Shown here one piece after another: positions 1 to 64,000 of a stretch of 64,000 nt of DNA (positions are counted from its first letter, which is position 1; each line of letters starts with the position of its first letter). This DNA comes from Isoptericola sp. AK164 (GTDB lineage Bacteria; Actinomycetota; Actinomycetes; Actinomycetales; Cellulomonadaceae). The position numbers and the translations under genes are program-made. The notes beneath the pieces were generated by a model. The model saw nothing but the letters and a program-made list of their open reading frames with translations. It ran no database searches and had not been told where the DNA came from. The stretch lies in NCBI RefSeq assembly GCF_029643425.1, contig NZ_CP119106.1, positions 3,348,001 to 3,412,000 of the forward strand. The letters are read 5' to 3'.

Positions 1-508
1 TGTTCCACGCCATGACCGAGATGTCGGTGACGAACGGCAGGGTGTGCTTGTTCCCGTCGACGTCGGTCCCGGCGTCCACGTGGCCGCGGGTGATGTCGTC
101 GACGTAGTCGAGCCCGTCGATCTGGGCGGTCAGGTCGGTGAAGAGACCGTTGGTGACCCAGTAGGGCAGACGGACGACGTCGCCGGCCAGGAGGTCCGGC
201 AGCTCGCCGTTGGTGGCGGCGGCGCCGACCTTGCCCTCCATGTCGTCGTTGGGGACGATCTCCAGGTCGACCTGGTTCTCGTGCGAGGCGTTGTAGGCGT
301 CGACCAGGGTGCGCGCCTGGCGCTCCAGCGGTGCCCGGGTCCACATCGTCAGCGTCGTGCCGTCGTCCGTGCCGGTGGCCGACATCTCCGCCGGCTCGCT
401 CCCGGCGCTGGTGCCGCCGTCGGAGCAGGCGGTCAGTCCGGCGAGCGCCAGACCGGCCACGGTGACCGCGGCAAGGCCCTTCGCGCCCCGGAAGGTGCGG
501 TACGTCAT
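1..508 (-). CDS. Sugar ABC transporter substrate-binding lipoprotein (C-terminus outside window)
   Basis: Translating leftward from an ATG at 508 gives about 169 codons with no stop, so the gene runs off the window edge. The N-terminus is a lipoprotein signal: MTYRTFRGAKG, a hydrophobic stretch, then the lipobox LTAC. The mature part carries LTMWTRAPLERQARTLVDAYN and DLLAGDVVRLPYW, typical of family 1 extracellular solute-binding proteins that capture sugars or oligosaccharides for an ABC importer. A GAGGAG ribosome binding site precedes the ATG. It is divergent from the LacI gene at 693, the usual arrangement of a sugar importer and its local repressor; permeases would be expected further left, outside the window. 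The substrate cannot be told from sequence; the adjacent glycosidases suggest an arabinose-containing oligosaccharide. Confidence 0.85.
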   Translation of the reverse strand, partial: MTYRTFRGAKGLAAVTVAGLALAGLTACSDGGTSAGSEPAEMSATGTDDGTTLTMWTRAPLERQARTLVDAYNASHENQVDLEIVPNDDMEGKVGAAATNGELPDLLAGDVVRLPYWVTNGLFTDLTAQIDGLDYVDDITRGHVDAGTDVDGNKHTLPFVTDISVMAWN

Positions 509-559
509 CGTGCTCTCCTCAGTTCGTCGTCGAACGTTCACGCCCGGTGCGGACGCGAG

Positions 560-577
560 GCCGAAAGCCTTTTCGGC
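560..577. promoter_or_regulatory. LacI-type operator palindrome
   Basis: GCCGAAA, four bases, then TTTCGGC forms an inverted repeat in the 184-nt region between the divergent binding-protein and LacI genes. Dyads of this size in such a position are typical LacI-family operators. Related CCGAAA/TTTCGG dyads occur near 8288-8328 and, more weakly, near 6187. Binding by the regulator at 693 is inferred. Confidence 0.55.
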
Positions 578-692
578 ACATTAGGTTCTCGCGCGGGCGG
601 TGTCAAGGACTGACGGCAACCTCGCTGCCCGATATAGTCGACGGTAGGTCGGACGACGAGTGTGCCGACGCCGAGCCGACGGAAGGGCCACG

Positions 693-1721
693 ATGCCGAC
701 GAAGCCTGAGAAGAAGCGCAGGCCCGCCACTCTCGCCGACGTCGCCCAGATGGCGGGGGTCTCGATCGCGACGGCCTCGAAAGCCTTGAACGGCCGGAGC
801 CAGGTGAAGGCCGAAACCCGTGCACGAGTTTTCGCCGCTGCCGAGCAGCTGAAGTTCTCCCCGAACGCGATGGCGCAGAACCTCATCAGCGGCCGGTCGG
901 GGACCATCGGGCTGGTGACGCACGACCTCGAGGGCCGCTTCTCGATCCCGACCCTCATGGGTGCCGAGGACGCCGCCGGCAACGGCCGCACCTCCGTGCT
1001 GCTCTGCGACGCGCGCGGCGACGCGCTCCGCGAGAAGTACCACGTGCAGACGCTGCTCGGCCGCCGCATCGACGGCCTCATCGTCGTCGGCGCCCGCCCG
1101 GACCCGCGCCCCTCCCTCGGACCGCTGCCGGTACCGGTCGTCTACGCCTACGCACCGTCCGAGAACCCGCACGACACCTCGATCGTCACCGACAACCGGC
1201 TCGGGGGACGGCAGGCGGCCGAGCACATGCTCGCCTGCGGCCGGCGGCGGATCGCGCTCATCACCGGCGACGCGGACTACGGCGCCGCCCACGACCGTGT
1301 CGACGGCGCGCGCGAGGTCCTCGACGCGGCCGGCGCCGAGATCGTGCAGGGCGACGCCCTCTACGGCGCGTGGAGCGAGGAGTGGGGACGCACGGCCGCC
1401 GGTCTGGTCGTCGCCCAGCACCCCGACGTCGACGGGATCATCTGCGGCAGCGACCAGATCGCCCGCGGCGTCCTCGACACGCTGCGCGAGACCGGGCGCA
1501 AGGTGCCCGACGACGTCGCCGTCACGGGCCACGACAACTGGGAGATCCTCGCGCTCAACGCGCGCCCCCAGCTGACCAGCATCGACATGCGCCTGGAGGA
1601 GCTGGGACGACAGGCGGCCGCGCTCCTGTTCGACGCGATCGGCGGACGGGCCGACGAAGGGGTGCACGTCGTGGCCCCGCGCCTCATCCCGCGCGCCTCG
1701 ACGGGGCCGCGCGTCGCCTGA
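693..1721 (+). CDS. LacI-family transcriptional regulator
   Basis: 342 aa when started at the ATG at 693, which follows GGAAGGG at 681-687; an earlier in-frame start would add 11 Arg-rich residues without a better ribosome site. The N-terminal helix-turn-helix reads TLADVAQMAGVSIATASKALNG, followed by the hinge helix and a periplasmic-binding-protein-like sensor domain (TIGLVTHDLEGRFS, GLIVVGARP, VAVTGHDNWEI). It is divergent from the sugar-binding lipoprotein and faces the large secreted glycosidase gene on the opposite strand. Most likely it represses the importer and perhaps the downstream glycosidase genes until a sugar ligand binds; the ligand is unknown. Confidence 0.93.
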   Translation: MPTKPEKKRRPATLADVAQMAGVSIATASKALNGRSQVKAETRARVFAAAEQLKFSPNAMAQNLISGRSGTIGLVTHDLEGRFSIPTLMGAEDAAGNGRTSVLLCDARGDALREKYHVQTLLGRRIDGLIVVGARPDPRPSLGPLPVPVVYAYAPSENPHDTSIVTDNRLGGRQAAEHMLACGRRRIALITGDADYGAAHDRVDGAREVLDAAGAEIVQGDALYGAWSEEWGRTAAGLVVAQHPDVDGIICGSDQIARGVLDTLRETGRKVPDDVAVTGHDNWEILALNARPQLTSIDMRLEELGRQAAALLFDAIGGRADEGVHVVAPRLIPRASTGPRVA

Positions 1722-1764
1722 CCGCGCGCACCGCGGACGCGTCCCCCGACACCGGGACGTCTCG

Positions 1765-1814
1765 ACGCGCGAGGGGTGGTGCCGGATCCTCGTCCGGCAC
1801 CACCCCTCGCGCGT
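1765..1814. terminator. Bidirectional hairpin terminator
   Basis: A perfect 22-bp stem (1765-1786 with 1793-1814) and a 6-nt loop lie between the convergent LacI and DUF5695-type genes. There is no U-tract, as is common for actinobacterial terminators. It can fold on either strand and probably ends both transcripts. Confidence 0.8.
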
Positions 1815-1842
1815 GCACCCACGATCCCGTGGTCGGGTGCCG

Positions 1843-4800
1843 TCAGCCCGTCGGCTCCCACGGACCCCACGGGGTGGTGCCGGGCTCGGCGTTCCGCGTC
1901 CACCACCGCGCGGCGTACCGCTCTCCGTCGTGGACGACGACGTCATCCGCGTGGAAGATCCGCGACGGCGTCCAGACGGCATCGCCGTCCGCGGTCTCGG
2001 CGATCTCCTGCCAGGACCCGTGGGCCGACGCGCCGGGTTCCTCGTCCTGCGTCCACCAGGTCGCCTCGAAGACCGCGCCGTCGAGGACCACCCGGTCGCC
2101 GGCCCGGTAGACGACCTCCGCGTCCCAGGCCGGGACGACGGGACCGCACGCGTCGATCTCGACGATCAGCTGAGTGCGGCCGCGGAAGATCGCCTCCCAG
2201 TCGCCATCGGCCTGCAGCTCGGTGCCATCGGCGGGCCAGGCGCGGACGACGTACGTCCCCGGACCGACCTCGCCGGCCGCGACGTGACCGCCGGCCTGGC
2301 CGTCGACCCACTCCTTGAGCACGTACCGTTCCACACCGTCGACCGGCACACCGGCGATCGACCCGGACGTCCCGGCCTCGCAGTCCGGCTGCGCCACCGA
2401 CACCTGCGGCGTCGCCGTCGCCGGCGCGGTCGCGTCGACCACCGTCACGACGCCCTCGCCGGACAGGCCGTCCAGGTCGACGACCGCCCGGTCGCCGTCG
2501 CTCACGACGGTCCGCGGGTCGCCGCCGTCCACGGTGACCCGGTAGTCCCCCGCCGGCAGGTTGCCGAGCGTCAGTCGCGCCGACGCACCGGGCGCGACGG
2601 CCTCGACCGCCAGCCGCAGGTCGGAGGCATCGTCGGCCACCTGTGCCTCGGAGTACGTGGCCCCCTCGAGCTCGAGGTGGAGCCTGTCGAGGTTGTACAT
2701 CGCCAGGCGCTGACGCACCCCGTCCCGCGGGACGATCGTGAAGGTCCCGCCGTCGTGGGTCATCTCGCCGCCGTAGGCGTACGGACCGACGACGGAGTCG
2801 TCGACGACGTTGACCGACGCGGTGCGCAGACCGCCCCAGAACCCGAGGTCGGCCTCGCCGGACCAGGCCCACCAGCCGTCCAGCATGGGCATGAACCCCC
2901 ACTGGCCCTCGCCGGCACCCTGCTGGCTCTGGAACTGCCAGGAGGCCGCCCCGTGGTTCACCGGCTGCTCGCTGATCTGGCCGGTGTTGATGTTGGACCA
3001 TCCGGCCAGGTACGCGCCGTAGGTGGACCGCATGACCTCGTCCGGATCGAGCCCGGCGTCGGCCGCGTCGTCGGTGAGCAGGAAGTCCTGCTGCTGCCAC
3101 GCGCCGAGCTGGGTCTCGTAGCCCAGGTTCCACCACGACTCCCCCATGTGGCGGTTGTCGGAGCCGTAGTAGTACCAGAGCGGCTGCAGGCCGCGCGACG
3201 CCATCGACGCCCGCGTCACCTTGTCGACCATCTCGTCGTCGCCGTAGCGCTTGGCGAGGGTGTAGGTCGCCTCGAAGGCCGTGGTGTCGATGCTCATCTC
3301 GGAGGCGAAGGGGTACTCGCGCTGCAGCATCTCGTCGGCCTTCGTGGCGATGTACCCCTCCAACTCCTCGGCCTCGGCGGTGTAGTCCTCCGCGCTCAGG
3401 GCGTCGACGATCTCGGGCATCGTCATCTCGCCCATCGATCCCATCTCCCGCGAGGCGTCGTCGAGGGTGCCGACGTTCGGGTGCGTGAAGTAGGCCCGCA
3501 TGGTGCGGAACGCCCGCAGGAGGTACTCGTCGGCGGAGAGAGCCGTCTCGACCCCGGGGTACGTCGATGCGATGCGGTACATGGCGTAGTACGTGTTCCA
3601 CACGTGCGGGTAGTTCATCACCCGCCAGGTCGCGAGGCCGTCGGCGGTCCCCGGCGACGAGCCGTCCGTGCCGTCGTACCAGTGGTAGATCCGGTAGGTC
3701 CGCTCACCGTCGGCGTCCGTCTGGGTCTGCATGTACCCCCAGATGAACTCCTCGAGGTAGTAGTCGAGGGCGCTGACCTGTTCCTGGTCGGGGTCCAGCA
3801 GGTTCTTCTCCGACAGGAACGCCGCCGGGGACAGGCCCAGGTCGTCCGACCCGCCGGCCATCCACTGCTTCCAGCCGCCGCCCGGGTAGTCGTGCCACGT
3901 GATCTGCCGCTCCCGGCTCATGTCCCACTGCAGGAAGGCGCCCTCGTAGCCGCGACCGGTGTCGCGGGCCTGCTGGTGGTCGACGAGGAAGCGTGCCCGG
4001 GCGTCGACGAGCTCCTCGACGGGCGCGACGGAGTTGTACTGCAGCACGGACTCCCGGCCGCCGGCGTACCGCACCGTGACCTGGTGCGGGCCCTGGTCGG
4101 CGAACTCGACGGCGTAGGTCTCGTAGCCGTTCCGCTCCCCGGTCGGGCTGATCGAGACGTCGCGGCCGTCCTCGCCGACGACCTCGTCGATCCCGTCCCG
4201 GGCCCGGACGGCGAGGGTCGCCGCCGTGTCCTGCGGGACGACCATCCCCGGCAGCGAGACGACGTCGACGACGCCCGCCTCGTACAGCACGTCACGCAGG
4301 TCGGCGTAGCCGTCGGCCCACCGGAAGGAGAAGCCGTAGGTCTGCGCCTCGCCCGCCGGCAGCGTGAGGGAGCTCGGGGGCAGGTAGCCCTCGATCTTGC
4401 CCTGGCGCGTCGGCTGCAGGGACTCCGAGTGGATCGCGAGCTCGACGAGCCCCTCCCACGCGGGGTCGTTCTCGCCGAACGGCCCCTCGCCGGTGCGGGC
4501 CTTGTCCCGGAACTCCAGGGAGGTACCGGGGTTCGGGGTCATCACCAGGAACGGCCCGACGCCGTTGGGCCGCTGCCAGTAGACGTAGGAACCGTCCTGG
4601 GCGACGAAGGAGTGCCGTCCCACGTTCTGCTCGTAGATGCCGGTCTGGTCGCCCCCGTTCCACCAGGAGTTCATGAGCATCGGCACCGCGAGGTCCTGCA
4701 CCTCGACCGACTCGCCGGAGGTGTTGTCCAGCGTGATGGACCAGTCGAGGGCGCTGCCCCCGTCGGTCAGGGTGTAGGTCTCGTCGAGGTCGAACCCGCG

Positions 4801-5748
4801 GATACCGTTCGGGTGCGCCGCGTCGCCGGTGTACGCCACGGTCACCGCGTCGCCCTCGCGCGAGACGGTCCGCACGTCGTCGGACAGCCCGGTCACCCGC
4901 GGCGTCCCGTCGACCTTCAGCGTCACGTCGCCGGTCCACCGGGAGTCGTCGATGTCGAACGCCGGGTGGATGTCCGGGTTCATCGTGTAGTTGGTGCAGG
5001 TCGGGGTGTCGGCGTTGTTCTGCAGCGTGTAGAGACCGCCGGTCGCGGTGCTGACACCGACGTGGAAGCTGTCCGAGACCAGCCGCTCCTGGTCGTCGTC
5101 CGCGACGAACGCGTCCTCGTCACCGACGTGGGCCTCGAGCTCGCTGACGGCCACGGCGGCGTAGGAGGTGCCGTCGCCGGTCGCGTCGAAGGTCGCGCGC
5201 AGCGACGTCGTCGACACGGGAGCGGCGAGCTCGACGGAGTTCATCGCGTCCGGGGCGACGCCGTACTCGCTGCCCGCGGCCGGCTCGACGGGTTGCCACG
5301 CGCCCGACGCCTCGTCCCACGCCTCCAGCGTCCAGGCCGCGGGCACCGCGACCCCGTCGCCGGCGGTCGCGGACGGGTTGTCGTGCCAGAACGCCACGCC
5401 GACGGACGTCAGCGTCCGCGGCGTCTCCCAGTCGAGCTCCAGCCACTGCTGGGCGGGCCGGTCGCCGGAGTAGGTGCCCCAGATCTGGTCCTGGGACCCG
5501 TCGGTGTGCAGCACGGTGCCGTCGTTCACGGCGCGGACGTCGTTCCACGCCGCGGTGTACGAGGCCGTCGGCGTCGCGAGCACGGCCGCGTTCGTCGTCG
5601 GAGCCGGCGCCTGGTAGCAGGACGTGGCGTCGGAGGTCGTGGCGTCGGTGGCGGCGGCCGTCGCCGTCACGCCGACCACGCCTGCCGCAGCGGCCAGTGC
5701 GGCCGCCAGCGAAGCGGAGAGCATCCTCGCTCCCACCTGGTGTCTCAT
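1843..5748 (-). CDS. Secreted DUF5695-type putative glycosidase with discoidin-like and tandem CBM5/12-like modules
   Basis: 1301 aa from the ATG at 5748 (MRHQVGARM). A Sec signal peptide ends near residue 33. Residues about 50-190 form a discoidin/CBM32-like module (TASYTAAWNDVRAVNDG, WGTYSGDRPAQQWLELDW) of the type repeated in the GH43 and Ig-module genes nearby. The central ~900 residues (NSWWNGGDQTGIYEQNVG, HVWNTYYAMYRIASTYPG, GESWWNLGYETQLGAWQQQ) look like an all-helical toroid glycosidase and resemble proteins labelled DUF5695; I cannot name the catalytic residues. Residues 1206-1301 hold two chitin-binding-type CBM5/12 repeats with conserved WWT...EPG...W. The protein is probably an extracellular polysaccharide hydrolase; its substrate is not established. 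The ATG at 5724 is an alternative start but would shorten the basic end of the signal peptide. Confidence 0.8.
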   Translation of the reverse strand: MRHQVGARMLSASLAAALAAAAGVVGVTATAAATDATTSDATSCYQAPAPTTNAAVLATPTASYTAAWNDVRAVNDGTVLHTDGSQDQIWGTYSGDRPAQQWLELDWETPRTLTSVGVAFWHDNPSATAGDGVAVPAAWTLEAWDEASGAWQPVEPAAGSEYGVAPDAMNSVELAAPVSTTSLRATFDATGDGTSYAAVAVSELEAHVGDEDAFVADDDQERLVSDSFHVGVSTATGGLYTLQNNADTPTCTNYTMNPDIHPAFDIDDSRWTGDVTLKVDGTPRVTGLSDDVRTVSREGDAVTVAYTGDAAHPNGIRGFDLDETYTLTDGGSALDWSITLDNTSGESVEVQDLAVPMLMNSWWNGGDQTGIYEQNVGRHSFVAQDGSYVYWQRPNGVGPFLVMTPNPGTSLEFRDKARTGEGPFGENDPAWEGLVELAIHSESLQPTRQGKIEGYLPPSSLTLPAGEAQTYGFSFRWADGYADLRDVLYEAGVVDVVSLPGMVVPQDTAATLAVRARDGIDEVVGEDGRDVSISPTGERNGYETYAVEFADQGPHQVTVRYAGGRESVLQYNSVAPVEELVDARARFLVDHQQARDTGRGYEGAFLQWDMSRERQITWHDYPGGGWKQWMAGGSDDLGLSPAAFLSEKNLLDPDQEQVSALDYYLEEFIWGYMQTQTDADGERTYRIYHWYDGTDGSSPGTADGLATWRVMNYPHVWNTYYAMYRIASTYPGVETALSADEYLLRAFRTMRAYFTHPNVGTLDDASREMGSMGEMTMPEIVDALSAEDYTAEAEELEGYIATKADEMLQREYPFASEMSIDTTAFEATYTLAKRYGDDEMVDKVTRASMASRGLQPLWYYYGSDNRHMGESWWNLGYETQLGAWQQQDFLLTDDAADAGLDPDEVMRSTYGAYLAGWSNINTGQISEQPVNHGAASWQFQSQQGAGEGQWGFMPMLDGWWAWSGEADLGFWGGLRTASVNVVDDSVVGPYAYGGEMTHDGGTFTIVPRDGVRQRLAMYNLDRLHLELEGATYSEAQVADDASDLRLAVEAVAPGASARLTLGNLPAGDYRVTVDGGDPRTVVSDGDRAVVDLDGLSGEGVVTVVDATAPATATPQVSVAQPDCEAGTSGSIAGVPVDGVERYVLKEWVDGQAGGHVAAGEVGPGTYVVRAWPADGTELQADGDWEAIFRGRTQLIVEIDACGPVVPAWDAEVVYRAGDRVVLDGAVFEATWWTQDEEPGASAHGSWQEIAETADGDAVWTPSRIFHADDVVVHDGERYAARWWTRNAEPGTTPWGPWEPTG

Positions 5749-6367
5749 CAGGTCTCTCGCCCTTCGTGTCGGGTGAGGCCGGCGGGGCGTCGCCCGGCGC
5801 CGTCCTCCTCGGTGACAGCGACCGAAAAGGGGTGCGAAGCGTGGTGGCAGGATCCCGTCCTCCAGCACTCCGCCCGCGATGCCCGACCGGACGGTCTGAC
5901 ACATCTCGGCGCTGAGATACTGCTGATTCCCGAGAACCTTCACATGCGGCCACGTCTGAGGCAAGCGGTTTCGTTCGTTTCGGCGCTTTTCGTGCCCTCG
6001 ACGCCGGGTCGCCCTGGCGACCGGGCGCGTCGACGCGTCGGCACGGCACCTGCCGGACGACGGCACGCACCTGTCCCGGACCCACCCCGGGCGCCCGGTG
6101 GCGCCTCGGGCGACCGACGCGCCGGCGGCCCGGCGGCGGTGACCGGGCGATTCGCCCGAAATCCTGGTGCACTGGGACCGTAACCCGCCGAAACCCCTTT
6201 CACTATTCCCGGATCTGTGTGAGCATGACGGCTGAGCCCGCACGGCTCTCCGGAGGGGAAGGACACCGCGGTCCTGCCACGACCGGCCGACGACGGCACC
6301 TGGTGCGATCCCTCCTCCGGGGCCGGGCTCGACGGACCGCACCGGACGAATCGATGGAGAGAAGTCA
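5749..6367. promoter_or_regulatory. Divergent promoter region of the DUF5695-type and WxL-like genes
   Basis: This 619-nt stretch has no convincing gene; open frames here are GC-skew artefacts. A 16-bp near-palindrome, ATCTCGGCGCTGAGAT, sits at 5903-5918. A half-palindrome, GCCGAAACCCCTTTCAC, sits at 6187-6203, and further CGAAA-type half sites lie around 5822 and 5970-5995. These resemble the dyads at 560 and 8288 and probably mark sugar-responsive control. I see no confident -10/-35 pair. Confidence 0.45.
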
Positions 6368-6988
6368 ATGAACGCACGTGCAACGACGCAATGGTTCGCA
6401 GGCGCCACGATGGGTGTGCTGCTGGTGGCGACCGTGGGCGCCGGGACCGCAGCCGCCGAGGACGTGGACGACCAGGGGATCGACGTCTCGGTCGACATCA
6501 CCGACCAGGGCGGCGGCGAGCTGTCCATGACCGTCGCCGCCAACGAGGGGGTCGACCTCGTCGAGGAGGGCTCGGACGAGTCCGCCCGGCAGTTCGTGGG
6601 GACGACGCCGACCGTCACCGTGACCGACACCCGCGACCCCGCCGACATCCCCGAGGGCCACTACTGGGCCGTGCTCGGCCAGGCCGGCGAGTTCGTCGAC
6701 GCCACCGACGGGACGAAGACGATCGGGGCGGAGTACCTGGGCTGGACCCCGACGCTGCTGTCGGAGAGCTCCACGGGACTCGTCTCCGAGGGCGAGCCGG
6801 TGGACAGCGCCGTGGACGCCGGCCCCGGTCTGGCGGGCCAGGAGCTGCTCGTCTCGACCTGGGAGTCGGGCGCGGAGAGCGGGACGTGGGACGTCGCCGC
6901 GGACCTCGCGCTGCGCACCCCGACGGACGTCGAGGCCGGGTCGTACTCGTCCACCATCACCCTGACCCTCATGGAGCAGTCCTTCTGA
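6368..6988 (+). CDS. Secreted WxL-like surface protein
   Basis: 206 aa. The Sec signal peptide runs to about residue 28 (VGAGTAAAEDV). The mature protein is acidic and beta-rich (VDVSVDITDQGG-like start; strands such as TPTVTVTDTR, and EYLGWTPTLLSES, GTWDVAADLALRTPT, SSTITLTLMEQ toward the end). The YLGWTP and final ITLTL pattern, together with the DUF916-like protein encoded next, fits a WxL-type cell-wall-associated protein. In Firmicutes, WxL proteins bind peptidoglycan and form complexes with DUF916 partners. GGAGAG precedes the ATG. No LPXTG motif or C-terminal membrane segment is seen. The assignment rests on pattern and neighbour, not a strict WxL motif pair. Confidence 0.6.
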   Translation: MNARATTQWFAGATMGVLLVATVGAGTAAAEDVDDQGIDVSVDITDQGGGELSMTVAANEGVDLVEEGSDESARQFVGTTPTVTVTDTRDPADIPEGHYWAVLGQAGEFVDATDGTKTIGAEYLGWTPTLLSESSTGLVSEGEPVDSAVDAGPGLAGQELLVSTWESGAESGTWDVAADLALRTPTDVEAGSYSSTITLTLMEQSF

Positions 6989-6999
6989 GAGCAGGCACC

Positions 7000-7054
7000 G
7001 GTGCCTCGACGGCGCGCGGCCCCGTGGTGCGGGAGCGCACGCCGTCGAGGCACC
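7000..7054 (+). terminator. Hairpin between the WxL-like and DUF916-like genes
   Basis: A perfect 15-bp stem (7000-7014 with 7040-7054) encloses a 25-nt loop directly after the WxL-like stop codon. It could be a partial terminator giving more WxL-like than DUF916-like transcript, or an RNA-stabilising hairpin. Confidence 0.6.
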
Positions 7055-7074
7055 CCGTCGCGAATGGAGGTCCC

Positions 7075-8151
7075 ATGCCCCGGAGCATCGCGCGTCTCGC
7101 GGCCGGCGCGGGCACGGCCGCCCTGCTGGTCGCCGGCGTCCCGGGAACGGCCGGTGCGGCCGCGCCCGGACCGGCCGTGACCACGGCCGACACCGACACC
7201 ATCACCTGGTCGCTGACCCCCGCGGACGCCGAGGGCGCCGACGACCGGCGCCGCATCGCCCTGGAGCTGGAGCCCGGCGGATCGACGACCGAGCACGTCG
7301 CGCTGACGAACAGCAGCGCCACGAGCGTCACCTTCGACCTCTCCGCGGCGGACGGCTACCTCACCGCGAACGGCAGCTTCGACCTCCGGGCGGCCGACGT
7401 CGAACCCACCGGGGGCGGCGCCTGGATCGGACTCGAGGACGAGATCACCGTCGCCGCCGGCGAGACCAGCGTGATCCCCCTGACCGTGGCCGTCCCCGAG
7501 GACGCGGTGCCCGGCGACCACCCGGCGGGCGTGGCCGCCGCCGTCTCGACGAGCGACGGGCCGGTCACGGTCAGCAACCGCGTCGGCGTCCGCGTCGACG
7601 TCCACGTGCCCGGCGAGGTCTCCGCGGCGGTCGCCGTGGCGGACGTGACGGCGGCGCACGCCTCCTCCTGGAACCCGTTCGAGCCCGGCACCGTGGACGT
7701 GGAGGCCACCCTGACGGCCACCGGCAACGTCGCGGTCGCCGTCGACCGGGCGGCCGCGGCGAGCGGAGCGGCCGGGCTGGTCCCGCAGGCCCGCAGCGCC
7801 CCGACGACGCCGGTCGACCTCATCCCGGGCTCGAGCGTGCGCACCTCCGTCCAGGTCCCCCGGGTGTGGCCCCTGGGCCCCGTGTCCGTCGACCTGACGG
7901 TCACCCCCACCCCCGCGGACGGCGTCGACGCCGCCACGTCGCCGCAGACCGTCACCGTCACCGCCTGGGCGATCCCCTGGCCCCAGCTCCTCCTGGTCCT
8001 CCTCGCCGCGGCGACGGTCCTGGGGCTCCGCGCGGTGCGCGCCGCGCGCCGCGAGCGCCTGGACGCCCTGCTCGCCGCCGCCCGCGCCGAGGGCGCGGCG
8101 TCGGCCGCCCGCGACCGCGCGGAGCGGAGCCCGGTCGGCCCGCCCGGCTGA
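7075..8151 (+). CDS. DUF916-like membrane-anchored surface protein (WxL partner)
   Basis: 358 aa from the ATG at 7075, five bases after GGAGG; upstream in-frame starts lie in the neighbouring gene and hairpin. A signal peptide (GVPGTAGAAAPG) precedes an N-terminal beta domain (ITWSLTPADAEG, RRRIALELEPGGSTTEHVALTNSS shortened in part, GAWIGLEDEITVAAGETSVIPL) typical of the DUF916/WxL peptidoglycan-binding class. A second beta domain follows (SSWNPFEPGTVDVEATLTA). The C-terminus has one membrane segment around WAIPWPQLLLVLLAAATVL and a cytoplasmic basic tail. It probably anchors the preceding WxL-like protein to the envelope, close to the glycosidases encoded on either side. Confidence 0.7.
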   Translation: MPRSIARLAAGAGTAALLVAGVPGTAGAAAPGPAVTTADTDTITWSLTPADAEGADDRRRIALELEPGGSTTEHVALTNSSATSVTFDLSAADGYLTANGSFDLRAADVEPTGGGAWIGLEDEITVAAGETSVIPLTVAVPEDAVPGDHPAGVAAAVSTSDGPVTVSNRVGVRVDVHVPGEVSAAVAVADVTAAHASSWNPFEPGTVDVEATLTATGNVAVAVDRAAAASGAAGLVPQARSAPTTPVDLIPGSSVRTSVQVPRVWPLGPVSVDLTVTPTPADGVDAATSPQTVTVTAWAIPWPQLLLVLLAAATVLGLRAVRAARRERLDALLAAARAEGAASAARDRAERSPVGPPG

Positions 8152-8173
8152 CCCGCACGCGCGCCACCGCCCC

Positions 8174-8219
8174 ACGGCCCCGTCGCGTCGCCTCCCCGGA
8201 GACGGCGCGACGGGGCCGT
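8174..8219 (+). terminator. Hairpin terminator after the DUF916-like gene
   Basis: A perfect 14-bp stem (8174-8187 with 8206-8219) and an 18-nt loop follow the stop codon at 8151. It closes the WxL/DUF916 unit. Confidence 0.75.
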
Positions 8220-8287
8220 CCTGCGTCCCGGCGGGCCGGCAGCGCCCGCCCGCGCCACCGCTCCCCCGACCACCCCGGCAGAAAACA

Positions 8288-8339
8288 GGTGCCGAAAACA
8301 CCGAAAGCCATTGCAGGCTTTCGGCACCGGTGCTTGACT
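8288..8339 (+). promoter_or_regulatory. Nested operator palindromes and -35 box before the MGH1-like gene
   Basis: CCGAAAGCC (8301-8309), six bases, then GGCTTTCGG (8316-8324) is a perfect inverted repeat. An outer pair, GGTGCCGAAA (8288-8297) and TTTCGGCACC (8319-8328), nests around it. TTGACT at 8334-8339 is a good -35 box immediately downstream; the -10 is unclear. The half-site matches the dyad at 560-577, so the same LacI regulator may act here. Confidence 0.6.
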
Positions 8340-8458
8340 GTCGCCCAACCGGCGATCGAGGACGATCCGCCCTCGGTGCACGACGCCTGCCCTGGACGGA
8401 CAGGCCCGGCAGATCCGTCCGATCGCACCTGCAGGTTCCCGACGGAGAGGACTTGGTG

Positions 8459-11400
8459 ATGTCAGCAAGACGCAGAAGCAGGCTCGTCGCGTGCGCGACG
8501 ACCGGCGCCCTGGCACTGACCGGGCTGGGGGTGGTCCCCGCGGCGGCGGACGACCACGTCGTGCCCGGCAACGAGAGCGACGTCGGCGTGTACACCGACG
8601 GCACGACGGACTCCATGGACATCGGCGACCCGACGTACGCGGGCGTCGCCGAGACGACCGCCGCGCTCGAGCCCGGGGTCCCGTGGACCGCCGGCTCGAT
8701 GCACCAGTCGATCTTCGACCAGGACCTCGCGGCCGGCGGGACCGACTACTACCTGGACCGCGTGCTCGGGGTCTCCGGGACGGCGAACAACGGCGTCCTG
8801 CAGACCCGCGGGCGCTCGCTCTACCTGCGTGGCAACAGCAGCTGGGGCGTCATGGGCTTCGCGGGTGACGCGCACGCCGGCGGACCGAACAACCTCGGCG
8901 ACTTCTACCGCGTGACCGTGCCCGGCGAGGACGTGTCCGAGGTCGGCGCCGAACGCTTCAACGCCCCCAGCCACGCGAAGGCGCGCTACACGGTCGGCTC
9001 GACCGGGGTCACGGCCGACCTCAAGAAGTTCATCACGTACGACAACGTGGCCGTCTCCGCGGTCACCTTCACCAACGACGGCGACTCGGACGCCACGTTC
9101 ACGGTCCGGGCGACGTCGCCCGTCGCGACGGGTACCGGGGAGGCGGCCGACGAGCTGACCGGCCGCCACACCCTCACCAGCGGCGCGAACAACGGTCTGG
9201 TCGACACGCCGTGGTCCACGGTGACGGTCGACCTCAAGGCCGCGGGCTTCGAGCGGTCCGGCGCGAACCTCGAGCGGGAGATCACGGTCCCCGCCGGGGG
9301 GTCGGTGGACCTGTCCGTCGTCGGCGCCCTGTACAGCGCGTCGATGCCCGACACCCGCCCGAGCCTGGAGGACTACGCCGTGCTCGAGCCCGCGGAGGCC
9401 TTCCGCCAGGGCGTCACGGAGTTCAACCGCCGCTGGGCCCAGGACATCCCCTACATCGACGTCCCCAGCGACCCGATCGAGAAGGCGATCGTCTACCGCT
9501 GGTGGGGCGAGCGCTACAACGTCCTCGACACCAACGAGCCCGGGTACGTCTACCAGTACCCGACGACCGTCGAGGGGTCGAACCTCTACCAGAACTCGGT
9601 CGCGCTCACCCAGCCGATGCACCTGCAGGACACCAAGTGGATCCGCAACCCGTACCTCGGGTACGGCCAGGTGCTCAACATCGGTGAGCTGTCCGGCTCG
9701 TCCGCGTTCCTGGACAGCCCCGGCCACACGAGCTGGAACAACCACTACTCGCAGTACCTCGGCACGGCGGGCCTGGAGGCCTTCAACGTCCACGGCGGAG
9801 GCGCCGACGTCGCCGAGCGGTTCGCGTCCTACTTCGAGTGGGACGGCGTCGGGCAGCTCGAGCACTACGACGGCAACGACGACAAGCTGATCGCCTACGA
9901 CACCAACTACATGCCGGGCAACGACGCCGACGCGATCAGCTTCGGCTACCCGAAGGACGGCACCGGCGAGCCGGGGGCGTGGACGATCGAACGTCCCGAG
10001 TCGGCCTACGTCTGGGGCGACTTCGACGCGGCCCGCCAGCTCTACGAGATGGCCGGCGCCGACGCCGCGAAGGTCCAGGAGATGGGCGACACCGCCGACC
10101 AGATCCGCGACGCGATCCTCGGCCGGCTGTGGAGCGACGAGATGCGGATGTTCCTCGCGGGCACCTCGCACGGCGCCACGTCGGCGGGCAGCCAGAACCC
10201 GCTGTCCGAGGCCGAGCGGGACCTCATCCCGGCGAAGGAGTCGAACCTCTACGACATCTACGCCCAGAACCTCATCCCGACCGACCAGGCGGAGCAGTAC
10301 GTCGACGGGTTCCGGTTCCTGCGCTACGGGGACAACTTCCCGATCTTCCCGTTCTACACGGCGAACCAGTACGACAAGGACAAGTTCGGGATCGGCGGGT
10401 CGAACAACTTCTCCAACATCAACTTCACGGTCCAGTACCGCGCGGTGCGCTCCGCCCTGCGCCACTACGACCCGGAGGGGAAGTACATCACCCCCGAGTA
10501 CGCCGCCCGCCTGCTCGACTGGATGGCGTGGAGCGTGTACCCGGACGGTGACACCCGGATCCCGAATCAGTCCGAGTACTACGCGAACTGGAACCCGGAC
10601 ACGCAGTCGTACAGCCGCGTGAACCCGAACCACGTGATGCTCGGCAACATGAACTACATCTACGTCGAGGACATGGGCGGCATCCAGCCGCGGTCCGACG
10701 ACAAGATCGAGCTCTGGCCGATCGACCTCGGGTACGACCACTTCATGGTCAACAACCTGCGGTACCACGGCCACGACCTGACGATCGTCTGGGACCCGGA
10801 CGGCTCGCACTACGGTCTCGGCGAGGGCTACAGCCTCTTCGTCGACGGCGAGCGCAAGGCCGCGGCGGACGGCCTGGGCCGCTTCGTCTACGACCCGGCC
10901 GCGCACGAGGTCGTGGAGTCCGACGACGGCCTGACCGTCGCGGTCGACGGGACCGAGGGAGCCGACCTGCCCGCGGCGGTCGACACCCCCATCGAGGACG
11001 AGCGCGTGGTCTCCTACCTCAAGACCGCCGGCATCGACGCCACCGAGGACGCGCCCGACCTGGCCACCGACGCGGTGCTCTCGTCGTCGGCCACCCAGGA
11101 CGGACCGCGCCCGACCCCGTGGCGCGAGTTCCACACGCCCGGCACCGGGTCGATGAACTACACGCCCGGCGCGATCAGCGCGACCGAGCGGCCCGTGTCG
11201 CTCGACGCGGTGACGGACGGCGTGACCGCCAACGAGCCGTACTGGGGCAACTACGGCACCGAGGGCGACACCGGGTACGTCGAGCTCGACCTCGGCGAGC
11301 CGACGTCGTTCGACAACGTCAAGGTGTGGTTCGTCAGCGACCGTCAGGACGGCGGCTACCACGAGCCCAGCCGGTACTCGATCCAGGTGCCCGACGGCGA

Positions 11401-13159
11401 CGGCGGCTGGACCAGCGTGCCGGACACGTACAAGGCGCCGAAGATCCCGGGGCCGAAGTTCAACGAGGCCCTGTTCCCGACCGTCACGACGGACCGTGTC
11501 CGGGTGGCGTTCACGAACACCCCGGACCGCTGGACCGCGATCTCCGAGATCCAGGTCTTCGACTCCGGGCGGGACGTCCCCGCGGTCGTCAACGACGCAC
11601 CCGTCGTCACGGCCTCGGCCGACCTGACCCAGGACGGCAACCTGTCCACGAGCCTCGTGGGCACCGTCGTCGACGACGGGCTGCCCGAGGGCGGCGAGCT
11701 CACCCAGGCGTGGTCCGTGGCCTCCACCCCGGAGGGCGCCACCGCCATCGTCAGCGACCCGGACGCCCTGACCACGACCGTCACCGGGACCGTCGAGGGC
11801 ACCTACGTCTTCCGCCTCACCGCGGACGACGGCGAGCTGACCACGGAGCGGGACGTCGAGGTCGAGCTGACGGCGAAGGAGGCCTCCGCCGAGTTCGGGG
11901 CGGCCGCGTCGATCTCGACCAGCGGCTCGGCGTCGTGGGAGAACCCCTCCCTCGTCAACGACCCGAGCACGCCCTCGAGCTCGGGCCCCGGCGCGGGCAA
12001 CGGCTGGGGCACCTGGGGCCAGCCGAACAACGGTTCCAGCGAGTCGAACGCGGCGTGGATCCAGTACGCCTGGGACTCGCCGGTCCTGGTCGCCTCGACC
12101 GAGATCTACTGGTACGACGACCAGGGCGGCACGCGCATGCCACAGGCGGACGCGTACACGGTCGAGCACAGCCAGGACGGCGAGAGCTGGACGCCGGTCA
12201 CCCTGACCGGCGACTCGTCCTACGCCGACGCCCTGCAGCGCGACACGTACAACCGGCTCGAGTTCGAGCCGGTCGAGGCGAGCCACCTGCGGATCCGCAT
12301 CACCGGCATCCAGGGCGGTGCCGGCGGGACCGGCGTGCTGCGCTGGCGCGTCAACGGGGACACCGTCGACGAGCTGGCCAGCCCGGTGATCATGCGCACG
12401 GTCACGGGGACCGTGCCGACCCTGCCGACGTCGCTCGACGTCGTCTACTCCACCGGTCAGCGCGGCACCGTCGACTTCACCTGGCAGGAGATCACGCCGG
12501 ACATGGTCGCCGAGACCAACGTGGACCCGTTCACCGTCTACGGCTCGAACACCACGTACGGACTGATCGCCGAGGCCCAGATCTACGTGCGGCCCGAGGA
12601 CTCCCCGGGCGGCATCTCGATCCAGGGCGCGGAGCAGTTCAGCGAGACCGTGGAGGTCGGCGAGGAGCCCTGGCTGCCCACCACGGTCCAGGTCTCGTAC
12701 AACGACGGCTCGCGCGACAACCAGGCGATCGGCGTCGAGTGGGACTACGACCCGTCGGTGGTGGAGACGCCCGGCGTGTACGAGATCCACGGTGACCTGG
12801 TGCTCCCGGAGTACGTCGGCACGGCCGGCACCACGACGACGACCCTGACGCTCACGGTCGGCGACGGTCAGCCGACCGGACCGGAGGTGTCCGTCACGAC
12901 GCAGACGCGCTGCCTCGGCGGGAAGGTCTACCTCGCGGTGCGGGCCACGAACGACGACGACGCGGCGCTCGCCGTCACGATCGACACGCCGTTCGGGTCG
13001 AAGGAGTTCGCCGACGTCGAGCCGGGCAAGAACGCCTACCGGGCGTTCCCGGCCCGCGCGGCGTCGATCGACGCCGGCGAGGCGACCGTGGTCGCGACGG
13101 ACGCCGAGGGCGCCTCGTCGACGGTCACGAGCGCCTACGAGGCCGCGAGCTGCGGCTGA
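8459..13159 (+). CDS. Large secreted MGH1/GH63-like glycoside hydrolase with discoidin, Ig and C-terminal two-Cys modules
   Basis: 1566 aa from the ATG at 8459, preceded by GGAGAGG. The signal peptide is cleaved near VVPAAA-DDH (residue 30). Residues about 35-320 are a beta-sandwich; about 335-790 form an (alpha/alpha)6 catalytic domain (EKAIVYRWWGERYNVLDTN, YQYPTTVEGSNLYQNSVALT, GNMNYIYVEDMGG) like the MGH1/GH63 clan. Then come a discoidin module (about 890-1045), a PKD/Ig-like domain (about 1045-1145), a second discoidin-like module (about 1150-1310), two bacterial Ig Big_4-type repeats, and from about 1476 a terminal module starting at TRCLGG and ending in C, also found in the genes at 13267 and 18767. 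It probably acts outside the cell on a complex plant glycan; the exact linkage is unknown. Confidence 0.85.
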   Translation: MSARRRSRLVACATTGALALTGLGVVPAAADDHVVPGNESDVGVYTDGTTDSMDIGDPTYAGVAETTAALEPGVPWTAGSMHQSIFDQDLAAGGTDYYLDRVLGVSGTANNGVLQTRGRSLYLRGNSSWGVMGFAGDAHAGGPNNLGDFYRVTVPGEDVSEVGAERFNAPSHAKARYTVGSTGVTADLKKFITYDNVAVSAVTFTNDGDSDATFTVRATSPVATGTGEAADELTGRHTLTSGANNGLVDTPWSTVTVDLKAAGFERSGANLEREITVPAGGSVDLSVVGALYSASMPDTRPSLEDYAVLEPAEAFRQGVTEFNRRWAQDIPYIDVPSDPIEKAIVYRWWGERYNVLDTNEPGYVYQYPTTVEGSNLYQNSVALTQPMHLQDTKWIRNPYLGYGQVLNIGELSGSSAFLDSPGHTSWNNHYSQYLGTAGLEAFNVHGGGADVAERFASYFEWDGVGQLEHYDGNDDKLIAYDTNYMPGNDADAISFGYPKDGTGEPGAWTIERPESAYVWGDFDAARQLYEMAGADAAKVQEMGDTADQIRDAILGRLWSDEMRMFLAGTSHGATSAGSQNPLSEAERDLIPAKESNLYDIYAQNLIPTDQAEQYVDGFRFLRYGDNFPIFPFYTANQYDKDKFGIGGSNNFSNINFTVQYRAVRSALRHYDPEGKYITPEYAARLLDWMAWSVYPDGDTRIPNQSEYYANWNPDTQSYSRVNPNHVMLGNMNYIYVEDMGGIQPRSDDKIELWPIDLGYDHFMVNNLRYHGHDLTIVWDPDGSHYGLGEGYSLFVDGERKAAADGLGRFVYDPAAHEVVESDDGLTVAVDGTEGADLPAAVDTPIEDERVVSYLKTAGIDATEDAPDLATDAVLSSSATQDGPRPTPWREFHTPGTGSMNYTPGAISATERPVSLDAVTDGVTANEPYWGNYGTEGDTGYVELDLGEPTSFDNVKVWFVSDRQDGGYHEPSRYSIQVPDGDGGWTSVPDTYKAPKIPGPKFNEALFPTVTTDRVRVAFTNTPDRWTAISEIQVFDSGRDVPAVVNDAPVVTASADLTQDGNLSTSLVGTVVDDGLPEGGELTQAWSVASTPEGATAIVSDPDALTTTVTGTVEGTYVFRLTADDGELTTERDVEVELTAKEASAEFGAAASISTSGSASWENPSLVNDPSTPSSSGPGAGNGWGTWGQPNNGSSESNAAWIQYAWDSPVLVASTEIYWYDDQGGTRMPQADAYTVEHSQDGESWTPVTLTGDSSYADALQRDTYNRLEFEPVEASHLRIRITGIQGGAGGTGVLRWRVNGDTVDELASPVIMRTVTGTVPTLPTSLDVVYSTGQRGTVDFTWQEITPDMVAETNVDPFTVYGSNTTYGLIAEAQIYVRPEDSPGGISIQGAEQFSETVEVGEEPWLPTTVQVSYNDGSRDNQAIGVEWDYDPSVVETPGVYEIHGDLVLPEYVGTAGTTTTTLTLTVGDGQPTGPEVSVTTQTRCLGGKVYLAVRATNDDDAALAVTIDTPFGSKEFADVEPGKNAYRAFPARAASIDAGEATVVATDAEGASSTVTSAYEAASCG

Positions 13160-13175
13160 CCGGAGGTGCCGTCGC

Positions 13176-13221
13176 AGCGGCGGTGACGTCCCGGGCCCCG
13201 GCCCGGCGCGTCACCGCCGCT
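13176..13221 (+). terminator. Hairpin terminator after the MGH1-like gene
   Basis: A 13-bp perfect stem (13176-13188 with 13209-13221) surrounds a 20-nt loop that can itself fold on CCGGGC/GCCCGG. It lies just after the stop codon at 13159 and before the GH43 ribosome site. Confidence 0.7.
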
Positions 13222-13266
13222 CGCCGGCCGCGCCCCCGGGCGCGGCCCTGATCCCAGGAGAGAAGC

Positions 13267-16200
13267 ATGTTCCCTCGCAGCAGGAGCAGGACCCGGTCCG
13301 CCGTGCTCGTCGGGGTGCTGGCACCGACCCTCGCGCTGGGCGCGACCGTCGGAACGCTCGCCCCGGCGGCCGCCGCCGACCCGTACACCGTCACGTCCAC
13401 CGAGAACCCGATCCTCGCCGACGGCAGCTACTACTCGGCCGACCCCGCCCCCCTGGTGGTCCCCGCGGGCGCCCCGGGGAACGACACCGCGCAGGACCAG
13501 CTCTTCGTCTACACGGGCCACGACGAGGCGGGCCCGACGCAGAACGACTTCATCATGAACGAGTGGGGGGCGTTCCGGACGACGGACGTCGACGCCGGGG
13601 AGTGGACCCACCACCCGTCCCTCATGCGCCCGGAGGAGGTCTTCGACTGGGCGACGCCGGGCCGCGCCTACGCCGGCCAGGTCGTCCAGGGCGTCGACCA
13701 GCGCTACTACTGGTACGTCCCCGTGGCCGAGCGGGACACCACCGCGTCCGACGCCTTCGGCATCGGCGTGGCCGTGTCCGACTCGCCGACCGGGCCGTGG
13801 ACCGACCACGTCGGCGGCCCGCTCATCTCCCAGCGCGTGCCGGAACCGAACACGATCCACAACATCGACCCGACCGTCCTCGTCGACGGCGAGGGCACCG
13901 ACGCCCGCGTCTACGTCTGGTGGGGCAGCTTCGGCACGCTGCGCATGCTCGAGCTCGAGCAGGACATGCGCACGCCCGTCGGTGACATCCAGGCGGTCTC
14001 GGGGCTCGAGGGCTTCTTCGAGGCGGCGTGGGCCTTCGAGCGCGAGGGCACCTACTACCTGGCGTACGCCGGGAACAACGCCGGGCCGACGTCGTCGTGC
14101 ACCCCCGCGACCTACCACGCGTGCATCGCCTACGCGACGGCCTCCTCGCCCCAGGGCCCGTGGACCTCCCGCGGCAGGATCCTGGCGCCGGTGTCGTCGA
14201 CGACGAGCCACCCCGGCATCCTGGAGTTCGACGGCGAGTGGTGGATCGCCTACCACACGGCCGACGCCGAGGGCGGCAACCACTTCCGCCGCTCGGTGGC
14301 GATCGACCGCGTCGAGTGGGACGACACCCAGTCGCCGCCCCGGATGGAGCCGGTCGTCACGACGCCTGCGGCGGAGCGCGACACGACTCCACGGGCGAAC
14401 GTCGCGCACGAGGCCACGGTCCGCGTCTCCAACGAGCCCGTCCCGACGCAGTACTGGACGAAGGCGCTCAACGACGAGCTCGTGCGGCCGAACCCCCTGC
14501 CCCCGGACATGTGGGGGACGTACACCGGGGACAACCCGCCGCAGCAGTGGGTGCAGTACACCTGGGACCAGCCGATGCGGCTGGCCGGGTCCCGGATCGA
14601 CTTCTGGAACGACCAGCCCCGGGGCACCGGCATCGGCGTGGCGGCACCCGACGCGTGGCACATCGAGTACTGGGACGCCGACGCCGGCGGCTGGGCCGAG
14701 GTCCCGGACGCCGACGGCTACGGCACCGGGACCGACGGGTTCCAGGACACGACCTTCGACCCCGTGACGACCACGCAGGTACGGGCGGTCCTGGACGCCT
14801 CGACCGACGGCAGCACGTACTCCGCGGTCGCGGTCGAGGAGTGGGAGGTGCACGCCGAGCAGCCCGTGTCGGTCGGCACGCCCGACCTGACCGTCGAGGT
14901 CGGCGAGACCGCCCTGCCGGGGACGGTCCCGCTCACCTTCGCCGACGGGGAGACGCTCGACCTCCCCGCCTGGTGGGACGACGTGACGGCCGAGGACGTC
15001 GCCGTCCCCGGCACGTTCGCCGTCGAGGGGTCGGTGCTCGGGTACGCCGGAGGCCGGGTCGGCGCGGACGTGACCGTGATCCCGGCCGAGGCACCGGCGG
15101 ACGACGACACCGCCCCCGACGTCGCGCTCACCCCGCTCGGCAGCGCCGGCGCCGAGGGCTGGTTCCGCTCCGACGTGCGCGTACGCGTCGACGGCACCGA
15201 CGACTCCGGCGGGCGCGTGGTGCTGACCACGGCGGTCGACGACGCCGAGCCCGTGGTCACGAACCACGTCCGGTCCACCGAGGTCGACGTCAGCGGCGAG
15301 GGCGCCCACCGCGTCGTCGCCACCGCGACCGACCGCGCGGGCAACGTCTCGGCCGAGCAGTCGCTCGACGTCCAGATCGACAGCGTCTCCCCGGAGGCCT
15401 CCGGCGAGCTGGACGCCGCGGCACGGACCGTCACGGTCACGGCGAGCGACGAGACCTCGGGCGTGGCGCGCGTGGAGTTCGCCGTCGGCACGGGCGAGTG
15501 GCAGGTCTACGACGGTCCGGTCGCCGCCCCCGACACGGGGCAGCACCGGGTGTCGTTCCGGGCCGTCGACACCGCCGGGAACGTCGGGACCCCGCGGTCC
15601 GTGACGATCCCCGCCGACGTCTCCGGGCCGCTCAGCGGCAACGTCGGGCCGATCGCGACGGTGTCGACGTCGTACACGGCGGGCTGGAACAGCGTCGACG
15701 CCCTCCACGACGACGCCGACCCGTCGAACCCGAGCCAGGCGCAGCTCTGGGGCACCTGGTCGGGCGACCGCCCGTCGTCGCAGTGGGTGCAGTACGAGTG
15801 GTCACGTCCGATCCGGCTCACCGGCACGGAGCTGAAGTTCTGGCAGGACTCCCCCGCCGGCACCGGTGACGGCGTCGCCGCGCCGGACTCCTGGTCGGTG
15901 GAGTACTGGGACGACGCGGCCGAGGAGTGGGCGCCCGTGACCGGCGCGGACCCCTACGACGTGAGCACGACGGAGTTCACCACCGTGGGCTTCGACCCGG
16001 TGACGACGTCCCGGCTGCGGGCCACGTTCCAGGCGAACGGCGACGGCAGCACGTACTCGGCCGTCGCCGTCACCGAGTGGCGCGTTCTCGCCGACGACCC
16101 GGGTGTCGACGGGTCGGAGCCCGACCTCGACGTCACGGCGACGGTGAGCACCCGCTGCCTCGGCGGCCGGGCCTACCTCGCGGTGCGGGCGCTGAACGAG

Positions 16201-16413
16201 GACGCGGTCCCGGCGGACCTCACCCTCACGACGCCGTTCGGCACCCGGACGGTCGAGGACGTGGCCCCGGGCGAGAACGCCTACCAGGCGTTCCCCACGC
16301 GGTCCGTCTCCGCCGCGGCGGGGTCCGTGACCGTGTCCGCGACGGGCGTCGTCGACGGCGAGGAGGTGAGCTCCGAGCAGACGGTCGAGCACGACGCGAT
16401 CGACTGCTCCTGA
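13267..16413 (+). CDS. Secreted GH43-family glycosidase with two discoidin-like modules
   Basis: 1048 aa; AGGAGA precedes the ATG. The signal peptide ends near TLAPAAAA-DPY. The five-bladed propeller domain (about 45-370) shows the three GH43 acids: D59 in YYSADPAP, D201 in NIDPTVL and E252 in GFFEAAWAF. GH43 enzymes are mostly alpha-L-arabinofuranosidases, xylosidases or exo-galactanases. A first discoidin-like module lies at about 378-535 (WGTYTGDNPPQQWVQYTW), Ig-like domains at about 540-790, and a second module at about 795-950 (WGTWSGDRPSSQWVQYEW). The last ~90 residues are the TRCLGG...C module shared with the genes at 8459 and 18767. The GH127-like neighbour suggests an arabinofuranoside substrate. 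Confidence 0.88.
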   Translation: MFPRSRSRTRSAVLVGVLAPTLALGATVGTLAPAAAADPYTVTSTENPILADGSYYSADPAPLVVPAGAPGNDTAQDQLFVYTGHDEAGPTQNDFIMNEWGAFRTTDVDAGEWTHHPSLMRPEEVFDWATPGRAYAGQVVQGVDQRYYWYVPVAERDTTASDAFGIGVAVSDSPTGPWTDHVGGPLISQRVPEPNTIHNIDPTVLVDGEGTDARVYVWWGSFGTLRMLELEQDMRTPVGDIQAVSGLEGFFEAAWAFEREGTYYLAYAGNNAGPTSSCTPATYHACIAYATASSPQGPWTSRGRILAPVSSTTSHPGILEFDGEWWIAYHTADAEGGNHFRRSVAIDRVEWDDTQSPPRMEPVVTTPAAERDTTPRANVAHEATVRVSNEPVPTQYWTKALNDELVRPNPLPPDMWGTYTGDNPPQQWVQYTWDQPMRLAGSRIDFWNDQPRGTGIGVAAPDAWHIEYWDADAGGWAEVPDADGYGTGTDGFQDTTFDPVTTTQVRAVLDASTDGSTYSAVAVEEWEVHAEQPVSVGTPDLTVEVGETALPGTVPLTFADGETLDLPAWWDDVTAEDVAVPGTFAVEGSVLGYAGGRVGADVTVIPAEAPADDDTAPDVALTPLGSAGAEGWFRSDVRVRVDGTDDSGGRVVLTTAVDDAEPVVTNHVRSTEVDVSGEGAHRVVATATDRAGNVSAEQSLDVQIDSVSPEASGELDAAARTVTVTASDETSGVARVEFAVGTGEWQVYDGPVAAPDTGQHRVSFRAVDTAGNVGTPRSVTIPADVSGPLSGNVGPIATVSTSYTAGWNSVDALHDDADPSNPSQAQLWGTWSGDRPSSQWVQYEWSRPIRLTGTELKFWQDSPAGTGDGVAAPDSWSVEYWDDAAEEWAPVTGADPYDVSTTEFTTVGFDPVTTSRLRATFQANGDGSTYSAVAVTEWRVLADDPGVDGSEPDLDVTATVSTRCLGGRAYLAVRALNEDAVPADLTLTTPFGTRTVEDVAPGENAYQAFPTRSVSAAAGSVTVSATGVVDGEEVSSEQTVEHDAIDCS

Positions 16414-16427
16414 CGAGGGCAGACCGT

Positions 16428-16477
16428 CCCGGGGTCGCCGGGGGAGGACGACGTCGTCCTCCCCCGGCGACCCCGGG
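16428..16477. terminator. Perfect 50-bp palindrome, probable terminator
   Basis: Bases 16428-16452 are exactly the reverse complement of 16453-16477, with no spacer, 14 nt after the GH43 stop codon. As RNA it forms a very stable hairpin. It separates the GH43 gene from the GH127-type gene, so the latter may have its own promoter or be expressed by read-through. Confidence 0.75.
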
Positions 16478-16523
16478 CACGACACCACGGCTCGACGACG
16501 AGTACCCGAGGAGTCCACCCACC

Positions 16524-18770
16524 ATGCCTGACCCGACCTACTCACGGCGGTCCGTCCTGCGCCTCGGCGCGATGGCCGCCGGCGCCACGGCCGGTGCCGT
16601 CGCGCTCGCCGGCAGCGGGACCGCCGTCGCGACCGCGCCTCCCGTCCGCGCCTTCGCCCCGGCGGCACCTCCGGTGAGCCGCGGCTTCCTGCGGTCCCTG
16701 GACCGCACCGTCACCTTCGACGGCTGGACGGCCCGGCCGTTCGCGATGGCCGACGTCGACCTCGCCCCCAGCATCGCCACCCGGTCCCAGGACCAGATGC
16801 TGCACCTGGCGCGCGTGTACCCCGTCGACCGGGTGCTCGCCGTCTTCCGCCGCAACGCGGGCCTCGACGACCGCGGGGCGGCCCCGCCCGGCGGGTGGGA
16901 GGGCTTCGGGCACCCGAACGAGGACGCCTGGGGCCCGGACGACTACCCCGGCCGGGAGAACACCCAGACCGCGAACCTGCTGCGCGGCCACTACGGCGGA
17001 CACTTCCTGTCGATGGTGGCCCTGGCCTGGGCGAGCACCGGCGAGCAGGTCTTCGCCGACAAGGTCGACGCGATCGTCACGGGCCTCGGCGAGGTCCAGG
17101 CGGCGCTGGCCGAGACCGGCCGGTACTCCCACCCCGGATTCCTCGCCGCGTACGGCGAGTGGCAGTTCAGCCGGCTCGAGGAGTACGCGCCCTACGGCGA
17201 GATCTGGGCGCCCTACTACACCTGCCACAAGATCCTCGCGGGGCTGCTGGAGGCGTACTCCCTCACCGGCAACGACCAGGCCCTCGAGATCGCCACCTCG
17301 ATGGCGCACTGGGTCCACGGCCGGCTGTCGGTGCTCCCGCGCGCGCAGCTCGACCGGATGTGGGGTCTCTACATCGCCGGCGAGTACGGCGGCATGAACG
17401 AGTCCCTGGCCGACCTGGCCGCGATCACCGGGGACGACACCCACCTGGCGTCCGCGCGGTGCTTCGACCTGACGCGGCTCGTCGACGCCTGCGCCGCCGG
17501 CGACGACGTCCTCGACGGGCTGCACGCCAACCAGCACATCCCGCAGTTCCCCGGCTATCTCAAGCTCCACGACCTCACGGGCGAGCAGCGCTACCTCGAC
17601 GCGGTCGAGGGTTTCTGGGACATGGTCGTCCCGGGCCGGACCTACGCCCACGGCGGCGACGGGGAGAGCGAGCACTGGGGCCCGCCGGACACGGTCGCCG
17701 GGGACATCGGTCCCCGCAACGCCGAGACCTGCGCCACCTACAACATGCTCAAGCTGTCGCGGCTGCTGTTCTTCCACACCCTCGACCCCCGATACATGGA
17801 GTACTACGAGCGCGGCGTCCTCAACCAGATCGTGGGGTCGAAGAAGAACGTGCAGTCCGACACCTCGCCGGAGGTGACCTACATGTACCCGGTCGACCCC
17901 GGGACGTGGCGCGAGTACGGCAACACCGGGACCTGCTGCGGCGGCACGGGCCTCGAGAACCACGTGAAGTACCGCGACTCGGTGTACTTCCGCACCACCT
18001 CCGGCGACGCCGTCTACGTCAACCTCTTCCTCGCGTCCACGCTCGAGTGGCCCGAGCGTGGCGTCACGATCGTCCAGGAGACGACCTACCCGCTCGAGGG
18101 CTCCAGCCGCCTCACCGTGCAGGGCAGCGGACCGCTCGACCTGCGGCTCCGGGTCCCCGGCTGGGTGCGCCGGGGCTTCACGGTCGCGGTCAACGGCGTC
18201 GACCAGCAGGTGGACGCGACCCCCGGGACGTACGTCAGCGTGTCCCGGGACTGGTCGCCGGGCGACGTCGTGGACGTCACGATGCCGCTGAGCATCCGTG
18301 CGGTGCCCACGATCGACAACCCGGTGATCCAGAGCATCGAGAACGGCCCCACCGTGCTGGTGGCACGCAGCTCGTCGCGCGAGTTCCTCCGGCTCTCCCT
18401 CTACCCGCACATGGCGCTGGACGGGACGCTCGACGGCGCCTTCACCGACCTGGGCGACGGGTACCGCCGGCTCGGGGACCTCACCTTCGAGCCGGCGTGG
18501 TCCGGCGACGACACGCAGTACCACCTGTACGTCGAGCGGTCCGAGCCGCGCGTCGTGTTCGCGGGCCGCGACAGCCGGGTGGCGAACCCGGTCCGCGCCG
18601 ACGGCACGTCGTTCCTCGACGCGGTCTGGGCCGACGGCGGGTTCGCCGACCGCGCCGCGTTCCTGCGCACGGTGCAGAGCACCGTCGAGCAGTTCTCCGC
18701 CGACGGGCTCCTCAGCCGTCGCGACGGTCAACGGATCCTGGTCACGGCGGGGAAGGCGAGGTTCGCATGA
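16524..18770 (+). CDS. Tat-exported GH127/GH146-type beta-L-arabinofuranosidase
   Basis: 748 aa from the ATG at 16524. The N-terminus has a twin-arginine signal (YSRRSVLRLGA), so the folded, metal-loaded enzyme is likely exported by Tat. The toroid domain carries the GH127/GH146 signature: E401 and C403 in NAETCATYN, and C471-C472 in GTCCGGTG. In characterised relatives such as bifidobacterial HypBA1 the equivalent Glu and three Cys bind zinc and one Cys is the nucleophile. The reaction is release of beta-L-arabinofuranose from plant glycans. The 3' end overlaps the next gene by ATGA, so the two are translationally coupled. Unlike bifidobacterial GH127, this protein is secreted. Confidence 0.9.
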   Translation: MPDPTYSRRSVLRLGAMAAGATAGAVALAGSGTAVATAPPVRAFAPAAPPVSRGFLRSLDRTVTFDGWTARPFAMADVDLAPSIATRSQDQMLHLARVYPVDRVLAVFRRNAGLDDRGAAPPGGWEGFGHPNEDAWGPDDYPGRENTQTANLLRGHYGGHFLSMVALAWASTGEQVFADKVDAIVTGLGEVQAALAETGRYSHPGFLAAYGEWQFSRLEEYAPYGEIWAPYYTCHKILAGLLEAYSLTGNDQALEIATSMAHWVHGRLSVLPRAQLDRMWGLYIAGEYGGMNESLADLAAITGDDTHLASARCFDLTRLVDACAAGDDVLDGLHANQHIPQFPGYLKLHDLTGEQRYLDAVEGFWDMVVPGRTYAHGGDGESEHWGPPDTVAGDIGPRNAETCATYNMLKLSRLLFFHTLDPRYMEYYERGVLNQIVGSKKNVQSDTSPEVTYMYPVDPGTWREYGNTGTCCGGTGLENHVKYRDSVYFRTTSGDAVYVNLFLASTLEWPERGVTIVQETTYPLEGSSRLTVQGSGPLDLRLRVPGWVRRGFTVAVNGVDQQVDATPGTYVSVSRDWSPGDVVDVTMPLSIRAVPTIDNPVIQSIENGPTVLVARSSSREFLRLSLYPHMALDGTLDGAFTDLGDGYRRLGDLTFEPAWSGDDTQYHLYVERSEPRVVFAGRDSRVANPVRADGTSFLDAVWADGGFADRAAFLRTVQSTVEQFSADGLLSRRDGQRILVTAGKARFA

Positions 18771-20767
18771 GCACGCACGGCGACGACACGGTCCTCGTCC
18801 CGCTCGGCGCCCGGGAGCGCCACGTCCCCGACGGCTCGCGGCAGCGGCGGATCCTCGCCGGCGCCACCGCCCTGGCCCTCGCGGTCGCGGGCGCGGGCGC
18901 GGCCCTGTGGACGGCCGGTACGGGCGGCGGCACGGCCCCGGCCGTGGCGGCGGCCGCGGAGGACGCCCCCGCGAACGTGGCGCTGGTCGGCACGCCGGAG
19001 GCCAGCTACACGGCACCGTGGCACCGCCTCGACGCCGTCCACGACGGCGAGGTGGCGCCGACCGGCACCTGGGAGCAGGCCTGGTCGACGTGGAGCGGGG
19101 AACGCCCCGCCTCCCACTGGCTGGAGTACTCGTGGCCGGTGCCGGTGACGGTCGACCGGTCGGTGATGTCCTTCTGGACGGACGGGACCGGCGCGAACGG
19201 CGACAACGTCCGGGTGCCGTCGTCGTGGTCGATCCAGTACTGGGACGCCGACGCCGAGCAGTTCGTCGACGTCGCGAGCCCCAGCGGGTTCGGTCTCGAG
19301 CGCACCACCCCGAACGAGACGACCTTCGACCCGGTCACCACGACCCGCGTCCGGGCGAACCTCGACGCCCTGCAGGGCACCGACGTCGACTCCTACTCGG
19401 CCGTGGGCGTCACCGAGTGGGAGCTCTGGGGCACCGGTGGCACGGAGGAGCCCGACCCGGTCGACCCGCACGGGCCGATCGACCACGAGCCGGTGCACGT
19501 GCCCACCGACGTGGGCGTGCTGCCCGAGCTGCCCGCCGACCTCGACGCCGTCTACACCGACGGCCGGGTCGAGACCGTCGAGGTGAGGTGGGAGGAGGTC
19601 ACGGCCGAGGACGTGGCCGAGCCCGGGTCGTTCGCCGTCGCGGGCACCTCCCCGGAGCTCGTCGCCCCGGTCGAGGGCACGGTCCACGTGCGCGACGGCG
19701 AGCCCGGCGACGTCGTCGCCGTCGACTACGTCAGCGTCGTCACGCTCGCGGGCACCGCACCGGTCCTGCCCGGCACCGTGGTCGCCGAGTACGCGGACGG
19801 GACGCGGGACAGCAGCGTCCCGGTGACGTGGGACGCCGTCGACCCGGCCGACCACGCGGAGGCCGGAACCCTGTTCTTCGTCACCGGCGATGTCACCGGG
19901 ACGGACGTCGACGCCGAGGCCACCGTGTTCGTGGTGGCCCCGGACGACGGCGAGGACACCGTCGCCCCGACGGTGACCGTGTCCGCCGAGCCGGGCCCGG
20001 CGACGTCGGGCTGGTTCCTCAGCAGCCCGACGGTCACCGTCACGGCCACCGACGACCGCGATCCCTCCCCCGCGGTCGAGGTCGCGGTCGACGGCGGGGA
20101 CTGGACCCCCGACGACGGGCCGTTCGTGCTCGAGGACGACGGCGAGCACACCGTGGCCGTCCGCGCCACGGACGCCGCGGGCAACGTGGGCGAGGGGTCT
20201 CGCACCCTCCGGGTCGACACCACCGCCCCGGCGACCACGGCGACGGTGCGCGATCTCGGCACGAGCGTCGAGGTCACCCTCGCCGCGACGGACGCCGGGT
20301 CCGGTGTGGACCGGATCCAGTGGGAGGGTCCCGGCACGTTCTGGGGCACGTACACCGAACCGTTCACCCGGGCGCTGACCGACACCGAGCAGGTCCTCGA
20401 GTTCGCGGCGACCGACGTCGCGGGCAACGTCGAGGAGCGGGGTCAGGTCGTGCTCCCGGCGCTCGACGCCGGGGACCGTCCGGCCGTCGAGGCGACGGTG
20501 CAGCAGCGCTGCCTGGGCGGCCGCGGCTACGTGGCGGTGCGGGCGCAGCACGCCGAGGAGGTCCCGGTCTCGCTCACCGTGGACACCCCCTACGGGTCCC
20601 GGACGGTCGAGGACGTCGAGCCGGGCAGGAGCGTCTACCGGGCCTTCCCGGCACGCACCGGGTCCGTCCCGGCCGGCGAGGCGACCGTGACGGGTACCGC
20701 CACGATCGACGGCGAGGAGGTGTCCGCCACCGAGCGCGTCGCCTACGACGCGTTCGACTGCGGCTGA
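18767..20767 (+). CDS. Membrane-anchored non-catalytic protein of discoidin-like, Ig and two-Cys modules
   Basis: 666 aa from the ATG at 18767, overlapping the GH127-type stop codon. The first 28 residues are hydrophilic, followed by a hydrophobic segment at about 29-50 (ILAGATALALAVAGAGAALW), so it is probably an uncleaved anchor with the rest outside. Residues about 66-230 form the discoidin-like module (WSTWSGERPASHWLEYSW), then two Big_4-type Ig repeats (about 250-395), two Ig-like domains with DAAGN and DVAGN ends (about 400-570) and the terminal module from QRCLGG to a final C. I see no catalytic domain. It may hold or present the polysaccharide substrate for the co-translated GH127-type enzyme. 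Confidence 0.8.
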   Translation: MSTHGDDTVLVPLGARERHVPDGSRQRRILAGATALALAVAGAGAALWTAGTGGGTAPAVAAAAEDAPANVALVGTPEASYTAPWHRLDAVHDGEVAPTGTWEQAWSTWSGERPASHWLEYSWPVPVTVDRSVMSFWTDGTGANGDNVRVPSSWSIQYWDADAEQFVDVASPSGFGLERTTPNETTFDPVTTTRVRANLDALQGTDVDSYSAVGVTEWELWGTGGTEEPDPVDPHGPIDHEPVHVPTDVGVLPELPADLDAVYTDGRVETVEVRWEEVTAEDVAEPGSFAVAGTSPELVAPVEGTVHVRDGEPGDVVAVDYVSVVTLAGTAPVLPGTVVAEYADGTRDSSVPVTWDAVDPADHAEAGTLFFVTGDVTGTDVDAEATVFVVAPDDGEDTVAPTVTVSAEPGPATSGWFLSSPTVTVTATDDRDPSPAVEVAVDGGDWTPDDGPFVLEDDGEHTVAVRATDAAGNVGEGSRTLRVDTTAPATTATVRDLGTSVEVTLAATDAGSGVDRIQWEGPGTFWGTYTEPFTRALTDTEQVLEFAATDVAGNVEERGQVVLPALDAGDRPAVEATVQQRCLGGRGYVAVRAQHAEEVPVSLTVDTPYGSRTVEDVEPGRSVYRAFPARTGSVPAGEATVTGTATIDGEEVSATERVAYDAFDCG

Positions 20768-20825
20768 TCGGCGGCCGGTGATCGGCGGCGGCCGGCCGGG
20801 GGTGCGCGCGACGCTCCCGGCCGAC

Positions 20826-20859
20826 CGTCGCCGACGACGTACCGGGGTCGTCGGTGACG
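20826..20859. terminator. Bidirectional hairpin terminator
   Basis: A 13-bp stem with one mismatch (20826-20838 with 20847-20859) and an 8-nt loop lies between the convergent Ig-module gene and arginine deiminase gene. Confidence 0.65.
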
Positions 20860-20866
20860 GACCGAG

Positions 20867-22114
20867 TCAGTCGAGCGGGTCGCGCACGATCGGGCACGTC
20901 ATGCAGTGCCCGCCGCCGCGCCCGCGCCCGAGCTCGGCACCGACGATCTCGATCACCTCGACCCCGGCGTTCCGCAGGGCGGCGTTCGTCTGGGTGTTGC
21001 GGTCGTAGGTGAACACCACGCCCGGCTCGACGGCGACGGCGTTGTTGCCGGAGTCCCACTGCTGACGCTCGGAGGCGTACACGTCGCCGGCGGTCTCCAC
21101 GACCCGCAGGCGAGGCAGGCCCATCGCCTCCGCGACGACGTCGACGAAGGACTTGCCCCGGGCGTCGACCACCTCGACACCGGGCGACCGGTCGCTCGGG
21201 TAGAGCACGTAGGGGTGGATGCCGTCGACGATCCGCGGGTGGACGGTCACCAGGTCGCGGTCGGCGAAGGTGAACACGGTGTCCAGGTGCATCGCCGCCC
21301 GCAGCCGCGGCATGCCGGCCACCACCACCTGCTGCGCGGCACCGGCGTCGAACAGCGCCTTGGCGAGCTGGCTGATGGCCTGGCGCGAGGTGCGCTCGCT
21401 CATCCCCACGAGCACGACGCCGCCGCCGACCGGCATGACGTCGCCGCCCTCCAGGGAGGCCTGGGCCCAGTCGACCTCCGGGTCGCCCCACCACACCGTC
21501 GCGTCGCCGTAGTCGGGGTGGAAGGCGTAGACCGCCTTCATCAGCAGCGTCTCCTCCTTGCGCGCCGGCCAGTACAGCGGGTTGAGCGTGAGGCCCCCGT
21601 AGATCCAGCACGTGGTGTCCCGGGTGTAGAGCGTGTTGGGCAGCGGCGGGAGCAGATACTCGCGGGCGTCCGGCGACTCGTGGGCCAGGGACACGTAGCC
21701 GGTGCGGTAGTCGTCGGGCAGGTCGGCGGTGGACAGCCCGCCGACGAGGTACCGGGACAGCTCTGCCGGCGCCAGCCCGTCCAGGTAGGCCCGCGCGGGT
21801 TCCACGAGCCCCAGGCCGACCCGGTTCGGGACCACCTTGCGGTCCAGCAGCCACGAGCGGGCCTGCGGGTCCGCCATCGTCTGCGCGAGCAGGTCGTGCA
21901 GCTCGACGACCTCCACCCCGCGGACGGTCAGCTCGTCGACGAAGTCGGCGTGGTCGCGCTGGGCGGCCTCCACCCACATGACGTCGTCGAACAGCAGGTC
22001 GTCGGAGTTGCTGGGCGTCAGCCGCTCGTGCGCCAGGCCTGGCCGGCAGACCAGGACCTTGCGGAGCCGACCCACCTCCGAGTGCACGCCGAGGGTCGGC
22101 GTCAGGTCTGTCAC
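20867..22114 (-). CDS. arcA: Arginine deiminase
   Basis: 415 aa from a GTG at 22114, eight bases after GGAGGAG. The family hydrolyses L-arginine to citrulline and ammonia. Seen in the sequence: the N-terminal [19 protein letters not shown], the substrate-binding region [10 protein letters not shown], and the C-terminal nucleophile motif GGGHCMTCP. Length matches the family (about 400-420 aa). No arcB, arcC or arginine-ornithine antiporter gene is adjacent, so it may serve acid or nitrogen homeostasis rather than a full deiminase pathway here. The gene is divergent from the DUF1304 gene. Confidence 0.95.
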
Positions 22115-22198
22115 GGTTCGCTCTCCTCCATGGGTGGCCCGGCGCGTCTGGCACGATCGTGGCAGCACCGTCCCACCCTCGCCCCTCGAGGAGCACCG

Positions 22199-22603
22199 AT
22201 GATCGCTGCCGGACTCGTCCTGGCCGCCCTGGCCGCGGCCCTGCACATCTACATCTTCTGGCTGGAGTCGTTCGCCTGGACGACCCGCGCGCGGGCGGTC
22301 TTCGGCACGACGGCGGAGCAGGCGGCGGCGACCCGCGAGCTCGCGTTCAACCAGGGTTTCTACAACCTGTTCCTCGCGATCATCGCCGTCGCCGGCATCG
22401 TCCTGACGCTGCTGACCGGGCCGTTCGACAGCCCGCGGCCGGACATTGCCGGCGCCTCGCTTATCCTGGCAGGCACGGGCGCGATGCTGGCCGCCGCTCT
22501 CGTGCTGCTCGCCTCGTCCCTCCGCCGGTGGCGTGCCGCCGTAGCGCAGGGCACGCTGCCGCTGCTCGCCGTCGTGACGGTCACCGCGACACTCGTGCCC
22601 TGA
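22199..22603 (+). CDS. DUF1304 family membrane protein
   Basis: 134 aa from the ATG at 22199, after GAGGAG. Four hydrophobic segments can be seen ([73 protein letters not shown]). The [12 protein letters not shown] and [12 protein letters not shown] motifs are characteristic of the DUF1304 family, whose function is unknown. The last 23 nt overlap the 3' end of the metal ABC permease gene on the other strand. Confidence 0.88.
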
Positions 22604-23447
22604 CGCGCCTCCGTGCGCGCCCGCGCAGCAGCGCGGAACGCGGACCGGCCAGCAGCACGACGGCGAACACGGCGCCCTGGACGAGCACGACCATCCCGCC
22701 CGAGGCGGCGTCCAGCCAGTACGACAGGTAGATCCCCACGATCGAGGACAGCGCCGAGATCGTCGGCGCCAGCACCAGCATCCGGCCGAACCGCTGGGTG
22801 AGCAGCGAGGCCGTCGCGCCGGGGATGATGAGCATCGCCACGACGAGGATCACGCCGACCACCTGCAACGTCACCACGGCGGTCAGGGCGAGCACGCCCA
22901 GGAGCAGCGCGGACAGCCGCCGGGTGGACAACCCGATCGCATGGGCGTGGGTGGGGTCGAAGGCGAAGAGCACCAGGTCCCGCCGCTTGACCAGCAGCAC
23001 CGCGGAGCCGACGACGGCGAGCACGGCCACCTGCAGCAGCTCGGACGACGAGATCCCCAGGACGTTGCCGAAGATGATGTGGCTGAGGTCGGTCTGGCTG
23101 GGCGTCACCGAGACCAGGACCAGCCCGAGGGCGAAGAGGGTCGTGAACACGATGCCGATGGCCGCGTCCTCCTTCACCCGGCCGGTGTCCCGGACCGCCC
23201 CGATGAGCACCACCGCCAGACCGCCGAACACGAGCGCCCCGAGGGCGAACGGGGCGCCGAGGATGTAGGCGAGGACGACGCCGGGCAGCACCGCGTGGGA
23301 GACCGCGTCGCCCATGAGGGACCAGCCGACGAGCACCAGCCAGCAGGACAGCAGCGCGGCGACGACCGCGGCGATCGTCGTGGTGACGAAGGCCCGGGCC
23401 ATGAAGTCGAACGTCCAGGGTTCGACGAGCAGGTCGACGAGGGTCAT
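22581..23447 (-). CDS. Metal (probably Mn2+) ABC transporter permease
   Basis: 288 aa; ATG at 23447, overlapping the ATPase gene stop by 4 nt. It belongs to the ABC-3/ZnuB-MntB permease family, with about eight hydrophobic segments and the conserved stretch [20 protein letters not shown] near the C-terminal third. It forms the membrane channel with the ATPase and binding protein encoded just upstream. The C-terminus is Arg-rich ([16 protein letters not shown]). The metal is inferred from the binding protein. Confidence 0.92.
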
Positions 23448-24205
23448 GCGGCCCCACCGCCGCGGGCGTCCGAGACGTCGAGCCCGAAGGTGCGCGCCAG
23501 GTTGTCCGGCTCCAGCGCCTCGGCGACGGACCCGTGGAACAGCACGCGTCGCAGCAGCAGGACCGCCTCGTCGGCGAGCTGCGGCAGGGCGTGCAGGTCG
23601 TGGGACGAGACGAGCACGGTGCGGCCGTCGGCGGCCAGCTCGCGCAGCAGCCGCACGATGGTGGCCTCCGAGCGCTTGTCGACCCCGGCGAACGGCTCGT
23701 CGAGCAGCATCGTGCGCGCGTCCTGGGCGATGCCGCGGGCGACGAACGCCCGCTTGCGCTGGCCCCCGGAGAGCTGTCCGATCTGGCGGTCGGCCAGGTC
23801 CGTGAGCTCCACCCGCTCCAGCGCGGCCTCGACCGCCTCGTGGTCGGCCGGTCGCGGTCGGCGCGTGATCCCGAGGTGGCCGTACCGGCCCATCATCACC
23901 ACGTCCCGCACCGAGACGGGGAAGGCCCAGTCGACGGCCTCGGTCTGGGGCACGTAGCCCACCGCACCCCGGCGACGGGCACGCGCCGGGGTGCCGCCGT
24001 CGACCCGCACCGTGCCGGCGGTGAGGTCGACCATGCCGAGCAGCGCCTTGAACAGCGTGGACTTGCCCGAGCCGTTCATCCCGATCAGCCCGCACACGGT
24101 GCCGCGGCCCAGGCGCAGCGTGACGCCGTCCAGGGCGAGCACGTCGCCGTACCGGACGGTGACGCCGTCGGCCTCGAGGGCGGGCGCGCCGCCGGGGCCG
24201 CTCAC
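23444..24205 (-). CDS. Metal ABC transporter ATP-binding protein
   Basis: 253 aa from a GTG at 24205 that overlaps the binding-protein stop (GTGA), so translation is coupled. Walker A is GMNGSGKST, the ABC signature is LSGGQRKRA and Walker B is TMLLDEPF followed by AGVD; the switch His is in SSHDLHAL. The arrangement binding protein, ATPase, permease is standard for Mn/Zn importers. It powers uptake by ATP hydrolysis on the cytoplasmic side. Confidence 0.94.
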   Translation of the reverse strand: MSGPGGAPALEADGVTVRYGDVLALDGVTLRLGRGTVCGLIGMNGSGKSTLFKALLGMVDLTAGTVRVDGGTPARARRRGAVGYVPQTEAVDWAFPVSVRDVVMMGRYGHLGITRRPRPADHEAVEAALERVELTDLADRQIGQLSGGQRKRAFVARGIAQDARTMLLDEPFAGVDKRSEATIVRLLRELAADGRTVLVSSHDLHALPQLADEAVLLLRRVLFHGSVAEALEPDNLARTFGLDVSDARGGGAA

Positions 24206-25152
24206 GAGTCCGCCCCGGCTGCGGCGGTGGCGCCCGTGAGCCCTTCGACGATGACGTCGGCGTCGTGCCGGATCAGCTCGAGGTAGGTCGGCACGGGACC
24301 GTCGGGCTCGGACAGGGAGTCGACGTACAGCGTGCCGCCGAACGCCGCGCCCGTGGCCTCGACGACCTGCTGCATGGCGGCGTCGGAGACCGTGGACTCG
24401 CAGAACACGGCCGGCACGTCCTGTGCCTCGACGACCTCGATGACCCCGGCCACCTGCTGCGGGGTGGCCTGCTGCTCGGCGTTGACGGCCCACAGGTAGT
24501 GCTCGCTCAGCCCGGCGTCGCGCGCGAGGTAGGAGAAGGCGCCCTCGCAGGTCACGAGCGCACGCTGCTCGGCCGGCAGGGTCTCGACCTCGGCGACGAG
24601 GTCGTCCTGCACCTGCTGCAGCTCGGCGTCGTAGGCCGCGGCGTTCGCGGCGAAGTCGTCGGCGTGCTCCGGGGCGAGGTCGGAGAACGCGGTGACCATG
24701 TTCTCGACGTAGGTCTGGACGTTCAGCGGGCTCATCCACGCGTGCGGGTTGGGCGTGCCGCCGTAGGCGCCGTCCGCGATGTCGAGCACCTCGACCCCCT
24801 CGGAGACGACGACGTGCGGGGCGTCGGCGTCGGCCACGAACTGGGCGAACCACGCCTCGAGGTTGAGCCCGTTGTCGAGGATCAGGTCGGCGTCGGAAGC
24901 CCGCCGGATGTCCCCCGGCGTCGGCTCGTACCCGTGGATCTCGCTGCCGATCTTGGTGATCGACTCGACCCGCAGGTGGTCGCCGCCGACGTTCTCGGCG
25001 ATGTCGGCCAGCACCGTGAAGGTGGTCAGCACGACGGGGCGGTCGTCGTCGGTGGCGTCCTGGCCCGACGCCGTGGTGCACGCGGTGAGCAGGGCGGCGG
25101 CAGCCGCGATCGACACCATCGATCCGGTCCGCCGCGTCAGAGATTTCGCCAT
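24202..25152 (-). CDS. Mn-type metal ABC transporter substrate-binding lipoprotein
   Basis: 316 aa. The lipoprotein signal has the lipobox LTAC (C25). Putative metal ligands are H73 (EIHGYEPTPGD), H137 (TPNPHAWMSP), E203 (TCEGAFSYLA) and D278 (LYVDSL). The His-His-Glu-Asp set is that of Mn-binding PsaA/MntC; Zn-binding ZnuA proteins use three His and have a His-rich loop that is missing here. The ATG at 25152 lacks an upstream ribosome site; a TACAGT -10 box seven bases before it suggests a leaderless transcript. Mn specificity is a family-based inference. Confidence 0.9.
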   Translation of the reverse strand: MAKSLTRRTGSMVSIAAAAALLTACTTASGQDATDDDRPVVLTTFTVLADIAENVGGDHLRVESITKIGSEIHGYEPTPGDIRRASDADLILDNGLNLEAWFAQFVADADAPHVVVSEGVEVLDIADGAYGGTPNPHAWMSPLNVQTYVENMVTAFSDLAPEHADDFAANAAAYDAELQQVQDDLVAEVETLPAEQRALVTCEGAFSYLARDAGLSEHYLWAVNAEQQATPQQVAGVIEVVEAQDVPAVFCESTVSDAAMQQVVEATGAAFGGTLYVDSLSEPDGPVPTYLELIRHDADVIVEGLTGATAAAGADS

Positions 25153-25168
25153 ACCGAAAACTGTAGTT
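25153..25168 (-). promoter_or_regulatory. Leaderless promoter of the metal ABC operon
   Basis: On the minus strand TACAGT (25160-25165) lies seven bases before the ATG, placing the transcription start at or next to the start codon. The box is within AACT-GT-AGTT (25159-25168), a short dyad where a metal-responsive repressor such as MntR/DtxR could bind. No clear -35. Confidence 0.45.
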
Positions 25169-25243
25169 CAGACACCGCCGATCACTCCAGCCCGCACGGC
25201 GGCGCTCTCCTGGACGGTCGACGGTCGGTCGGTCGCCCGCGAC

Positions 25244-28030
25244 TCAGGACATCGACCGGGCGCGCGCGCGACGGGGCGCCGCACTCCCCCGGCCGTGCGT
25301 ACGCCCCCACGCCTTGGCCCCCTCGACCAGCAGGAAGACGACACCGGAGAGCGCGGCCGCCGACGCCCACTCGGTGGGCCCGAGCGGCGCCGACCCGAAC
25401 CAGGTGTGCATGAACGGGGCGTAGACGAACCCCGCCTGCAGCACGAGCAGCACCGTCACGGAGATCCACACCGCAGGGTTCCCGCGCAGGACGTCGAGCG
25501 TCAGCGAGCTGCGGTCCAGCAAGCGGCAGTTGAACAGGTAGGCGAGCTGCCCCAGGGCGAGCATCGTCACCGCCGTCGTCTGCGCCTCCGCCACGGGGAC
25601 GCCGGCGGCCCGCGCTCGGTAGAAGACGAACAGGGTCGCCCCGCCGATGAGCAGCGAGACGAGCACGATGCGGCGCATCAGGACCCCGTCCAGGATCGGG
25701 GCGTCCGCCGGTCGGGGCGGGCGCGCCATGATGTCCTGCTCGGCGGGCTCGTAGGCCAGGGCGAGGGTCAGGGTGATCGCCGTGATGAGGTTGATCCACA
25801 GCACCTGGACCGGCTCGAGCGGCAGCGCGAGACCGAACAGCACCGCGACGAGCATCACCAGCGACTCGGCACCGTTGGTGGGCAGCAGGAACAGCACCGA
25901 CTTGCGGATGTTGTCGTAGATCCGCCGCCCCTCCTCCACCGCCCGCTCGATGGTGGCGAAGTTGTCGTCGGCCAGCACGACGTCCGCCGCCTCCTTCGTG
26001 GCCTCGGTGCCCTTGATCCCCATGGCCACGCCGACGTCGGCCTGGGTCAGCGCCGGCGCGTCGTTGACGCCGTCGCCGGTCATCGCCACGACCTCGCCGT
26101 GCGACTGCAGCGCCTGGACGATGCGGATCTTGTGCTCGGGGCTGGTGCGTGCGTAGACGTGGACGTCCTGGACGACGGCGCTCAGCTCGTCGGCGCTCAT
26201 CGCCTCCAGCTCCGCCCCGGTCAGCACGGTGTCGGACGGCATCGTGTCGGACGGCACGGGACCGCCATGGATCCCCATCTCCCGGGCGACGGCGAGCGCG
26301 GTGCCCGCGTGGTCGCCGGTGATCATCGTGACCTGGACCCCGGCGTCACGGCACCGGGCGATCGCGTCGACGGCCTCCGGTCGCGGCGGGTCGACGATCC
26401 CCACCAGGCCGCACAGCTCCAGGCCGCCGTCGACGTCGGGCACGTCGACCTCCGTGGTCCCCTCCGGCGCGTCGGACCGGGCCGCGGCCAGCACCCGCAG
26501 CCCCTGTGCGCCGAGCGCCTCGATCTGGGCGTCCCAGAACGCGCGGTCGAGCGGGGCCGGTGCGCCGTCGGCGCCGACCTGGGTCGCGCAGCGGTCGAGC
26601 ACGTGGTCCGGGGCGCCCTTGAGGTGCACGTGCAGCCCGCCCGCCGGGTCCTCGTCGAGCGTGACCATGAACTTGGTGTCGGACTCGAAGGGCACGAGGT
26701 CCACGCGCCGCCAGCCCGCGTGGTCGACGCCGGTCTTGTGGCCGAGCGTGCGCAGGGCGCCCTCGGTGGGCTCGCCCACGAGCGCCCACCCGTCGTCGGT
26801 CGCGCCGTCGCGCACGATGCGGGCGTCGTTGCACAGCATCATGACCTCGGCCACGGCCACGAGGTCCGGGTCCGCGGCCGGGTCGGCGGGGCGACCGCCG
26901 TGGTCGGGCGAGAGCTCGACGATCCCGTGCGGCGCGTACCCGGCGCCGGAGACGAGGAAGGAGCGGGCCGCGGTCCGCACCGTCCGGGCCGTCATCTCGT
27001 TCCTGGTCAGCGTGCCCGTCTTGTCCGAGCAGATCGTGGTCACCGAACCGAGGGTCTCGACGGCGGGCAGCTTGCGCGTGATCGCCCGGCGCCGCGCCAT
27101 CTGCTGCACGCCCAGCGCCAGCGTGATCGTCACCAGGGCCGGCAGACCTTCCGGGATGGCGGCCACCGCGAAGCCGATGGACGCCGAGACCAGCTCGTCG
27201 ACGCCGAACCCGTGCACGAACCACCCGACGGCCACCATGAGGACCGCCATGGCGACGATGACCACCGCCAGGATGCGGCCGAACCGGTCGAGGCGGCGGG
27301 TCAACGGCGTCTCGAGGCTCTGGACGTCGGCGATGAGGGTCTGGATGCGCCCGAGCTCGGTCGACCGCCCGGTGGCGGTGACGACCCCCACGCCCTGCCC
27401 CGCGGCGACGAGGGTGCCGGAGAACAGCATGCTCGTCCGGTCCCCGACCCCGGCGTCGGCCACGACGGCGTCCACCCGTTTGGTGGTGGGCACCGACTCG
27501 CCGGTCAGCGCGGACTCGTCGACGCGCAGGTTGGTCGCGCGCAGCAGGCGGACGTCGGCCGGGACCCGGTCGCCCGAGCTCACCCGCAGCAGGTCGCCGG
27601 GGACGACGCCGTCGGCCGGGATCTCGGTCCAGGCGTCGTCGCGCCGCACCTGGGCCGAGGCCGACAGCATCCGGCGGATCCCCTCCAGGGCCTTCTCGGC
27701 GCGGCCCTCCTGGACGAACCCGACCCCCGCGTTGATCACCGCCACCGCGAGGATGACGGTCACGTCGACCCAGTCGCCCAGGAACGCCTTGAGCAGCGCC
27801 GCCACGAGCAGGATCTCGATGAGGATGTCGTCGAAGTGGACCAGGACCCGCTTCCACAGGGGGTCGCGCCGCACGGTCGCGAGGCGGTTCGGCCCGACGG
27901 CGGCGACCCGCTCGGCGGCCTCGTCGGTCCGCAGGCCCGCGGCCCCCGTGCCCAGGGCGCTCAGCACCGCCTGCGGCGGTGACGCCCAGGGCGACTCGGG
28001 CGGTGACGTGGCCGCGGCAGCGGATCCCAT
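25244..28030 (-). CDS. P2-type cation-transporting ATPase
   Basis: 928 aa. Cation ATPase N-terminal domain (about 15-75), actuator motif TGES (176-179), TM4 motif PEGLP (293-297), phosphorylation site D336 in DKTGTLT, nucleotide-binding domain with KGAPD, hinge MTGDGVNDAPAL, and six C-terminal membrane segments. PEGLP places it with P2 ATPases (Ca2+ or Na+/K+-like efflux pumps) rather than heavy-metal P1B pumps, which have a Cys in TM4. It pumps cations out using ATP; whether the ion is Ca2+, Mn2+ or another cannot be told. It lies upstream of and in the same direction as the Mn importer, separated by 91 nt, and is divergent from the CoA-disulfide reductase gene. Confidence 0.93.
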   Translation of the reverse strand: MGSAAAATSPPESPWASPPQAVLSALGTGAAGLRTDEAAERVAAVGPNRLATVRRDPLWKRVLVHFDDILIEILLVAALLKAFLGDWVDVTVILAVAVINAGVGFVQEGRAEKALEGIRRMLSASAQVRRDDAWTEIPADGVVPGDLLRVSSGDRVPADVRLLRATNLRVDESALTGESVPTTKRVDAVVADAGVGDRTSMLFSGTLVAAGQGVGVVTATGRSTELGRIQTLIADVQSLETPLTRRLDRFGRILAVVIVAMAVLMVAVGWFVHGFGVDELVSASIGFAVAAIPEGLPALVTITLALGVQQMARRRAITRKLPAVETLGSVTTICSDKTGTLTRNEMTARTVRTAARSFLVSGAGYAPHGIVELSPDHGGRPADPAADPDLVAVAEVMMLCNDARIVRDGATDDGWALVGEPTEGALRTLGHKTGVDHAGWRRVDLVPFESDTKFMVTLDEDPAGGLHVHLKGAPDHVLDRCATQVGADGAPAPLDRAFWDAQIEALGAQGLRVLAAARSDAPEGTTEVDVPDVDGGLELCGLVGIVDPPRPEAVDAIARCRDAGVQVTMITGDHAGTALAVAREMGIHGGPVPSDTMPSDTVLTGAELEAMSADELSAVVQDVHVYARTSPEHKIRIVQALQSHGEVVAMTGDGVNDAPALTQADVGVAMGIKGTEATKEAADVVLADDNFATIERAVEEGRRIYDNIRKSVLFLLPTNGAESLVMLVAVLFGLALPLEPVQVLWINLITAITLTLALAYEPAEQDIMARPPRPADAPILDGVLMRRIVLVSLLIGGATLFVFYRARAAGVPVAEAQTTAVTMLALGQLAYLFNCRLLDRSSLTLDVLRGNPAVWISVTVLLVLQAGFVYAPFMHTWFGSAPLGPTEWASAAALSGVVFLLVEGAKAWGRTHGRGSAAPRRARARSMS

Positions 28031-28102
28031 GAGTCCATCTCACCGCCGTCGGCCCGCGCACGCGCGACGTGCCGTCGTGACGAGGACCACCTCGACGTCA
28101 TC

Positions 28103-28138
28103 TTGTCCTGATACCCCAAGGGGTATATTCTCGCAGCC
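28103..28138 (+). promoter_or_regulatory. CsoR/CstR-type operator inside a leaderless promoter
   Basis: ATACCCCAAGGGGTAT at 28111-28126 is a perfect palindrome of the kind bound by CsoR/CstR-family repressors. It lies between a -35 box TTGTCC (28103-28108) and a -10 box TATTCT (28126-28131), spacing 17. The ATG is seven bases after the -10 with no ribosome site, so the mRNA is probably leaderless. The small regulator encoded two genes on is the likely ligand. Confidence 0.8.
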
Positions 28139-29857
28139 ATGAAGATCGTCATCGTGGGTGGAGTCGCCGGCGGCATGAGTGCCGCCGCCCGGGCTCGGCG
28201 GCTCGACGAGAGCGCCGAGATCGTCGTGCTGGACCGCGGCGAGCACGTGTCGTGGGCCAGCTGCGGCCTGCCGTACCACGTGGGAGGCGAGATCCCCGAG
28301 ACCGACGACCTCCTCGTCCAGACGCCGGACAAGCTCCGCGCCGCGCTGAACCTCGACGTGCGCACCCGGCACGACGTCGTCGGCCTCGACACCGCGTCCC
28401 GCCGGCTCACCGTGCTCACCGACGACGGCACCGACACCGTCGACTACGACGCGCTGATCCTCTCACCCGGCGCCCGGGCGGTCCGCCCGCCGCTGGACGG
28501 GCTCGACTCCTCGCGCGTGCACACCCTGCGCTCCATCGACGACGCCACCGCGCTGCGCGAGCAGCTCGACCGCGGCGCCGGGCGCGCCGTCGTGCTCGGC
28601 GCCGGGTTCATCGGCCTCGAGGCCGCCGAGACCCTCGCCGCGCGCGGGCTGGACGTGACCGTCGTCGAGCTCTCCGCCCACGTGCTGCCCCCGCTGGAGC
28701 ACGAGGTCGCCTGGCGCGTCACCGCCGAGCTCGAGCGCATCGGCGTCACCGTGCGCACCGGCCTGGCCGCGACAGCCGTCGAGCAGGGCGCCGACCACGA
28801 CACCGTCGTGCTCGCCGACGGCACGCGCCTGCCGGCCGACGTCGTCGTGCTGTCCGTGGGCGTGCGCCCCGACACGGCCGTCTTCGAGCAGGCCGGCATC
28901 GCCACCGACCGTGGCGCCATCATGATCGACGAGCACGGCCGCACCAACGTCGACGGCGTGTGGGCCGTCGGGGACGCCGTCACGAGCACCGACGCCGTCA
29001 CCGGGCTGCGTCGCCCCGTCGCGCTGGCCGGCCCGGCGAACCGTGCCGGCCGGCTCGTGGCGGACGACATCCTGCGCCCGGCGACCGCCCGGCCGCTGCC
29101 GCCCACGCTGTCCACCGCCGTCGTGCGCGTCGGGGAGCTGACCGCCGCCGCCACCGGTGCCGACCGTGCCGCGCTGCGCGCCACCGACGTCTACTTCCAC
29201 ACGCTGCACCTGCACCCCAGCCACCACGTCGGCTGGTTCCCCGGGGCGGAGCAGATCCACATGATGATCCACTTCCGCGCCGGCGACGGGGTCCTGCTCG
29301 GCGCCCAGGCCGTCGGCCGCGCCGGTGTGGACAAGCGGATCGACGTGCTGGCCACCGCGATCCGCGGCGGCATGACCGTGGCCGACCTCGTCGACCTCGA
29401 CCTGGCCTACGCCCCGCCCTACGGTGCTGCCAAGGACCCGGTGAACCTCGCCGGCATGGCCGCGAGCAACGTGCTCGACGGCACCCTGCACATCTGGCAC
29501 GTCGACCAGCTCGAGGAGGTCCGGCGCGACGCCCTGGTGCTGGACGTCCGCAGCACCGCCGAGTTCGCCTCGGGCCACATCCCCGGCTCGCTCAACATCC
29601 CCCACACCGAGCTGCGCGAGCGGCTCGACGAGGTCACCGCCGCGGCGAAGGGCCACCCGGTCCGCGTGCTGTGCGCCTCCGGCGTCCGCTCGAACATCGC
29701 CCACCGCGTGCTCGCCCAGGCCGGGTTCGACTCGGCCTCGCTGTCCGGCGGCATGCTCACGCTGCGCGCAGCCCTCGGCCAGGCGGCCGACGACCTGCTC
29801 GTCAGCACCGCACCCACCGAGACCGCCGACCCCGCCCCGTCCCGTCCGGCGCGCTGA
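28139..29857 (+). CDS. CoA-disulfide reductase / rhodanese fusion (pyridine nucleotide-disulfide oxidoreductase)
   Basis: 572 aa. The FAD-binding start is IVGGVAGGMSAAARARRLD; the redox-active Cys is C42 in SWASCGLPY; the NAD(P)H-binding motif is VLGAGFIGLEAAETLA; a dimerisation domain follows; and a rhodanese domain occupies about 460-560 with catalytic C512 in LCASGVRS. CoA-disulfide reductase-rhodanese fusions reduce CoA disulfides or per/polysulfides with NAD(P)H. The operator in its promoter and the downstream CstR-like gene point to a role in reactive sulfur detoxification. Confidence 0.92.
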   Translation: MKIVIVGGVAGGMSAAARARRLDESAEIVVLDRGEHVSWASCGLPYHVGGEIPETDDLLVQTPDKLRAALNLDVRTRHDVVGLDTASRRLTVLTDDGTDTVDYDALILSPGARAVRPPLDGLDSSRVHTLRSIDDATALREQLDRGAGRAVVLGAGFIGLEAAETLAARGLDVTVVELSAHVLPPLEHEVAWRVTAELERIGVTVRTGLAATAVEQGADHDTVVLADGTRLPADVVVLSVGVRPDTAVFEQAGIATDRGAIMIDEHGRTNVDGVWAVGDAVTSTDAVTGLRRPVALAGPANRAGRLVADDILRPATARPLPPTLSTAVVRVGELTAAATGADRAALRATDVYFHTLHLHPSHHVGWFPGAEQIHMMIHFRAGDGVLLGAQAVGRAGVDKRIDVLATAIRGGMTVADLVDLDLAYAPPYGAAKDPVNLAGMAASNVLDGTLHIWHVDQLEEVRRDALVLDVRSTAEFASGHIPGSLNIPHTELRERLDEVTAAAKGHPVRVLCASGVRSNIAHRVLAQAGFDSASLSGGMLTLRAALGQAADDLLVSTAPTETADPAPSRPAR

Positions 29858-29885
29858 CCCACCCCTTCCCGAGAGGACCAGACCG

Positions 29886-30158
29886 ATGTCGACCCAGGAC
29901 GCCGCCGCCCAGCGCAAGATCGTCAACCGGCTCAAGCGCGCCCGCGGGCAGCTCGACGCCCTCATCACCGCCGTCGAGGACGGCAAGAGCTGCCGCGACG
30001 TCGTCACCCAGCTCTCCGCCGTCGCCAGCGCGCTCGACAAGGCCGGCTACGCCGTCGTCGCGAACGCGATGCAGGAGTGCCTCGTCGACCCCGACCACAC
30101 CACCGAGGACGGGCTCACGCCCGCCGAGCTCGAGAAGCTCTTCCTCACCCTCGCCTGA
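29886..30158 (+). CDS. CsoR-family (CstR-like) repressor
   Basis: 90 aa, start ATG after GAGAGGA. The DUF156/CsoR helical bundle begins IVNRLKRARGQLDALI. Cys residues are C36 (GKSCRDV) and C65 (MQECLVD). Copper-sensing CsoR uses Cys36-His61-Cys65; residue 61 here is Ala, so the copper site is incomplete. The pair of Cys without His is as in CstR, which reacts with persulfides. With the ATACCCC-type operator upstream of a rhodanese fusion, persulfide sensing is the best reading. Confidence 0.88.
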   Translation: MSTQDAAAQRKIVNRLKRARGQLDALITAVEDGKSCRDVVTQLSAVASALDKAGYAVVANAMQECLVDPDHTTEDGLTPAELEKLFLTLA

Positions 30159-30193
30159 CAGCCCCACACCCCGCCTGAGAAGGAGAACGACCC

Positions 30194-30361
30194 ATGTGCT
30201 TCCCCGCCACCTGCTCCACCTGCGGCAAGACCACCTGGAGCGGCTGCGGCCAGCACGTCGCCGACGTGCGCCGCTCCGTGCCCGCCTCCCAGTGGTGCGA
30301 CGGGCACGACGACGCACCGAACGCCGGCGGGAGCTTCTTCTCGCGCCTCTTCAACCGCTGA
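30194..30361 (+). CDS. Cys-rich 55-aa zinc-ribbon-like protein
   Basis: ATG at 30194 preceded by AAGGAGA; it ends TGA at 30361. The sequence starts MCFPATCSTCGKTTWSGCGQ and contains CxxC and WCDGH, giving five Cys and two His. It follows the CstR-like gene by 35 nt and shares its direction, so it is likely in the same operon. It could bind a metal or carry sulfane sulfur. I recognise the CSTCGKTTWSGCG pattern as recurrent in actinobacteria but know of no assigned function. Confidence 0.8.
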   Translation: MCFPATCSTCGKTTWSGCGQHVADVRRSVPASQWCDGHDDAPNAGGSFFSRLFNR

Positions 30362-30410
30362 GTCCCGGCACCCGATTGCCTGACGCCGTGGCGCGCGCCA
30401 GGCTCGGAGG

Positions 30411-31577
30411 GTGCGCCTGACACCGGCCGGGCTCGGTCGCGCCACCCTGGCCCGCCAGCTCCTGCTGGAGCGGGCGGACCTGACCGTGCCGGACGCCGTC
30501 CACCGGGTCGGCGCGCTGCAGGCCCAGGAGCCCGCCGCGCCGTACGTCGCGCTGTGGAACCGGGTCGCCGCGTTCCGCCCGGCCGACCTGGACGACGCCT
30601 ACGCCACCGGCGCGGTGGTGCGGGCCGCCCTGCTGCGGATCACGCTGCACGCCGTCCACCGCGACGACTGGGCGCCGTTCCACCGGGCGATGACCCACCC
30701 GTTGCGGGGCTCGCGCCTGAACGACCGCCGGTTCGCCCCGGCCCGCCTCACGCCCGCCGAGGCGAACGACGTCCGCGACGCGCTGCTCGCCTTCGTGGAC
30801 CGGCCCCGCACCCAGGACGAGATCCTCGCCGAGCTCACCCGGCTCCTGGACGCCGAACGGGCCCCGGCCACCTGGTTCGCCCTGCGGACCCTGGCCCCGC
30901 TGCACCACGTGCCGACCGGCCCGCCCTGGTCGTACTCGCCGCGCGACCGGGTGTACCGCGCCGGCGCCTCCACGGCCGCCGACGAGCCGCCACCCGGCGA
31001 CGACCCCGCCGTCGTGCACCTGCTGCGCCGCTACCTCGCCGCCTTCGGCCCCGCCACGGAGCGGGACTTCGCGCAGTTCACGATGCTGCGGAAACCCTGG
31101 ACCGGGCCCGCGGTCGAGACCCTGCGGCCGGAGCTCGTGGAGCTCACCGGGCCCGACGGCGGCACGCTGCTCGACCTGCCCGACGCCCCGCGGCCGCCGG
31201 CGGACGCCCCCGCCCCCGCACGCCTGCTGGGCATGTGGGACAGCCTCCTGCTGGCGCACGCCGACCGCTCCCGGGTGCTGCCCGAGGCGCTGCGCGGCCA
31301 GGCGATCCGCCGCAACGGCGACACGCTGGCGACCGTGCTGGTGGACGGGCGCGTCGTCGGGTTCTGGCGGGCGACGGACGACGGCATCGACGCCGCCGTC
31401 GTCGAGCCGCTGCCCGACGCCGCGTGGCGAGAGCTGGCCGCCGAAGCCGCCCGCCTGCAGGGGATGCTCGCCGACCGGGAGCCCGCGGTGTTCCGCCGCT
31501 ACCGGCGGTGGTGGGACCGGCTGCCCACGGCCGGGGTGCGGCGCCTCGCCGACGTCGGCGACACGACCTCGGCCTGA
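30411..31577 (+). CDS. AlkZ-like winged-helix DNA glycosylase (HTH_42 family)
   Basis: 388 aa from a GTG at 30411. The GGAGG directly abuts the start codon, an unusual zero spacing. The family folds as three winged helices. Q37-A38-Q39 in VGALQAQEP matches the catalytic QxQ of Streptomyces AlkZ, which unhooks azinomycin interstrand crosslinks; the YcaQ branch has QxD. Other conserved stretches are LRITLHAVHRDDW and LLGMWDSLLLAHADRSRV. It probably excises alkylated or crosslinked bases. It ends 4 nt before the convergent LacI gene and has no biosynthetic cluster nearby. Confidence 0.8.
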   Translation: MRLTPAGLGRATLARQLLLERADLTVPDAVHRVGALQAQEPAAPYVALWNRVAAFRPADLDDAYATGAVVRAALLRITLHAVHRDDWAPFHRAMTHPLRGSRLNDRRFAPARLTPAEANDVRDALLAFVDRPRTQDEILAELTRLLDAERAPATWFALRTLAPLHHVPTGPPWSYSPRDRVYRAGASTAADEPPPGDDPAVVHLLRRYLAAFGPATERDFAQFTMLRKPWTGPAVETLRPELVELTGPDGGTLLDLPDAPRPPADAPAPARLLGMWDSLLLAHADRSRVLPEALRGQAIRRNGDTLATVLVDGRVVGFWRATDDGIDAAVVEPLPDAAWRELAAEAARLQGMLADREPAVFRRYRRWWDRLPTAGVRRLADVGDTTSA

Positions 31578-31581
31578 CTCC

Positions 31582-32589
31582 TCAGCCCCGGGGCGGCACC
31601 GTCGATCCCCGCACGACGAGGCTCGTGGCGAGCTCGGTGCGCAGCGTGTGCCCGCTCCCGCTGCGCGCCCGGTGCACGAGGTCGACGGCGGTGGCCCCCA
31701 TCTCGGCCAGCGGCTGTCGGACCGTCGTCAGCGGCGGGTCGATCCACGGCGCCACCGGCAGGTCGTCGAAGCCGACGAGCGAGACGTCGTCGGGCACCGT
31801 CAGGCTCCGCTCGCGCAGAGCGTGCAGGGCGCCCAGCGCGGTGTCGTCGCTGCTGGCGAAGATCGCGGTGGGCGGGTCGGTGAGCTCCAGGAGCCGCTGC
31901 ACGCCGTCGTACCCGGCCGTGACGCCGTACGATCCGGCGACCACGAGGTCGTCGTCCACCTCGACCCGAGCCTGCAGCATCGCCGCGCGGTAGCCGGCCA
32001 GGCGCGCGATGGCGTTGTCCTGCTCGAGGGCGCCGGTGATGGTGGCGATCCGCCGGTGGCCGAGGGACAGCAGGTGGGCGGTGGCCTCCAGGCCGCCCTG
32101 GAAGTTGGTCGCGCTGACCGAGAGCATGCCCTCGGGCGGACGCTGCCGGGGGTCGACGACGACCAGCGGCGTGCCGGACTCCGCCAGCGCCTGCCGGGCC
32201 TCGGCGTCCGGGACGGCGACGACGCTCACGAGGCCGTCGGTCCCCCGGTCCAAGGCGTGACGCACCCAGGCGCTGCAGTCGTCCGGATCGGGTTCGACGG
32301 CGAGCACCGCGTCGAGCCCGAGCCGGCGCGCCCCGGCGACCGCGCCGCGCACGACGGCCTCGGACCAGGTGCCCTCCAGGTCGACGATCCGCACGTCGAT
32401 CATGCCGGTCGCCCGCCGACGCCGCGGCCGGACGGCGTAGCCGTGCCGGCGCAGGACGGCGGTGACGCGCTCCCGGGTCGCCACGGCCACGTCCGTGCGC
32501 GAGTTGAGGACCTTGGACACCGTCGGCACGGACACGCCGGCCTCGCGCGCCACGACCGCGAGCGGCACCTCGGGTTGTTCCGCCGCCAC
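31582..32589 (-). CDS. LacI-family regulator of the putative beta-1,2-glucan locus
   Basis: 335 aa from the GTG at 32589, six bases after AGGAGG; upstream codons are in the promoter region. HTH: PLAVVAREAGVSVPTVSKVLNS. The sensor domain includes LGHRRIATITGALEQDNAIAR and VSLVGFDDLPVAPWIDPPLTT, typical of sugar-responsive members. Divergent from the binding-protein gene at 32737, whose promoter has a TCGAAATTTCGA dyad. It probably represses the importer, GH1 and perhaps GH144-like genes until an oligosaccharide (sophorose-type if the locus reading is right) is present. Confidence 0.92.
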   Translation of the reverse strand: MAAEQPEVPLAVVAREAGVSVPTVSKVLNSRTDVAVATRERVTAVLRRHGYAVRPRRRRATGMIDVRIVDLEGTWSEAVVRGAVAGARRLGLDAVLAVEPDPDDCSAWVRHALDRGTDGLVSVVAVPDAEARQALAESGTPLVVVDPRQRPPEGMLSVSATNFQGGLEATAHLLSLGHRRIATITGALEQDNAIARLAGYRAAMLQARVEVDDDLVVAGSYGVTAGYDGVQRLLELTDPPTAIFASSDDTALGALHALRERSLTVPDDVSLVGFDDLPVAPWIDPPLTTVRQPLAEMGATAVDLVHRARSGSGHTLRTELATSLVVRGSTVPPRG

Positions 32590-32649
32590 GACCCCTCCTT
32601 TGCTGATCGTTTCCGAAATAGAGATGCTACAGCAAACCGCATGATCCCG

Positions 32650-32715
32650 TTGACAGTCCGGGGTTCCGGCTCTATTGTCTCGGGGCGATTTCGAGAGCGT
32701 GTTTCGAAATTTCGA
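32650..32715 (+). promoter_or_regulatory. Strong promoter with downstream LacI operator
   Basis: TTGACA (32650-32655), 17 bases, TATTGT (32673-32678) is a near-consensus vegetative promoter for the binding-protein gene. The perfect palindrome TCGAAATTTCGA (32704-32715) lies downstream of the expected start point, where a repressor would block transcription; a related half-site ATTTCGAGAGCG precedes it at 32689-32700. Confidence 0.75.
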
Positions 32716-32736
32716 CGGATCGACAAGGGAGTGACC

Positions 32737-34032
32737 GTGAACAGCACATCGCGCCGCGCCGCAGCGGCGACCGCCTCGACACTCGTCCTCACGCTGAGCC
32801 TGACGGCCTGCGGACGGGACGACGCCGGCACCGGCTCGGGCGGGTCCGACGCCGCCGACGAGCCGGGCACCCAGATCTCCGAGGGCCCCGCGTCCGGGAC
32901 CGTGGAGGTGTGGGCCATGGGCACCGAGGGCGAGCTCCTGCCCGAGCTCGCCGAGCAGTTCGAGGCCGACAACCCCGACGTCACCGTCGAGGTCACGCCC
33001 GTGCCCTGGGAGTCCGCCGTGCAGAAGATCAACACCGCGATGGCGACGGGCGAGGTCCCGGACGTCCTGCAGGCCGGCACCACTCTCATGAGCGGTTTCG
33101 TCGAGCTGGGCGGGCTGGCCGAGACACCCGACAGCATCGACTCCGAGGCGTTCTTCCCCGGCGCCTGGGACACCACCGTCGTCGACGGCACCTCCTACGG
33201 CGTCCCCTGGTACGTCGAGACACGGGTCCTGTACTACCGCACCGACCTCGCCGAGCAGGCCGGCGTCGACGAGCCGCAGAGCTGGGACGAGCTCACCGCG
33301 TTCGCCGCCGGGATGCAGGACGCCGGCGCCGAGCACGGCATCGCCCTGCAGACCAACGGCGACGGCACCGCGCTGATGTACTTCCCGTTCTACTGGCAGG
33401 CCGGCGGCGAGATCGTGGACGACGCCGGCGAGTTCACGCTCGCCGACGATGCCCAGGTCGAGGCGCTCGACTTCTACTCCTCGTTCATGGCCGACGGGCT
33501 GGCCCCGCAGACCCTCGTCGAGGACGAGAAGGTCCAGGACTTCATCGACGGCGACCTCGGAGCCTTCGTGTCGGGGCCGTGGGAGCGGTCGAACCTGCTC
33601 ACGACCGCCGGCGACGACTTCGCGGACAAGTTCGCCGTCACCGCGCTGCCCCCGGACGAGCAGGACGCCTCGTTCATCGGCGGTTCCAACCTCGCCGTGA
33701 CGGCGGAGGCCGCCAACCCTGACGCCGCGTGGAAGTTCGTCGAGTTCGCCACCGATCCCGAGGTCCAGGTGGACTGGTTCGAGATCTCGAACGACCTCCC
33801 CGCCGTCCAGGCCTCCTGGGACGACGAAGCCCTGGCCGGGGACGAGTCGCTCGCCGTCTACGGCGAGGCGCTCGAGACCGCTCGCTCCACGCCCGCGCTG
33901 CCCACCTGGTCCGAGATCGAGCACGAGCTGAACCTCGTCGTCGAACAGGTGGTCAACGGCCAGCTCGAGCCCGAGGAGGCGGCCCAGCAGATGCAGGATG
34001 CCGCCACCTCCATCGGCGACGGGCTGGGCTGA
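32737..34032 (+). CDS. Sugar ABC transporter substrate-binding lipoprotein
   Basis: 431 aa from the GTG at 32737, after AAGGGAG; a GTG at 32731 would overlap that site. Lipobox LTAC is followed by a Gly/Ser/Asp linker. The mature domain shows VEVWAMGTEGELLPELAEQF, the GVPWYVETRVLYYRTDLAEQAG cradle region (in two short parts) and FIGGSNLAV, typical of family 1 solute-binding proteins. First gene of the unit binding protein, two permeases, GH1, GH144-like. The ligand is inferred to be a beta-1,2-linked glucooligosaccharide from the glycosidases. Confidence 0.9.
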   Translation: MNSTSRRAAAATASTLVLTLSLTACGRDDAGTGSGGSDAADEPGTQISEGPASGTVEVWAMGTEGELLPELAEQFEADNPDVTVEVTPVPWESAVQKINTAMATGEVPDVLQAGTTLMSGFVELGGLAETPDSIDSEAFFPGAWDTTVVDGTSYGVPWYVETRVLYYRTDLAEQAGVDEPQSWDELTAFAAGMQDAGAEHGIALQTNGDGTALMYFPFYWQAGGEIVDDAGEFTLADDAQVEALDFYSSFMADGLAPQTLVEDEKVQDFIDGDLGAFVSGPWERSNLLTTAGDDFADKFAVTALPPDEQDASFIGGSNLAVTAEAANPDAAWKFVEFATDPEVQVDWFEISNDLPAVQASWDDEALAGDESLAVYGEALETARSTPALPTWSEIEHELNLVVEQVVNGQLEPEEAAQQMQDAATSIGDGLG

Positions 34033-34035
34033 GCC

Positions 34036-34983
34036 GTGGCGCTGCGCACCGACGCGCCGCCGGTGACCGGCGGCCCCGCGACGCGGGGCCGCCGCCCGGA
34101 GAGCGCCCGACGACGCCGCCGCGGGTACGCGGCCTGGGGCTTCGCCCTGCCGTTCACGGTCCTGTTCGCCGTCTTCATGATCCTGCCGGTGGGCGCCTCG
34201 CTGTACATGGCGTTCACCGACATGCGCGGCGCCGACCTGCGCTCGCCGCTGGCGGTGAACTTCGTCGGCCTCGACAACTTCGTCACGGCCGTCACCGACC
34301 CGCAGTTCCAGCAGGCCGCCGGCAACACCGTGTACTTCGTCGGGGTGGCGATGCCCCTCACCCTCGGCATCGCGCTGCTGCTCGCCGCGCTGCTCAACTC
34401 CGGGCTCACCTGGTTCCGCTCGGTGTTCCGCGTCGGGTTCTACGCGCCGGTCGTGACCTCGATCGTCGCGGTCGCTGTCGTCTGGCGCTTCCTGCTGCAG
34501 CCCGACTTCGGGCTGGTCAACACCGTGCTCGGGTTCGTCGGGATCGACGGTCCGGACTGGCTCACCGACCCCACCTGGGCGATGCCGTCGCTCATCATGC
34601 TCGCCGTCTGGCGCAACGTGGGGTTCTCCATGGTGATCCTGCTCGCCGGGCTGCAGGGCATCCCGAAGGACCTGTACGAGGCGGCCGCCCTGGACGGTGC
34701 CGGACCGGTGCGCACCTTCCGCTCCGTCACCGTGCCCCTCCTGCGCCCCACCCTGCTGTTCTGTGCCGTCATGGCCGGCATCGCCTACCTGCAGTTCTTC
34801 GAGGAGCCGTTCGTCATGACCCAGGGCGGCCCGCTCGGAGCCACCAACTCGGTGGCGTACGAGATCTACAACCAGTTCGGGTTCGGCGACTACGGACTGT
34901 CCGCCGCGATGAGCTACCTGCTGTTCGTCGCCATCGCGATCCTGTCCTTCCTCCAGTTCCGCCTGCTGCGGCCCAAGAACTGA
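34036..34983 (+). CDS. Sugar ABC transporter permease (MalF-type)
   Basis: 315 aa from a GTG four bases after the binding-protein stop, without a strong ribosome site, so translation is probably coupled. An Arg-rich N-terminus precedes six membrane segments; the ATPase-contact EAA loop is YEAAALDGAGPVRTFRSVTV. Pairs with the permease at 35006 to form the channel. No ATPase gene is in the locus; a shared MsiK-type ATPase encoded elsewhere is usual in actinobacteria. Confidence 0.93.
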   Translation: MALRTDAPPVTGGPATRGRRPESARRRRRGYAAWGFALPFTVLFAVFMILPVGASLYMAFTDMRGADLRSPLAVNFVGLDNFVTAVTDPQFQQAAGNTVYFVGVAMPLTLGIALLLAALLNSGLTWFRSVFRVGFYAPVVTSIVAVAVVWRFLLQPDFGLVNTVLGFVGIDGPDWLTDPTWAMPSLIMLAVWRNVGFSMVILLAGLQGIPKDLYEAAALDGAGPVRTFRSVTVPLLRPTLLFCAVMAGIAYLQFFEEPFVMTQGGPLGATNSVAYEIYNQFGFGDYGLSAAMSYLLFVAIAILSFLQFRLLRPKN

Positions 34984-35005
34984 CCGGGCAGCGAGAGGAG
35001 CACCC

Positions 35006-35908
35006 GTGACCACCACACCCCTGCCCCCGGCGACGACCAGCGCCGCACCGGCGGAGCTGCCCGCACCATCCCGCGGCGATCGCCGTCGTCGGTTCGGCCC
35101 GCGCGCCCTGCTGCTCAACGGCGCCCTGCTCGTCGGGCTCGTCGCCTCGCTCGGCCCGCTCGTCTGGATGGTCCTGTCCTCGGTCAAGCCCGAGGGCGAG
35201 ATCCGTCAGTTCCCGCCGACCCTCGTCCCCCAGGACGTGACGCTCGAGAACTACACGGCGCTGTTCGACCGGATGAACTTCCCGCAGTTCTTCCTGAACT
35301 CCGTGATCGTGGCGCTCGCCGTCACCGTCGGCGCGGTGCTGTTCAGCGCCATGGTCGGCTACGCCCTGGCCAAGATCGACTTCCCCGGGCGCAAGGCGCT
35401 GTTCCTGCTCATCATGGCCACGCTCATGGTGCCCGGGACCATCACCTTCGTGCCGCTGTTCGTCCTGGTGGCGAACCTCGACCTGATCAACACCTACGCG
35501 GCGCTCATCCTGCCGTTCCTGGCCGCACCCTTCGGCGTGTTCCTGATGCGCCAGTTCATGCTGGACATCCCCGACGAGCTGCTCGACGCCGCACGGGTCG
35601 ACGGTGCCGGGGAGTTCCGGACCTTCTTCCGCATCGTCCTGCCGCAGACGGGGCCGGCCCTGGCCACGCTGGGGATCCTGACCTTCCTCGGGTCGTGGAA
35701 CAACTTCCTGTGGCCGCTCGTGGCCGTGCAGTCCGCCGACATGTACACGCTGCCCGTCGCGCTCGCCCTGTACTCCACCGGCCAGAACACCGTCCAGTAC
35801 GGCCTGCTGCTCGCCGGGGCCACCGTCATCGTGACGCCGATCCTCGTCGTCTTCCTCGTGCTGCAGCGCCGCATCATCCAGGGCATCGCCACCACCGGCA
35901 TCAAGTAG
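35006..35908 (+). CDS. Sugar ABC transporter permease (MalG-type)
   Basis: 300 aa from a GTG at 35006 after GAGAGGAG. Six membrane segments; EAA loop DAARVDGAGEFRTFFRIVLP; C-terminal QRRIIQGIATTGIK is a typical MalG-like ending. Partner of the preceding permease. It lies 22 nt downstream of it and 37 nt before the GH1 gene, all likely one transcript. Confidence 0.94.
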   Translation: MTTTPLPPATTSAAPAELPAPSRGDRRRRFGPRALLLNGALLVGLVASLGPLVWMVLSSVKPEGEIRQFPPTLVPQDVTLENYTALFDRMNFPQFFLNSVIVALAVTVGAVLFSAMVGYALAKIDFPGRKALFLLIMATLMVPGTITFVPLFVLVANLDLINTYAALILPFLAAPFGVFLMRQFMLDIPDELLDAARVDGAGEFRTFFRIVLPQTGPALATLGILTFLGSWNNFLWPLVAVQSADMYTLPVALALYSTGQNTVQYGLLLAGATVIVTPILVVFLVLQRRIIQGIATTGIK

Positions 35909-35945
35909 CCCCGCCCATCCGCTCGACCCCGCAAGGAGCCACCCC

Positions 35946-37136
35946 GTGACCGACGCGACCACGCTGCCCACCGCACCCGACTTCCTCTGGGGCGCATCCA
36001 CCGCCGCCCACCAGATCGAGGGCGGCAACGTCAACAGCGACTGGTGGGCCAAGGAGCACCAGCCCGGCAGCCTGTGCGCCGAGAGCTCCGGCGACGCCGT
36101 CGACAGCTACCACCGCTACGGCGAGGACATCGCGCTGCTGGCCGACGCCGGGCTCAACGCCTACCGCTTCTCCGTGGAGTGGGCGCGCATCGAACCCGCC
36201 GAGGGCGAGGTCTCCCGCGCCCAGCTCGACCACTACCGCCGCATGATCGACACCTGCCTGGCCGCCGGCGTCACGCCGATCGTCACGTTGCTGCACTTCA
36301 CGCTGCCGCGCTGGTTCGCCGAGCGCGGAGGATGGCTGGCACCCGACGCCGTCGACACCTACACCCGGTACGTCGAGACCGTCGCGCCGATCCTCGACGA
36401 CGTCGAGCGGGTCGTGACCATCAACGAACCCAACATCACCTCGATGATGCTCGGCGCCAGCCGCCGGACGAATCTCGACGCCGCCGGCCTCGCCGCACCC
36501 GACCAGCAGGCCTCGGAGGTCCAGGCCGCCGCGCACCGCCGGGCCGTGGAGATCATGCACGGCCTGGGCCACGTGCGTGCCGGCTGGTCGATCGCCAACC
36601 AGGTCTTCCAGGCCGCGCCCGGAGCCGAGGAGGCCCGCGACGCCTACGCCTGGCCGCGCGAGGACTTCTTCCTCGAGGTCGCCCGCGACGACGACTTCGT
36701 CGGCGTGCAGAGCTACCTGCGCACCATCATCGGCACCGACGGCGAACCCGTCCCGTTCGGCGACGACGTCGAGAAGACGCTGACCGGCTGGGAGTACTAC
36801 CCCCAGGCCCTCGGCGAGGCGCTGGAGTACTCCCACCGGATCACCGGCGGCGTCCCAATGCTCGTCACCGAGAACGGCATGGCGACCGACGACGACGCCC
36901 GTCGCATCGACTACACCCGCGACGCGCTCGCCGGCATGGGACGGGCCATGGCCGGCGGCTGCCGCGTCGAGGGGTACCTGCACTGGTCGCTGCTCGACAA
37001 CTACGAGTGGATGAGCGGCTTCCGCCCGACCTTCGGGCTGATCGCCGTCGACCGGAGCACGTTCGTGCGCACCCCCAAGCCGAGCCTCGCCTGGCTCGGG
37101 AAGGTGGCACGGACGGGCAGCCTCCCGACCACCTGA
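35946..37136 (+). CDS. GH1 family beta-glucosidase, cytoplasmic
   Basis: 396 aa from the GTG at 35946 after AAGGAG. No signal peptide. GH1 signatures are the N-terminal FLWGASTAAHQIEGG, acid/base E161 in TINEPN and nucleophile E309 in VTENG. The protein is shorter than the usual 440-480 aa; loops between about 170 and 280 appear trimmed. It would hydrolyse imported beta-glucosides to glucose. Next to a GH144-like secreted protein, sophorooligosaccharides (beta-1,2) are a sensible substrate, but GH1 enzymes accept many linkages. Confidence 0.92.
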   Translation: MTDATTLPTAPDFLWGASTAAHQIEGGNVNSDWWAKEHQPGSLCAESSGDAVDSYHRYGEDIALLADAGLNAYRFSVEWARIEPAEGEVSRAQLDHYRRMIDTCLAAGVTPIVTLLHFTLPRWFAERGGWLAPDAVDTYTRYVETVAPILDDVERVVTINEPNITSMMLGASRRTNLDAAGLAAPDQQASEVQAAAHRRAVEIMHGLGHVRAGWSIANQVFQAAPGAEEARDAYAWPREDFFLEVARDDDFVGVQSYLRTIIGTDGEPVPFGDDVEKTLTGWEYYPQALGEALEYSHRITGGVPMLVTENGMATDDDARRIDYTRDALAGMGRAMAGGCRVEGYLHWSLLDNYEWMSGFRPTFGLIAVDRSTFVRTPKPSLAWLGKVARTGSLPTT

Positions 37137-37152
37137 CCGGGGGCCGGGAGAG

Positions 37153-37184
37153 GGGTGCCGCCACCCGACCGGGTGGCGGCACCC
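37153..37184 (+). terminator. Hairpin between GH1 and GH144-like genes
   Basis: A perfect 14-bp stem (37153-37166 with 37171-37184) with GACC loop follows the GH1 stop by 16 nt. It would end or reduce transcription before the GH144-like gene. Confidence 0.7.
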
Positions 37185-37222
37185 GCACGTTTCGCACGAC
37201 GACGACGTTGAGGAGACGACCC

Positions 37223-38773
37223 ATGACCAGACGCCGCACCCTCGTGGCCGCGCTCGCGGCCACCGGCGTGGCCCTCGCCGGGATGCCCGCGAGCGCCGCC
37301 GACGACCGACCGACCCCGCCCCGCGGCGCCCCGCCCGGCCTGCTGCAGCACTGGGCCGAGGACACCTGGACCTCGTTCGAGGCCCTCGTGGTGGACTCCA
37401 CGGGCCTGCCGGACGACAACATCGGCGGTGACCTGAGCGCCGAGAGCCGCGGCGGGTACACCTCGCCGACCAACATCGGCGCCTACCTGTGGAGCACCGT
37501 CGTCGCGCGCGACACGGGGATCATCGGCGCGGACGAGGCCCGCGAGCGCATGGCGACCACGCTGGACACCGTCGCCGAGCTGGAGAAGCACGACGCCAGC
37601 GGCATGTTCTACAACTGGTACGACCCGGCCACCGGCGCCAAGCTCGACGAGCTCGGCGAGGGCGACCCGGTCGAGCCGTTCCTGTCCAGCGTCGACAACG
37701 GCTGGCTCGCCACGGGTCTGCTCCTCACCGCGAACGCCGAGCCGTCGCTGGCGGACGAGGCGGACGCGATCCGGGACGGGATGGACTTCGGCTGCTTCTA
37801 CGACCCGGACGTGAACCAGATCCGCGGCGGGTTCTGGGACACCGACCAGGACAACCCGGCCCTGCCCACCGACGACTACTGCGGCATGGGGACCGACGTC
37901 TGGTACACGGGCCACCACTACGGCGCGTTCAACACCGAGCCGCGGATCGCCTCCTACCTGGGGATCGCCGAGGAGCAGATCCCGGCCGAGCACTACTTCG
38001 GGCCGGTGCGCACCTTCGCCCCCACCTGCGACTGGTCCTGGACGGAGACCAAGGCGTCCGGCGAGTGGCAGAGCTACCTGGGCGTCGACGTCTTCGAGGG
38101 CACGCTCCCCTACCGCGGCATGGACATCGTGCCGACCTGGGGAGGCAGCATGTTCGAGGCACTCATGGTGCCGCTGTTCGTCCCCGAGGAGGAGTGGGGC
38201 ACCGACTCCTGGGCCGTCAACCACCCGCTGTACGTCCAGGGGCAGATCGAGCACGGCCTCGAGGAGGCCGACTACGGCTACTGGGGCTTCTCGCCGTCGA
38301 ACGACCCCGCCGGCGGCTACCGCGAGTACGGCGTCGACCAGCTCGGCATGGACGGCCCCGGATACACCTCCGACCAGGAGCGCACCTCCGTGGACCAGCC
38401 GTACGAGGGCTGCCGGGAGGGCTCCGAGGCCCCGACCGAGTACGGCGACGGCGTCGTCACCCCGCACGCCTCGTTCCTGGCCCTGCGGTACGCGCCGCAG
38501 GAGGCCGTCAAGAACCTGCGCAACATCGCACGGGACTTCGACGCCTACGGCCCGGGCGGCTTCTACGACGCCGTCGCGGTGCGCTCCGGGCAGGTCTCCG
38601 AGCGCTACCTCGCCCTCGACCAGGGCATGATCATGGCGGCACTCGGCAACGCGCTCGCGGACGACGCGATGCATGACTACGTCGCCGACGGCGCCGTGGA
38701 GGACTCGCTGCGCCCGCTGATGGAGATGGAGGAGTTCGGCTCCTCCGGGCGCAGGTCGTCGCACGGCGGCTGA
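37223..38773 (+). CDS. Secreted GH144-like protein, putative endo-beta-1,2-glucanase
   Basis: 516 aa from the ATG at 37223 after GAGGAGAC. Signal peptide ends near GMPASAADD. The body is an (alpha/alpha)6 toroid of the 'putative glucoamylase' (PF10091) type: TSPTNIGAYLWSTVVARD, SSVDNGWLATGLLLTAN, PTWGGSMFEALMVPLF, YGYWGFSPSND, YALDQGMIMAALGNAL-like end. GH144 endo-beta-1,2-glucanases belong to this fold and motif class. Secretion plus a coupled importer and beta-glucosidase fits breakdown of extracellular beta-1,2-glucan. GH144 versus a related PF10091 clade cannot be settled by eye. Confidence 0.8.
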   Translation: MTRRRTLVAALAATGVALAGMPASAADDRPTPPRGAPPGLLQHWAEDTWTSFEALVVDSTGLPDDNIGGDLSAESRGGYTSPTNIGAYLWSTVVARDTGIIGADEARERMATTLDTVAELEKHDASGMFYNWYDPATGAKLDELGEGDPVEPFLSSVDNGWLATGLLLTANAEPSLADEADAIRDGMDFGCFYDPDVNQIRGGFWDTDQDNPALPTDDYCGMGTDVWYTGHHYGAFNTEPRIASYLGIAEEQIPAEHYFGPVRTFAPTCDWSWTETKASGEWQSYLGVDVFEGTLPYRGMDIVPTWGGSMFEALMVPLFVPEEEWGTDSWAVNHPLYVQGQIEHGLEEADYGYWGFSPSNDPAGGYREYGVDQLGMDGPGYTSDQERTSVDQPYEGCREGSEAPTEYGDGVVTPHASFLALRYAPQEAVKNLRNIARDFDAYGPGGFYDAVAVRSGQVSERYLALDQGMIMAALGNALADDAMHDYVADGAVEDSLRPLMEMEEFGSSGRRSSHGG

Positions 38774-38779
38774 CGACGT

Positions 38780-38831
38780 CGGGCACGGGCGGGCCCCGGG
38801 AGGCACGCCTCCCGGGGCCCGCCCGTGCCCG
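38780..38831. terminator. Bidirectional 25-bp hairpin terminator
   Basis: A perfect 25-bp inverted repeat (38780-38804 with 38807-38831) with a 2-nt centre sits between the convergent GH144-like and LacI genes; it would terminate both. Confidence 0.85.
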
Positions 38832-38833
38832 CC

Positions 38834-39823
38834 TCACGACCGGGCCGGACAGCCGCAGCTCTCCCGGACCACGAGGTCACCGTGCAGCGCTTCGTGCACC
38901 ACCCGCGCGGGAGAGCGGACCAGGTGCGTCACGGCCATCTCCGCCATGCGCCGGATCGGCTGCGCGACGGTCGTCAGTCGCGGTGACGCATGGGCGCCGG
39001 CCGCGGTGCCGTCCATGGCGACGACGGCGATGTCGCCCGGCACCCGGGCACCGAGTCGTCCGAGCCCGGTGACGAGCCCGATCGCCTGGACCTCGGAGGC
39101 CACCATGACGGCGGTCGGGGCGTCCCCCGCCAGCAGCTCGTTCGCGATGTCAGCACCGGCGGCGAGGGTGAAGGCCGAGGTGCGCAGCTCGCGCCACGGA
39201 GGTCGTCCCGCCTCCTGCAGCGCATGCAGGTAGCCCTCGCGCCGCAGGGTCGAGACCCCGGTGTCGGGCCCGCCCACGAACGCGATCCGGTCGTGGGCGT
39301 GCTCCACCAGGTGCCGGGTCCCGAGGTAGGCACCCGTGGCGTTCTCGACGCGGATCGTGGAGATCGGTGCCGCGTCGGGGGCACGGTCGAGCGCGATGAC
39401 GGGGATCGCGAGGTCGGTGAGGTCGCTCAGGTCGGTCTCCTCGGAGGTGGAGGCCAGGATCAGCCCGTCGATCCTGCGCTCGGCGAGGCTCGTGACGTAG
39501 GTACGTTCCCTGGCGCTGCTGTCGGCGCTGTTGCAGACCATCACGGCGTAGCCGATGCCGAAGGCGGCGTCCTCCACGGCGTGCGCGAGCTCCCCGAAGA
39601 AGGGGTTCACCGCGTCCGGGACGACGAGCCCGAGCGTGCTGGTCCGCCCGACGCGCAAGGAGCGCGCCAGCCCGTCGGGGCGGTAGCCGAGCTCGTGGAC
39701 CGCCGCGAGCACGCGCTCGCGCGCCGCAGCAGAGACAGGACGAGGCCCGTCGTTGAGAACGTAGGAGACGAGGGCGGGGGAGACCCCGGCCCGTCGCGCC
39801 ACGTCGTTCCGGGTGACAGCCAG
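38834..39823 (-). CDS. LacI-family regulator with apparent CTG start
   Basis: 329 aa if started at CTG 39823. A GTG at 39802 would remove the first seven residues of the DNA-binding domain. From the CTG the protein begins (M)AVTRNDVARRAGVSPALVSY, aligning exactly with the ATG-started paralog at 45600 (MAVTRNDVARAAGVSSAVVSY), and GGAAGGA lies seven bases upstream. The sensor domain shows TLGLVVPDAVNPFFGELA and DIAVVAMDGT; it ends VRESCGCPARS, like other regulators here. It follows the aldolase gene behind a terminator hairpin and likely controls the sugar locus to its right together with the paralog. Confidence 0.88.
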   Translation of the reverse strand: MAVTRNDVARRAGVSPALVSYVLNDGPRPVSAAARERVLAAVHELGYRPDGLARSLRVGRTSTLGLVVPDAVNPFFGELAHAVEDAAFGIGYAVMVCNSADSSARERTYVTSLAERRIDGLILASTSEETDLSDLTDLAIPVIALDRAPDAAPISTIRVENATGAYLGTRHLVEHAHDRIAFVGGPDTGVSTLRREGYLHALQEAGRPPWRELRTSAFTLAAGADIANELLAGDAPTAVMVASEVQAIGLVTGLGRLGARVPGDIAVVAMDGTAAGAHASPRLTTVAQPIRRMAEMAVTHLVRSPARVVHEALHGDLVVRESCGCPARS

Positions 39824-39858
39824 GGCAGTTCCTTCCGTCCGGGAGGTCTCAGGGGACG

Positions 39859-39895
39859 GCAGGTGGGTGGACCCGCACCGGGTCCACCCACCTGC
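39859..39895 (-). terminator. Hairpin terminator after the RraA-like gene
   Basis: A perfect 16-bp stem (39859-39874 with 39880-39895) with a 5-nt loop follows the RraA-like stop on the minus strand and precedes the LacI ribosome site by about 25 nt. It may end the sugar operon or attenuate read-through into the regulator. Confidence 0.8.
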
Positions 39896-39896
39896 A

Positions 39897-39924
39897 GGGT
39901 GCTCAGTCGAGGGTGCTCAGTCGC
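39897..39924. repeat. 14-bp tandem duplication over the RraA-like stop codon
   Basis: GGGTGCTCAGTCGA (39897-39910) is followed directly by GGGTGCTCAGTCGC (39911-39924). The stop codon of the RraA-like gene lies in the second copy, so a spare TGA follows, though out of frame by the 14-nt period. Confidence 0.8.
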
Positions 39925-40693
39925 GGTTGAGCATCGCCTTGAGCTTCTCCGGGGTCGGCGCGTACGGGTGCGTCGGCACGTCGAACTTCGACTCGGTGCT
40001 CTCGTTGCGCGGGATGCCGAGGGCGTCGAAGAGGTAGCCGCGGGCGATCTTGTCCTGCTCGGACTCCTGGATCGCGTACTTCAGGACCCCGTCGATGATG
40101 TCCTGCGGGACGACGATCGCGCCGTCGCCGTCGGCGACGATCAGGTCGCCGGGACGCACGATCTGACCACCGATCTCGACGGGCACGCTGTGGCCTCCCC
40201 ACTCCACCCGGCCCTGGTACATCGGCTGGACGACCCAGCGCGACCAGACCCCGATGTGCTTGGAGTCCAGGGTCTCGTCCGTGTCCCGCGCACCGCCGTT
40301 CGTGAGGACACCCTGGGCGCCGAGCGCGGCCCAGATCATCGAGTCCATCGATCCCACGGCCGGGGTCGGGGTGTTGCACGTGTCGACGACGAGGAACGTG
40401 GTCTCGTCGATCAGGTCCGCCATGTCGTTGGCGAAGACCTCGCCGTACCAGTACTCGTACGCCCAGGTGGTGTACTCGTCCGGGGTCATCGTCGGGACCT
40501 TCTGCTGGGTGGGGATGTGGCGCATCGTGTGCGCGAAGCCCGCCCGCTTGGTCCGCCACAGCGGTCGGATCTCCGGGGAGACCGTGCCGAAGTGGTGGTA
40601 CCCCATCCAGTCGAGACCGTCCCGGATGTCAGTCACCCGCAGGTGCTTGACCGTCTCGAGGATCTCCTTCTTCCGCTCGTCGGTGAGCGCCAT
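39917..40693 (-). CDS. RraA-like aldolase/decarboxylase family protein
   Basis: 258 aa from the ATG at 40693 after AAAGGG. The RraA fold signature is seen in WAALGAQGVLTNGGARDTDE, where the GxRD motif binds metal and the keto acid in HMG/CHA aldolases, and in RPGDLIVADGDGAIVVPQD. Such proteins cleave or decarboxylate short keto acids with Mg2+ or Mn2+; catalytic members are often about 220-240 aa and this one has N- and C-terminal extensions. Last gene of a leftward operon with kinase, transporter and isomerase; it may split the product of the sugar pathway. The substrate is unknown. Confidence 0.82.
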   Translation of the reverse strand: MALTDERKKEILETVKHLRVTDIRDGLDWMGYHHFGTVSPEIRPLWRTKRAGFAHTMRHIPTQQKVPTMTPDEYTTWAYEYWYGEVFANDMADLIDETTFLVVDTCNTPTPAVGSMDSMIWAALGAQGVLTNGGARDTDETLDSKHIGVWSRWVVQPMYQGRVEWGGHSVPVEIGGQIVRPGDLIVADGDGAIVVPQDIIDGVLKYAIQESEQDKIARGYLFDALGIPRNESTESKFDVPTHPYAPTPEKLKAMLNRD

Positions 40694-40773
40694 GGTGTAG
40701 CCCTTTCTCGCGTGGATCCTGCGTCTCCGCCACGCACGCTCGCGCGGCGGTGCACCACCGTCCCGGTGGTCCC

Positions 40774-41265
40774 CTACCGACCCCCTTCCGGCCCGCCGTC
40801 CGCGGTCCTCCCGGACCGCGCGGCCGCCGTCTCCAGGTCGGAGAGCTGTTGGACACGGCGCCGGAAGTCGGCGTCCGTGCTGAAGGTGGCGCCCAGGAAG
40901 GCGCGGACCACGTCCTGGGCGATGACTCGCCCCACGACCCAGGCGCCGAGACACGCGACGTTGACGTCGTCGTGCTCGACCCCCTGCCGGGCGACGAAGG
41001 TGTCGTGGATGACGGCGGCGCGGATCCCGGGGACCTTGTTCGCGGCGATCGCGGCGCCGACGCCGGTGCCGCAGACCAGCAACCCGCGGTCGGCCCGCCC
41101 TCCGACCACCAGGTCGGTGACGCGCTGCGTCATCAAGGGGAAGTCGACGGGGTCGTCGCTGTCGGTCCCGACGTCCACGACCTCGTGTCCCAGCTCGTGC
41201 AGCAGATCGACGACGACCGGTTTGAGTGCGAAGCCGGCGTGGTCGTTCGAGACGGCGATGCGCAT
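40774..41265 (-). CDS. RpiB/LacAB-family sugar-phosphate isomerase
   Basis: 163 aa from the ATG at 41265, nine bases after AAGGG; an ATG at 41274 would abut that site. The family start is MRIAVSNDHAGFALK, and the active-site Cys is C65 in LLVCGTGVG. RpiB-type enzymes interconvert aldose and ketose phosphates (ribose-5-P, allose-6-P, galactose-6-P, erythrulose-4-P). Directly follows the permease gene. Likely isomerises the phosphate made by the PfkB kinase in this operon; the substrate is not identified. Confidence 0.92.
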   Translation of the reverse strand: MRIAVSNDHAGFALKPVVVDLLHELGHEVVDVGTDSDDPVDFPLMTQRVTDLVVGGRADRGLLVCGTGVGAAIAANKVPGIRAAVIHDTFVARQGVEHDDVNVACLGAWVVGRVIAQDVVRAFLGATFSTDADFRRRVQQLSDLETAAARSGRTADGGPEGGR

Positions 41266-41270
41266 GGGTG

Positions 41271-42191
41271 TCATCCCTTCAGTCCGGAGGTGGCGATGCC
41301 TTCGACGAGTAGTCGTTGGAAGGCGATGAAGACGCCGAGCACCGGGAGCAGCGAGATCACCGACATCGCGAACAGGGCCCCGAAGGCCGAGTAGGAGGTC
41401 GCGTCGATGAACGAGCGCAGCGCCAGCGGCACCGTGTAGAGCTCGGTGTCGGTCAGGTAGATCAGCGGCGTGAAGAAGTCGTTCCAGCTGTAGATGAACG
41501 AGAAGATCGCGGTGGTGGCCAGCGCCGGCTTCGACAGCGGCAGGACGACCCGGGCGAAGATGCCCACGTGACCGCAGCCGTCGATCCGGGCCGCCTCGTC
41601 GAGCTCTCGCGGGATCGCGCGGAAGAACTGGACCAGCAGGAAGACGAAGAAGGCGTCGGTGGCCAGCAGCTTCGGAACGATGAACGGCAGGTAGGTGTTG
41701 ATCCAGTCCAGCTCTCTGAACAGGATGTACTGCGGGATGAGGATGACGTGGTGCGGCAGCATCAGCGTGCCGAGCATCACCCCGAACCACACCTTCTTCG
41801 CGGCGAAGTCGATCCGCGCGAACGCGTAGGCCGTCAACGAGCAGGCCACGAGGTTCGCGACGACGATCGCGCCCGACACCAGCAGCGAGTTCAGGATGAA
41901 CCGCAGGAACGGAACCCCGGAGACCCCCGCCCAGCCGTCGACGTAGCCGTCGAGAGTGAAGTGCTCCCCCGGCCAGACGCCGGGGTCGTTGATCTGCCCG
42001 TCCTCCCGGAAGGAGGCTCCGAGCATCCACGCCAGCGGGTAGAACATCATCGACGCCAGCGCGATCAGCATCAGGTGCCGGTACAGCTGCGGTCGCCCGA
42101 TCGGGCGGGTGCGGCGGCCGCTGGCGCCTCCCCGTCGGGTCGGGGCGCCGGCCCCGCGGGTCTGCGGCTCGGTGGTGTTGAGAGTGCTCAT
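41271..42191 (-). CDS. Sugar ABC transporter permease (MalG-type)
   Basis: 306 aa; the ATG at 42191 overlaps the upstream permease stop by 4 nt. Six membrane segments after a basic N-terminus; EAA loop DEAARIDGCGHVGIFARVVLP; ends QRLLVEGIATSGLKG. Forms the importer with the permease at 42188 and binding protein at 43172. No ATPase gene here. Confidence 0.94.
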   Translation of the reverse strand: MSTLNTTEPQTRGAGAPTRRGGASGRRTRPIGRPQLYRHLMLIALASMMFYPLAWMLGASFREDGQINDPGVWPGEHFTLDGYVDGWAGVSGVPFLRFILNSLLVSGAIVVANLVACSLTAYAFARIDFAAKKVWFGVMLGTLMLPHHVILIPQYILFRELDWINTYLPFIVPKLLATDAFFVFLLVQFFRAIPRELDEAARIDGCGHVGIFARVVLPLSKPALATTAIFSFIYSWNDFFTPLIYLTDTELYTVPLALRSFIDATSYSAFGALFAMSVISLLPVLGVFIAFQRLLVEGIATSGLKG

Positions 42192-43144
42192 CGCTCGTCT
42201 CCGTAGTGCACCAGTCGCCGGCTGAGGGCGAACAGCAGAGCCGTGATCGCCGCGCTGACGATCAGCAGCACCCAGCCGAGTGCCGAGGCGTACCCCATCT
42301 GGAAGTCGACGAAGCCGCGCTGGTACAGGTACAAGGTGTAGAAGAGGGTCGAGTCCGCCGGCCCGCCGGTGCCGTTGCTGACGATGTAGGCGGTGTTGAA
42401 CGCCTGGAAGGCGGCCACCATGTTCATCAGGACGTTGAACAGGATCACCGGGCTCAGCATCGGCAGGGTGATCGAGACGAACTTGCGCCAGGTCCCCGCC
42501 CCGTCGACGGTCGCCGCCTCGTAGAGCTCCGCCGGGATGTTCTTCAGCCCGGCCAGGTAGATGATCATGGCCGCACCGAACTGCCAGACGTTCAGCACGA
42601 TCAGGGTGTCGAGCGCCGTCGCGGGTTCACCGATCCACGAGTAGCCCGTGTCGATGCCGACGATCCCCAGCAGCCCGTTGAAGAGCCCGTCGCCCTGGAA
42701 GACGAAGCGCCACAGGATCGCGATCGCCACGCTCCCCCCGATCAGCGAGGGCACGTAGAAGAGCGCGCGGTAGACGGGCAGACCGCGGATGCCCCGGTTC
42801 AGGACGCTGGCCAGGAACAGGGCGAACACCTGCACCAGCGGCACCGACACCACCAGGTAGACGAGGGTGACCCGCAGCGCCGAGAGGAAGCGTGGGTCGT
42901 CGGTGAGCATGCGCTCGTAGTTGGCCGTGCCGACCCACTCCGGGCTGCCGAGCACCGAGTAGTCGGTGAAGGACAGGTAGAGCGAGACGACGACGGGTCC
43001 GCCGACGATGCCGAGGAAGCCGAGGAACCAGGGCGCCATGAAGGCGTAGCCGGCCAGGTTCTCCCGCCGTCGCCGCGACCGCGGGCCGACGGTGCCCCTC
43101 GGTCGTGCGGCGGGCGAGCTGGTGCGTTGCGTGGTGGTCGTCAT
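42188..43144 (-). CDS. Sugar ABC transporter permease (MalF-type)
   Basis: 318 aa from the ATG at 43144. Basic Ser/Arg-rich N-terminus, six membrane segments, EAA loop YEAATVDGAGTWRKFVSITLP. It begins 27 nt after the binding-protein stop and overlaps the next permease. Same importer as its neighbours. Confidence 0.94.
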   Translation of the reverse strand: MTTTTQRTSSPAARPRGTVGPRSRRRRENLAGYAFMAPWFLGFLGIVGGPVVVSLYLSFTDYSVLGSPEWVGTANYERMLTDDPRFLSALRVTLVYLVVSVPLVQVFALFLASVLNRGIRGLPVYRALFYVPSLIGGSVAIAILWRFVFQGDGLFNGLLGIVGIDTGYSWIGEPATALDTLIVLNVWQFGAAMIIYLAGLKNIPAELYEAATVDGAGTWRKFVSITLPMLSPVILFNVLMNMVAAFQAFNTAYIVSNGTGGPADSTLFYTLYLYQRGFVDFQMGYASALGWVLLIVSAAITALLFALSRRLVHYGDER

Positions 43145-43171
43145 CAGGGAGCTCCCGTGTGGTGCGCTGCC

Positions 43172-44482
43172 TCAGGAGAGGGCTTCGTCGGCAGCGGAGA
43201 AGAACGACTCCACGGCTTCGTCCACCGACATCTCGCCGAAGGCCGCCGCGGAGTACACCCGGCGCAGCTCGTTGGTCATCGTGTTGAGGCCCGCGGGATA
43301 GGTGGTCGTGGCGAGGTCTCCGGCGTCGGTCAGCTCCTGCAGGATCGTGACGTTCTGCTTGACGCCGTCCGGTGTCTCGGGGTCGTCGAGCAGGGCGTCC
43401 TGAGCGCTCTGGTTGGTGAGGATCCCGTTGTCGGACCGGAAGGCGAGGGCGGCGTCGGTGTCGTTCGCGAAGAAGTCCACGAAGGCGGCTGCCGTCGCCA
43501 CGTTGTCGCAGTCGGTCGGGATCGAGATGCCGTTGGCACCGAGCACGTTGGCGGGCCGGTCCGGCGACTCGCTCGGCATGGATGTCCACGCCACGTCCTC
43601 GGGGTCGCCCGCCCCGGCGAGAGCCTCCTCCATGATGTAGATGTGCGGGATGTCCCGCGTTCCCGCGACGACCTGCCGGGTGGCCATCGGGGTGAGCTCC
43701 AGGGCGCCCTCCATCGTGGGGATCATGGCGGGCGGGATGACGGCCTCGTCCTCGGCCAGCCCGATCCAGTACTCGAAGTACTCGGTGAGCAGCTCCCGGT
43801 CGAACCCGAGCTCGTCGCCGTCGAACATCTGCTCGCCGTGCCCGACCACCCAGGAGGTCAGGGTGAACATGATCCCGCCCTCGTTCTCCCCGGGGTACAC
43901 GCCGTCGGGGAGCTCGCCACGCATGGCCCGCAGCCAGTCGGCGTACTCCGCCCAGGTCATGTCGTCGCCCGGCGCGGAGACGCCGGCGCTCTCGGCCAGG
44001 TCGGCGTTGTAGGCGAGGACACGCACGAACGTGCCGGTCGGGATCATGACCTGCTCCCCGTCGACCTGCCCGGCGGCCAGGACGTCCTCCGGGATCTCGG
44101 AGGTGTCGATCTCCCCGGACTCGATCAGGTCGTCCAGGGGACGCAGCACCCCGTTCTCGGCGTACTGGCTCAGGAAGGTGGTCTGCGTGCCGGTGGCGCA
44201 GGCGAGGTCTCCCCCGGCGGCACGCACCGTGAGTCGTTCGATGTAGGCGAGGTAGTCGGCCACCTCGGCGTCCACGGTGGCCCCGGGGTGCTCCTCGGCG
44301 AAGAGGGAGGCGACCTCCTCCACCAACCGGCCCCGGTCGGGGTTGCCCCAGAAGGAGTAGGCGATCTCACCGCCGACCTCCCCGCCGGCGTCGGAACCTT
44401 CGCCCCCGCCGCACGCGGCGACGGTGAGGGAGAGTGCTGCGACCGCGCCGGCGGTCGCCGTCAGTCGTGTCCTGTGCATCAT
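43172..44482 (-). CDS. Sugar ABC transporter substrate-binding lipoprotein
   Basis: 436 aa from the ATG at 44482 after GAGGAGAA. Lipobox VAAC followed by a Gly-rich linker. Family 1 solute-binding fold: IAYSFWGNPDRGRLVEEVAS, MIPTGTFVRVLAYNADLAES (short parts), VLGANGISIPTDCDN. Captures the sugar for the two permeases downstream. The adjacent kinase and isomerase suggest a monosaccharide or short-chain polyol ligand. Confidence 0.9.
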   Translation of the reverse strand: MMHRTRLTATAGAVAALSLTVAACGGGEGSDAGGEVGGEIAYSFWGNPDRGRLVEEVASLFAEEHPGATVDAEVADYLAYIERLTVRAAGGDLACATGTQTTFLSQYAENGVLRPLDDLIESGEIDTSEIPEDVLAAGQVDGEQVMIPTGTFVRVLAYNADLAESAGVSAPGDDMTWAEYADWLRAMRGELPDGVYPGENEGGIMFTLTSWVVGHGEQMFDGDELGFDRELLTEYFEYWIGLAEDEAVIPPAMIPTMEGALELTPMATRQVVAGTRDIPHIYIMEEALAGAGDPEDVAWTSMPSESPDRPANVLGANGISIPTDCDNVATAAAFVDFFANDTDAALAFRSDNGILTNQSAQDALLDDPETPDGVKQNVTILQELTDAGDLATTTYPAGLNTMTNELRRVYSAAAFGEMSVDEAVESFFSAADEALS

Positions 44483-44548
44483 GGTTCTCCTCTTCGTTGA
44501 GTTCGTCGATGTGACAGGGATTGCTGCGGGCCGACGTTCTCGACCCGT

Positions 44549-45454
44549 TCACGCCGAGCTGAGCTGGGCTCCTCGCCCTCGGACCGAGCGCGCCGCGGCG
44601 CTCGAGGCGGCGACCATCGCGTCCGGCATGCTCGCGCCGTTCGCGAGGACGGCCGCGAGGGTCCCGACGTAGACGTCGCCCGCACCCGTGGTGTCCACGA
44701 CGTCCTCCACGACGTCGGCGGGCACGACGACGGGTGGTGCGCCGGGTTCGACGAAGACCGAGCCACGTTCCCCGAGGGTCAGCAGGCACGCCGTGCCGGC
44801 CGCGTCCCCCGCGGCGCGTGCGAGGGTCTCGGCGTCGCGGGCATCGCTCCCCCGAGCCCCGGAGAGCGCCAGCGCCTCGGACTCGTTCACGACGACGACG
44901 TCGGCGGCGACGAGCGCCTCCCGGCGGAGGTCGACGTACGGGGCCAGGTTCAGGAGCACGCGGGCGCCGGCACCGCTCGCACGGACGGCGGCATGCTCGA
45001 CCATCGGTGCGTCGATCTCGCACTGCAGGACGACCACGTCGCCGGTGCCCAGCCCCGCGAGCGCCGCGTCGACGACGCCCGCCGTGAGTGCGCCGTTGGC
45101 GCCCGCCGCGACGACGATCTGGTTCCGCCCGGCGCGGTCGACGACGATGGCCGCCCTGCCGGTCGGGAGGCCGACCCGCTGGACGGAGTCGACCCCCACC
45201 CCGTGGGCCACCAGGTTCTCGACCACGGTGGCTGCGGTGTCGTCCCGACCGACCGCGCCGACGAAGTGGGTCGCCGCGCCCGCACGGGCCGCCGCTACCG
45301 CCTGGTTGGCACCCTTGCCGCCGAAGCCCCGATGGAAGTCGGCGGCGACCACGGTCTCGCCCGCACGGGGCATCGCCTCCACGTCGAAGACGAAGTCCTC
45401 GTTGGCCGAGCCGATCACCATCACCCGGCCCGTCGTGACGCCTGCATCACTCAT
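44549..45454 (-). CDS. Ribokinase-like PfkB sugar kinase
   Basis: 301 aa from the ATG at 45454, which has GGAG six bases upstream; an ATG at 45466 lacks a site. Ribokinase hallmarks: VIGSANEDFVFDVEAMP, substrate and anion region GFGGKGANQAVAAARAG, and the C-terminal catalytic DTTGAGDVYVG. It phosphorylates a sugar with ATP, usually ribose or a related pentose/hexose. First gene of the leftward operon kinase, binding protein, permeases, isomerase, aldolase. Confidence 0.92.
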   Translation of the reverse strand: MSDAGVTTGRVMVIGSANEDFVFDVEAMPRAGETVVAADFHRGFGGKGANQAVAAARAGAATHFVGAVGRDDTAATVVENLVAHGVGVDSVQRVGLPTGRAAIVVDRAGRNQIVVAAGANGALTAGVVDAALAGLGTGDVVVLQCEIDAPMVEHAAVRASGAGARVLLNLAPYVDLRREALVAADVVVVNESEALALSGARGSDARDAETLARAAGDAAGTACLLTLGERGSVFVEPGAPPVVVPADVVEDVVDTTGAGDVYVGTLAAVLANGASMPDAMVAASSAAARSVRGRGAQLSSA

Positions 45455-45468
45455 GTGTCGCTCCATTG

Positions 45469-45508
45469 CTCAACTCGTGTAGACCACACGCTATCTACTC
45501 GTGTTGAG
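45469..45508. promoter_or_regulatory. Paired inverted LacI-type operators
   Basis: CTCAACTCGTGTAG (45469-45482) and CTACTCGTGTTGAG (45495-45508) are inverted copies differing only in the central bases (CTCAACWCGWGTAG). They are centred 26 bp apart, between the PfkB kinase gene and the divergent LacI gene, and likely bind that LacI or its paralog. Confidence 0.65.
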
Positions 45509-45599
45509 TCTGGCAAGACGTCGACAGGAAAAGTCCTCTCACCTGCACGGACGCCCTGCTTCGCGAGGACTGCAGCGCTCTGACCAGTAGAGTTGCCGC

Positions 45600-46562
45600 A
45601 TGGCGGTGACGAGGAACGACGTCGCACGGGCCGCGGGGGTCTCGAGCGCCGTGGTGTCCTACGTGCTGAACGACGGGCCGCGCCCGGTGTCCGCAGCGAC
45701 ACGCCGGAAGGTCCTCGAGGCGATCGATCGGCTCGGATACCGCCGGGACAACCTCGCACGGTCGATGCGGACCGGCAAGACGGACTCCATCGGCCTGATC
45801 CTCCCGGACATCGCGCTCAGCTACTTCGCCGTCATGACGCAGCGGGTGACCGAGCTCGCCCGCAGCCGCGGTCTCAGCGTGGTGATCAAGACGTCGAACG
45901 GGCGCTCCGAGCGGGAGCGCGAGCACGTCGCCGAGCTCGCCGCACGCCGGGTGGACGGGATCGTCCTGATGAGCGTCGACCCGCTGGACGAGACACGATG
46001 GGCCGCCGAGTTCGAGCTGCCGGTGCTGATCGTCGACCGCCCGGAGGTGGCGATCGACGGCACGGCCCTGGCCGCACGCCACCTCATCGAGCACGGTTGC
46101 CGCCGCCTCGCACGCATCGCCGCCCCGACCCGGTACTCCATCACGCCCCGCCGCGACACCGGATGGAACAGCGCGCTCGCCGAGGCGGGGATCGGCTCGA
46201 GCACCGTCCTCCGGGCCGACGTCTCCGAGGACGGCGGCCGCACGGCCGGACTGGAGCTCCTGGCAGGAGCAGAACGGCCCGACGGGCTGCTCGTGGACTC
46301 CGGCCCGCAGGCCCTGGGGTTCCTCCGGGCCGCGGCGGACGTCGGCGTGCGGGTCCCGCAGGACCTCGCCGTCGTCGCGGCCGAGGTGGGCGAAGCCGGC
46401 CGGTTCAGCATCCCGCGGCTGTCCAGCGTGGACTCACCCATCGAGGAGATCGCGGCCCGCGCGGTCGACCAGATCGGCTCGGCCACCCGCCAGGACAGGA
46501 TCCTCCGGCTGACGGACTCCACCTATGCCCTCCACGAGCGGGAGTCCTGCGGGCACGGTTGA
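45600..46562 (+). CDS. LacI-family regulator of the RpiB/kinase sugar locus
   Basis: 320 aa, ATG at 45600. No ribosome site; TAGAGT at 45588-45593 lies six bases before the ATG, so the mRNA may be leaderless. The HTH (TRNDVARAAGVSSAVVSYVLNDG) is nearly the same as that of the regulator at 38834, and the two bracket the transporter-kinase-isomerase-aldolase genes. The sensor domain is more divergent (IGLILPDIALSYFAVMTQRV), suggesting the same operator class but different ligands. Convergent with the next LacI gene, 6 nt apart. Confidence 0.92.
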   Translation: MAVTRNDVARAAGVSSAVVSYVLNDGPRPVSAATRRKVLEAIDRLGYRRDNLARSMRTGKTDSIGLILPDIALSYFAVMTQRVTELARSRGLSVVIKTSNGRSEREREHVAELAARRVDGIVLMSVDPLDETRWAAEFELPVLIVDRPEVAIDGTALAARHLIEHGCRRLARIAAPTRYSITPRRDTGWNSALAEAGIGSSTVLRADVSEDGGRTAGLELLAGAERPDGLLVDSGPQALGFLRAAADVGVRVPQDLAVVAAEVGEAGRFSIPRLSSVDSPIEEIAARAVDQIGSATRQDRILRLTDSTYALHERESCGHG

Positions 46563-46568
46563 GCGGGA

Positions 46569-47588
46569 TCAGCGCCGCGCACCGGGGGCGGGCGAGCACC
46601 CACAGGACTCCCGGACCACCGTCCGGGTGGGCAGCACGTGGTCGGTGGTGGGTTCTTCCTCCCCGGAAGCCGCCGCGAGGGCGAGCCGGGCGGCCGTGGC
46701 TCCCAGCTCTGCGGTGGGCTGGTGAACGGTCGTGAGCCGGGGCGCCGCCAGGGCGGCGAGCGCGTTGTCGTCGAACCCGACGATCGCGACGTCGTGCGGC
46801 ACGTCGTACCCCAGGCCGGGCAGGGTGGCGAGCAGCCCGAACGCGATCTCGTCGTTCGCGCAGACCAGGGCGTCGGGGACGTCGCCGGACGCGCGGAGGT
46901 CGCGTGCCGCCGCGGCGCCGTCGACCGCCTCGAGCCCGACGGACAGCGGCGGACCGGACTCGACGAGGCCGCGCTCGCTCAGGGCGCGACGGAATCCCCG
47001 GTGCCGCTGGGCCGGCTCGGGCGCGCCCGGCGGGAGGCCGACGAACCGCAGCCGACGGTGACCGTGCACGTCGACGAGATGGGCGGTGACGTCCCGGCAC
47101 GCCGACTCGCCGTCGGTGCGGACCGTGGTCGGGTGCTGGGGCGACCCGGCCAGCACGACGACGGCGACCTCGTCGGCGACGGCGGCGAGCACCGCGTCGT
47201 CGACCGTGCCGGCCTGGACGACCAGCGCATCGGTGCGCCGGGCGAGCCGCTCGACCGCACCGGCGACGTCGGGGCGCAGGTGAGCGCCCAGAACCGTGAC
47301 GGCCGTGTCGTGCGCGGCGGCGACGGACTCGACGCCTCGGAGGAGCTCGGCGAAGTACGGCCCGCCCAGGCCGGGCAGGACCACGCCCAGTGCCTGGTGC
47401 CGCCGTCGGGCGAGCCCCAGGCCGAGCGACGAGGGCGTGTAGCCGTGCGCGTCGATGCTGGCCTGCACCCGCGCCCGGGTCTCGGCCCGGACCCGCGGGT
47501 CGTCGCTGGTGACCCGGGAGACCGTCGCCACGGACACGCCGGCATGGCGGGCGATGTCGCGCACGGTGGGCCGTCGCACCGCCGCCAT
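46569..47588 (-). CDS. LacI-family regulator (probable maltose/alpha-glucan type)
   Basis: 339 aa from the ATG at 47588 after GGAGG. HTH: TVRDIARHAGVSVATVSRV; sensor domain with ALGVVLPGLGGPYFAELLRG and VAIVGFDDNALAALAAPRLTT; ends VRESCGCSPAPGARR. Divergent from a GH13 gene with a perfect TGTAACCGGTTACA dyad between them. It probably controls GH13 and itself. Confidence 0.92.
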   Translation of the reverse strand: MAAVRRPTVRDIARHAGVSVATVSRVTSDDPRVRAETRARVQASIDAHGYTPSSLGLGLARRRHQALGVVLPGLGGPYFAELLRGVESVAAAHDTAVTVLGAHLRPDVAGAVERLARRTDALVVQAGTVDDAVLAAVADEVAVVVLAGSPQHPTTVRTDGESACRDVTAHLVDVHGHRRLRFVGLPPGAPEPAQRHRGFRRALSERGLVESGPPLSVGLEAVDGAAAARDLRASGDVPDALVCANDEIAFGLLATLPGLGYDVPHDVAIVGFDDNALAALAAPRLTTVHQPTAELGATAARLALAAASGEEEPTTDHVLPTRTVVRESCGCSPAPGARR

Positions 47589-47613
47589 CACGCCTCCTCG
47601 GCTCCGTCGGTGG

Positions 47614-47629
47614 ATGTAACCGGTTACAT
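47614..47629. promoter_or_regulatory. Perfect 16-bp LacI operator
   Basis: ATGTAACCGGTTACAT is a perfect palindrome with central CG, the classic LacI/GalR arrangement, between the divergent LacI and GH13 genes. Confidence 0.8.
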
Positions 47630-47696
47630 ACCCTACCGTGGACGCCGCACACCGGTCCGCGTAGGTCGCGGACCGCCCCGACGAAGGAGCAGCGCC

Positions 47697-49304
47697 GTGG
47701 CGACCACCCCAGCGACGACCGACCTGGCGGACCGCCTCGACCGGACGGTGCTCTACCAGATCTACCCGCAGAGCTTCGCGGACGCCGACGGCGACGGGGT
47801 CGGCGACCTGCGCGGCATCGCCGACCGCCTCGACTACCTGGCGTGGCTCGGGGTCGACGCGATCTGGCTGAGTCCCTGCTTCGTCTCCCCGTTCGCCGAC
47901 GCCGGCTACGACGTCGCCGACTTCCTGCGCATCGCACCGCGGTACGGCACCAACGCCGACCTGGAGCACCTCACCGAGCAGGCCGCCCGGCGCGGGATCG
48001 CGGTCCTGCTCGATCTCGTCGCCGGCCACACCTCGGACCAGCACCCCTGGTTCCGCGCCGCGATCGACGACCCGGACGACGACCGGTACGTGTGGAGCGA
48101 CGTGCCCGTCGACGGGTTCGAACCCGGGCTCGGTCGGCGCGGCGGGTACTACCGGCCCAACTTCTTCCCCGTGCAGCCCGCCCTCAACTACGGGTACGCG
48201 CGCCTCGACCCGGCCGAACCGTGGCGGCAGCCCGTCGACGCACCCGGCCCGCAGGCCAACCGCGCCGCGCTGCGCGAGATCCTGGCGTTCTGGTTCGACC
48301 GCGGCGTCGCCGGCTTCCGCGTCGACATGGCGGCCTCCCTCGTCAAGGACGACCCCGGGCTCGCCGAGACGCGACGCCTCTGGCAGGAGATGCGCGCCTG
48401 GCTGGACCGCACCTATCCCGGCCGGGTCCTGATCAGCGAGTGGGGCGACCCGAAGGTCGCCGTGCCCGCGGGCTTCCACGCCGACTTCCTGCTGCAGTTC
48501 GGCGGGGACGACGACGGCCTGCCGCTGCGCTCGCTGTGGAACAACGGCGCCGGCACCACCCAGCCCACCTGGGGCGACGTGCCCGCCTGGGCCGACGCCG
48601 AGGCCCGCGGTGACGCCGCGACGTTCGTGCGCGCATGGACCGCGGCGACCGCAGCGATCGCCGCCGCGGGACGCGGCGGCGTCGTCGGGCTGCCGACGTC
48701 GAACCACGACTTCACACGACTCGTCGCCGGCCCGCGGGACGCCGAGCAGGCGCGCGCCGCCCACGTCCTGGTCATGACCTGGCCCGCGATGCCCTCGGTC
48801 TACCAGGGCGACGAGATCGGCATGCGGTACGTGCCCGGCACACCGACCACCGAGGGGTCCCGGCTCGGCCCGACCTACGACCGCGCCGGGTCGCGCACCC
48901 CTGTGCAGTGGGGAGACCTGGACGCCGGGCGCTTCGGTCCCGGGACGCCCGCGACGTCGTCCTACCTGCCCGTGGACCCGGACCCCGGCCGTCCGACGGT
49001 GTCCGACCAGGTCGACGACCCGGACTCGTTGCTGCACCTGGTGCGCGACCTGATCTCGCTGCGGCACCGGGACAGGCGGCTCGACGTCGGTTCACCGCTC
49101 GAGGTGCTGGCCACCGGCTACCCGATGGCCTACGTGCGCGGCGGTTCGCTCGCCGTCGTGCTCAACCCCGGCCGGCACCCGGTCGAGCTGCCGCTGCCGG
49201 GCGCGGGCGACGCCAGGCTGCTCGTCGGTCGGGGCGTGCGGACCGAGGACGCCGTGGTGCACCTCGACGGGCACGGCTACGCCGTGCTCGACCTCGGCGG
49301 CTGA
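47697..49304 (+). CDS. GH13 alpha-glucosidase-like hydrolase
   Basis: 535 aa from the GTG at 47697 after AAGGAG; no signal peptide, so cytoplasmic. Motifs: region I DLVAGHTSDQHPW; nucleophile D210 in GFRVDMA; acid/base E248 in ISEWGD; third acid D338 in SNHDF; the N-terminal VLYQIYPQSFADADGDGVGDL is typical of oligo-1,6-glucosidase/alpha-glucosidase types. Region I has TSDQHPW, like alpha-glucosidases. It would act on imported alpha-glucosides; no transporter is adjacent, so substrate may enter by another importer. Regulated by the divergent LacI. Confidence 0.88.
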   Translation: MATTPATTDLADRLDRTVLYQIYPQSFADADGDGVGDLRGIADRLDYLAWLGVDAIWLSPCFVSPFADAGYDVADFLRIAPRYGTNADLEHLTEQAARRGIAVLLDLVAGHTSDQHPWFRAAIDDPDDDRYVWSDVPVDGFEPGLGRRGGYYRPNFFPVQPALNYGYARLDPAEPWRQPVDAPGPQANRAALREILAFWFDRGVAGFRVDMAASLVKDDPGLAETRRLWQEMRAWLDRTYPGRVLISEWGDPKVAVPAGFHADFLLQFGGDDDGLPLRSLWNNGAGTTQPTWGDVPAWADAEARGDAATFVRAWTAATAAIAAAGRGGVVGLPTSNHDFTRLVAGPRDAEQARAAHVLVMTWPAMPSVYQGDEIGMRYVPGTPTTEGSRLGPTYDRAGSRTPVQWGDLDAGRFGPGTPATSSYLPVDPDPGRPTVSDQVDDPDSLLHLVRDLISLRHRDRRLDVGSPLEVLATGYPMAYVRGGSLAVVLNPGRHPVELPLPGAGDARLLVGRGVRTEDAVVHLDGHGYAVLDLGG

Positions 49305-49687
49305 GGCCGGGGCCCGGCTCCTCCGCATCGGCCTCCACGGCCAGGCCTCCCCCACGTCGACTCGTCGGAGAATGTTTGTTAGGGTTTCTACGGAACATAT
49401 TCCGATTGGCGCGGCGAACTGATATCAGCTCGCGACCGTCTTCGTCGTCGTTCCTTTTCTACATCGGAAAGCCCTTTTCGTCGTGGATCTCGCATCCTGA
49501 TCCGATCCCAGAACAACGGGACATTTCCTCGTAGGCTGACAGCGCCCCACCCAGGGACGGGACCGGTCGAGTCGTGGTTGTCGATATTCCGGGACCACCG
49601 TCCCCGGAATGTCGAGAATACGCCGCGCGCTCTTCGTCGACCCCGGCCGGTCCGCCCTTTCGCGCAGCCGAGAGAAAAGGACCACCG
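49305..49687 (+). promoter_or_regulatory. AT-richer leader of the glycosyltransferase cassette
   Basis: This 383-nt stretch carries no convincing gene. About 49365-49520 is visibly richer in A/T than its surroundings. It holds CGGAACATATTCCG (49391-49404, CGGAA/TTCCG dyad), the perfect palindrome CTGATATCAG (49419-49428), CGGAAAGCCCTTTTCG (49465-49480, resembling the dyad at 560), and a hairpin of two 13-nt arms (49581-49593 with 49603-49615, one mismatch, 9-nt loop) about 72 nt before the GTG start. Promoter boxes are not clear. Confidence 0.5.
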
Positions 49688-50581
49688 GTGCCCGCCTTTC
49701 CCGAGATCAGCGTCGTCATCCCCACCTACAACCGCAGCAGCCTGCTGCGCCACACCCTCGACTCCCTGCGGCGCCAGACCCTCGCGCCCGACCGGTTCGA
49801 GGTCGTCGTGGTCGACGACGGCGGCAGCGACGACAGCGAGGACGTCGTGCGCTCGTTCGCGGACGACCTCGACGTCACCTACTTCTGGCAGCCGGACGCC
49901 GGCTTCCGTGCCGGCAAGGCCCGCAACATCGGCACCGCCATCGCCTCGGGGCGCTACGTCGTCTACGTCGACACCGGCGTCCTGCTGGCCACCACCACCC
50001 TGGCCACGCACCTGCGCATCCACACTGAGTCGGCCTATCCCACCGCCGTCGTCGGCTACGTCTACGGGTTCGAGGTGGACCCCTCCCACGAGGCCGTCAT
50101 GGCCGACCTCGACCCCACCGACGTCGACGCCGCCATCGCCCACCTGCACACGCACGGCGCCCTCGACGTCCGCGAGCGCCAGTACGCCGACCTCGGCGAG
50201 AACATCACGAGCTGGCCCGCGCCGTTCGACATCTTCTGGACGTGCCACGCCTCGGCCGAGCGCGAGTCGCTGTTCGCCGCCGGGCTTTTCGACGAGTCGT
50301 TCACCGGGTGGGGCGGCGAGGACGTGGACCTCGGCGTGCGGCTGTTCCGGCAGGACAACGTGTTCGTCATGGACCGCGCGGCGCGTTCCTTGCACTGGCC
50401 GCACGCCAAGGAGGTCGACGACCTCCAGGAGTCCTCGGCGACCGCCGCCGAACGGATCCACCGCAAGTACGACCTGTGGACCACGAGCTTCTACGGCAAG
50501 GACCTGCAGAACGAGAAGTACTCGCTGAACAAGGTCATCCAGCTCTCGGCGTCGCGGCGCGAGGCCGAGGGGGCGGCCTGA
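49688..50581 (+). CDS. Family 2 glycosyltransferase
   Basis: 297 aa from the GTG at 49688 after AAAGGA. GT-A fold: ISVVIPTYNRSSLLRHTLDSL, EVVVVDDGGSDDS; the usual DxD is present as VDTG in YVVYVDTGVLL; C-terminal FTGWGGEDVDLGVRLFRQ is the galactosyltransferase-C-like acceptor/catalytic motif. It transfers a sugar from a nucleotide donor to an unknown acceptor. The stop overlaps the next ATG (TGATG), so it is coupled to the acyltransferase. Confidence 0.9.
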   Translation: MPAFPEISVVIPTYNRSSLLRHTLDSLRRQTLAPDRFEVVVVDDGGSDDSEDVVRSFADDLDVTYFWQPDAGFRAGKARNIGTAIASGRYVVYVDTGVLLATTTLATHLRIHTESAYPTAVVGYVYGFEVDPSHEAVMADLDPTDVDAAIAHLHTHGALDVRERQYADLGENITSWPAPFDIFWTCHASAERESLFAAGLFDESFTGWGGEDVDLGVRLFRQDNVFVMDRAARSLHWPHAKEVDDLQESSATAAERIHRKYDLWTTSFYGKDLQNEKYSLNKVIQLSASRREAEGAA

Positions 50582-51228
50582 TGCCGGTCGCCTACGAGAA
50601 CCTGTACCCCGCCCGACCCGACTGGCCGCTGACGGGCGGGGTCACGGAGGCGCTGCGGGCGCACGGCGTCGAGGTCGGCGAGGGCACCGTGTTCTTCGAC
50701 GTGCCCCGGGTGGCGTTCACGCGCGCCGTCGACGCCGAGCTCGGCCCGCTGCCGCTGCGGGCGGAGGACTTCCGCGGCGCGATCCGGGTCGGGTCGGGGT
50801 GCTACGTCGAGTCGGGCGTGGCGCCCACCTTCCACAGCCAGCCGGTCAAGCTCACGTCGGTGCAGGTCAACGACGGCGCACCCGGCCGGATCTGCATCGG
50901 GGACCGGGTCTCGCTGCAGGGCGTGGCGGTCGTGGCCTACGACCTGGTCGAGGTGGGCGACGACGTGATGTTCGGCCCGCTGGTGACGATCATGGACTCC
51001 AGCGGTCACCCGCTGCGGGGCCGCGGCGCGGCCGGGGAGGCGGCCCGCACGACGGCGGCACCCGTGCGCATCGGGGACGGCGCCTGGATCGGGACGGGCG
51101 CGACGATCCTCAAGGGTGTGGACATCGGGGACGGTGCCGTGCTCGGGGCGCAGAGCGTCGCCGACGAGTCGGTGCCGGCCGGGGCGGTCGCCGTCGGCAA
51201 CCCCGCCCGCGTCATCAAGCAGCTGTGA
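50581..51228 (+). CDS. Left-handed beta-helix acyltransferase
   Basis: 215 aa. The C-terminal half is hexapeptide-repeat rich (IRVGSGCYVESGVAPTFH, ICIGDRVSLQGVAVVAYD, VRIGDGAWIGTGATILKG, AVLGAQSVADESVPAGAVAV), ending VGNPARVIKQL as in CatB/maltose O-acetyltransferases. It probably moves an acetyl group from acetyl-CoA onto a sugar hydroxyl or amine. Between GT2 and MATE genes with overlaps at both ends; acceptor unknown. Confidence 0.88.
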   Translation: MPVAYENLYPARPDWPLTGGVTEALRAHGVEVGEGTVFFDVPRVAFTRAVDAELGPLPLRAEDFRGAIRVGSGCYVESGVAPTFHSQPVKLTSVQVNDGAPGRICIGDRVSLQGVAVVAYDLVEVGDDVMFGPLVTIMDSSGHPLRGRGAAGEAARTTAAPVRIGDGAWIGTGATILKGVDIGDGAVLGAQSVADESVPAGAVAVGNPARVIKQL

Positions 51229-52586
51229 TCACGGCGCTGCGCGGCCCGGCCGGCCGGTCCCTGCTGCGGATCGCCGTCCCGGTGACGCTGCAGACGGTGG
51301 TGTTCTCCTCCAAGAGCGTCGTCGACGCCGTGATGCTCGGCACGCAGACCGAGATCGACGTCGCCGCGATCGGCATCGCGTCCAAGGCGACGTTCGTCGT
51401 GTCGATCTTCCTCATCGGGTTCACGATCGGCGGCGCGCAGATCGGCGCCCAGCTGTGGGGCGGCGAGCGCCCCGACCGGGCCGTGCGGCTGCGCCAGACG
51501 GTGTGGCTGACCTGGGCGACCTCCACGGTCTGTGCGCTGGCGGCGTTCGTCACCTTCGCCGTCGTCCCGGAGGCCGTGATCGGCCTCGGCACGGACTCGG
51601 CCGCCGTCGTCGAACGGGGCGCCGCGTTCCTGCGGATCGTCAGCCCCACCTTCCTGCTGTTCTGCTACACCTCGGCGGTGGCCGCCGGGCTGCGGGTGAT
51701 GCTGCAGCCGACGATCAGCACGGTCTACGCCGTCGTCGGGGTGGTGCTGAACGTGGCGCTCAACGCGGTGCTGATCTTCGGGCTGCTCGGTGCGCCCCGG
51801 CTGGGCGTCGTCGGTGCGGCCTACGGCACGCTGGTCAGCGCCGTCGTCGAGACCGGGCTCCTCGCCGTGCACCTGCTCACCACGCGGCACGTCCTGGCAC
51901 GGTTCCCGCGCGCCGAGCTGGGTCTCGTCACGCGCGCGCAGACCGTGGCGCTGCTGCGCCTGTCCGTCCCGGCGGCGTGCAACAGCACGATCTGGGCCCT
52001 GGGATCCTTCGCGTTCTACGCCGTGATCGGCAGCACGGGCGTCTCGGCCGCCGCCGCCCTGGCGATCCTCTCCCCCGTGGAGTCGCTGGCGCTGGCCCTC
52101 ACCATCGGGCTCGCGAACGCGGCCGCCGTGGTGGTCGGCTCCACGATCGGGTCCGGGCACGTCGAGGACGCCTACCGCCAGGCGTGGGCGCTGGTCCGGC
52201 TCGGGCTCCTGGTCGGGGTGGCCACCTGCGTTGTCACGTGGGCCGCGCAGGACGCGGTGCTGGGGATGTTCGGTGCGATCACGCCCGAGACCCGCGCACT
52301 CACCGAGACCCTGTTCGCGGTGCTGGTCGTCTCGTTCGTGCTCAAGAGCGTCAGCATGGTCATGGTGCTGGGTGTGCTGCGGGCCGGTGGGGAGGTGCGG
52401 TTCTGCCTGCTGCTCGACGTCGGGGCCCAGTGGGTGCTGCTGCTGCCCGGGGCGCTGCTGCTGCGCGACGTAGTCGGCGTCGGGCCCGTGCTGGTGTTCG
52501 CGCTGGTGCTGGTGGAGGAGGCCGTGCGGATCGGTGTGGCCGGGTGGCGTATCCGGTCGCGGCGGTGGCTCAACGACCTGACGTGA
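51225..52586 (+). CDS. MATE-family exporter
   Basis: 453 aa from a GTG at 51225 overlapping the acyltransferase stop. About twelve hydrophobic segments in two six-helix halves; first-half LRIAVPVTLQTVVFSSKSVVDAVMLGT and second-half LLRLSVPAACNSTIWALGSFAFY correspond to the MATE repeats. It exports organic cations or other small molecules with Na+ or H+. Co-translation with a glycosyltransferase and an acyltransferase suggests export of a glycosylated, acylated product. Confidence 0.9.
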   Translation: MITALRGPAGRSLLRIAVPVTLQTVVFSSKSVVDAVMLGTQTEIDVAAIGIASKATFVVSIFLIGFTIGGAQIGAQLWGGERPDRAVRLRQTVWLTWATSTVCALAAFVTFAVVPEAVIGLGTDSAAVVERGAAFLRIVSPTFLLFCYTSAVAAGLRVMLQPTISTVYAVVGVVLNVALNAVLIFGLLGAPRLGVVGAAYGTLVSAVVETGLLAVHLLTTRHVLARFPRAELGLVTRAQTVALLRLSVPAACNSTIWALGSFAFYAVIGSTGVSAAAALAILSPVESLALALTIGLANAAAVVVGSTIGSGHVEDAYRQAWALVRLGLLVGVATCVVTWAAQDAVLGMFGAITPETRALTETLFAVLVVSFVLKSVSMVMVLGVLRAGGEVRFCLLLDVGAQWVLLLPGALLLRDVVGVGPVLVFALVLVEEAVRIGVAGWRIRSRRWLNDLT

Positions 52587-52590
52587 GCGA

Positions 52591-52670
52591 GTGCTTGCCT
52601 ACCTCGCGAGACGTTTGCCTACCTCGCGGGATGTTGGCCTACGCCGCGGTGGAGTCGCCTACCTCGCGGA
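52591..52670. repeat. Four-copy 20-bp tandem repeat
   Basis: Units start at 52591, 52611, 52631 and 52651. The core GCCTACCTCGCG is identical in units 1, 2 and 4 (52597, 52617, 52657); unit 3 has GCCTACGCCGCG. The six bases before each core vary. The array fills the space between the MATE stop (52586) and adenosine deaminase, and the deaminase stop codon (52659-52661) lies in unit 4. Confidence 0.9.
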
Positions 52671-53624
52671 GGGGTGGTCGATCTCGGCGAGCAGGGCGTC
52701 CCGTCTGCCCGCGGGCAGGAACGACGACCGGATCGAGTTCGCCGCCAGCCGGGCCCGCTGGTCCGCGGTCATCCCGAGCGAACGCTCCAGAGCCGCGAGG
52801 TTGTTGTCGAGGTAGCCGCCGAAGTACGCCGGGTCGTCGGAGTTCACGGTGACGTTGAGCCCCCGGTCGAGCATGGCGAGCACCGGGTGGTCCTCGATGC
52901 GTTCGACGGCGCGCAGCGCGACGTTCGACAGCGGGCAGACGGTCAGCGGCACCTGCTCGGCGACCAGCCGCTCGACCACGGCGTCGTCGTCCAGGGAGCG
53001 GATGCCGTGGTCGACGCGCTGCACGCCCAGCAGGTCCAGGGCGTCCGTGACGTACGACGCCGGCCCCTCCTCCCCCGCGTGGGCGATCAGCCGCAGGCCC
53101 TCGGCCCGGGCACGCGCGTACAGGCGGGTGAAGTCCGACGGCGGATGGCCGACCTCGGCGGAGTCCAGCCCGATCCCCGCGATCGGGGCATCCGCCGCGA
53201 CCAGCCGGTCCAGCACGTCGAGCGCCTCGCCCTCGGGGCGGTCCCGCAGGAACGCCGCGACCAGCAGGGTCGAGACGCCGTGCTCGGCCTCGCTGGTGGC
53301 CAGCACCGGGGCCACCTCGAGGGGCACGCCACGCACCAGGTGCGCCTGCGGGTCCACCATGATCTCCGCGTGCCGCACCCCGCCTGCCGCAGCCCGCGTC
53401 AGGTAGGCGCGGGTCATGTCCGCGAAGTCCTCGGGGGTGCGCAGCACCGCCATGTTCGCGTAGTACAGGTCCAGGAACGACTGCAGGTCCGTGAACGAGT
53501 ACGCGCGGCGCAGGGCGACCACGTCGTCGTTCGGCAGGGTCACGGCGTTGCGCTCCGCGAGCGCCATCACCAGCTCGGGTTCGAGGGTGCCCTCGACGTG
53601 CAGGTGCAGCTCGGCGAACGGCAG
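52659..53624 (-). CDS. Adenosine deaminase, start codon uncertain (CTG 53624?)
   Basis: 321 aa if begun at CTG 53624. All adenosine deaminase motifs are present: HLHVEG (zinc ligands), HAGEEG, VDHGIR, and NSDDPAYF; it converts adenosine to inosine. The next ATG/GTG (53570/53567) lies after HLHVEG, and upstream the frame has only CTG candidates before the MFS stop at 53658, which is in the same frame 11 codons earlier. So it needs a CTG start, stop-codon read-through from the MFS gene, or reflects a sequence error. No ribosome site precedes the CTG. The C-terminus runs into the 20-bp repeat. Confidence 0.82.
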   Translation of the reverse strand: MPFAELHLHVEGTLEPELVMALAERNAVTLPNDDVVALRRAYSFTDLQSFLDLYYANMAVLRTPEDFADMTRAYLTRAAAGGVRHAEIMVDPQAHLVRGVPLEVAPVLATSEAEHGVSTLLVAAFLRDRPEGEALDVLDRLVAADAPIAGIGLDSAEVGHPPSDFTRLYARARAEGLRLIAHAGEEGPASYVTDALDLLGVQRVDHGIRSLDDDAVVERLVAEQVPLTVCPLSNVALRAVERIEDHPVLAMLDRGLNVTVNSDDPAYFGGYLDNNLAALERSLGMTADQRARLAANSIRSSFLPAGRRDALLAEIDHPSAR

Positions 53625-53657
53625 CGGGGTGTCGGTCGGGTTCGAGGGGTCAGCCTG

Positions 53658-54854
53658 TCACGGCTCGGGCGGGGAGCTCCCTGGCTGCGGTCCCCGGAAC
53701 CAGAAGACCGCGGCGATCACGAGTCCCGCGGCGAGGAACACGAACCACGTGACGTTCGCCCACGTGGAGTCCGTCCCCGCCAGCGTGTACAGCGCACCAC
53801 CGGCCAGGTTGCCGGTGATCCCGCCGACCGCCTGTGCGAGTCCCATCGCCCCGAAGTAGGACGCCACGGCCCGCCCGTCGGCCAGCTCGGAGACCACGGC
53901 GTTCATCACCGGCTGCGAGAGCATCTGACCCAGCGTGAAGGTCAGGACGCCGGCGACGAGCCCCGCGACGGAGTCCCACAGCCCCATCACCGCCACCCCG
54001 GTCCCGAGGGACACCGACCCGAGGGCGAGGATCCGCGGAGCCGGGAGGTGGCGCGACATGAAGCCGGTCAACGGCAGCATCGTGACCACCATGAACACCG
54101 CGGCCGCGGTGTAGACGACACCGACGCCGATCGCTCCCGGCAGCACGTCGGCCGCCCGCACCGGCACCACCAGGTAGAGCTGGGTCACCAGCATCCACAG
54201 GGCCGCGACGACCACGAGGTAGCGCCGGAACGACCGGTCCCGCAGCGCCTCGCCGAACCGCGCCCGCTTCGTGTCCGCGGCCAGCAGCACCCGGGGCAGA
54301 CCGATCACGGTGAGGAAGAACGCCACGAGGAACAGTCCGGCCGAGCCGAACGCCACCCACTGGAAGTCCAGCCCGGCGAGCAGGCCCCCGATCATGGGGC
54401 CGAGGACGAACCCCACGTTGGAGAACAGCTCCCGCGTCGAGTACACGCGCACCGAGTCGCGCCCGACGGCGAGCGCCGAGTACGCCGCGTACGACGCCGG
54501 GTGGAACAGTGCCCCGCCGAGCCCGGCGAGCACCGACCCGAGCACGAGCAGCGGAAGGCTCGAGACCGCGCCCAGCACGGCGAAGCCGGACGCGCGGATC
54601 AGGACGCCCCCGGCGATCGCCCGCCGGTAGCCGATGCGGTCGGCGACCCAGCCGGAGATCGGCATCACGCCGTTCTGCGCCGCGGACCGCACCGCCGTCA
54701 GCACCCCGACCACCGCGACCGTCAGGCCGATGTTCTGCAGGTAGTGGTAGGCGAGCAGCGGCACCAGCATGTAGAAGCCGACCGCCATCGTCAGCGTGTC
54801 GCCGTACAGCACCCACAGCGCGGTTCTCGAGGACCGTGGCTCCCCGCCCGTCAC
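53658..54854 (-). CDS. MFS transporter
   Basis: 398 aa from a GTG at 54854 overlapping the DUF624 stop. About twelve hydrophobic segments; loop 2-3 motif GWVADRIGYRRAIAGGVLIR; single domain of drug-exporter size. In the operon it follows lyase and DUF624 genes, so it might move a sugar or product, but could equally be a drug-type exporter. Its TGA is in frame with the adenosine deaminase downstream. Confidence 0.88.
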   Translation of the reverse strand: MTGGEPRSSRTALWVLYGDTLTMAVGFYMLVPLLAYHYLQNIGLTVAVVGVLTAVRSAAQNGVMPISGWVADRIGYRRAIAGGVLIRASGFAVLGAVSSLPLLVLGSVLAGLGGALFHPASYAAYSALAVGRDSVRVYSTRELFSNVGFVLGPMIGGLLAGLDFQWVAFGSAGLFLVAFFLTVIGLPRVLLAADTKRARFGEALRDRSFRRYLVVVAALWMLVTQLYLVVPVRAADVLPGAIGVGVVYTAAAVFMVVTMLPLTGFMSRHLPAPRILALGSVSLGTGVAVMGLWDSVAGLVAGVLTFTLGQMLSQPVMNAVVSELADGRAVASYFGAMGLAQAVGGITGNLAGGALYTLAGTDSTWANVTWFVFLAAGLVIAAVFWFRGPQPGSSPPEP

Positions 54855-55492
54855 GAGCCCGCGCCCGCAGGGCCGGCCGACGGCGGCCAGGCCCGGACCG
54901 CGAGATACAGCGGCACGGAGAGTGCTACGAACGGCGCCAGGGTGGGCAGCACCACGCAGGTGGCCAGCACCGCCGCACCGATCAGCAGCAGCGCGAGCGT
55001 GCCCACCGGGCGCCCGGCGGCGAACGCCGCGGCGGCGCGCAGCCAGTCACGGACCGTCCCGTCACGCTGCCGCGCAGCGGCCACCGGGACCAGCAGCAGG
55101 ACGAGACCGACGACGGCCGCGACGGGCAACGTGGCCCCGCCGAGCACGACGGCGAACCCGGCCGACGCCGTGCCCAGCTGGGCCAGCAGGAACAACGCGT
55201 CGACGACGAGCAGCCAGACGGCGATCCCCGCGAGGATCCCCGCCCGCCAGGTCCGGCGCCACGTCGCCCGCAGCTCGCGCAGCAGGGAGGTGACCACCGC
55301 GTCGTCCCCGTCGTCGTGCCAGTCCGAGAAGGCCCGGCCGAGAGCGACCAGCGCGGGCAGCAGCGTCACCCCGGGCAGTGCCACCAGGAACGCCATCAGG
55401 CCACCCAGCACGAGGTTGGCGGGCACCATCAGGGCGCGCAGGGTGCGGGTCTCCCAGCGCTCGCGGTGCTCCGGCCGGGCCGCCACGCTCAC
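54851..55492 (-). CDS. DUF624/YesL-family membrane protein
   Basis: 213 aa from a GTG overlapping the lyase stop by 4 nt. Basic N-terminus, then about five hydrophobic segments (LVLGGLMAFLVALPGVTLLP, AGILAGIAVWLLVVDALFLL). TLLPALVALGRAF matches YesL-like DUF624 proteins, commonly encoded in sugar-uptake and polysaccharide-lyase operons. Function unknown; context suggests a link to the ABC importer. Confidence 0.8.
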   Translation of the reverse strand: MSVAARPEHRERWETRTLRALMVPANLVLGGLMAFLVALPGVTLLPALVALGRAFSDWHDDGDDAVVTSLLRELRATWRRTWRAGILAGIAVWLLVVDALFLLAQLGTASAGFAVVLGGATLPVAAVVGLVLLLVPVAAARQRDGTVRDWLRAAAAFAAGRPVGTLALLLIGAAVLATCVVLPTLAPFVALSVPLYLAVRAWPPSAGPAGAGS

Positions 55493-57480
55493 TCCGTCGT
55501 GCCGGCCCCGGCACCGGCCGTCGCGGCGACGTCGACGCGGGCCGCGAACCCGGTCCCGCTCGTCCCGGCGCCCGCCGGCGTGCCGAGCTCGAGATCCAGC
55601 GTCACCGTCTCGCGGACGCCGTCGTGGTCGACGTGGACCGTGACCGTGTCACCCGAGTCCTCGACAGACACCTCCGCGCGGGCCTCGTCGTGCCAGGCTC
55701 GCGGCTCCAGCACGGTCAGGAAACGGCCACGGGTGGTCGGCGCCGTCGAGCGACGCAGGGTGTGCAGCGTCTTCTCGATCGCCAGGCTCGGGGTCGACGA
55801 CGTCGGGTTGGCGTGCACCGGCGTCGGCACCGTCTCGACGTCGACCGCGTCGTCCAGCGCCGTGACGCGCAGACGGCCCGTCCCGGCCTCGGCGACCCAG
55901 TGACGGTCGCCCTCGGCGCGGGCCGGGTGCTCGGTCTGCAGCAGGAACGTCCAGGTCCGCGGCGCGGCGGCACGCAGGTCGTCCAGGACCACGAGCGCAC
56001 CGCTCGGGGTCAGCACCAGGTGGCGGCGGGCACGCTCGACGCCGAGAGACGGGTCGTACATCGCCGCGGTCTCGCTCACGGCGTGCACCCAGCCGTCCGC
56101 CAGCGTGGCGGTCAGGATGCTCGCCTGGTGCTCGTAGGGCAGGTTCTCGAAGACGTGGTACCGGTCCTCGTTGACGAACCCGTTGCCGTCGACGAGCACC
56201 GCGTTGTGGTGCGCGGTGCGCTTGCTCGACGAGTACCCCTCGTCGAGCGCCAGGTAGGCGCCGTGCCCCAGCAGCGTGAAGGTGCCCGAGTCCGGGTGGT
56301 GGTGCCCGGCGTTCAGGGTGGTCCAGCCCTTCTCCGCCTTGATGCGGTGCGCCGTCTCCCAGGCCTTGTGCCCGCCGCCCGGGGACGCCTTGAACGAGAC
56401 CATGACGGCGTCGGCGTCCCAGGACGTGCGGCCGACGACGAGACCCAGGTCGCGGAACCACCGGCTCGTCGGCAGGTCGTACGGGTCCGCGCTGGGCGCC
56501 TGCGGGTCGAACCACAGCAGCTCCTGGTAGGCCTCGGCGCGCACCCCGGGCCGGACACCGCTCTCGTAGGCCTCGCGCCAGAAGAAGTCGTCGGCCACCT
56601 TCTCGGCGAGCCACTGGCACTGCGGGATCCGGTACTCGGCGGCGAGCTTGTAGTACATCGCCACCGGGTGCCCGCTGCGTCGGTCGTGGCAGTCACCGTG
56701 GTCGATGATCCGCTCCAGGTCGGGCGCCGCCTGGTACAGCCGGTACCAGAACGTCTCGCGCAGGTAGTCGCTGCGCGCGAACCAGTCGATGCCCTCCTCG
56801 GCCTTGAGCAGGTCCAGGTAGGTGACGATCCACGGCACGCCGTACCGCCAGTAGACGACGCCCTCGTTGTTGGACCCGTCCTCGGGCAGCATGTCCAGGA
56901 CGGTGTCGAAGTTCTCCTTGGCCCGCTCCGTCCAGTGCGCGGCCTGCTCGTGGTCGTTGCGCAGCGCGTACCCGGCGGTGGCGAGCCCCGCATAGCAGAT
57001 CCAGTTGTGGTTCTGCCAGTACGACGACGACCACCAGCCGCCCTCGGACTCCACCGCGAACTCGTACAACCGGGTGCCCTGCAGGATCAGCTTGTCGCGC
57101 AGGGCCTCGCGCTCGTCGTCCGGCAGTGCGTCACCGGCCCAGGAGTAGGCCTGGCCGAGGCCGTGGAGGATCCAGCCGGCGTCCAGGTCGTGGTCCGGCA
57201 TGTTGGCCCGGCCCCAGTGCGGGAACGACAGGGACGGCACGAGCCAGCGCCGCAGCTCGGTCAGGTAGTGCTCCTGGCCGGTCAGCCGGTACGCCAGCGC
57301 CAGGTTCGCGGCGCCCGCACCCAGGTAGGTGATGGACGCCAGGGGGTGCTCCTCGGGCAGCTCGAGGGAGGTCAGGCGCTCGCACTCGTCCACCAGGCGG
57401 CGCAACTGCGGGCGGCGCACGTCGTGCAGCTCGGCGCGCAGCGTCTCCTCACGGTCGGCGATCAGCAGCGGTCGGGTCAT
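55489..57480 (-). CDS. Heparinase II/III-type polysaccharide lyase (A)
   Basis: 663 aa; the ATG at 57480 overlaps the upstream lyase stop. No signal peptide. N-terminal alpha/alpha toroid (about 20-380: YWQNHNWICYAGLATAGYAL, EGVVYWRYGVPWIVTYLDLL) and C-terminal beta-sandwich of the heparinase II/III type (NAGHHHPDSGTFTLLGHGAY, KRTAHHNAVLVDGNG), with the His/Asn/Tyr set typical of such lyases. It would split uronic-acid-containing oligosaccharides by beta-elimination in the cytoplasm. PL family cannot be assigned by eye. Confidence 0.82.
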   Translation of the reverse strand: MTRPLLIADREETLRAELHDVRRPQLRRLVDECERLTSLELPEEHPLASITYLGAGAANLALAYRLTGQEHYLTELRRWLVPSLSFPHWGRANMPDHDLDAGWILHGLGQAYSWAGDALPDDEREALRDKLILQGTRLYEFAVESEGGWWSSSYWQNHNWICYAGLATAGYALRNDHEQAAHWTERAKENFDTVLDMLPEDGSNNEGVVYWRYGVPWIVTYLDLLKAEEGIDWFARSDYLRETFWYRLYQAAPDLERIIDHGDCHDRRSGHPVAMYYKLAAEYRIPQCQWLAEKVADDFFWREAYESGVRPGVRAEAYQELLWFDPQAPSADPYDLPTSRWFRDLGLVVGRTSWDADAVMVSFKASPGGGHKAWETAHRIKAEKGWTTLNAGHHHPDSGTFTLLGHGAYLALDEGYSSSKRTAHHNAVLVDGNGFVNEDRYHVFENLPYEHQASILTATLADGWVHAVSETAAMYDPSLGVERARRHLVLTPSGALVVLDDLRAAAPRTWTFLLQTEHPARAEGDRHWVAEAGTGRLRVTALDDAVDVETVPTPVHANPTSSTPSLAIEKTLHTLRRSTAPTTRGRFLTVLEPRAWHDEARAEVSVEDSGDTVTVHVDHDGVRETVTLDLELGTPAGAGTSGTGFAARVDVAATAGAGAGTTE

Positions 57481-59225
57481 GGTGCTCCCTCGATGGTCTT
57501 CTCCCCGTCGGGAGTGGTCAGGTGGAAGGTGGCGCCGTCGGGCGCGAGGTCGATGCGGGCCGGCGCGGGATCCGGGCCCTGCTGGAACAAGGAGGCGAAG
57601 ACCGCGCGATCACCGGTCAGGGTCCAGTCGGCGACCGACCGGACCGCGGCCGGGTCGTCCGACGGCCCCCGGCCGGGCACGACGGCGAGCGCGGCACCGG
57701 GAGAGGCGGCGTGCGTGCCGTGCAGGGTAGCGCCGTCGTCGGCCGTCCAGGTGGTCCGGGCACCGTCCGGCACGTGCCGGACGGTCAGGTCGACGGCGGG
57801 CCGCAGCGCGAGGACGAACTCGTGCGGCTCGTCGGCCTCCACCGTGACGACGTCCGTGAGGACACCGGCGGTCAGGCGCGTCGCGCGGCGCACCCGGACC
57901 CCGGGGTACGGTTCGGCGCTGGTCACGACCAGCCCGGCCTCGGGCGCCCAGCGCTCCACACGGCCGGTCGTCTCGTGCTGGTCCCGGCCGTCGACACGGA
58001 GGGTCGGGTGCGCGAGGGTTCGGGCGTAGTGACCACGCCGCAACGGGCTCGCATAGGGCGGCACCCCGGGTGCGGGCTGCCACGGCGCGGTGCCGTACAG
58101 GTAGAGGGCCAGCTTGTCGTGGTGGCCGTGGGATCCCCCGTGCGGTCCGGCGTCCACGACGGCCTGCCACGTGTCGGCGTCGTCCCGCAGGACGGCGTAA
58201 CCCACCTGCGGGAAGTACACGCTGCCCCGTGTCGGCGCGGGGACCTGCACCGGTGGCCCGCCGAACCAGCCGTCCAGCAGCCGGTCGAGGCCGTCGTCGG
58301 CCCGGCCGAGCCGTGCCCTGGCCGCCGTCGCCACCGCCTCGAGCCCGGCCGGGGCCAGCAGACCACGGGCCATGGCGGCGATCTCGAGCACCTCTTGGTG
58401 CATGGGCACCCGGTCGTAGGGGCCGTCGTGGATCGCCGGGAGGGTACCGTCCGGAGCCGCCACCTCGGCGAGCACCCGCACCATCGCGGCGAGGCGTTCG
58501 ACCGCAGGCCGAGGAAGGTCCGCAGGGACGGCGTCCCGCAACGTCAGCAGGTACGCGCGCAGCACGAACAGGTGGTAGTAGGTGGACCCCTCCCACTCCC
58601 AGCCGTCGTCGCCGACGGCGATCTCGAGGTGGGCGAGCGCCCGGGTGTGCCACGTGGCGACCACCTCGTGCGGAGCGTCGAGGGCGCGCGAGACCAGTGC
58701 ACCGGCGGCGCACAGCCACGCCGTGTAGTTGTTGCGCTCGTCCTGCCGCTCGTCGACCAGCACGCCGTAGGCCTGCTCGAAGGTGGCGAGAAGGCCTTCG
58801 AGGAGGTCGTCCACGCCCGCGACGTGCGCCTCGGGCCCGAGGACCAGCACGGCGTCGGCGACCTGCACCGCCCACTGCGCCTCCGTGAGCGCCTGGGCGA
58901 ACATCCTGCCGCGGAGCATCCAGGACTCGGCGGCGTCGTTCCAGCCCGGTCCGACGACGTCGCCGTAGACCTTCGCGATCTCACCGAGCAGGGCGACGGC
59001 GTGGCGCCGGTCGGCGGCCTCCCCGGTCCGGGCCAGGCATCGCACCTCGCGGGCACAGCGCTGGTGGTCCAACGTGCGCAGGGCGGCGTCGTACTTCTCG
59101 CCGGCGACCACGCACCCCCGGGGGCACCCGTGGCCCCCGGGGGCGGTGCCGGACAGCTCGACGTGGTGCGTGGGGCAGACGTAGTCGTGCCACCAGCCGC
59201 CCGGCGCCGTGGGGACCGTCGTCAT
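57477..59225 (-). CDS. Heparinase II/III-type polysaccharide lyase (B)
   Basis: 582 aa; the ATG at 59225 overlaps the SDR stop. The N-terminus has HDYVCPTHHVEL and GCPRGC, a Cys-rich segment common to actinobacterial heparinase II/III-like proteins. Helical domain with RNNYTAW and EGSTYYHLFVLRAY (candidate catalytic Asn and Tyr), beta-domain with GSHGHHDKLALYLYG (candidate zinc/His site). No signal peptide. Together with lyase A it may remove unsaturated uronate from imported oligosaccharides. The exact substrate is unknown. Confidence 0.85.
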   Translation of the reverse strand: MTTVPTAPGGWWHDYVCPTHHVELSGTAPGGHGCPRGCVVAGEKYDAALRTLDHQRCAREVRCLARTGEAADRRHAVALLGEIAKVYGDVVGPGWNDAAESWMLRGRMFAQALTEAQWAVQVADAVLVLGPEAHVAGVDDLLEGLLATFEQAYGVLVDERQDERNNYTAWLCAAGALVSRALDAPHEVVATWHTRALAHLEIAVGDDGWEWEGSTYYHLFVLRAYLLTLRDAVPADLPRPAVERLAAMVRVLAEVAAPDGTLPAIHDGPYDRVPMHQEVLEIAAMARGLLAPAGLEAVATAARARLGRADDGLDRLLDGWFGGPPVQVPAPTRGSVYFPQVGYAVLRDDADTWQAVVDAGPHGGSHGHHDKLALYLYGTAPWQPAPGVPPYASPLRRGHYARTLAHPTLRVDGRDQHETTGRVERWAPEAGLVVTSAEPYPGVRVRRATRLTAGVLTDVVTVEADEPHEFVLALRPAVDLTVRHVPDGARTTWTADDGATLHGTHAASPGAALAVVPGRGPSDDPAAVRSVADWTLTGDRAVFASLFQQGPDPAPARIDLAPDGATFHLTTPDGEKTIEGAP

Positions 59226-59986
59226 CGGAAGTTGAGCCCCCCGTTGATGTCGAGGACCTGGCCGGTCACGTAGCCGGCGGCGTCGGAGGCGAGGAACGTG
59301 GTCACCGCGGCGACGTCGTCCACGGTACCGGCACGCCCCAGCGGGATGCCCGCCACGATGTTGGCCTGCGCCTCGGGCGGCGTGAACGCGTCGTGGAACG
59401 GGGTGTCCCCGATGAACCCGGGAGCGAGCGCGTTGACGGTGACACCGTCACCGGCGAGCTCCTTGGCGAGCCCCCGGGTGAACCCGACGATGCCGGCCTT
59501 GGCGGCGGCATAGGCCACGGACCCTGGACCGCCGCCGTTCTCCGCCGCGAGCGACGCCATCGTGACCACGCGTCCGGCGCTGCTCGCCTTCAGATGACCC
59601 ACCGCGGCACGGGTGACGTAGAAGGTGCTGGAGACGTTGACGTTCCAGACCTTGGCCCAGTGCTCGTCGGTCATCTCCGCCACGGTTGCGCGGCCGACCA
59701 GGTGTCCGGCGTTGTTGACCAGGACGTCCAGGCCGCCGAGCTCACCCGCGGCCGACTCGACGACGGTGCGCGCCGCCTCGGGGTCGGTCAGGTCGCCCTG
59801 GACGGCGATGCTGCGCCGCCCCATGCCGGTGATCTTGTCGACGACGGTGGCCGCGGCGTCACCGGAGTGCGCGTAGTGCACGGCGACGTCGGCGCCCGCC
59901 TCGGCGAGCCCGAGGGCGAGGGCGGCGCCGATCCCGTGACCGCCGCCGGTGACGAGCGCCGTGCGCCCGCTGAGTACGTGCTGCAT
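59222..59986 (-). CDS. SDR-family oxidoreductase
   Basis: 254 aa from the ATG at 59986 after AGAGGAA. Rossmann motif TGGGHGIGAALALG, NNAG, catalytic Ser and YxxxK as VAYAAAKAG (Tyr-Lys), C-terminal GQVLDINGGLNFR. Placed between the ABC importer and two lyases, a reductase for the unsaturated-uronate product DEH or a KduD-like dehydrogenase is likely; cofactor and substrate are inferred. Confidence 0.88.
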   Translation of the reverse strand: MQHVLSGRTALVTGGGHGIGAALALGLAEAGADVAVHYAHSGDAAATVVDKITGMGRRSIAVQGDLTDPEAARTVVESAAGELGGLDVLVNNAGHLVGRATVAEMTDEHWAKVWNVNVSSTFYVTRAAVGHLKASSAGRVVTMASLAAENGGGPGSVAYAAAKAGIVGFTRGLAKELAGDGVTVNALAPGFIGDTPFHDAFTPPEAQANIVAGIPLGRAGTVDDVAAVTTFLASDAAGYVTGQVLDINGGLNFR

Positions 59987-60012
59987 GGTTCCTCTTTCGT
60001 AGGTGGTCGGGC

Positions 60013-60945
60013 TCACTTGATGCCCGAGTTGGTGAATCCCTGGATGAAGTACTTCTGCGCCATGACGAACAGCAGCACCATCGGGACGGTGGCCAAGGTG
60101 GTGCCGGCCATCAGGTACTGCCAGGCGGTGGCCTCCACCTGCTGGAAGACCGCCAGGCCGACCTGGATCACCCGCAGGTCGTCCGAGGTCGTGACCAGCA
60201 GCGGCCACAGGAAGTTGTTCCAGCTCTCCTGGAAGGTCAGCAGGGCGACCGTCGCGACGGCCGGCTTCATGAGCGGGGTGTAGATCTGCGCGAAGATCCG
60301 GAACTCGCCGAGACCGTCCAGGCGCGCCGCTTCCTCGAGCTCCTTGGGCAGGGTCAGGTAGAACTGCCGGAAAAGGAAGATCGACATGGCGCTCAGGCCG
60401 CCCGGGATGAGCAGGGCCCACCAACTGTCCAGCCAGCCGCTGCCGCCCTGTCCCGTGATGTCGTTGCCGCCGAACAGGGGCATGAACTTCACGATGAGGA
60501 ACTGCGGGACGATCTTCGTGTAGGTCGGGATCATGAGCATCGCGACCATGGACAGGAAGATGATCTCCCGCCCGCGGAAGCGGATACGCGCCAGCGCGTA
60601 CCCGGCCATGGAGCCGATGACCAGCGTGATGAGGGTGTGCCCGGTGGCGATGATGAGCGAGTTGCGGAAGTACTTGTCGAACGGCGCGGCGTCGAGCGCC
60701 TCAGCGTAGTTTGACCAGTGCCACTCGTGGGGGAAGAAGGTCGGAGGGAACTGCGCCAGCTCGGCCGGGCTCTTCACCGAGGTGAAGAGCATCCAGACGA
60801 ACGGGATCACCATCGTGACCGAACCGATGATCAGCAGCAGGTGCAGGATGAGCTTGTTGCGTCGCCGGACGGACGACTGGTTCGTCGCGCGGACGGTCCG
60901 GGTCGCCGACGGGCTCGTGGAGGTCCGGGGAGTGAGGAGAGCCAT
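60013..60945 (-). CDS. Sugar ABC transporter permease (MalG-type)
   Basis: 310 aa; the ATG at 60945 overlaps the upstream stop (TGATG). Six membrane segments; EAA loop EEAARLDGLGEFRIFAQIYTP; ends QKYFIQGFTNSGIK. Longer loop GGNDITGQGGSGWLDSWW between segments 3 and 4, seen in importers of oligouronates. Partner of the permease at 60945-61886. Confidence 0.93.
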   Translation of the reverse strand: MALLTPRTSTSPSATRTVRATNQSSVRRRNKLILHLLLIIGSVTMVIPFVWMLFTSVKSPAELAQFPPTFFPHEWHWSNYAEALDAAPFDKYFRNSLIIATGHTLITLVIGSMAGYALARIRFRGREIIFLSMVAMLMIPTYTKIVPQFLIVKFMPLFGGNDITGQGGSGWLDSWWALLIPGGLSAMSIFLFRQFYLTLPKELEEAARLDGLGEFRIFAQIYTPLMKPAVATVALLTFQESWNNFLWPLLVTTSDDLRVIQVGLAVFQQVEATAWQYLMAGTTLATVPMVLLFVMAQKYFIQGFTNSGIK

Positions 60946-61886
60946 CAGTGGTCCTCTCGGGTGGCACGTCGACCGACGAGCGTCATGAAGAGCAGGAAGA
61001 TGAACAGGACGACCGACTGCGCGGAGGCCATTCCCATGCGGAACTCCTCGAACGCGGACCGGTAGACCTCGTAGGTCATCATCGTGGTCGCGTTGGCGGG
61101 GCCGCCGTTGGTGAGCACGTAGATCTGGTCGAAGACCTGGAACGCGTTGATGATCGAGATGACCAGGACGAAGAACGTGGCCGGCTTCAGCATCGGGACG
61201 GTGATGGCGAAGAACTTGCGCACGGTGGACGCGCCGTCGACCGACGCGGCCTCGTACAGGCTCCCGTCGATGTTCTGCAGCGCGGCGATGTAGATCAGCA
61301 TCTTGATCCCGATGCCCTGCCACGCGCCGACGAGGATCACGGACCACAGCGCCCAGTCGGGGTCGGCGAGCCATGCCTGCCCGGGGATGCCGAAGAGGCC
61401 GAGGAAGGCGTTGAGCAGGCCCTGCTGCGGGTTGAAGATCCACAGCCACACCATGGCGATCGCGACGGTCGCGGTGACCTGGGGCAGGAAGAAGGCCGTG
61501 CGGTACCACTTCTGGAACCGCAGGCCCTGGTTGAGGGCCACGGCGATGACGAGCGCGATGGCCATCGAGACCGGCACGGTCCAGAAGGTGTAGACGATGG
61601 TGTTCCAGGTGGCCTTGCGGAAGACCGGGTCCTGGACGATCTCCACGTAGTTCTGCAACCCGACCCACTGGGGCGGGGAGAACACGTTGTAGTTGGTGAA
61701 CCCGAGCGCGAAGGTGGCGACCACCGGGATGGCGGTCCACAGGGCGAGGTGCAGCAGAGCCGGCGTGATCATCAGCCAACCCGTGCGTCGCAGCTTGCGC
61801 TCCGCCCGCGAGTACTTGTGGCGTCGGACCGGTGCGGGTTTGCGCGCGGCGAGTCCGGCCCCCGCTGGGGTCTCGGTGCTTGTCAT
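60945..61886 (-). CDS. Sugar ABC transporter permease (MalF-type)
   Basis: 313 aa from the ATG at 61886; a GTG at 61895 would add three residues. Basic N-terminus, six membrane segments, EAA loop YEAASVDGASTVRKFFAITVP. Overlaps the next permease. Confidence 0.93.
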   Translation of the reverse strand: MTSTETPAGAGLAARKPAPVRRHKYSRAERKLRRTGWLMITPALLHLALWTAIPVVATFALGFTNYNVFSPPQWVGLQNYVEIVQDPVFRKATWNTIVYTFWTVPVSMAIALVIAVALNQGLRFQKWYRTAFFLPQVTATVAIAMVWLWIFNPQQGLLNAFLGLFGIPGQAWLADPDWALWSVILVGAWQGIGIKMLIYIAALQNIDGSLYEAASVDGASTVRKFFAITVPMLKPATFFVLVISIINAFQVFDQIYVLTNGGPANATTMMTYEVYRSAFEEFRMGMASAQSVVLFIFLLFMTLVGRRATREDH

Positions 61887-61904
61887 GGTTCCCACTTCGA
61901 TCGA

Positions 61905-61941
61905 GGGGCGTCGGGGCGGCGCTCGGCCGCCCCGACGCCCC
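61905..61941 (-). terminator. Hairpin between binding-protein and permease genes
   Basis: A perfect 16-bp stem (61905-61920 with 61926-61941) and 5-nt loop. In this position it most likely acts as a partial terminator or mRNA stabiliser, giving more binding protein than permease. Confidence 0.75.
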
Positions 61942-61955
61942 GAGACGGGTCGGTC

Positions 61956-63269
61956 CTACTGGCGGGCCATCGCTTCGTCGACGAGCGCGGCGAGGTCGTC
62001 GAGGGCTGCCTGCGGCTCGGCCTGACCGAGCAGTGCCGACTCGATGGCCGGTGCGAAGTCGCCGCGGACCTCGAGCCACGAGGGCGGGCCGCCCTCACGC
62101 TTGGCCACGTCGAGGTTCTCCATCGAGAACTGGACGAACCGGTTGGACTGCACGTAGTCGCTGTCGAGCAGCTCGGTCAGCGCGGGGACGTTGCCGCGCT
62201 GCTCGTTGGCAGCCAGCGCCGGTCCGGGGCTCGCCAGGAACTCGAGCAGCGCCTGGGCGGCCTCGGGGTGCTGGGACGTGGCAGAACGGGTGGCGAACGT
62301 GCCGCCGAAGAACATGCCCTCGCCCTCGCCCTGGATCACGAAGGGCTCGAGGTTCTCGAGCATCTCGGGGTCCGCCTCGAGTCCCTGCGTCCACAGGTTG
62401 TTGTGGGCGAGGCCCATCGCGGCCCGTCCGTTCAGGAGCGGGTTGACGGCGGCGTCCGGCGAGGAGAAGCCGATGTCCTCGACCTCGTGCTCGTTGATGA
62501 GGTCGGTCATGAGCTGCAGCGCCGACACACCCTCCGGGCCGTTGAACGTCGGCTCGGTCACGTCCTCGTTGAAGAGGTCGCCACCGGCGGAGAAGAGGAA
62601 CGTCTCGAAGACCTGTCGCGGGTCGTTCGAGAGCAGGTCGAACCCGGCGCGCTCCAGCGTGCCGTCGTCGGCGCGGACCGTCAGGGCCTCGGAGATCTCG
62701 ACGAGCTCGTCCCAGGACGACGGCGGTGCGTCATAGCCGGCCTCCTCCAGCAGCTCCATGTTGGCGACCCCGTAGCGGGTGTCGAGCATGATCGGCATGC
62801 CGTAGACGCCGCCGTCCCACGTCCCGGCGTCGACGATCGCCGGCGTGTAGGTCTCCAGGAGCTTCTCCTCGGTGTTGCCGAGCTCGCTCTGGTCGGCCAG
62901 CAGACCCCGGTCGGCGAAGCCCTCGATCCAGCCGACGCCCATCATCATGACGTCGGGCACCGCCCCGGACACCGCAGCGGTGGTGAGCTTCTCGTTGAGG
63001 TTGCCGTAGGTCGTGTAGTCCACGGACACGGTGACGTCCGGGTAGTCCTCGTAGAACTGCGGGAGCAGCTCGTCCTCGAGGAGCTGCTGTCCGTCGGTGC
63101 CCTCGAAGATCGGGGTGAGCAGCGTGATGTCGCCGGAGACGTCATCGCTGCCGCCCTCGGCGTCGGTGCCCGAGCTCGTGCCCGAGCTGCAGGCGGTGAT
63201 CCCCAGTGCGACGGCGGCCAGGGCGGCGACGCCCGTGAACCGTCGACGGGACTGACTCTTGATGATCAT
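61956..63269 (-). CDS. Sugar ABC transporter substrate-binding lipoprotein
   Basis: 437 aa from the ATG at 63269 (MIIKSQSRRRFTG) after AAGGAT; longer in-frame starts overlap the operator. Lipobox ITAC, Ser/Gly linker, then a family 1 solute-binding domain (ITLLTPIFEGTDGQQLLEDEL, GMPIMLDTRYGVANMELLEE). First gene of the long leftward operon; expected ligand is the oligosaccharide attacked by the two lyases. Confidence 0.9.
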   Translation of the reverse strand: MIIKSQSRRRFTGVAALAAVALGITACSSGTSSGTDAEGGSDDVSGDITLLTPIFEGTDGQQLLEDELLPQFYEDYPDVTVSVDYTTYGNLNEKLTTAAVSGAVPDVMMMGVGWIEGFADRGLLADQSELGNTEEKLLETYTPAIVDAGTWDGGVYGMPIMLDTRYGVANMELLEEAGYDAPPSSWDELVEISEALTVRADDGTLERAGFDLLSNDPRQVFETFLFSAGGDLFNEDVTEPTFNGPEGVSALQLMTDLINEHEVEDIGFSSPDAAVNPLLNGRAAMGLAHNNLWTQGLEADPEMLENLEPFVIQGEGEGMFFGGTFATRSATSQHPEAAQALLEFLASPGPALAANEQRGNVPALTELLDSDYVQSNRFVQFSMENLDVAKREGGPPSWLEVRGDFAPAIESALLGQAEPQAALDDLAALVDEAMARQ

Positions 63270-63334
63270 CGTTGATCCTTCACGTTGTGCGGTCGGCTGG
63301 TGCGTGTCGACCTCGCCGGTGGCGACGATGCCGG

Positions 63335-63378
63335 TGTAACGATGCACTAAACTAGGCACAGGGCCACGGGCACGTCAA
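63335..63378 (-). promoter_or_regulatory. Promoter and operator of the lyase/importer operon
   Basis: On the minus strand TTGACG (63373-63378), 18 bases, TAGTTT (63349-63354). TGTAACGATGCAC (plus-strand, 63335-63347), a quasi-palindrome TGYAWCGWTRCA, lies just after the -10, where a LacI repressor would bind. Confidence 0.7.
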
Positions 63379-63458
63379 CTCCCTGCTAGATCAAGAAATG
63401 ATCACGATGCGAGGCCCTCTGGGCACCGCCCCACGGCCCCGGTCTGGGCTAGGATGGT

Positions 63459-63471
63459 TGTAACGATGCAC
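63459..63471 (+). promoter_or_regulatory. Second identical LacI operator
   Basis: TGTAACGATGCAC again, identical to 63335-63347 and in the same orientation, 34 nt before the LacI start. TAGGAT at 63450-63455 is a possible -10 next to it. Points to autoregulation by the LacI at 63505. Confidence 0.7.
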
Positions 63472-63504
63472 ATGACGTGCACCACCGATGACGTTGGAGG
63501 AAGC

Positions 63505-64000
63505 GTGACACGCGTGACGATCCAGCAGGTCGCAGCAGCCGCTGGGGTCTCGCCCAGCACCGTCTCCAACCTGCTGAACGGCCGCACCAACCGCATGGTG
63601 CCGGCCACCAAGGAGCGCATCGAGCGCGCCATCGCCGAGCTCGGCTACCGACCCAACCGTGCGGCTCGCCAGCTGCGCACGGGACGCACGCAGACGGTGG
63701 GGCTCATCGTGCCGTCCGTCGGCAACCCGTTCTGGGGAGCGTTCGCCCGGGAGCTCGAGGTCGCGGCCCTGGCCGTCGGGTGCAACGTGCTGCTGTGCAA
63801 CAGCGAACGCGACCCCGACCGCGAGCGCCGGTACGTCGAGGAGCTGTGGGAGGACGGGGTGCGCGGCATCGTCCTGTGCTCCTCCCTGCCGACGCTCGAC
63901 CACCTCGCCGACATCGTCCGGCGGGGGCTGCGGCTCGTGACGTTCGACCGACCGGCGCAGGCCGGTGACCCGGAGGAGGTCGTCAGCGTCAGCATCAACA
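63505..64000 (+). CDS. LacI-family regulator (C-terminus outside window)
   Basis: GTG at 63505 after TTGGAGGAA; 165 codons to the window end with no stop. HTH: VTIQQVAAAAGVSPSTVSNLLNG; sensor start TVGLIVPSVGNPFWGAFAREL. Divergent from the binding-protein gene, with two identical operators between. Likely represses the lyase/importer operon; ligand unknown. Confidence 0.9.
   Translation, partial: MTRVTIQQVAAAAGVSPSTVSNLLNGRTNRMVPATKERIERAIAELGYRPNRAARQLRTGRTQTVGLIVPSVGNPFWGAFARELEVAALAVGCNVLLCNSERDPDRERRYVEELWEDGVRGIVLCSSLPTLDHLADIVRRGLRLVTFDRPAQAGDPEEVVSVSIN

Follow-up and report, generated by a model that had tools for sequence, protein, structure and literature searches.

A two-cysteine C-terminal module of secreted actinomycete proteins and its genetic association with a short WxL-like/DUF916 protein pair

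Background

In three papers (PMC1534035, PMC10599100, PMC9772566), Csc clusters of Firmicutes (CscA-D; small WxL, large WxL, and WxLIP) are described as encoding a DUF916 protein with a C-terminal transmembrane (TM) helix, a short secreted WxL protein, and large secreted proteins that differ at the N-terminus but share a C-terminal domain; plant-sugar use was proposed for these clusters by Siezen in 2006 (PMC1534035). More than 91% of 938 WxL sequences are found in Firmicutes, and therefore some were already known elsewhere (PMC9772566).

The window analysed here, a stretch of 64,000 nucleotides from Isoptericola sp. AK164, is like these clusters in that a DUF916-TM protein, a short WxL-type protein, and large secreted proteins with a common C-terminus are encoded together (Table 1). 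However, the large proteins end in an Ig-like module (fold predicted) and not in a WxL domain, which Pfam did not detect in the three module hosts of the window; the large proteins, many of them catalytic, number up to ~57 per genome; and two W-x-L motifs are replaced in the short protein by W-x-V and L-[ST]-L.

Three other systems were compared. CBM2 domains, in which surface Trp residues bind sugar, are like the module in length (~100 residues), C-terminal position, Cys at either end, and occurrence in the same genome, whereas the module has no conserved Trp and a broad host range; with the CBM_2 profile the window copies remained unmatched at E ≤ 1, and it was not among the 25 families listed of 40 (E ≤ 0.1) for 133 members. 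The dockerin-cohesin pairs of cellulosomes may serve as a functional analogy, with one surface receptor and many enzymes carrying a common small C-terminal tag. The dockerin fold is a duplicated calcium-loop helix segment, whereas the module is a predicted all-beta sandwich, and dockerin was not among the 25 Pfam families listed of 40 for the 133 members. Unlike LPXTG/sortase substrates, the three window proteins and 57/58 module ORFs of the single-contig genome G064 end in the module, not in an LPXTG/hydrophobic/basic tail. Among the matches listed in the open-access literature, no description of the module or of its pairing with WxL-like/DUF916 proteins was found, and the part of PMC10167667 available contains nothing on the module.

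Results

Module copies and host genes in the window

A C-terminal module of ~95 residues, with one Cys near each end, is common to three neighbouring secreted-protein genes, as the initial annotation had claimed; the copies showed 49-54% identity in a multiple alignment, and pairwise BLASTP gave 52% identity (E 9e-34) and 49% identity (E 1e-28). The three copies agree fully in RCLGG, Y-x-A-V-R-A, T-P-x-G, D-V-x-P-G, and the last Cys, and each of them is directly followed by the stop codon. Eight matches to the three-copy profile were found in the own genome at E ≤ 10.

Of the host assignments in that annotation, GH43 for gene 13267 agreed with Pfam, and gene 18767, described as non-catalytic, showed no catalytic Pfam domain (its domains are Big_4, Big_13, OmpL47-type, and a weak F5/8-like one). 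The term MGH1-like for gene 8459 was not upheld; the nearest profile was the beta-L-arabinobiosidase HypBA2 (E 1.3e-170; 569.9 bits, under the family's cut-off of 3200 bits). The GH127 gene at 16524 overlaps gene 18767 by 4 bases; that the two are one frameshifted gene was rejected, since the same two ORFs occur in different frames in relatives. The inverted repeat upstream of gene 8459 is a possible operator.

Table 1. Coordinates of the features in the window
Feature	Position	Strand	Basis or remark
Short secreted WxL-like protein (CscB-like), 206 aa	6368..6988	+	putative partner for docking
DUF916/WxLIP-like protein (CscA-like), 358 aa, with TM helix and basic tail at the C-terminus	7075..8151	+	PF06030 domain 7261-7533
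Perfect inverted repeat CCGAAAGC(N8)GCTTTCGG	8301..8324	.	upstream of gene 8459
HypBA2-like protein, secreted, 1566 aa, F5/8-type and Big_4 domains, module at end	8459..13159	+	profile search
C-terminal module copy 1	12881..13156	+	end of gene at 8459; sequence comparison
GH43 protein, secreted, 1048 aa, module at end	13267..16413	+	Pfam
C-terminal module copy 2	16123..16410	+	end of gene at 13267; sequence comparison
GH127 protein, Tat-like signal (by eye), without module	16524..18770	+	Pfam
Secreted protein without catalytic Pfam domain, module at end	18767..20767	+	Pfam
C-terminal module copy 3	20477..20764	+	end of gene at 18767; AlphaFold2 model, pLDDT 97

Fold, cysteines, and family searches

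A seven-strand Ig-like sandwich was predicted for copy 3 with AlphaFold2 (pLDDT 97). The two Cys were retained or lost jointly in 260/262 module copies, and this covariation supports a disulfide between the terminal Cys that would close the domain, as had been suggested; cytoplasmic hosts as the cause of Cys loss were rejected, since both Cys-less hosts examined have signal-like stretches. Tyr18, Arg22, Tyr54, Gln55, and Arg60 are conserved in the module alignment, in which no column is mostly Trp.

With Pfam, the three copies of the window had no family match at E ≤ 1 (Ig-like Big, CARDB, and fn3 included), and the 133 module relatives gave nothing better than E 0.0017 (25 families listed of 40 at E ≤ 0.1); the weak matches listed included DUF4232 in 19 members (best E 0.0021), CARDB in two (E 0.0024), and Big-like in one (E 0.0044). 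The best NCBIfam match had E 4.8e-4. Foldseek with the module model gave no match at E ≤ 0.001, and a search of solved structures gave nothing better than E 0.35 apart from parts of Ig proteins designed de novo (best E 9.4e-8). A convincing match of the module to a Pfam or NCBIfam family or to a natural family in the PDB was not obtained.

Distribution, position, and host range

The module showed a patchy, actinobacterial distribution, as the proposed restricted phylogeny implies, and was widespread in certain Actinomycetes. It was present in 70/150 genomes of the family set (counts running to at least 34 per genome) and in 6/396 genomes of the phylum set (best 12 or 8 candidates per genome scored; misses possible), and three genomes of the richest genus (g8, inferred to be Cellulosimicrobium) had 51-63 matches each when the best 150 of 161-196 candidates per genome were scored. 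The 79 contig loci represent the best 80 of 124 and are skewed towards the module variant of the window. One contig titled Sphaerisporangium (L098) has near-identical hosts and looks like Cellulosimicrobium.

In G064, the module match ended 0-17 residues before the stop in 57/58 module ORFs; over all loci, 299/315 distinct matches ended ≤12 residues from the stop (ORFs truncated at the 3' edge of a locus excluded). A signal-like stretch was found in 52/56 hosts, a lipobox or an internal TM in none, and the claim of a C-terminal place on diverse secreted proteins held. Many of the G064 hosts are glycosidases; those without a polysaccharide substrate include an M28 peptidase, an asparaginase, a 5'-nucleotidase, a metallophosphatase, and an exo/endonuclease-type protein. 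CBM_6 is already carried by 10/58 module ORFs, and some hosts have CBM4_9, CBM35, or F5/8.

The word "always" applied to nearly all copies, but internal copies, which the initial annotation had named as counter-evidence, exist in sigma-factor-fused proteins and count in part against its reading. The weakest own-genome match (E 0.04) is such a copy, in protein L013, which is like the ECF52 layout of a sigma factor with extracytoplasmic domains (part of PMC5826349) in having sigma regions 2 and 4, a zinc finger, and extracytoplasmic module relatives; it differs in that module copies of this type are internal and more divergent than the C-terminal ones. In three genus relatives, proteins of the sigma-fusion type are apparently the only module match (by frame length and sequence). 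The sigma-factor link was set aside as a functional clue, since such proteins seem present in genomes without C-terminal modules.

As a control, CBM2 in the same genome as module hosts was C-terminal in 7/8 domains, six of these seven with Cys at both ends. Position alone therefore proves nothing, because these domains fit both the C-terminal place and the Cys pair, and C-terminal position as proof of sorting was rejected. RicinB_lectin_2 showed mixed positions and was left out of the comparison.

Mean module identity was 0.546 for the same genus with unrelated hosts and 0.482 for different genera with homologous hosts (230 copies kept; those with too little host sequence or no genus label left out), and the module tree had 44 genus changes versus 108.6 after shuffling; as far as these comparisons go, the sequence of the module tracks the genus more closely than the host. 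Homologous hosts within a genus gave 0.692, and therefore host descent matters too.

The short WxL-like/DUF916 pair and its link to the module

The window DUF916 gene is the sole PF06030 match of its genome at E ≤ 0.001 (27.9 bits against a cut-off of 27.3 when the genome was searched, but below that cut-off, at 24.5 bits, when the longer ORF was scanned). A TM helix in the C-terminal part was found in 31/32 DUF916 ORFs adjoining the short type, that of the window included; the Pfam matches of the window protein did not include DUF3324. In all 26 short-protein members, a W-x-V lies about halfway along the sequence and T-[LI]-x-x-[LF]-like strands form the end, L-[ST]-L replacing W-x-L; none of the 26 had a Pfam WxL match at E ≤ 1; long relatives gave a weak PF13731 match in 5/10 (under the cut-off, best E 2.9e-4). 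By their sequences, the actinomycete short and long proteins are WxL-like, not WxL domains by definition.

Module genes adjoin short WxL-like and DUF916 genes in the window and in six other named genera. The order module(s), short protein, DUF916 on one strand was found in Micromonospora, Herbidospora, Nonomuraea, Microbispora, and Dactylosporangium; in Jiangella and the window the pair lies upstream of the module genes. Among the related genomes of the family set, the short protein occurred in 38/150, all 38 with the module (Fisher test, 1.6e-16), and 32/70 module genomes, with 1-4 module copies each, had no short protein; family-set genomes with only long WxL-like proteins showed no module association (p 0.57). 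In within-genus permutation of genomes with a genus code, the observed value was reached by 0/20,000 shuffles; one of the six genera, g20, showed no real difference. In the phylum set, the short protein was found in 4/396 genomes, all four among the six module genomes (best 12 or 8 candidates per genome), and three of the four belong to one family. A module ORF lay ≤1.5 kb away at 15/35 short-type loci versus 0/16 long-type loci, the short-type profile being built mostly from sequences near modules and the short/long cut resting also on ORF length; seven of the 16 long-type loci lie in module-bearing genomes. A mirror-tree comparison of module and short protein, host corrected, gave partial r of 0.08 and 0.69 for two hosts (6 taxa, 15 pairs per host).

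The partnership of module, short WxL-like protein, and DUF916 protein is the gene context newly recognised in this analysis. In Cellulosimicrobium, the pair was found in flanks of ≤8 kb at 0/38 contig loci, though the module is commonest there; therefore, the proposed platform must act mostly in trans.

Discussion

The module probably is a plug that holds secreted proteins at the cell surface, because it sits on more than 50 exported proteins in some relatives and travels with a membrane-anchored pair. That it is more specifically a docking tail for a Csc/WxL-type surface platform is a reading that we put somewhat above even. The docking or anchoring role suggested in the initial annotation is backed by the gene partnership, which that annotation had not seen; the docking itself we infer. 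Secreted enzymes and accessory proteins would be exported and then fold, a disulfide closing the predicted Ig-like sandwich at their C-terminus, and the module would bind non-covalently to a platform of the genetically linked short WxL-like protein and the DUF916 (WxLIP-like) protein, the latter held by its C-terminal membrane helix. With one or two such gene pairs, a genome would provide docking for anything between a few and several dozen proteins. The complex would function in the manner of the CscA/CscB/CscC surface complexes of Firmicutes, except that its large subunits would carry the module where the CscC proteins carry a C-terminal WxL domain. In the window, the proteins directed at plant beta-arabino-oligosaccharides (HypBA2-like, GH43, and accessory) would be kept at the cell in this way. 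The 32 module genomes without the short protein, the rarity of adjacent genes in Cellulosimicrobium, and the CBM2 domains with the same terminal place and Cys pair speak against this reading.

The platform might also be a fibre. Structure matches of the short protein to the PDB at E ≤ 0.001 were CFA/I fimbrial proteins in five of six cases (E 2.1e-4 to 8.3e-4, TM 0.40-0.47, rmsd 5-12; the sixth was a glycosidase), and its N-terminal stretch, unordered in the model (pLDDT <50), has an alternating V/I/L strand in 26/26 members. A pilin-like subunit polymerising by donor-strand exchange, with DUF916 as membrane-held chaperone or base and the enzymes docked via the module, seems to us quite unlikely; if true, it would mean an array of dozens of enzymes borne on a fibre in monoderm bacteria.

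A new carbohydrate-binding module, acting on host substrates, cell-wall glycan, or exopolysaccharide without the WxL-like pair, is a possible but rather unlikely explanation. The CBM2 control, the many glycosidase hosts, and the five conserved polar and aromatic residues, which look beyond the needs of a sandwich core, would suit it, as would the internal copies in the ECF52-like fusion, a studied ECF52 member carrying a putative CBM; however, it leaves the gene partnership unexplained, and the peptidase, nucleotidase, phosphatase, and asparaginase hosts, the CBM6, CBM4_9, CBM35, or F5/8 domains already present in some hosts, the tracking of genus above host, and the lack of a mostly-Trp column argue against it. 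A passive C-terminal cap against exoproteases, with no partner, would not be expected to show these conserved residues, a genus-specific sequence, or a specific gene partnership, and we regard it as unlikely, although a predicted compact sandwich of generic Ig-like fold, clamped at both ends by a disulfide at the extreme C-terminus, and the 32 module genomes without the short protein are consistent with it. As for a sorting signal that a processing enzyme of its own would recognise and cleave, on the model of sortase or type IX systems, the strict C-terminal position and the many unrelated hosts speak for it; yet there is no hydrophobic/basic tail, the compact disulfide-closed domain would extend to the last residue, and sortases, the sole processing enzyme sought, exist anyway (1-3 in each of 7/7 genomes tested), which makes it very improbable. 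With the same sortase count, the initial reading of the module as a replacement for LPXTG was rejected.

If the docking reading is right, dozens of C-terminal tails per genome, formed by a domain unnamed in the libraries searched, would acquire a function, and a small C-terminal tag would be available for enzyme display on Gram-positive cells. WxL/DUF916 surface complexes would extend, in changed form, into Actinomycetes, and a set of soil actinomycetes would display many of the enzymes they export on a cell-bound protein platform instead of simply releasing them.

Genes of the window

The three secreted proteins that end in the ~95-residue, cysteine-bounded module, which had been proposed as a docking tail, are encoded beside a short WxL-like protein and a DUF916 protein (see the table), the latter being the one protein of the genome that matches PF06030 at E ≤ 0.001. 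In all three module-bearing genes (hereafter, hosts) a stop codon directly follows the last codons of the module; the copies are 49-54% identical in pairwise comparison, and two of the pairs gave BLASTP E values of 9e-34 and 1e-28. No catalytic Pfam match was obtained for the third host. Plant beta-arabino-oligosaccharides are the substrates of HypBA2 and GH127 enzymes, and the locus thus looks like an extensin-sugar cluster. Module-bearing relatives of the window hosts were seen in Cellulosimicrobium, Jiangella, Micromonospora and Herbidospora.

Features of the window locus
Feature	Position	Remark	Source
Short secreted protein	6368-6988		
DUF916 protein	7075-8151	308 bases ahead of the HypBA2-like gene	
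HypBA2-like protein, module-ended	8459-13159		Pfam/NCBIfam search
GH43 protein, module-ended	13267-16413		Pfam search
GH127 protein, without module	16524-18770	between second and third module genes	
Protein with bacterial Ig domains, module-ended	18767-20767		Pfam search

The GH127 gene and the third module gene overlap by 4 bases, and the same two-ORF layout occurs in relatives. A perfect inverted repeat, CCGAAAGC-N8-GCTTTCGG, lies at 8301-8324, 135 bases upstream of the HypBA2-like gene, and is possibly the operator of the sugar cluster; when up to 3 mismatches are allowed the window has no other such site, with the pattern derived from the site itself and 24 of 100 shuffles having at least one such repeat at the same tolerance. 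Adjoining the cluster is a DUF5695 protein (1843-6648, minus strand) that ends in two CBM5/12 stretches without the module, and downstream lies a gene (20867-22246, minus strand) whose product by eye looks like the arginine-deiminase family.

Fold, position and hosts of the module

For the three window copies neither Pfam nor NCBIfam gave any model at E ≤ 1, and 133 relatives gave weak matches only (best listed E values, 0.0017 with Pfam and 4.8e-4 with NCBIfam). The module is a domain, modelled with AlphaFold2 from the 133-sequence alignment as seven strands with a pLDDT of 97.0. Foldseek with this model returned nothing from the PDB at E ≤ 0.001; the top matches, all above that value, were designed Ig domains and, within larger proteins, beta-sandwich parts, and the sequence search of solved structures likewise led to portions of Ig proteins designed de novo. 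The two cysteines covary: among 262 distinct copies 248 have both, 12 neither and 2 a single one (135, 7 and 1 after thinning at 75% identity, where we read the lone single-cysteine copy as frame-shifted), which is good evidence for the disulfide that the initial annotation had suggested. Among the strongly kept residues, those that need not belong to the core include Tyr18, Arg22, Asn25, Arg42, Tyr54, Gln55 and Arg60.

The place of the module is C-terminal. Across all loci the stop is visible for 315 distinct matches, and the match ends no more than 12 residues short of it in 299, 24 residues short in 2 and further inside in 14; 13 of these 14 (the exception is in locus L033) are in proteins resembling a sigma-factor fusion protein of our own genome (L013), an assignment made with Pfam for L013 and by sequence inspection for the others. 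The fusion protein (L013, 6413-10561, minus strand) has a sigma-70-type, ECF-like factor and a zinc finger, both matched by Pfam, fused to a long stretch rich in alanine and glycine and to extracytoplasmic module relatives. In the single-contig relative genome G064 the module forms the protein end in 57 of 58 distinct ORFs, the exception being one long protein with several internal copies that resembles L013.

The own-genome profile was matched by 16 of 18 genomes of the genus (E ≤ 0.001), in three of them apparently through the sigma-factor protein only, which is seemingly their sole match, and by 70 of 150 genomes of the family (E ≤ 1e-5); three genomes of one genus have at least 58, 51 and 63 copies. 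The hosts are diverse. The 58 ORFs of G064 were searched with Pfam in two sets of 29; among the first 25 families listed for each set were GH92, GH43, GH97, GH76, GH95, GH127, PL8, amylase and ThuA/GSDH, together with M28 peptidase, asparaginase, 5'-nucleotidase, metallophosphatase and exo/endonuclease-type domains. With the fusion protein and a truncated ORF set aside, a simple rule found a signal-like stretch in 52 of the remaining 56 hosts, and a lipobox or an internal transmembrane segment in none.

Genus and host in module evolution

Among 230 copies, mean module identity was 0.692 for the same genus and homologous hosts (474 pairs), 0.546 for the same genus and unrelated hosts (7250 pairs), 0.482 for different genera and homologous hosts (829 pairs) and 0.454 for different genera and unrelated hosts (17,782 pairs); therefore genus outweighs host, and host also counts. 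The module tree is coherent by genus, with 44 genus changes versus 108.6 after shuffling, and 119 changes among 63 host clusters versus 181.8. In 215 of 220 cross-genus pairs with host identity of at least 60%, which are non-independent and include one probably misnamed contig, the module was less conserved than its host (means, 54.4 and 71.3). In that contig (L098, titled Sphaerisporangium cinnabarinum) the hosts share 89-97% identity with proteins from Cellulosimicrobium. The identities and the tree are in better accord with a tag shaped by common, genus-specific selection or by homogenisation than with a domain adapted to its individual host.

Association with the short protein and DUF916

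The module is genetically tied to the pair of short protein and DUF916 protein. Among 79 contig loci, drawn from the best 80 of 124, the short protein was present in 1/1 Jiangella, 1/1 Herbidospora, 5/5 Micromonospora, 1/1 Dactylosporangium, 2/2 Nonomuraea and 12/27 Microbispora loci (several of the last end inside it), and in 0/38 Cellulosimicrobium, 0/2 Oerskovia, 0/1 Acrocarpospora and 0/1 Sphaerisporangium-titled loci. DUF916 was visible with it in 1, 1, 3, 1, 2 and 1 loci of the six positive genera, respectively, and the commonest order, on a single strand, was module gene(s), short protein, DUF916. The pair also adjoins module genes in genomes of another family (f5) of the same taxonomic order, and in a Cellulosimicrobium plasmid; DUF916 proteins adjoin module genes in two plasmid records. 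On plasmid pCCh of Clavibacter phaseoli (L320), a module-bearing protein adjoins a GH43 gene, with a DUF916 gene near.

In the 150 family genomes, with the short protein called at E < 1e-38 (next match, 2.1e-33), 38 had both short protein and module, none the short protein only, 32 the module only and 80 neither (Fisher, 1.6e-16; kinship of genomes inflates this and all other partnership values, the within-genus test being partly exempt). The corresponding counts were 51, 20, 19 and 60 for PF06030 (p = 5e-9), and 15, 21, 55 and 59 for genomes with only the long type, larger proteins with a C-terminal WxL-like domain (p = 0.57). Across six genera that vary, genomes with the short protein were richer in modules in five (in g7, 4-6 modules versus 0-1) and without clear difference in g20; none of 20,000 within-genus shuffles matched the observed value (48 genomes with a genus label). 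Within 1.5 kb, 15 of 35 short-type loci had a module ORF and 32 a DUF916 ORF, versus 0 and 15 of 16 long-type loci, a small control because just 7 of the 16 come from module genomes. The short type was found in 4 of 396 phylum genomes, all among the 6 with the module (from the best 12 or 8 candidates per genome). The 32 module genomes without it have 1-4 copies each (a single copy in 20), and may use another partner; alternatively, the module may have a second role.

Nature of the pair and proposed mechanism

The short protein had no Pfam WxL match, and two W-x-L motifs are replaced in it by W-x-V and L-[ST]-L; it is thus WxL-like, though outside the strict definition. A transmembrane helix was found in the C-terminal part of 31 of 32 DUF916 ORFs adjoining the short type. 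In the long relatives the WxL-like domain stands at the C-terminal end of various proteins, phosphatases and a GDPD among them, with a weak Pfam WxL match in 5 of 10. Such proteins (phosphatases, a GDPD, an HtaA domain) adjoin DUF916 genes at L384, L395, L398, L386 and other loci from other Actinomycetota, and are apparently a separate WxL-like surface system without link to the module.

We infer binding of the module to either the short protein or the DUF916 protein, a contact by which the enzymes would be kept at the cell. G064 has two short-type genes, one directly behind a module gene; these would serve more than 50 proteins, mostly in trans. A bolder reading, that the platform is a donor-strand fibre built from the short protein, is suggested by its model (mean pLDDT 80.5), which is most like CFA/I fimbrial proteins (E values from 2.1e-4 upward) and has an unordered N-terminal strand kept in 26 of 26 members; the structural agreement is modest (TM-scores 0.40-0.47, rmsd 5-12), and we consider such a fibre improbable. 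The six structural matches at E ≤ 0.001 include one glycosidase.

Docking through the module may be compared with the surface clusters of Firmicutes, which combine a small WxL, a large WxL and a DUF916-DUF3324-TM protein, with WxL binding by DUF916 predicted (PMC10599100, PMC9772566); Siezen et al. proposed that the four Csc proteins assemble at the surface into complexes devoted to plant sugars (PMC1534035). Among the papers listed in searches of the open-access literature we found none describing the module or a WxL-like platform of actinobacteria. The actinobacterial platform would be a variant of the Csc/WxL surface complexes, differing from them by its new docking domain, the module.
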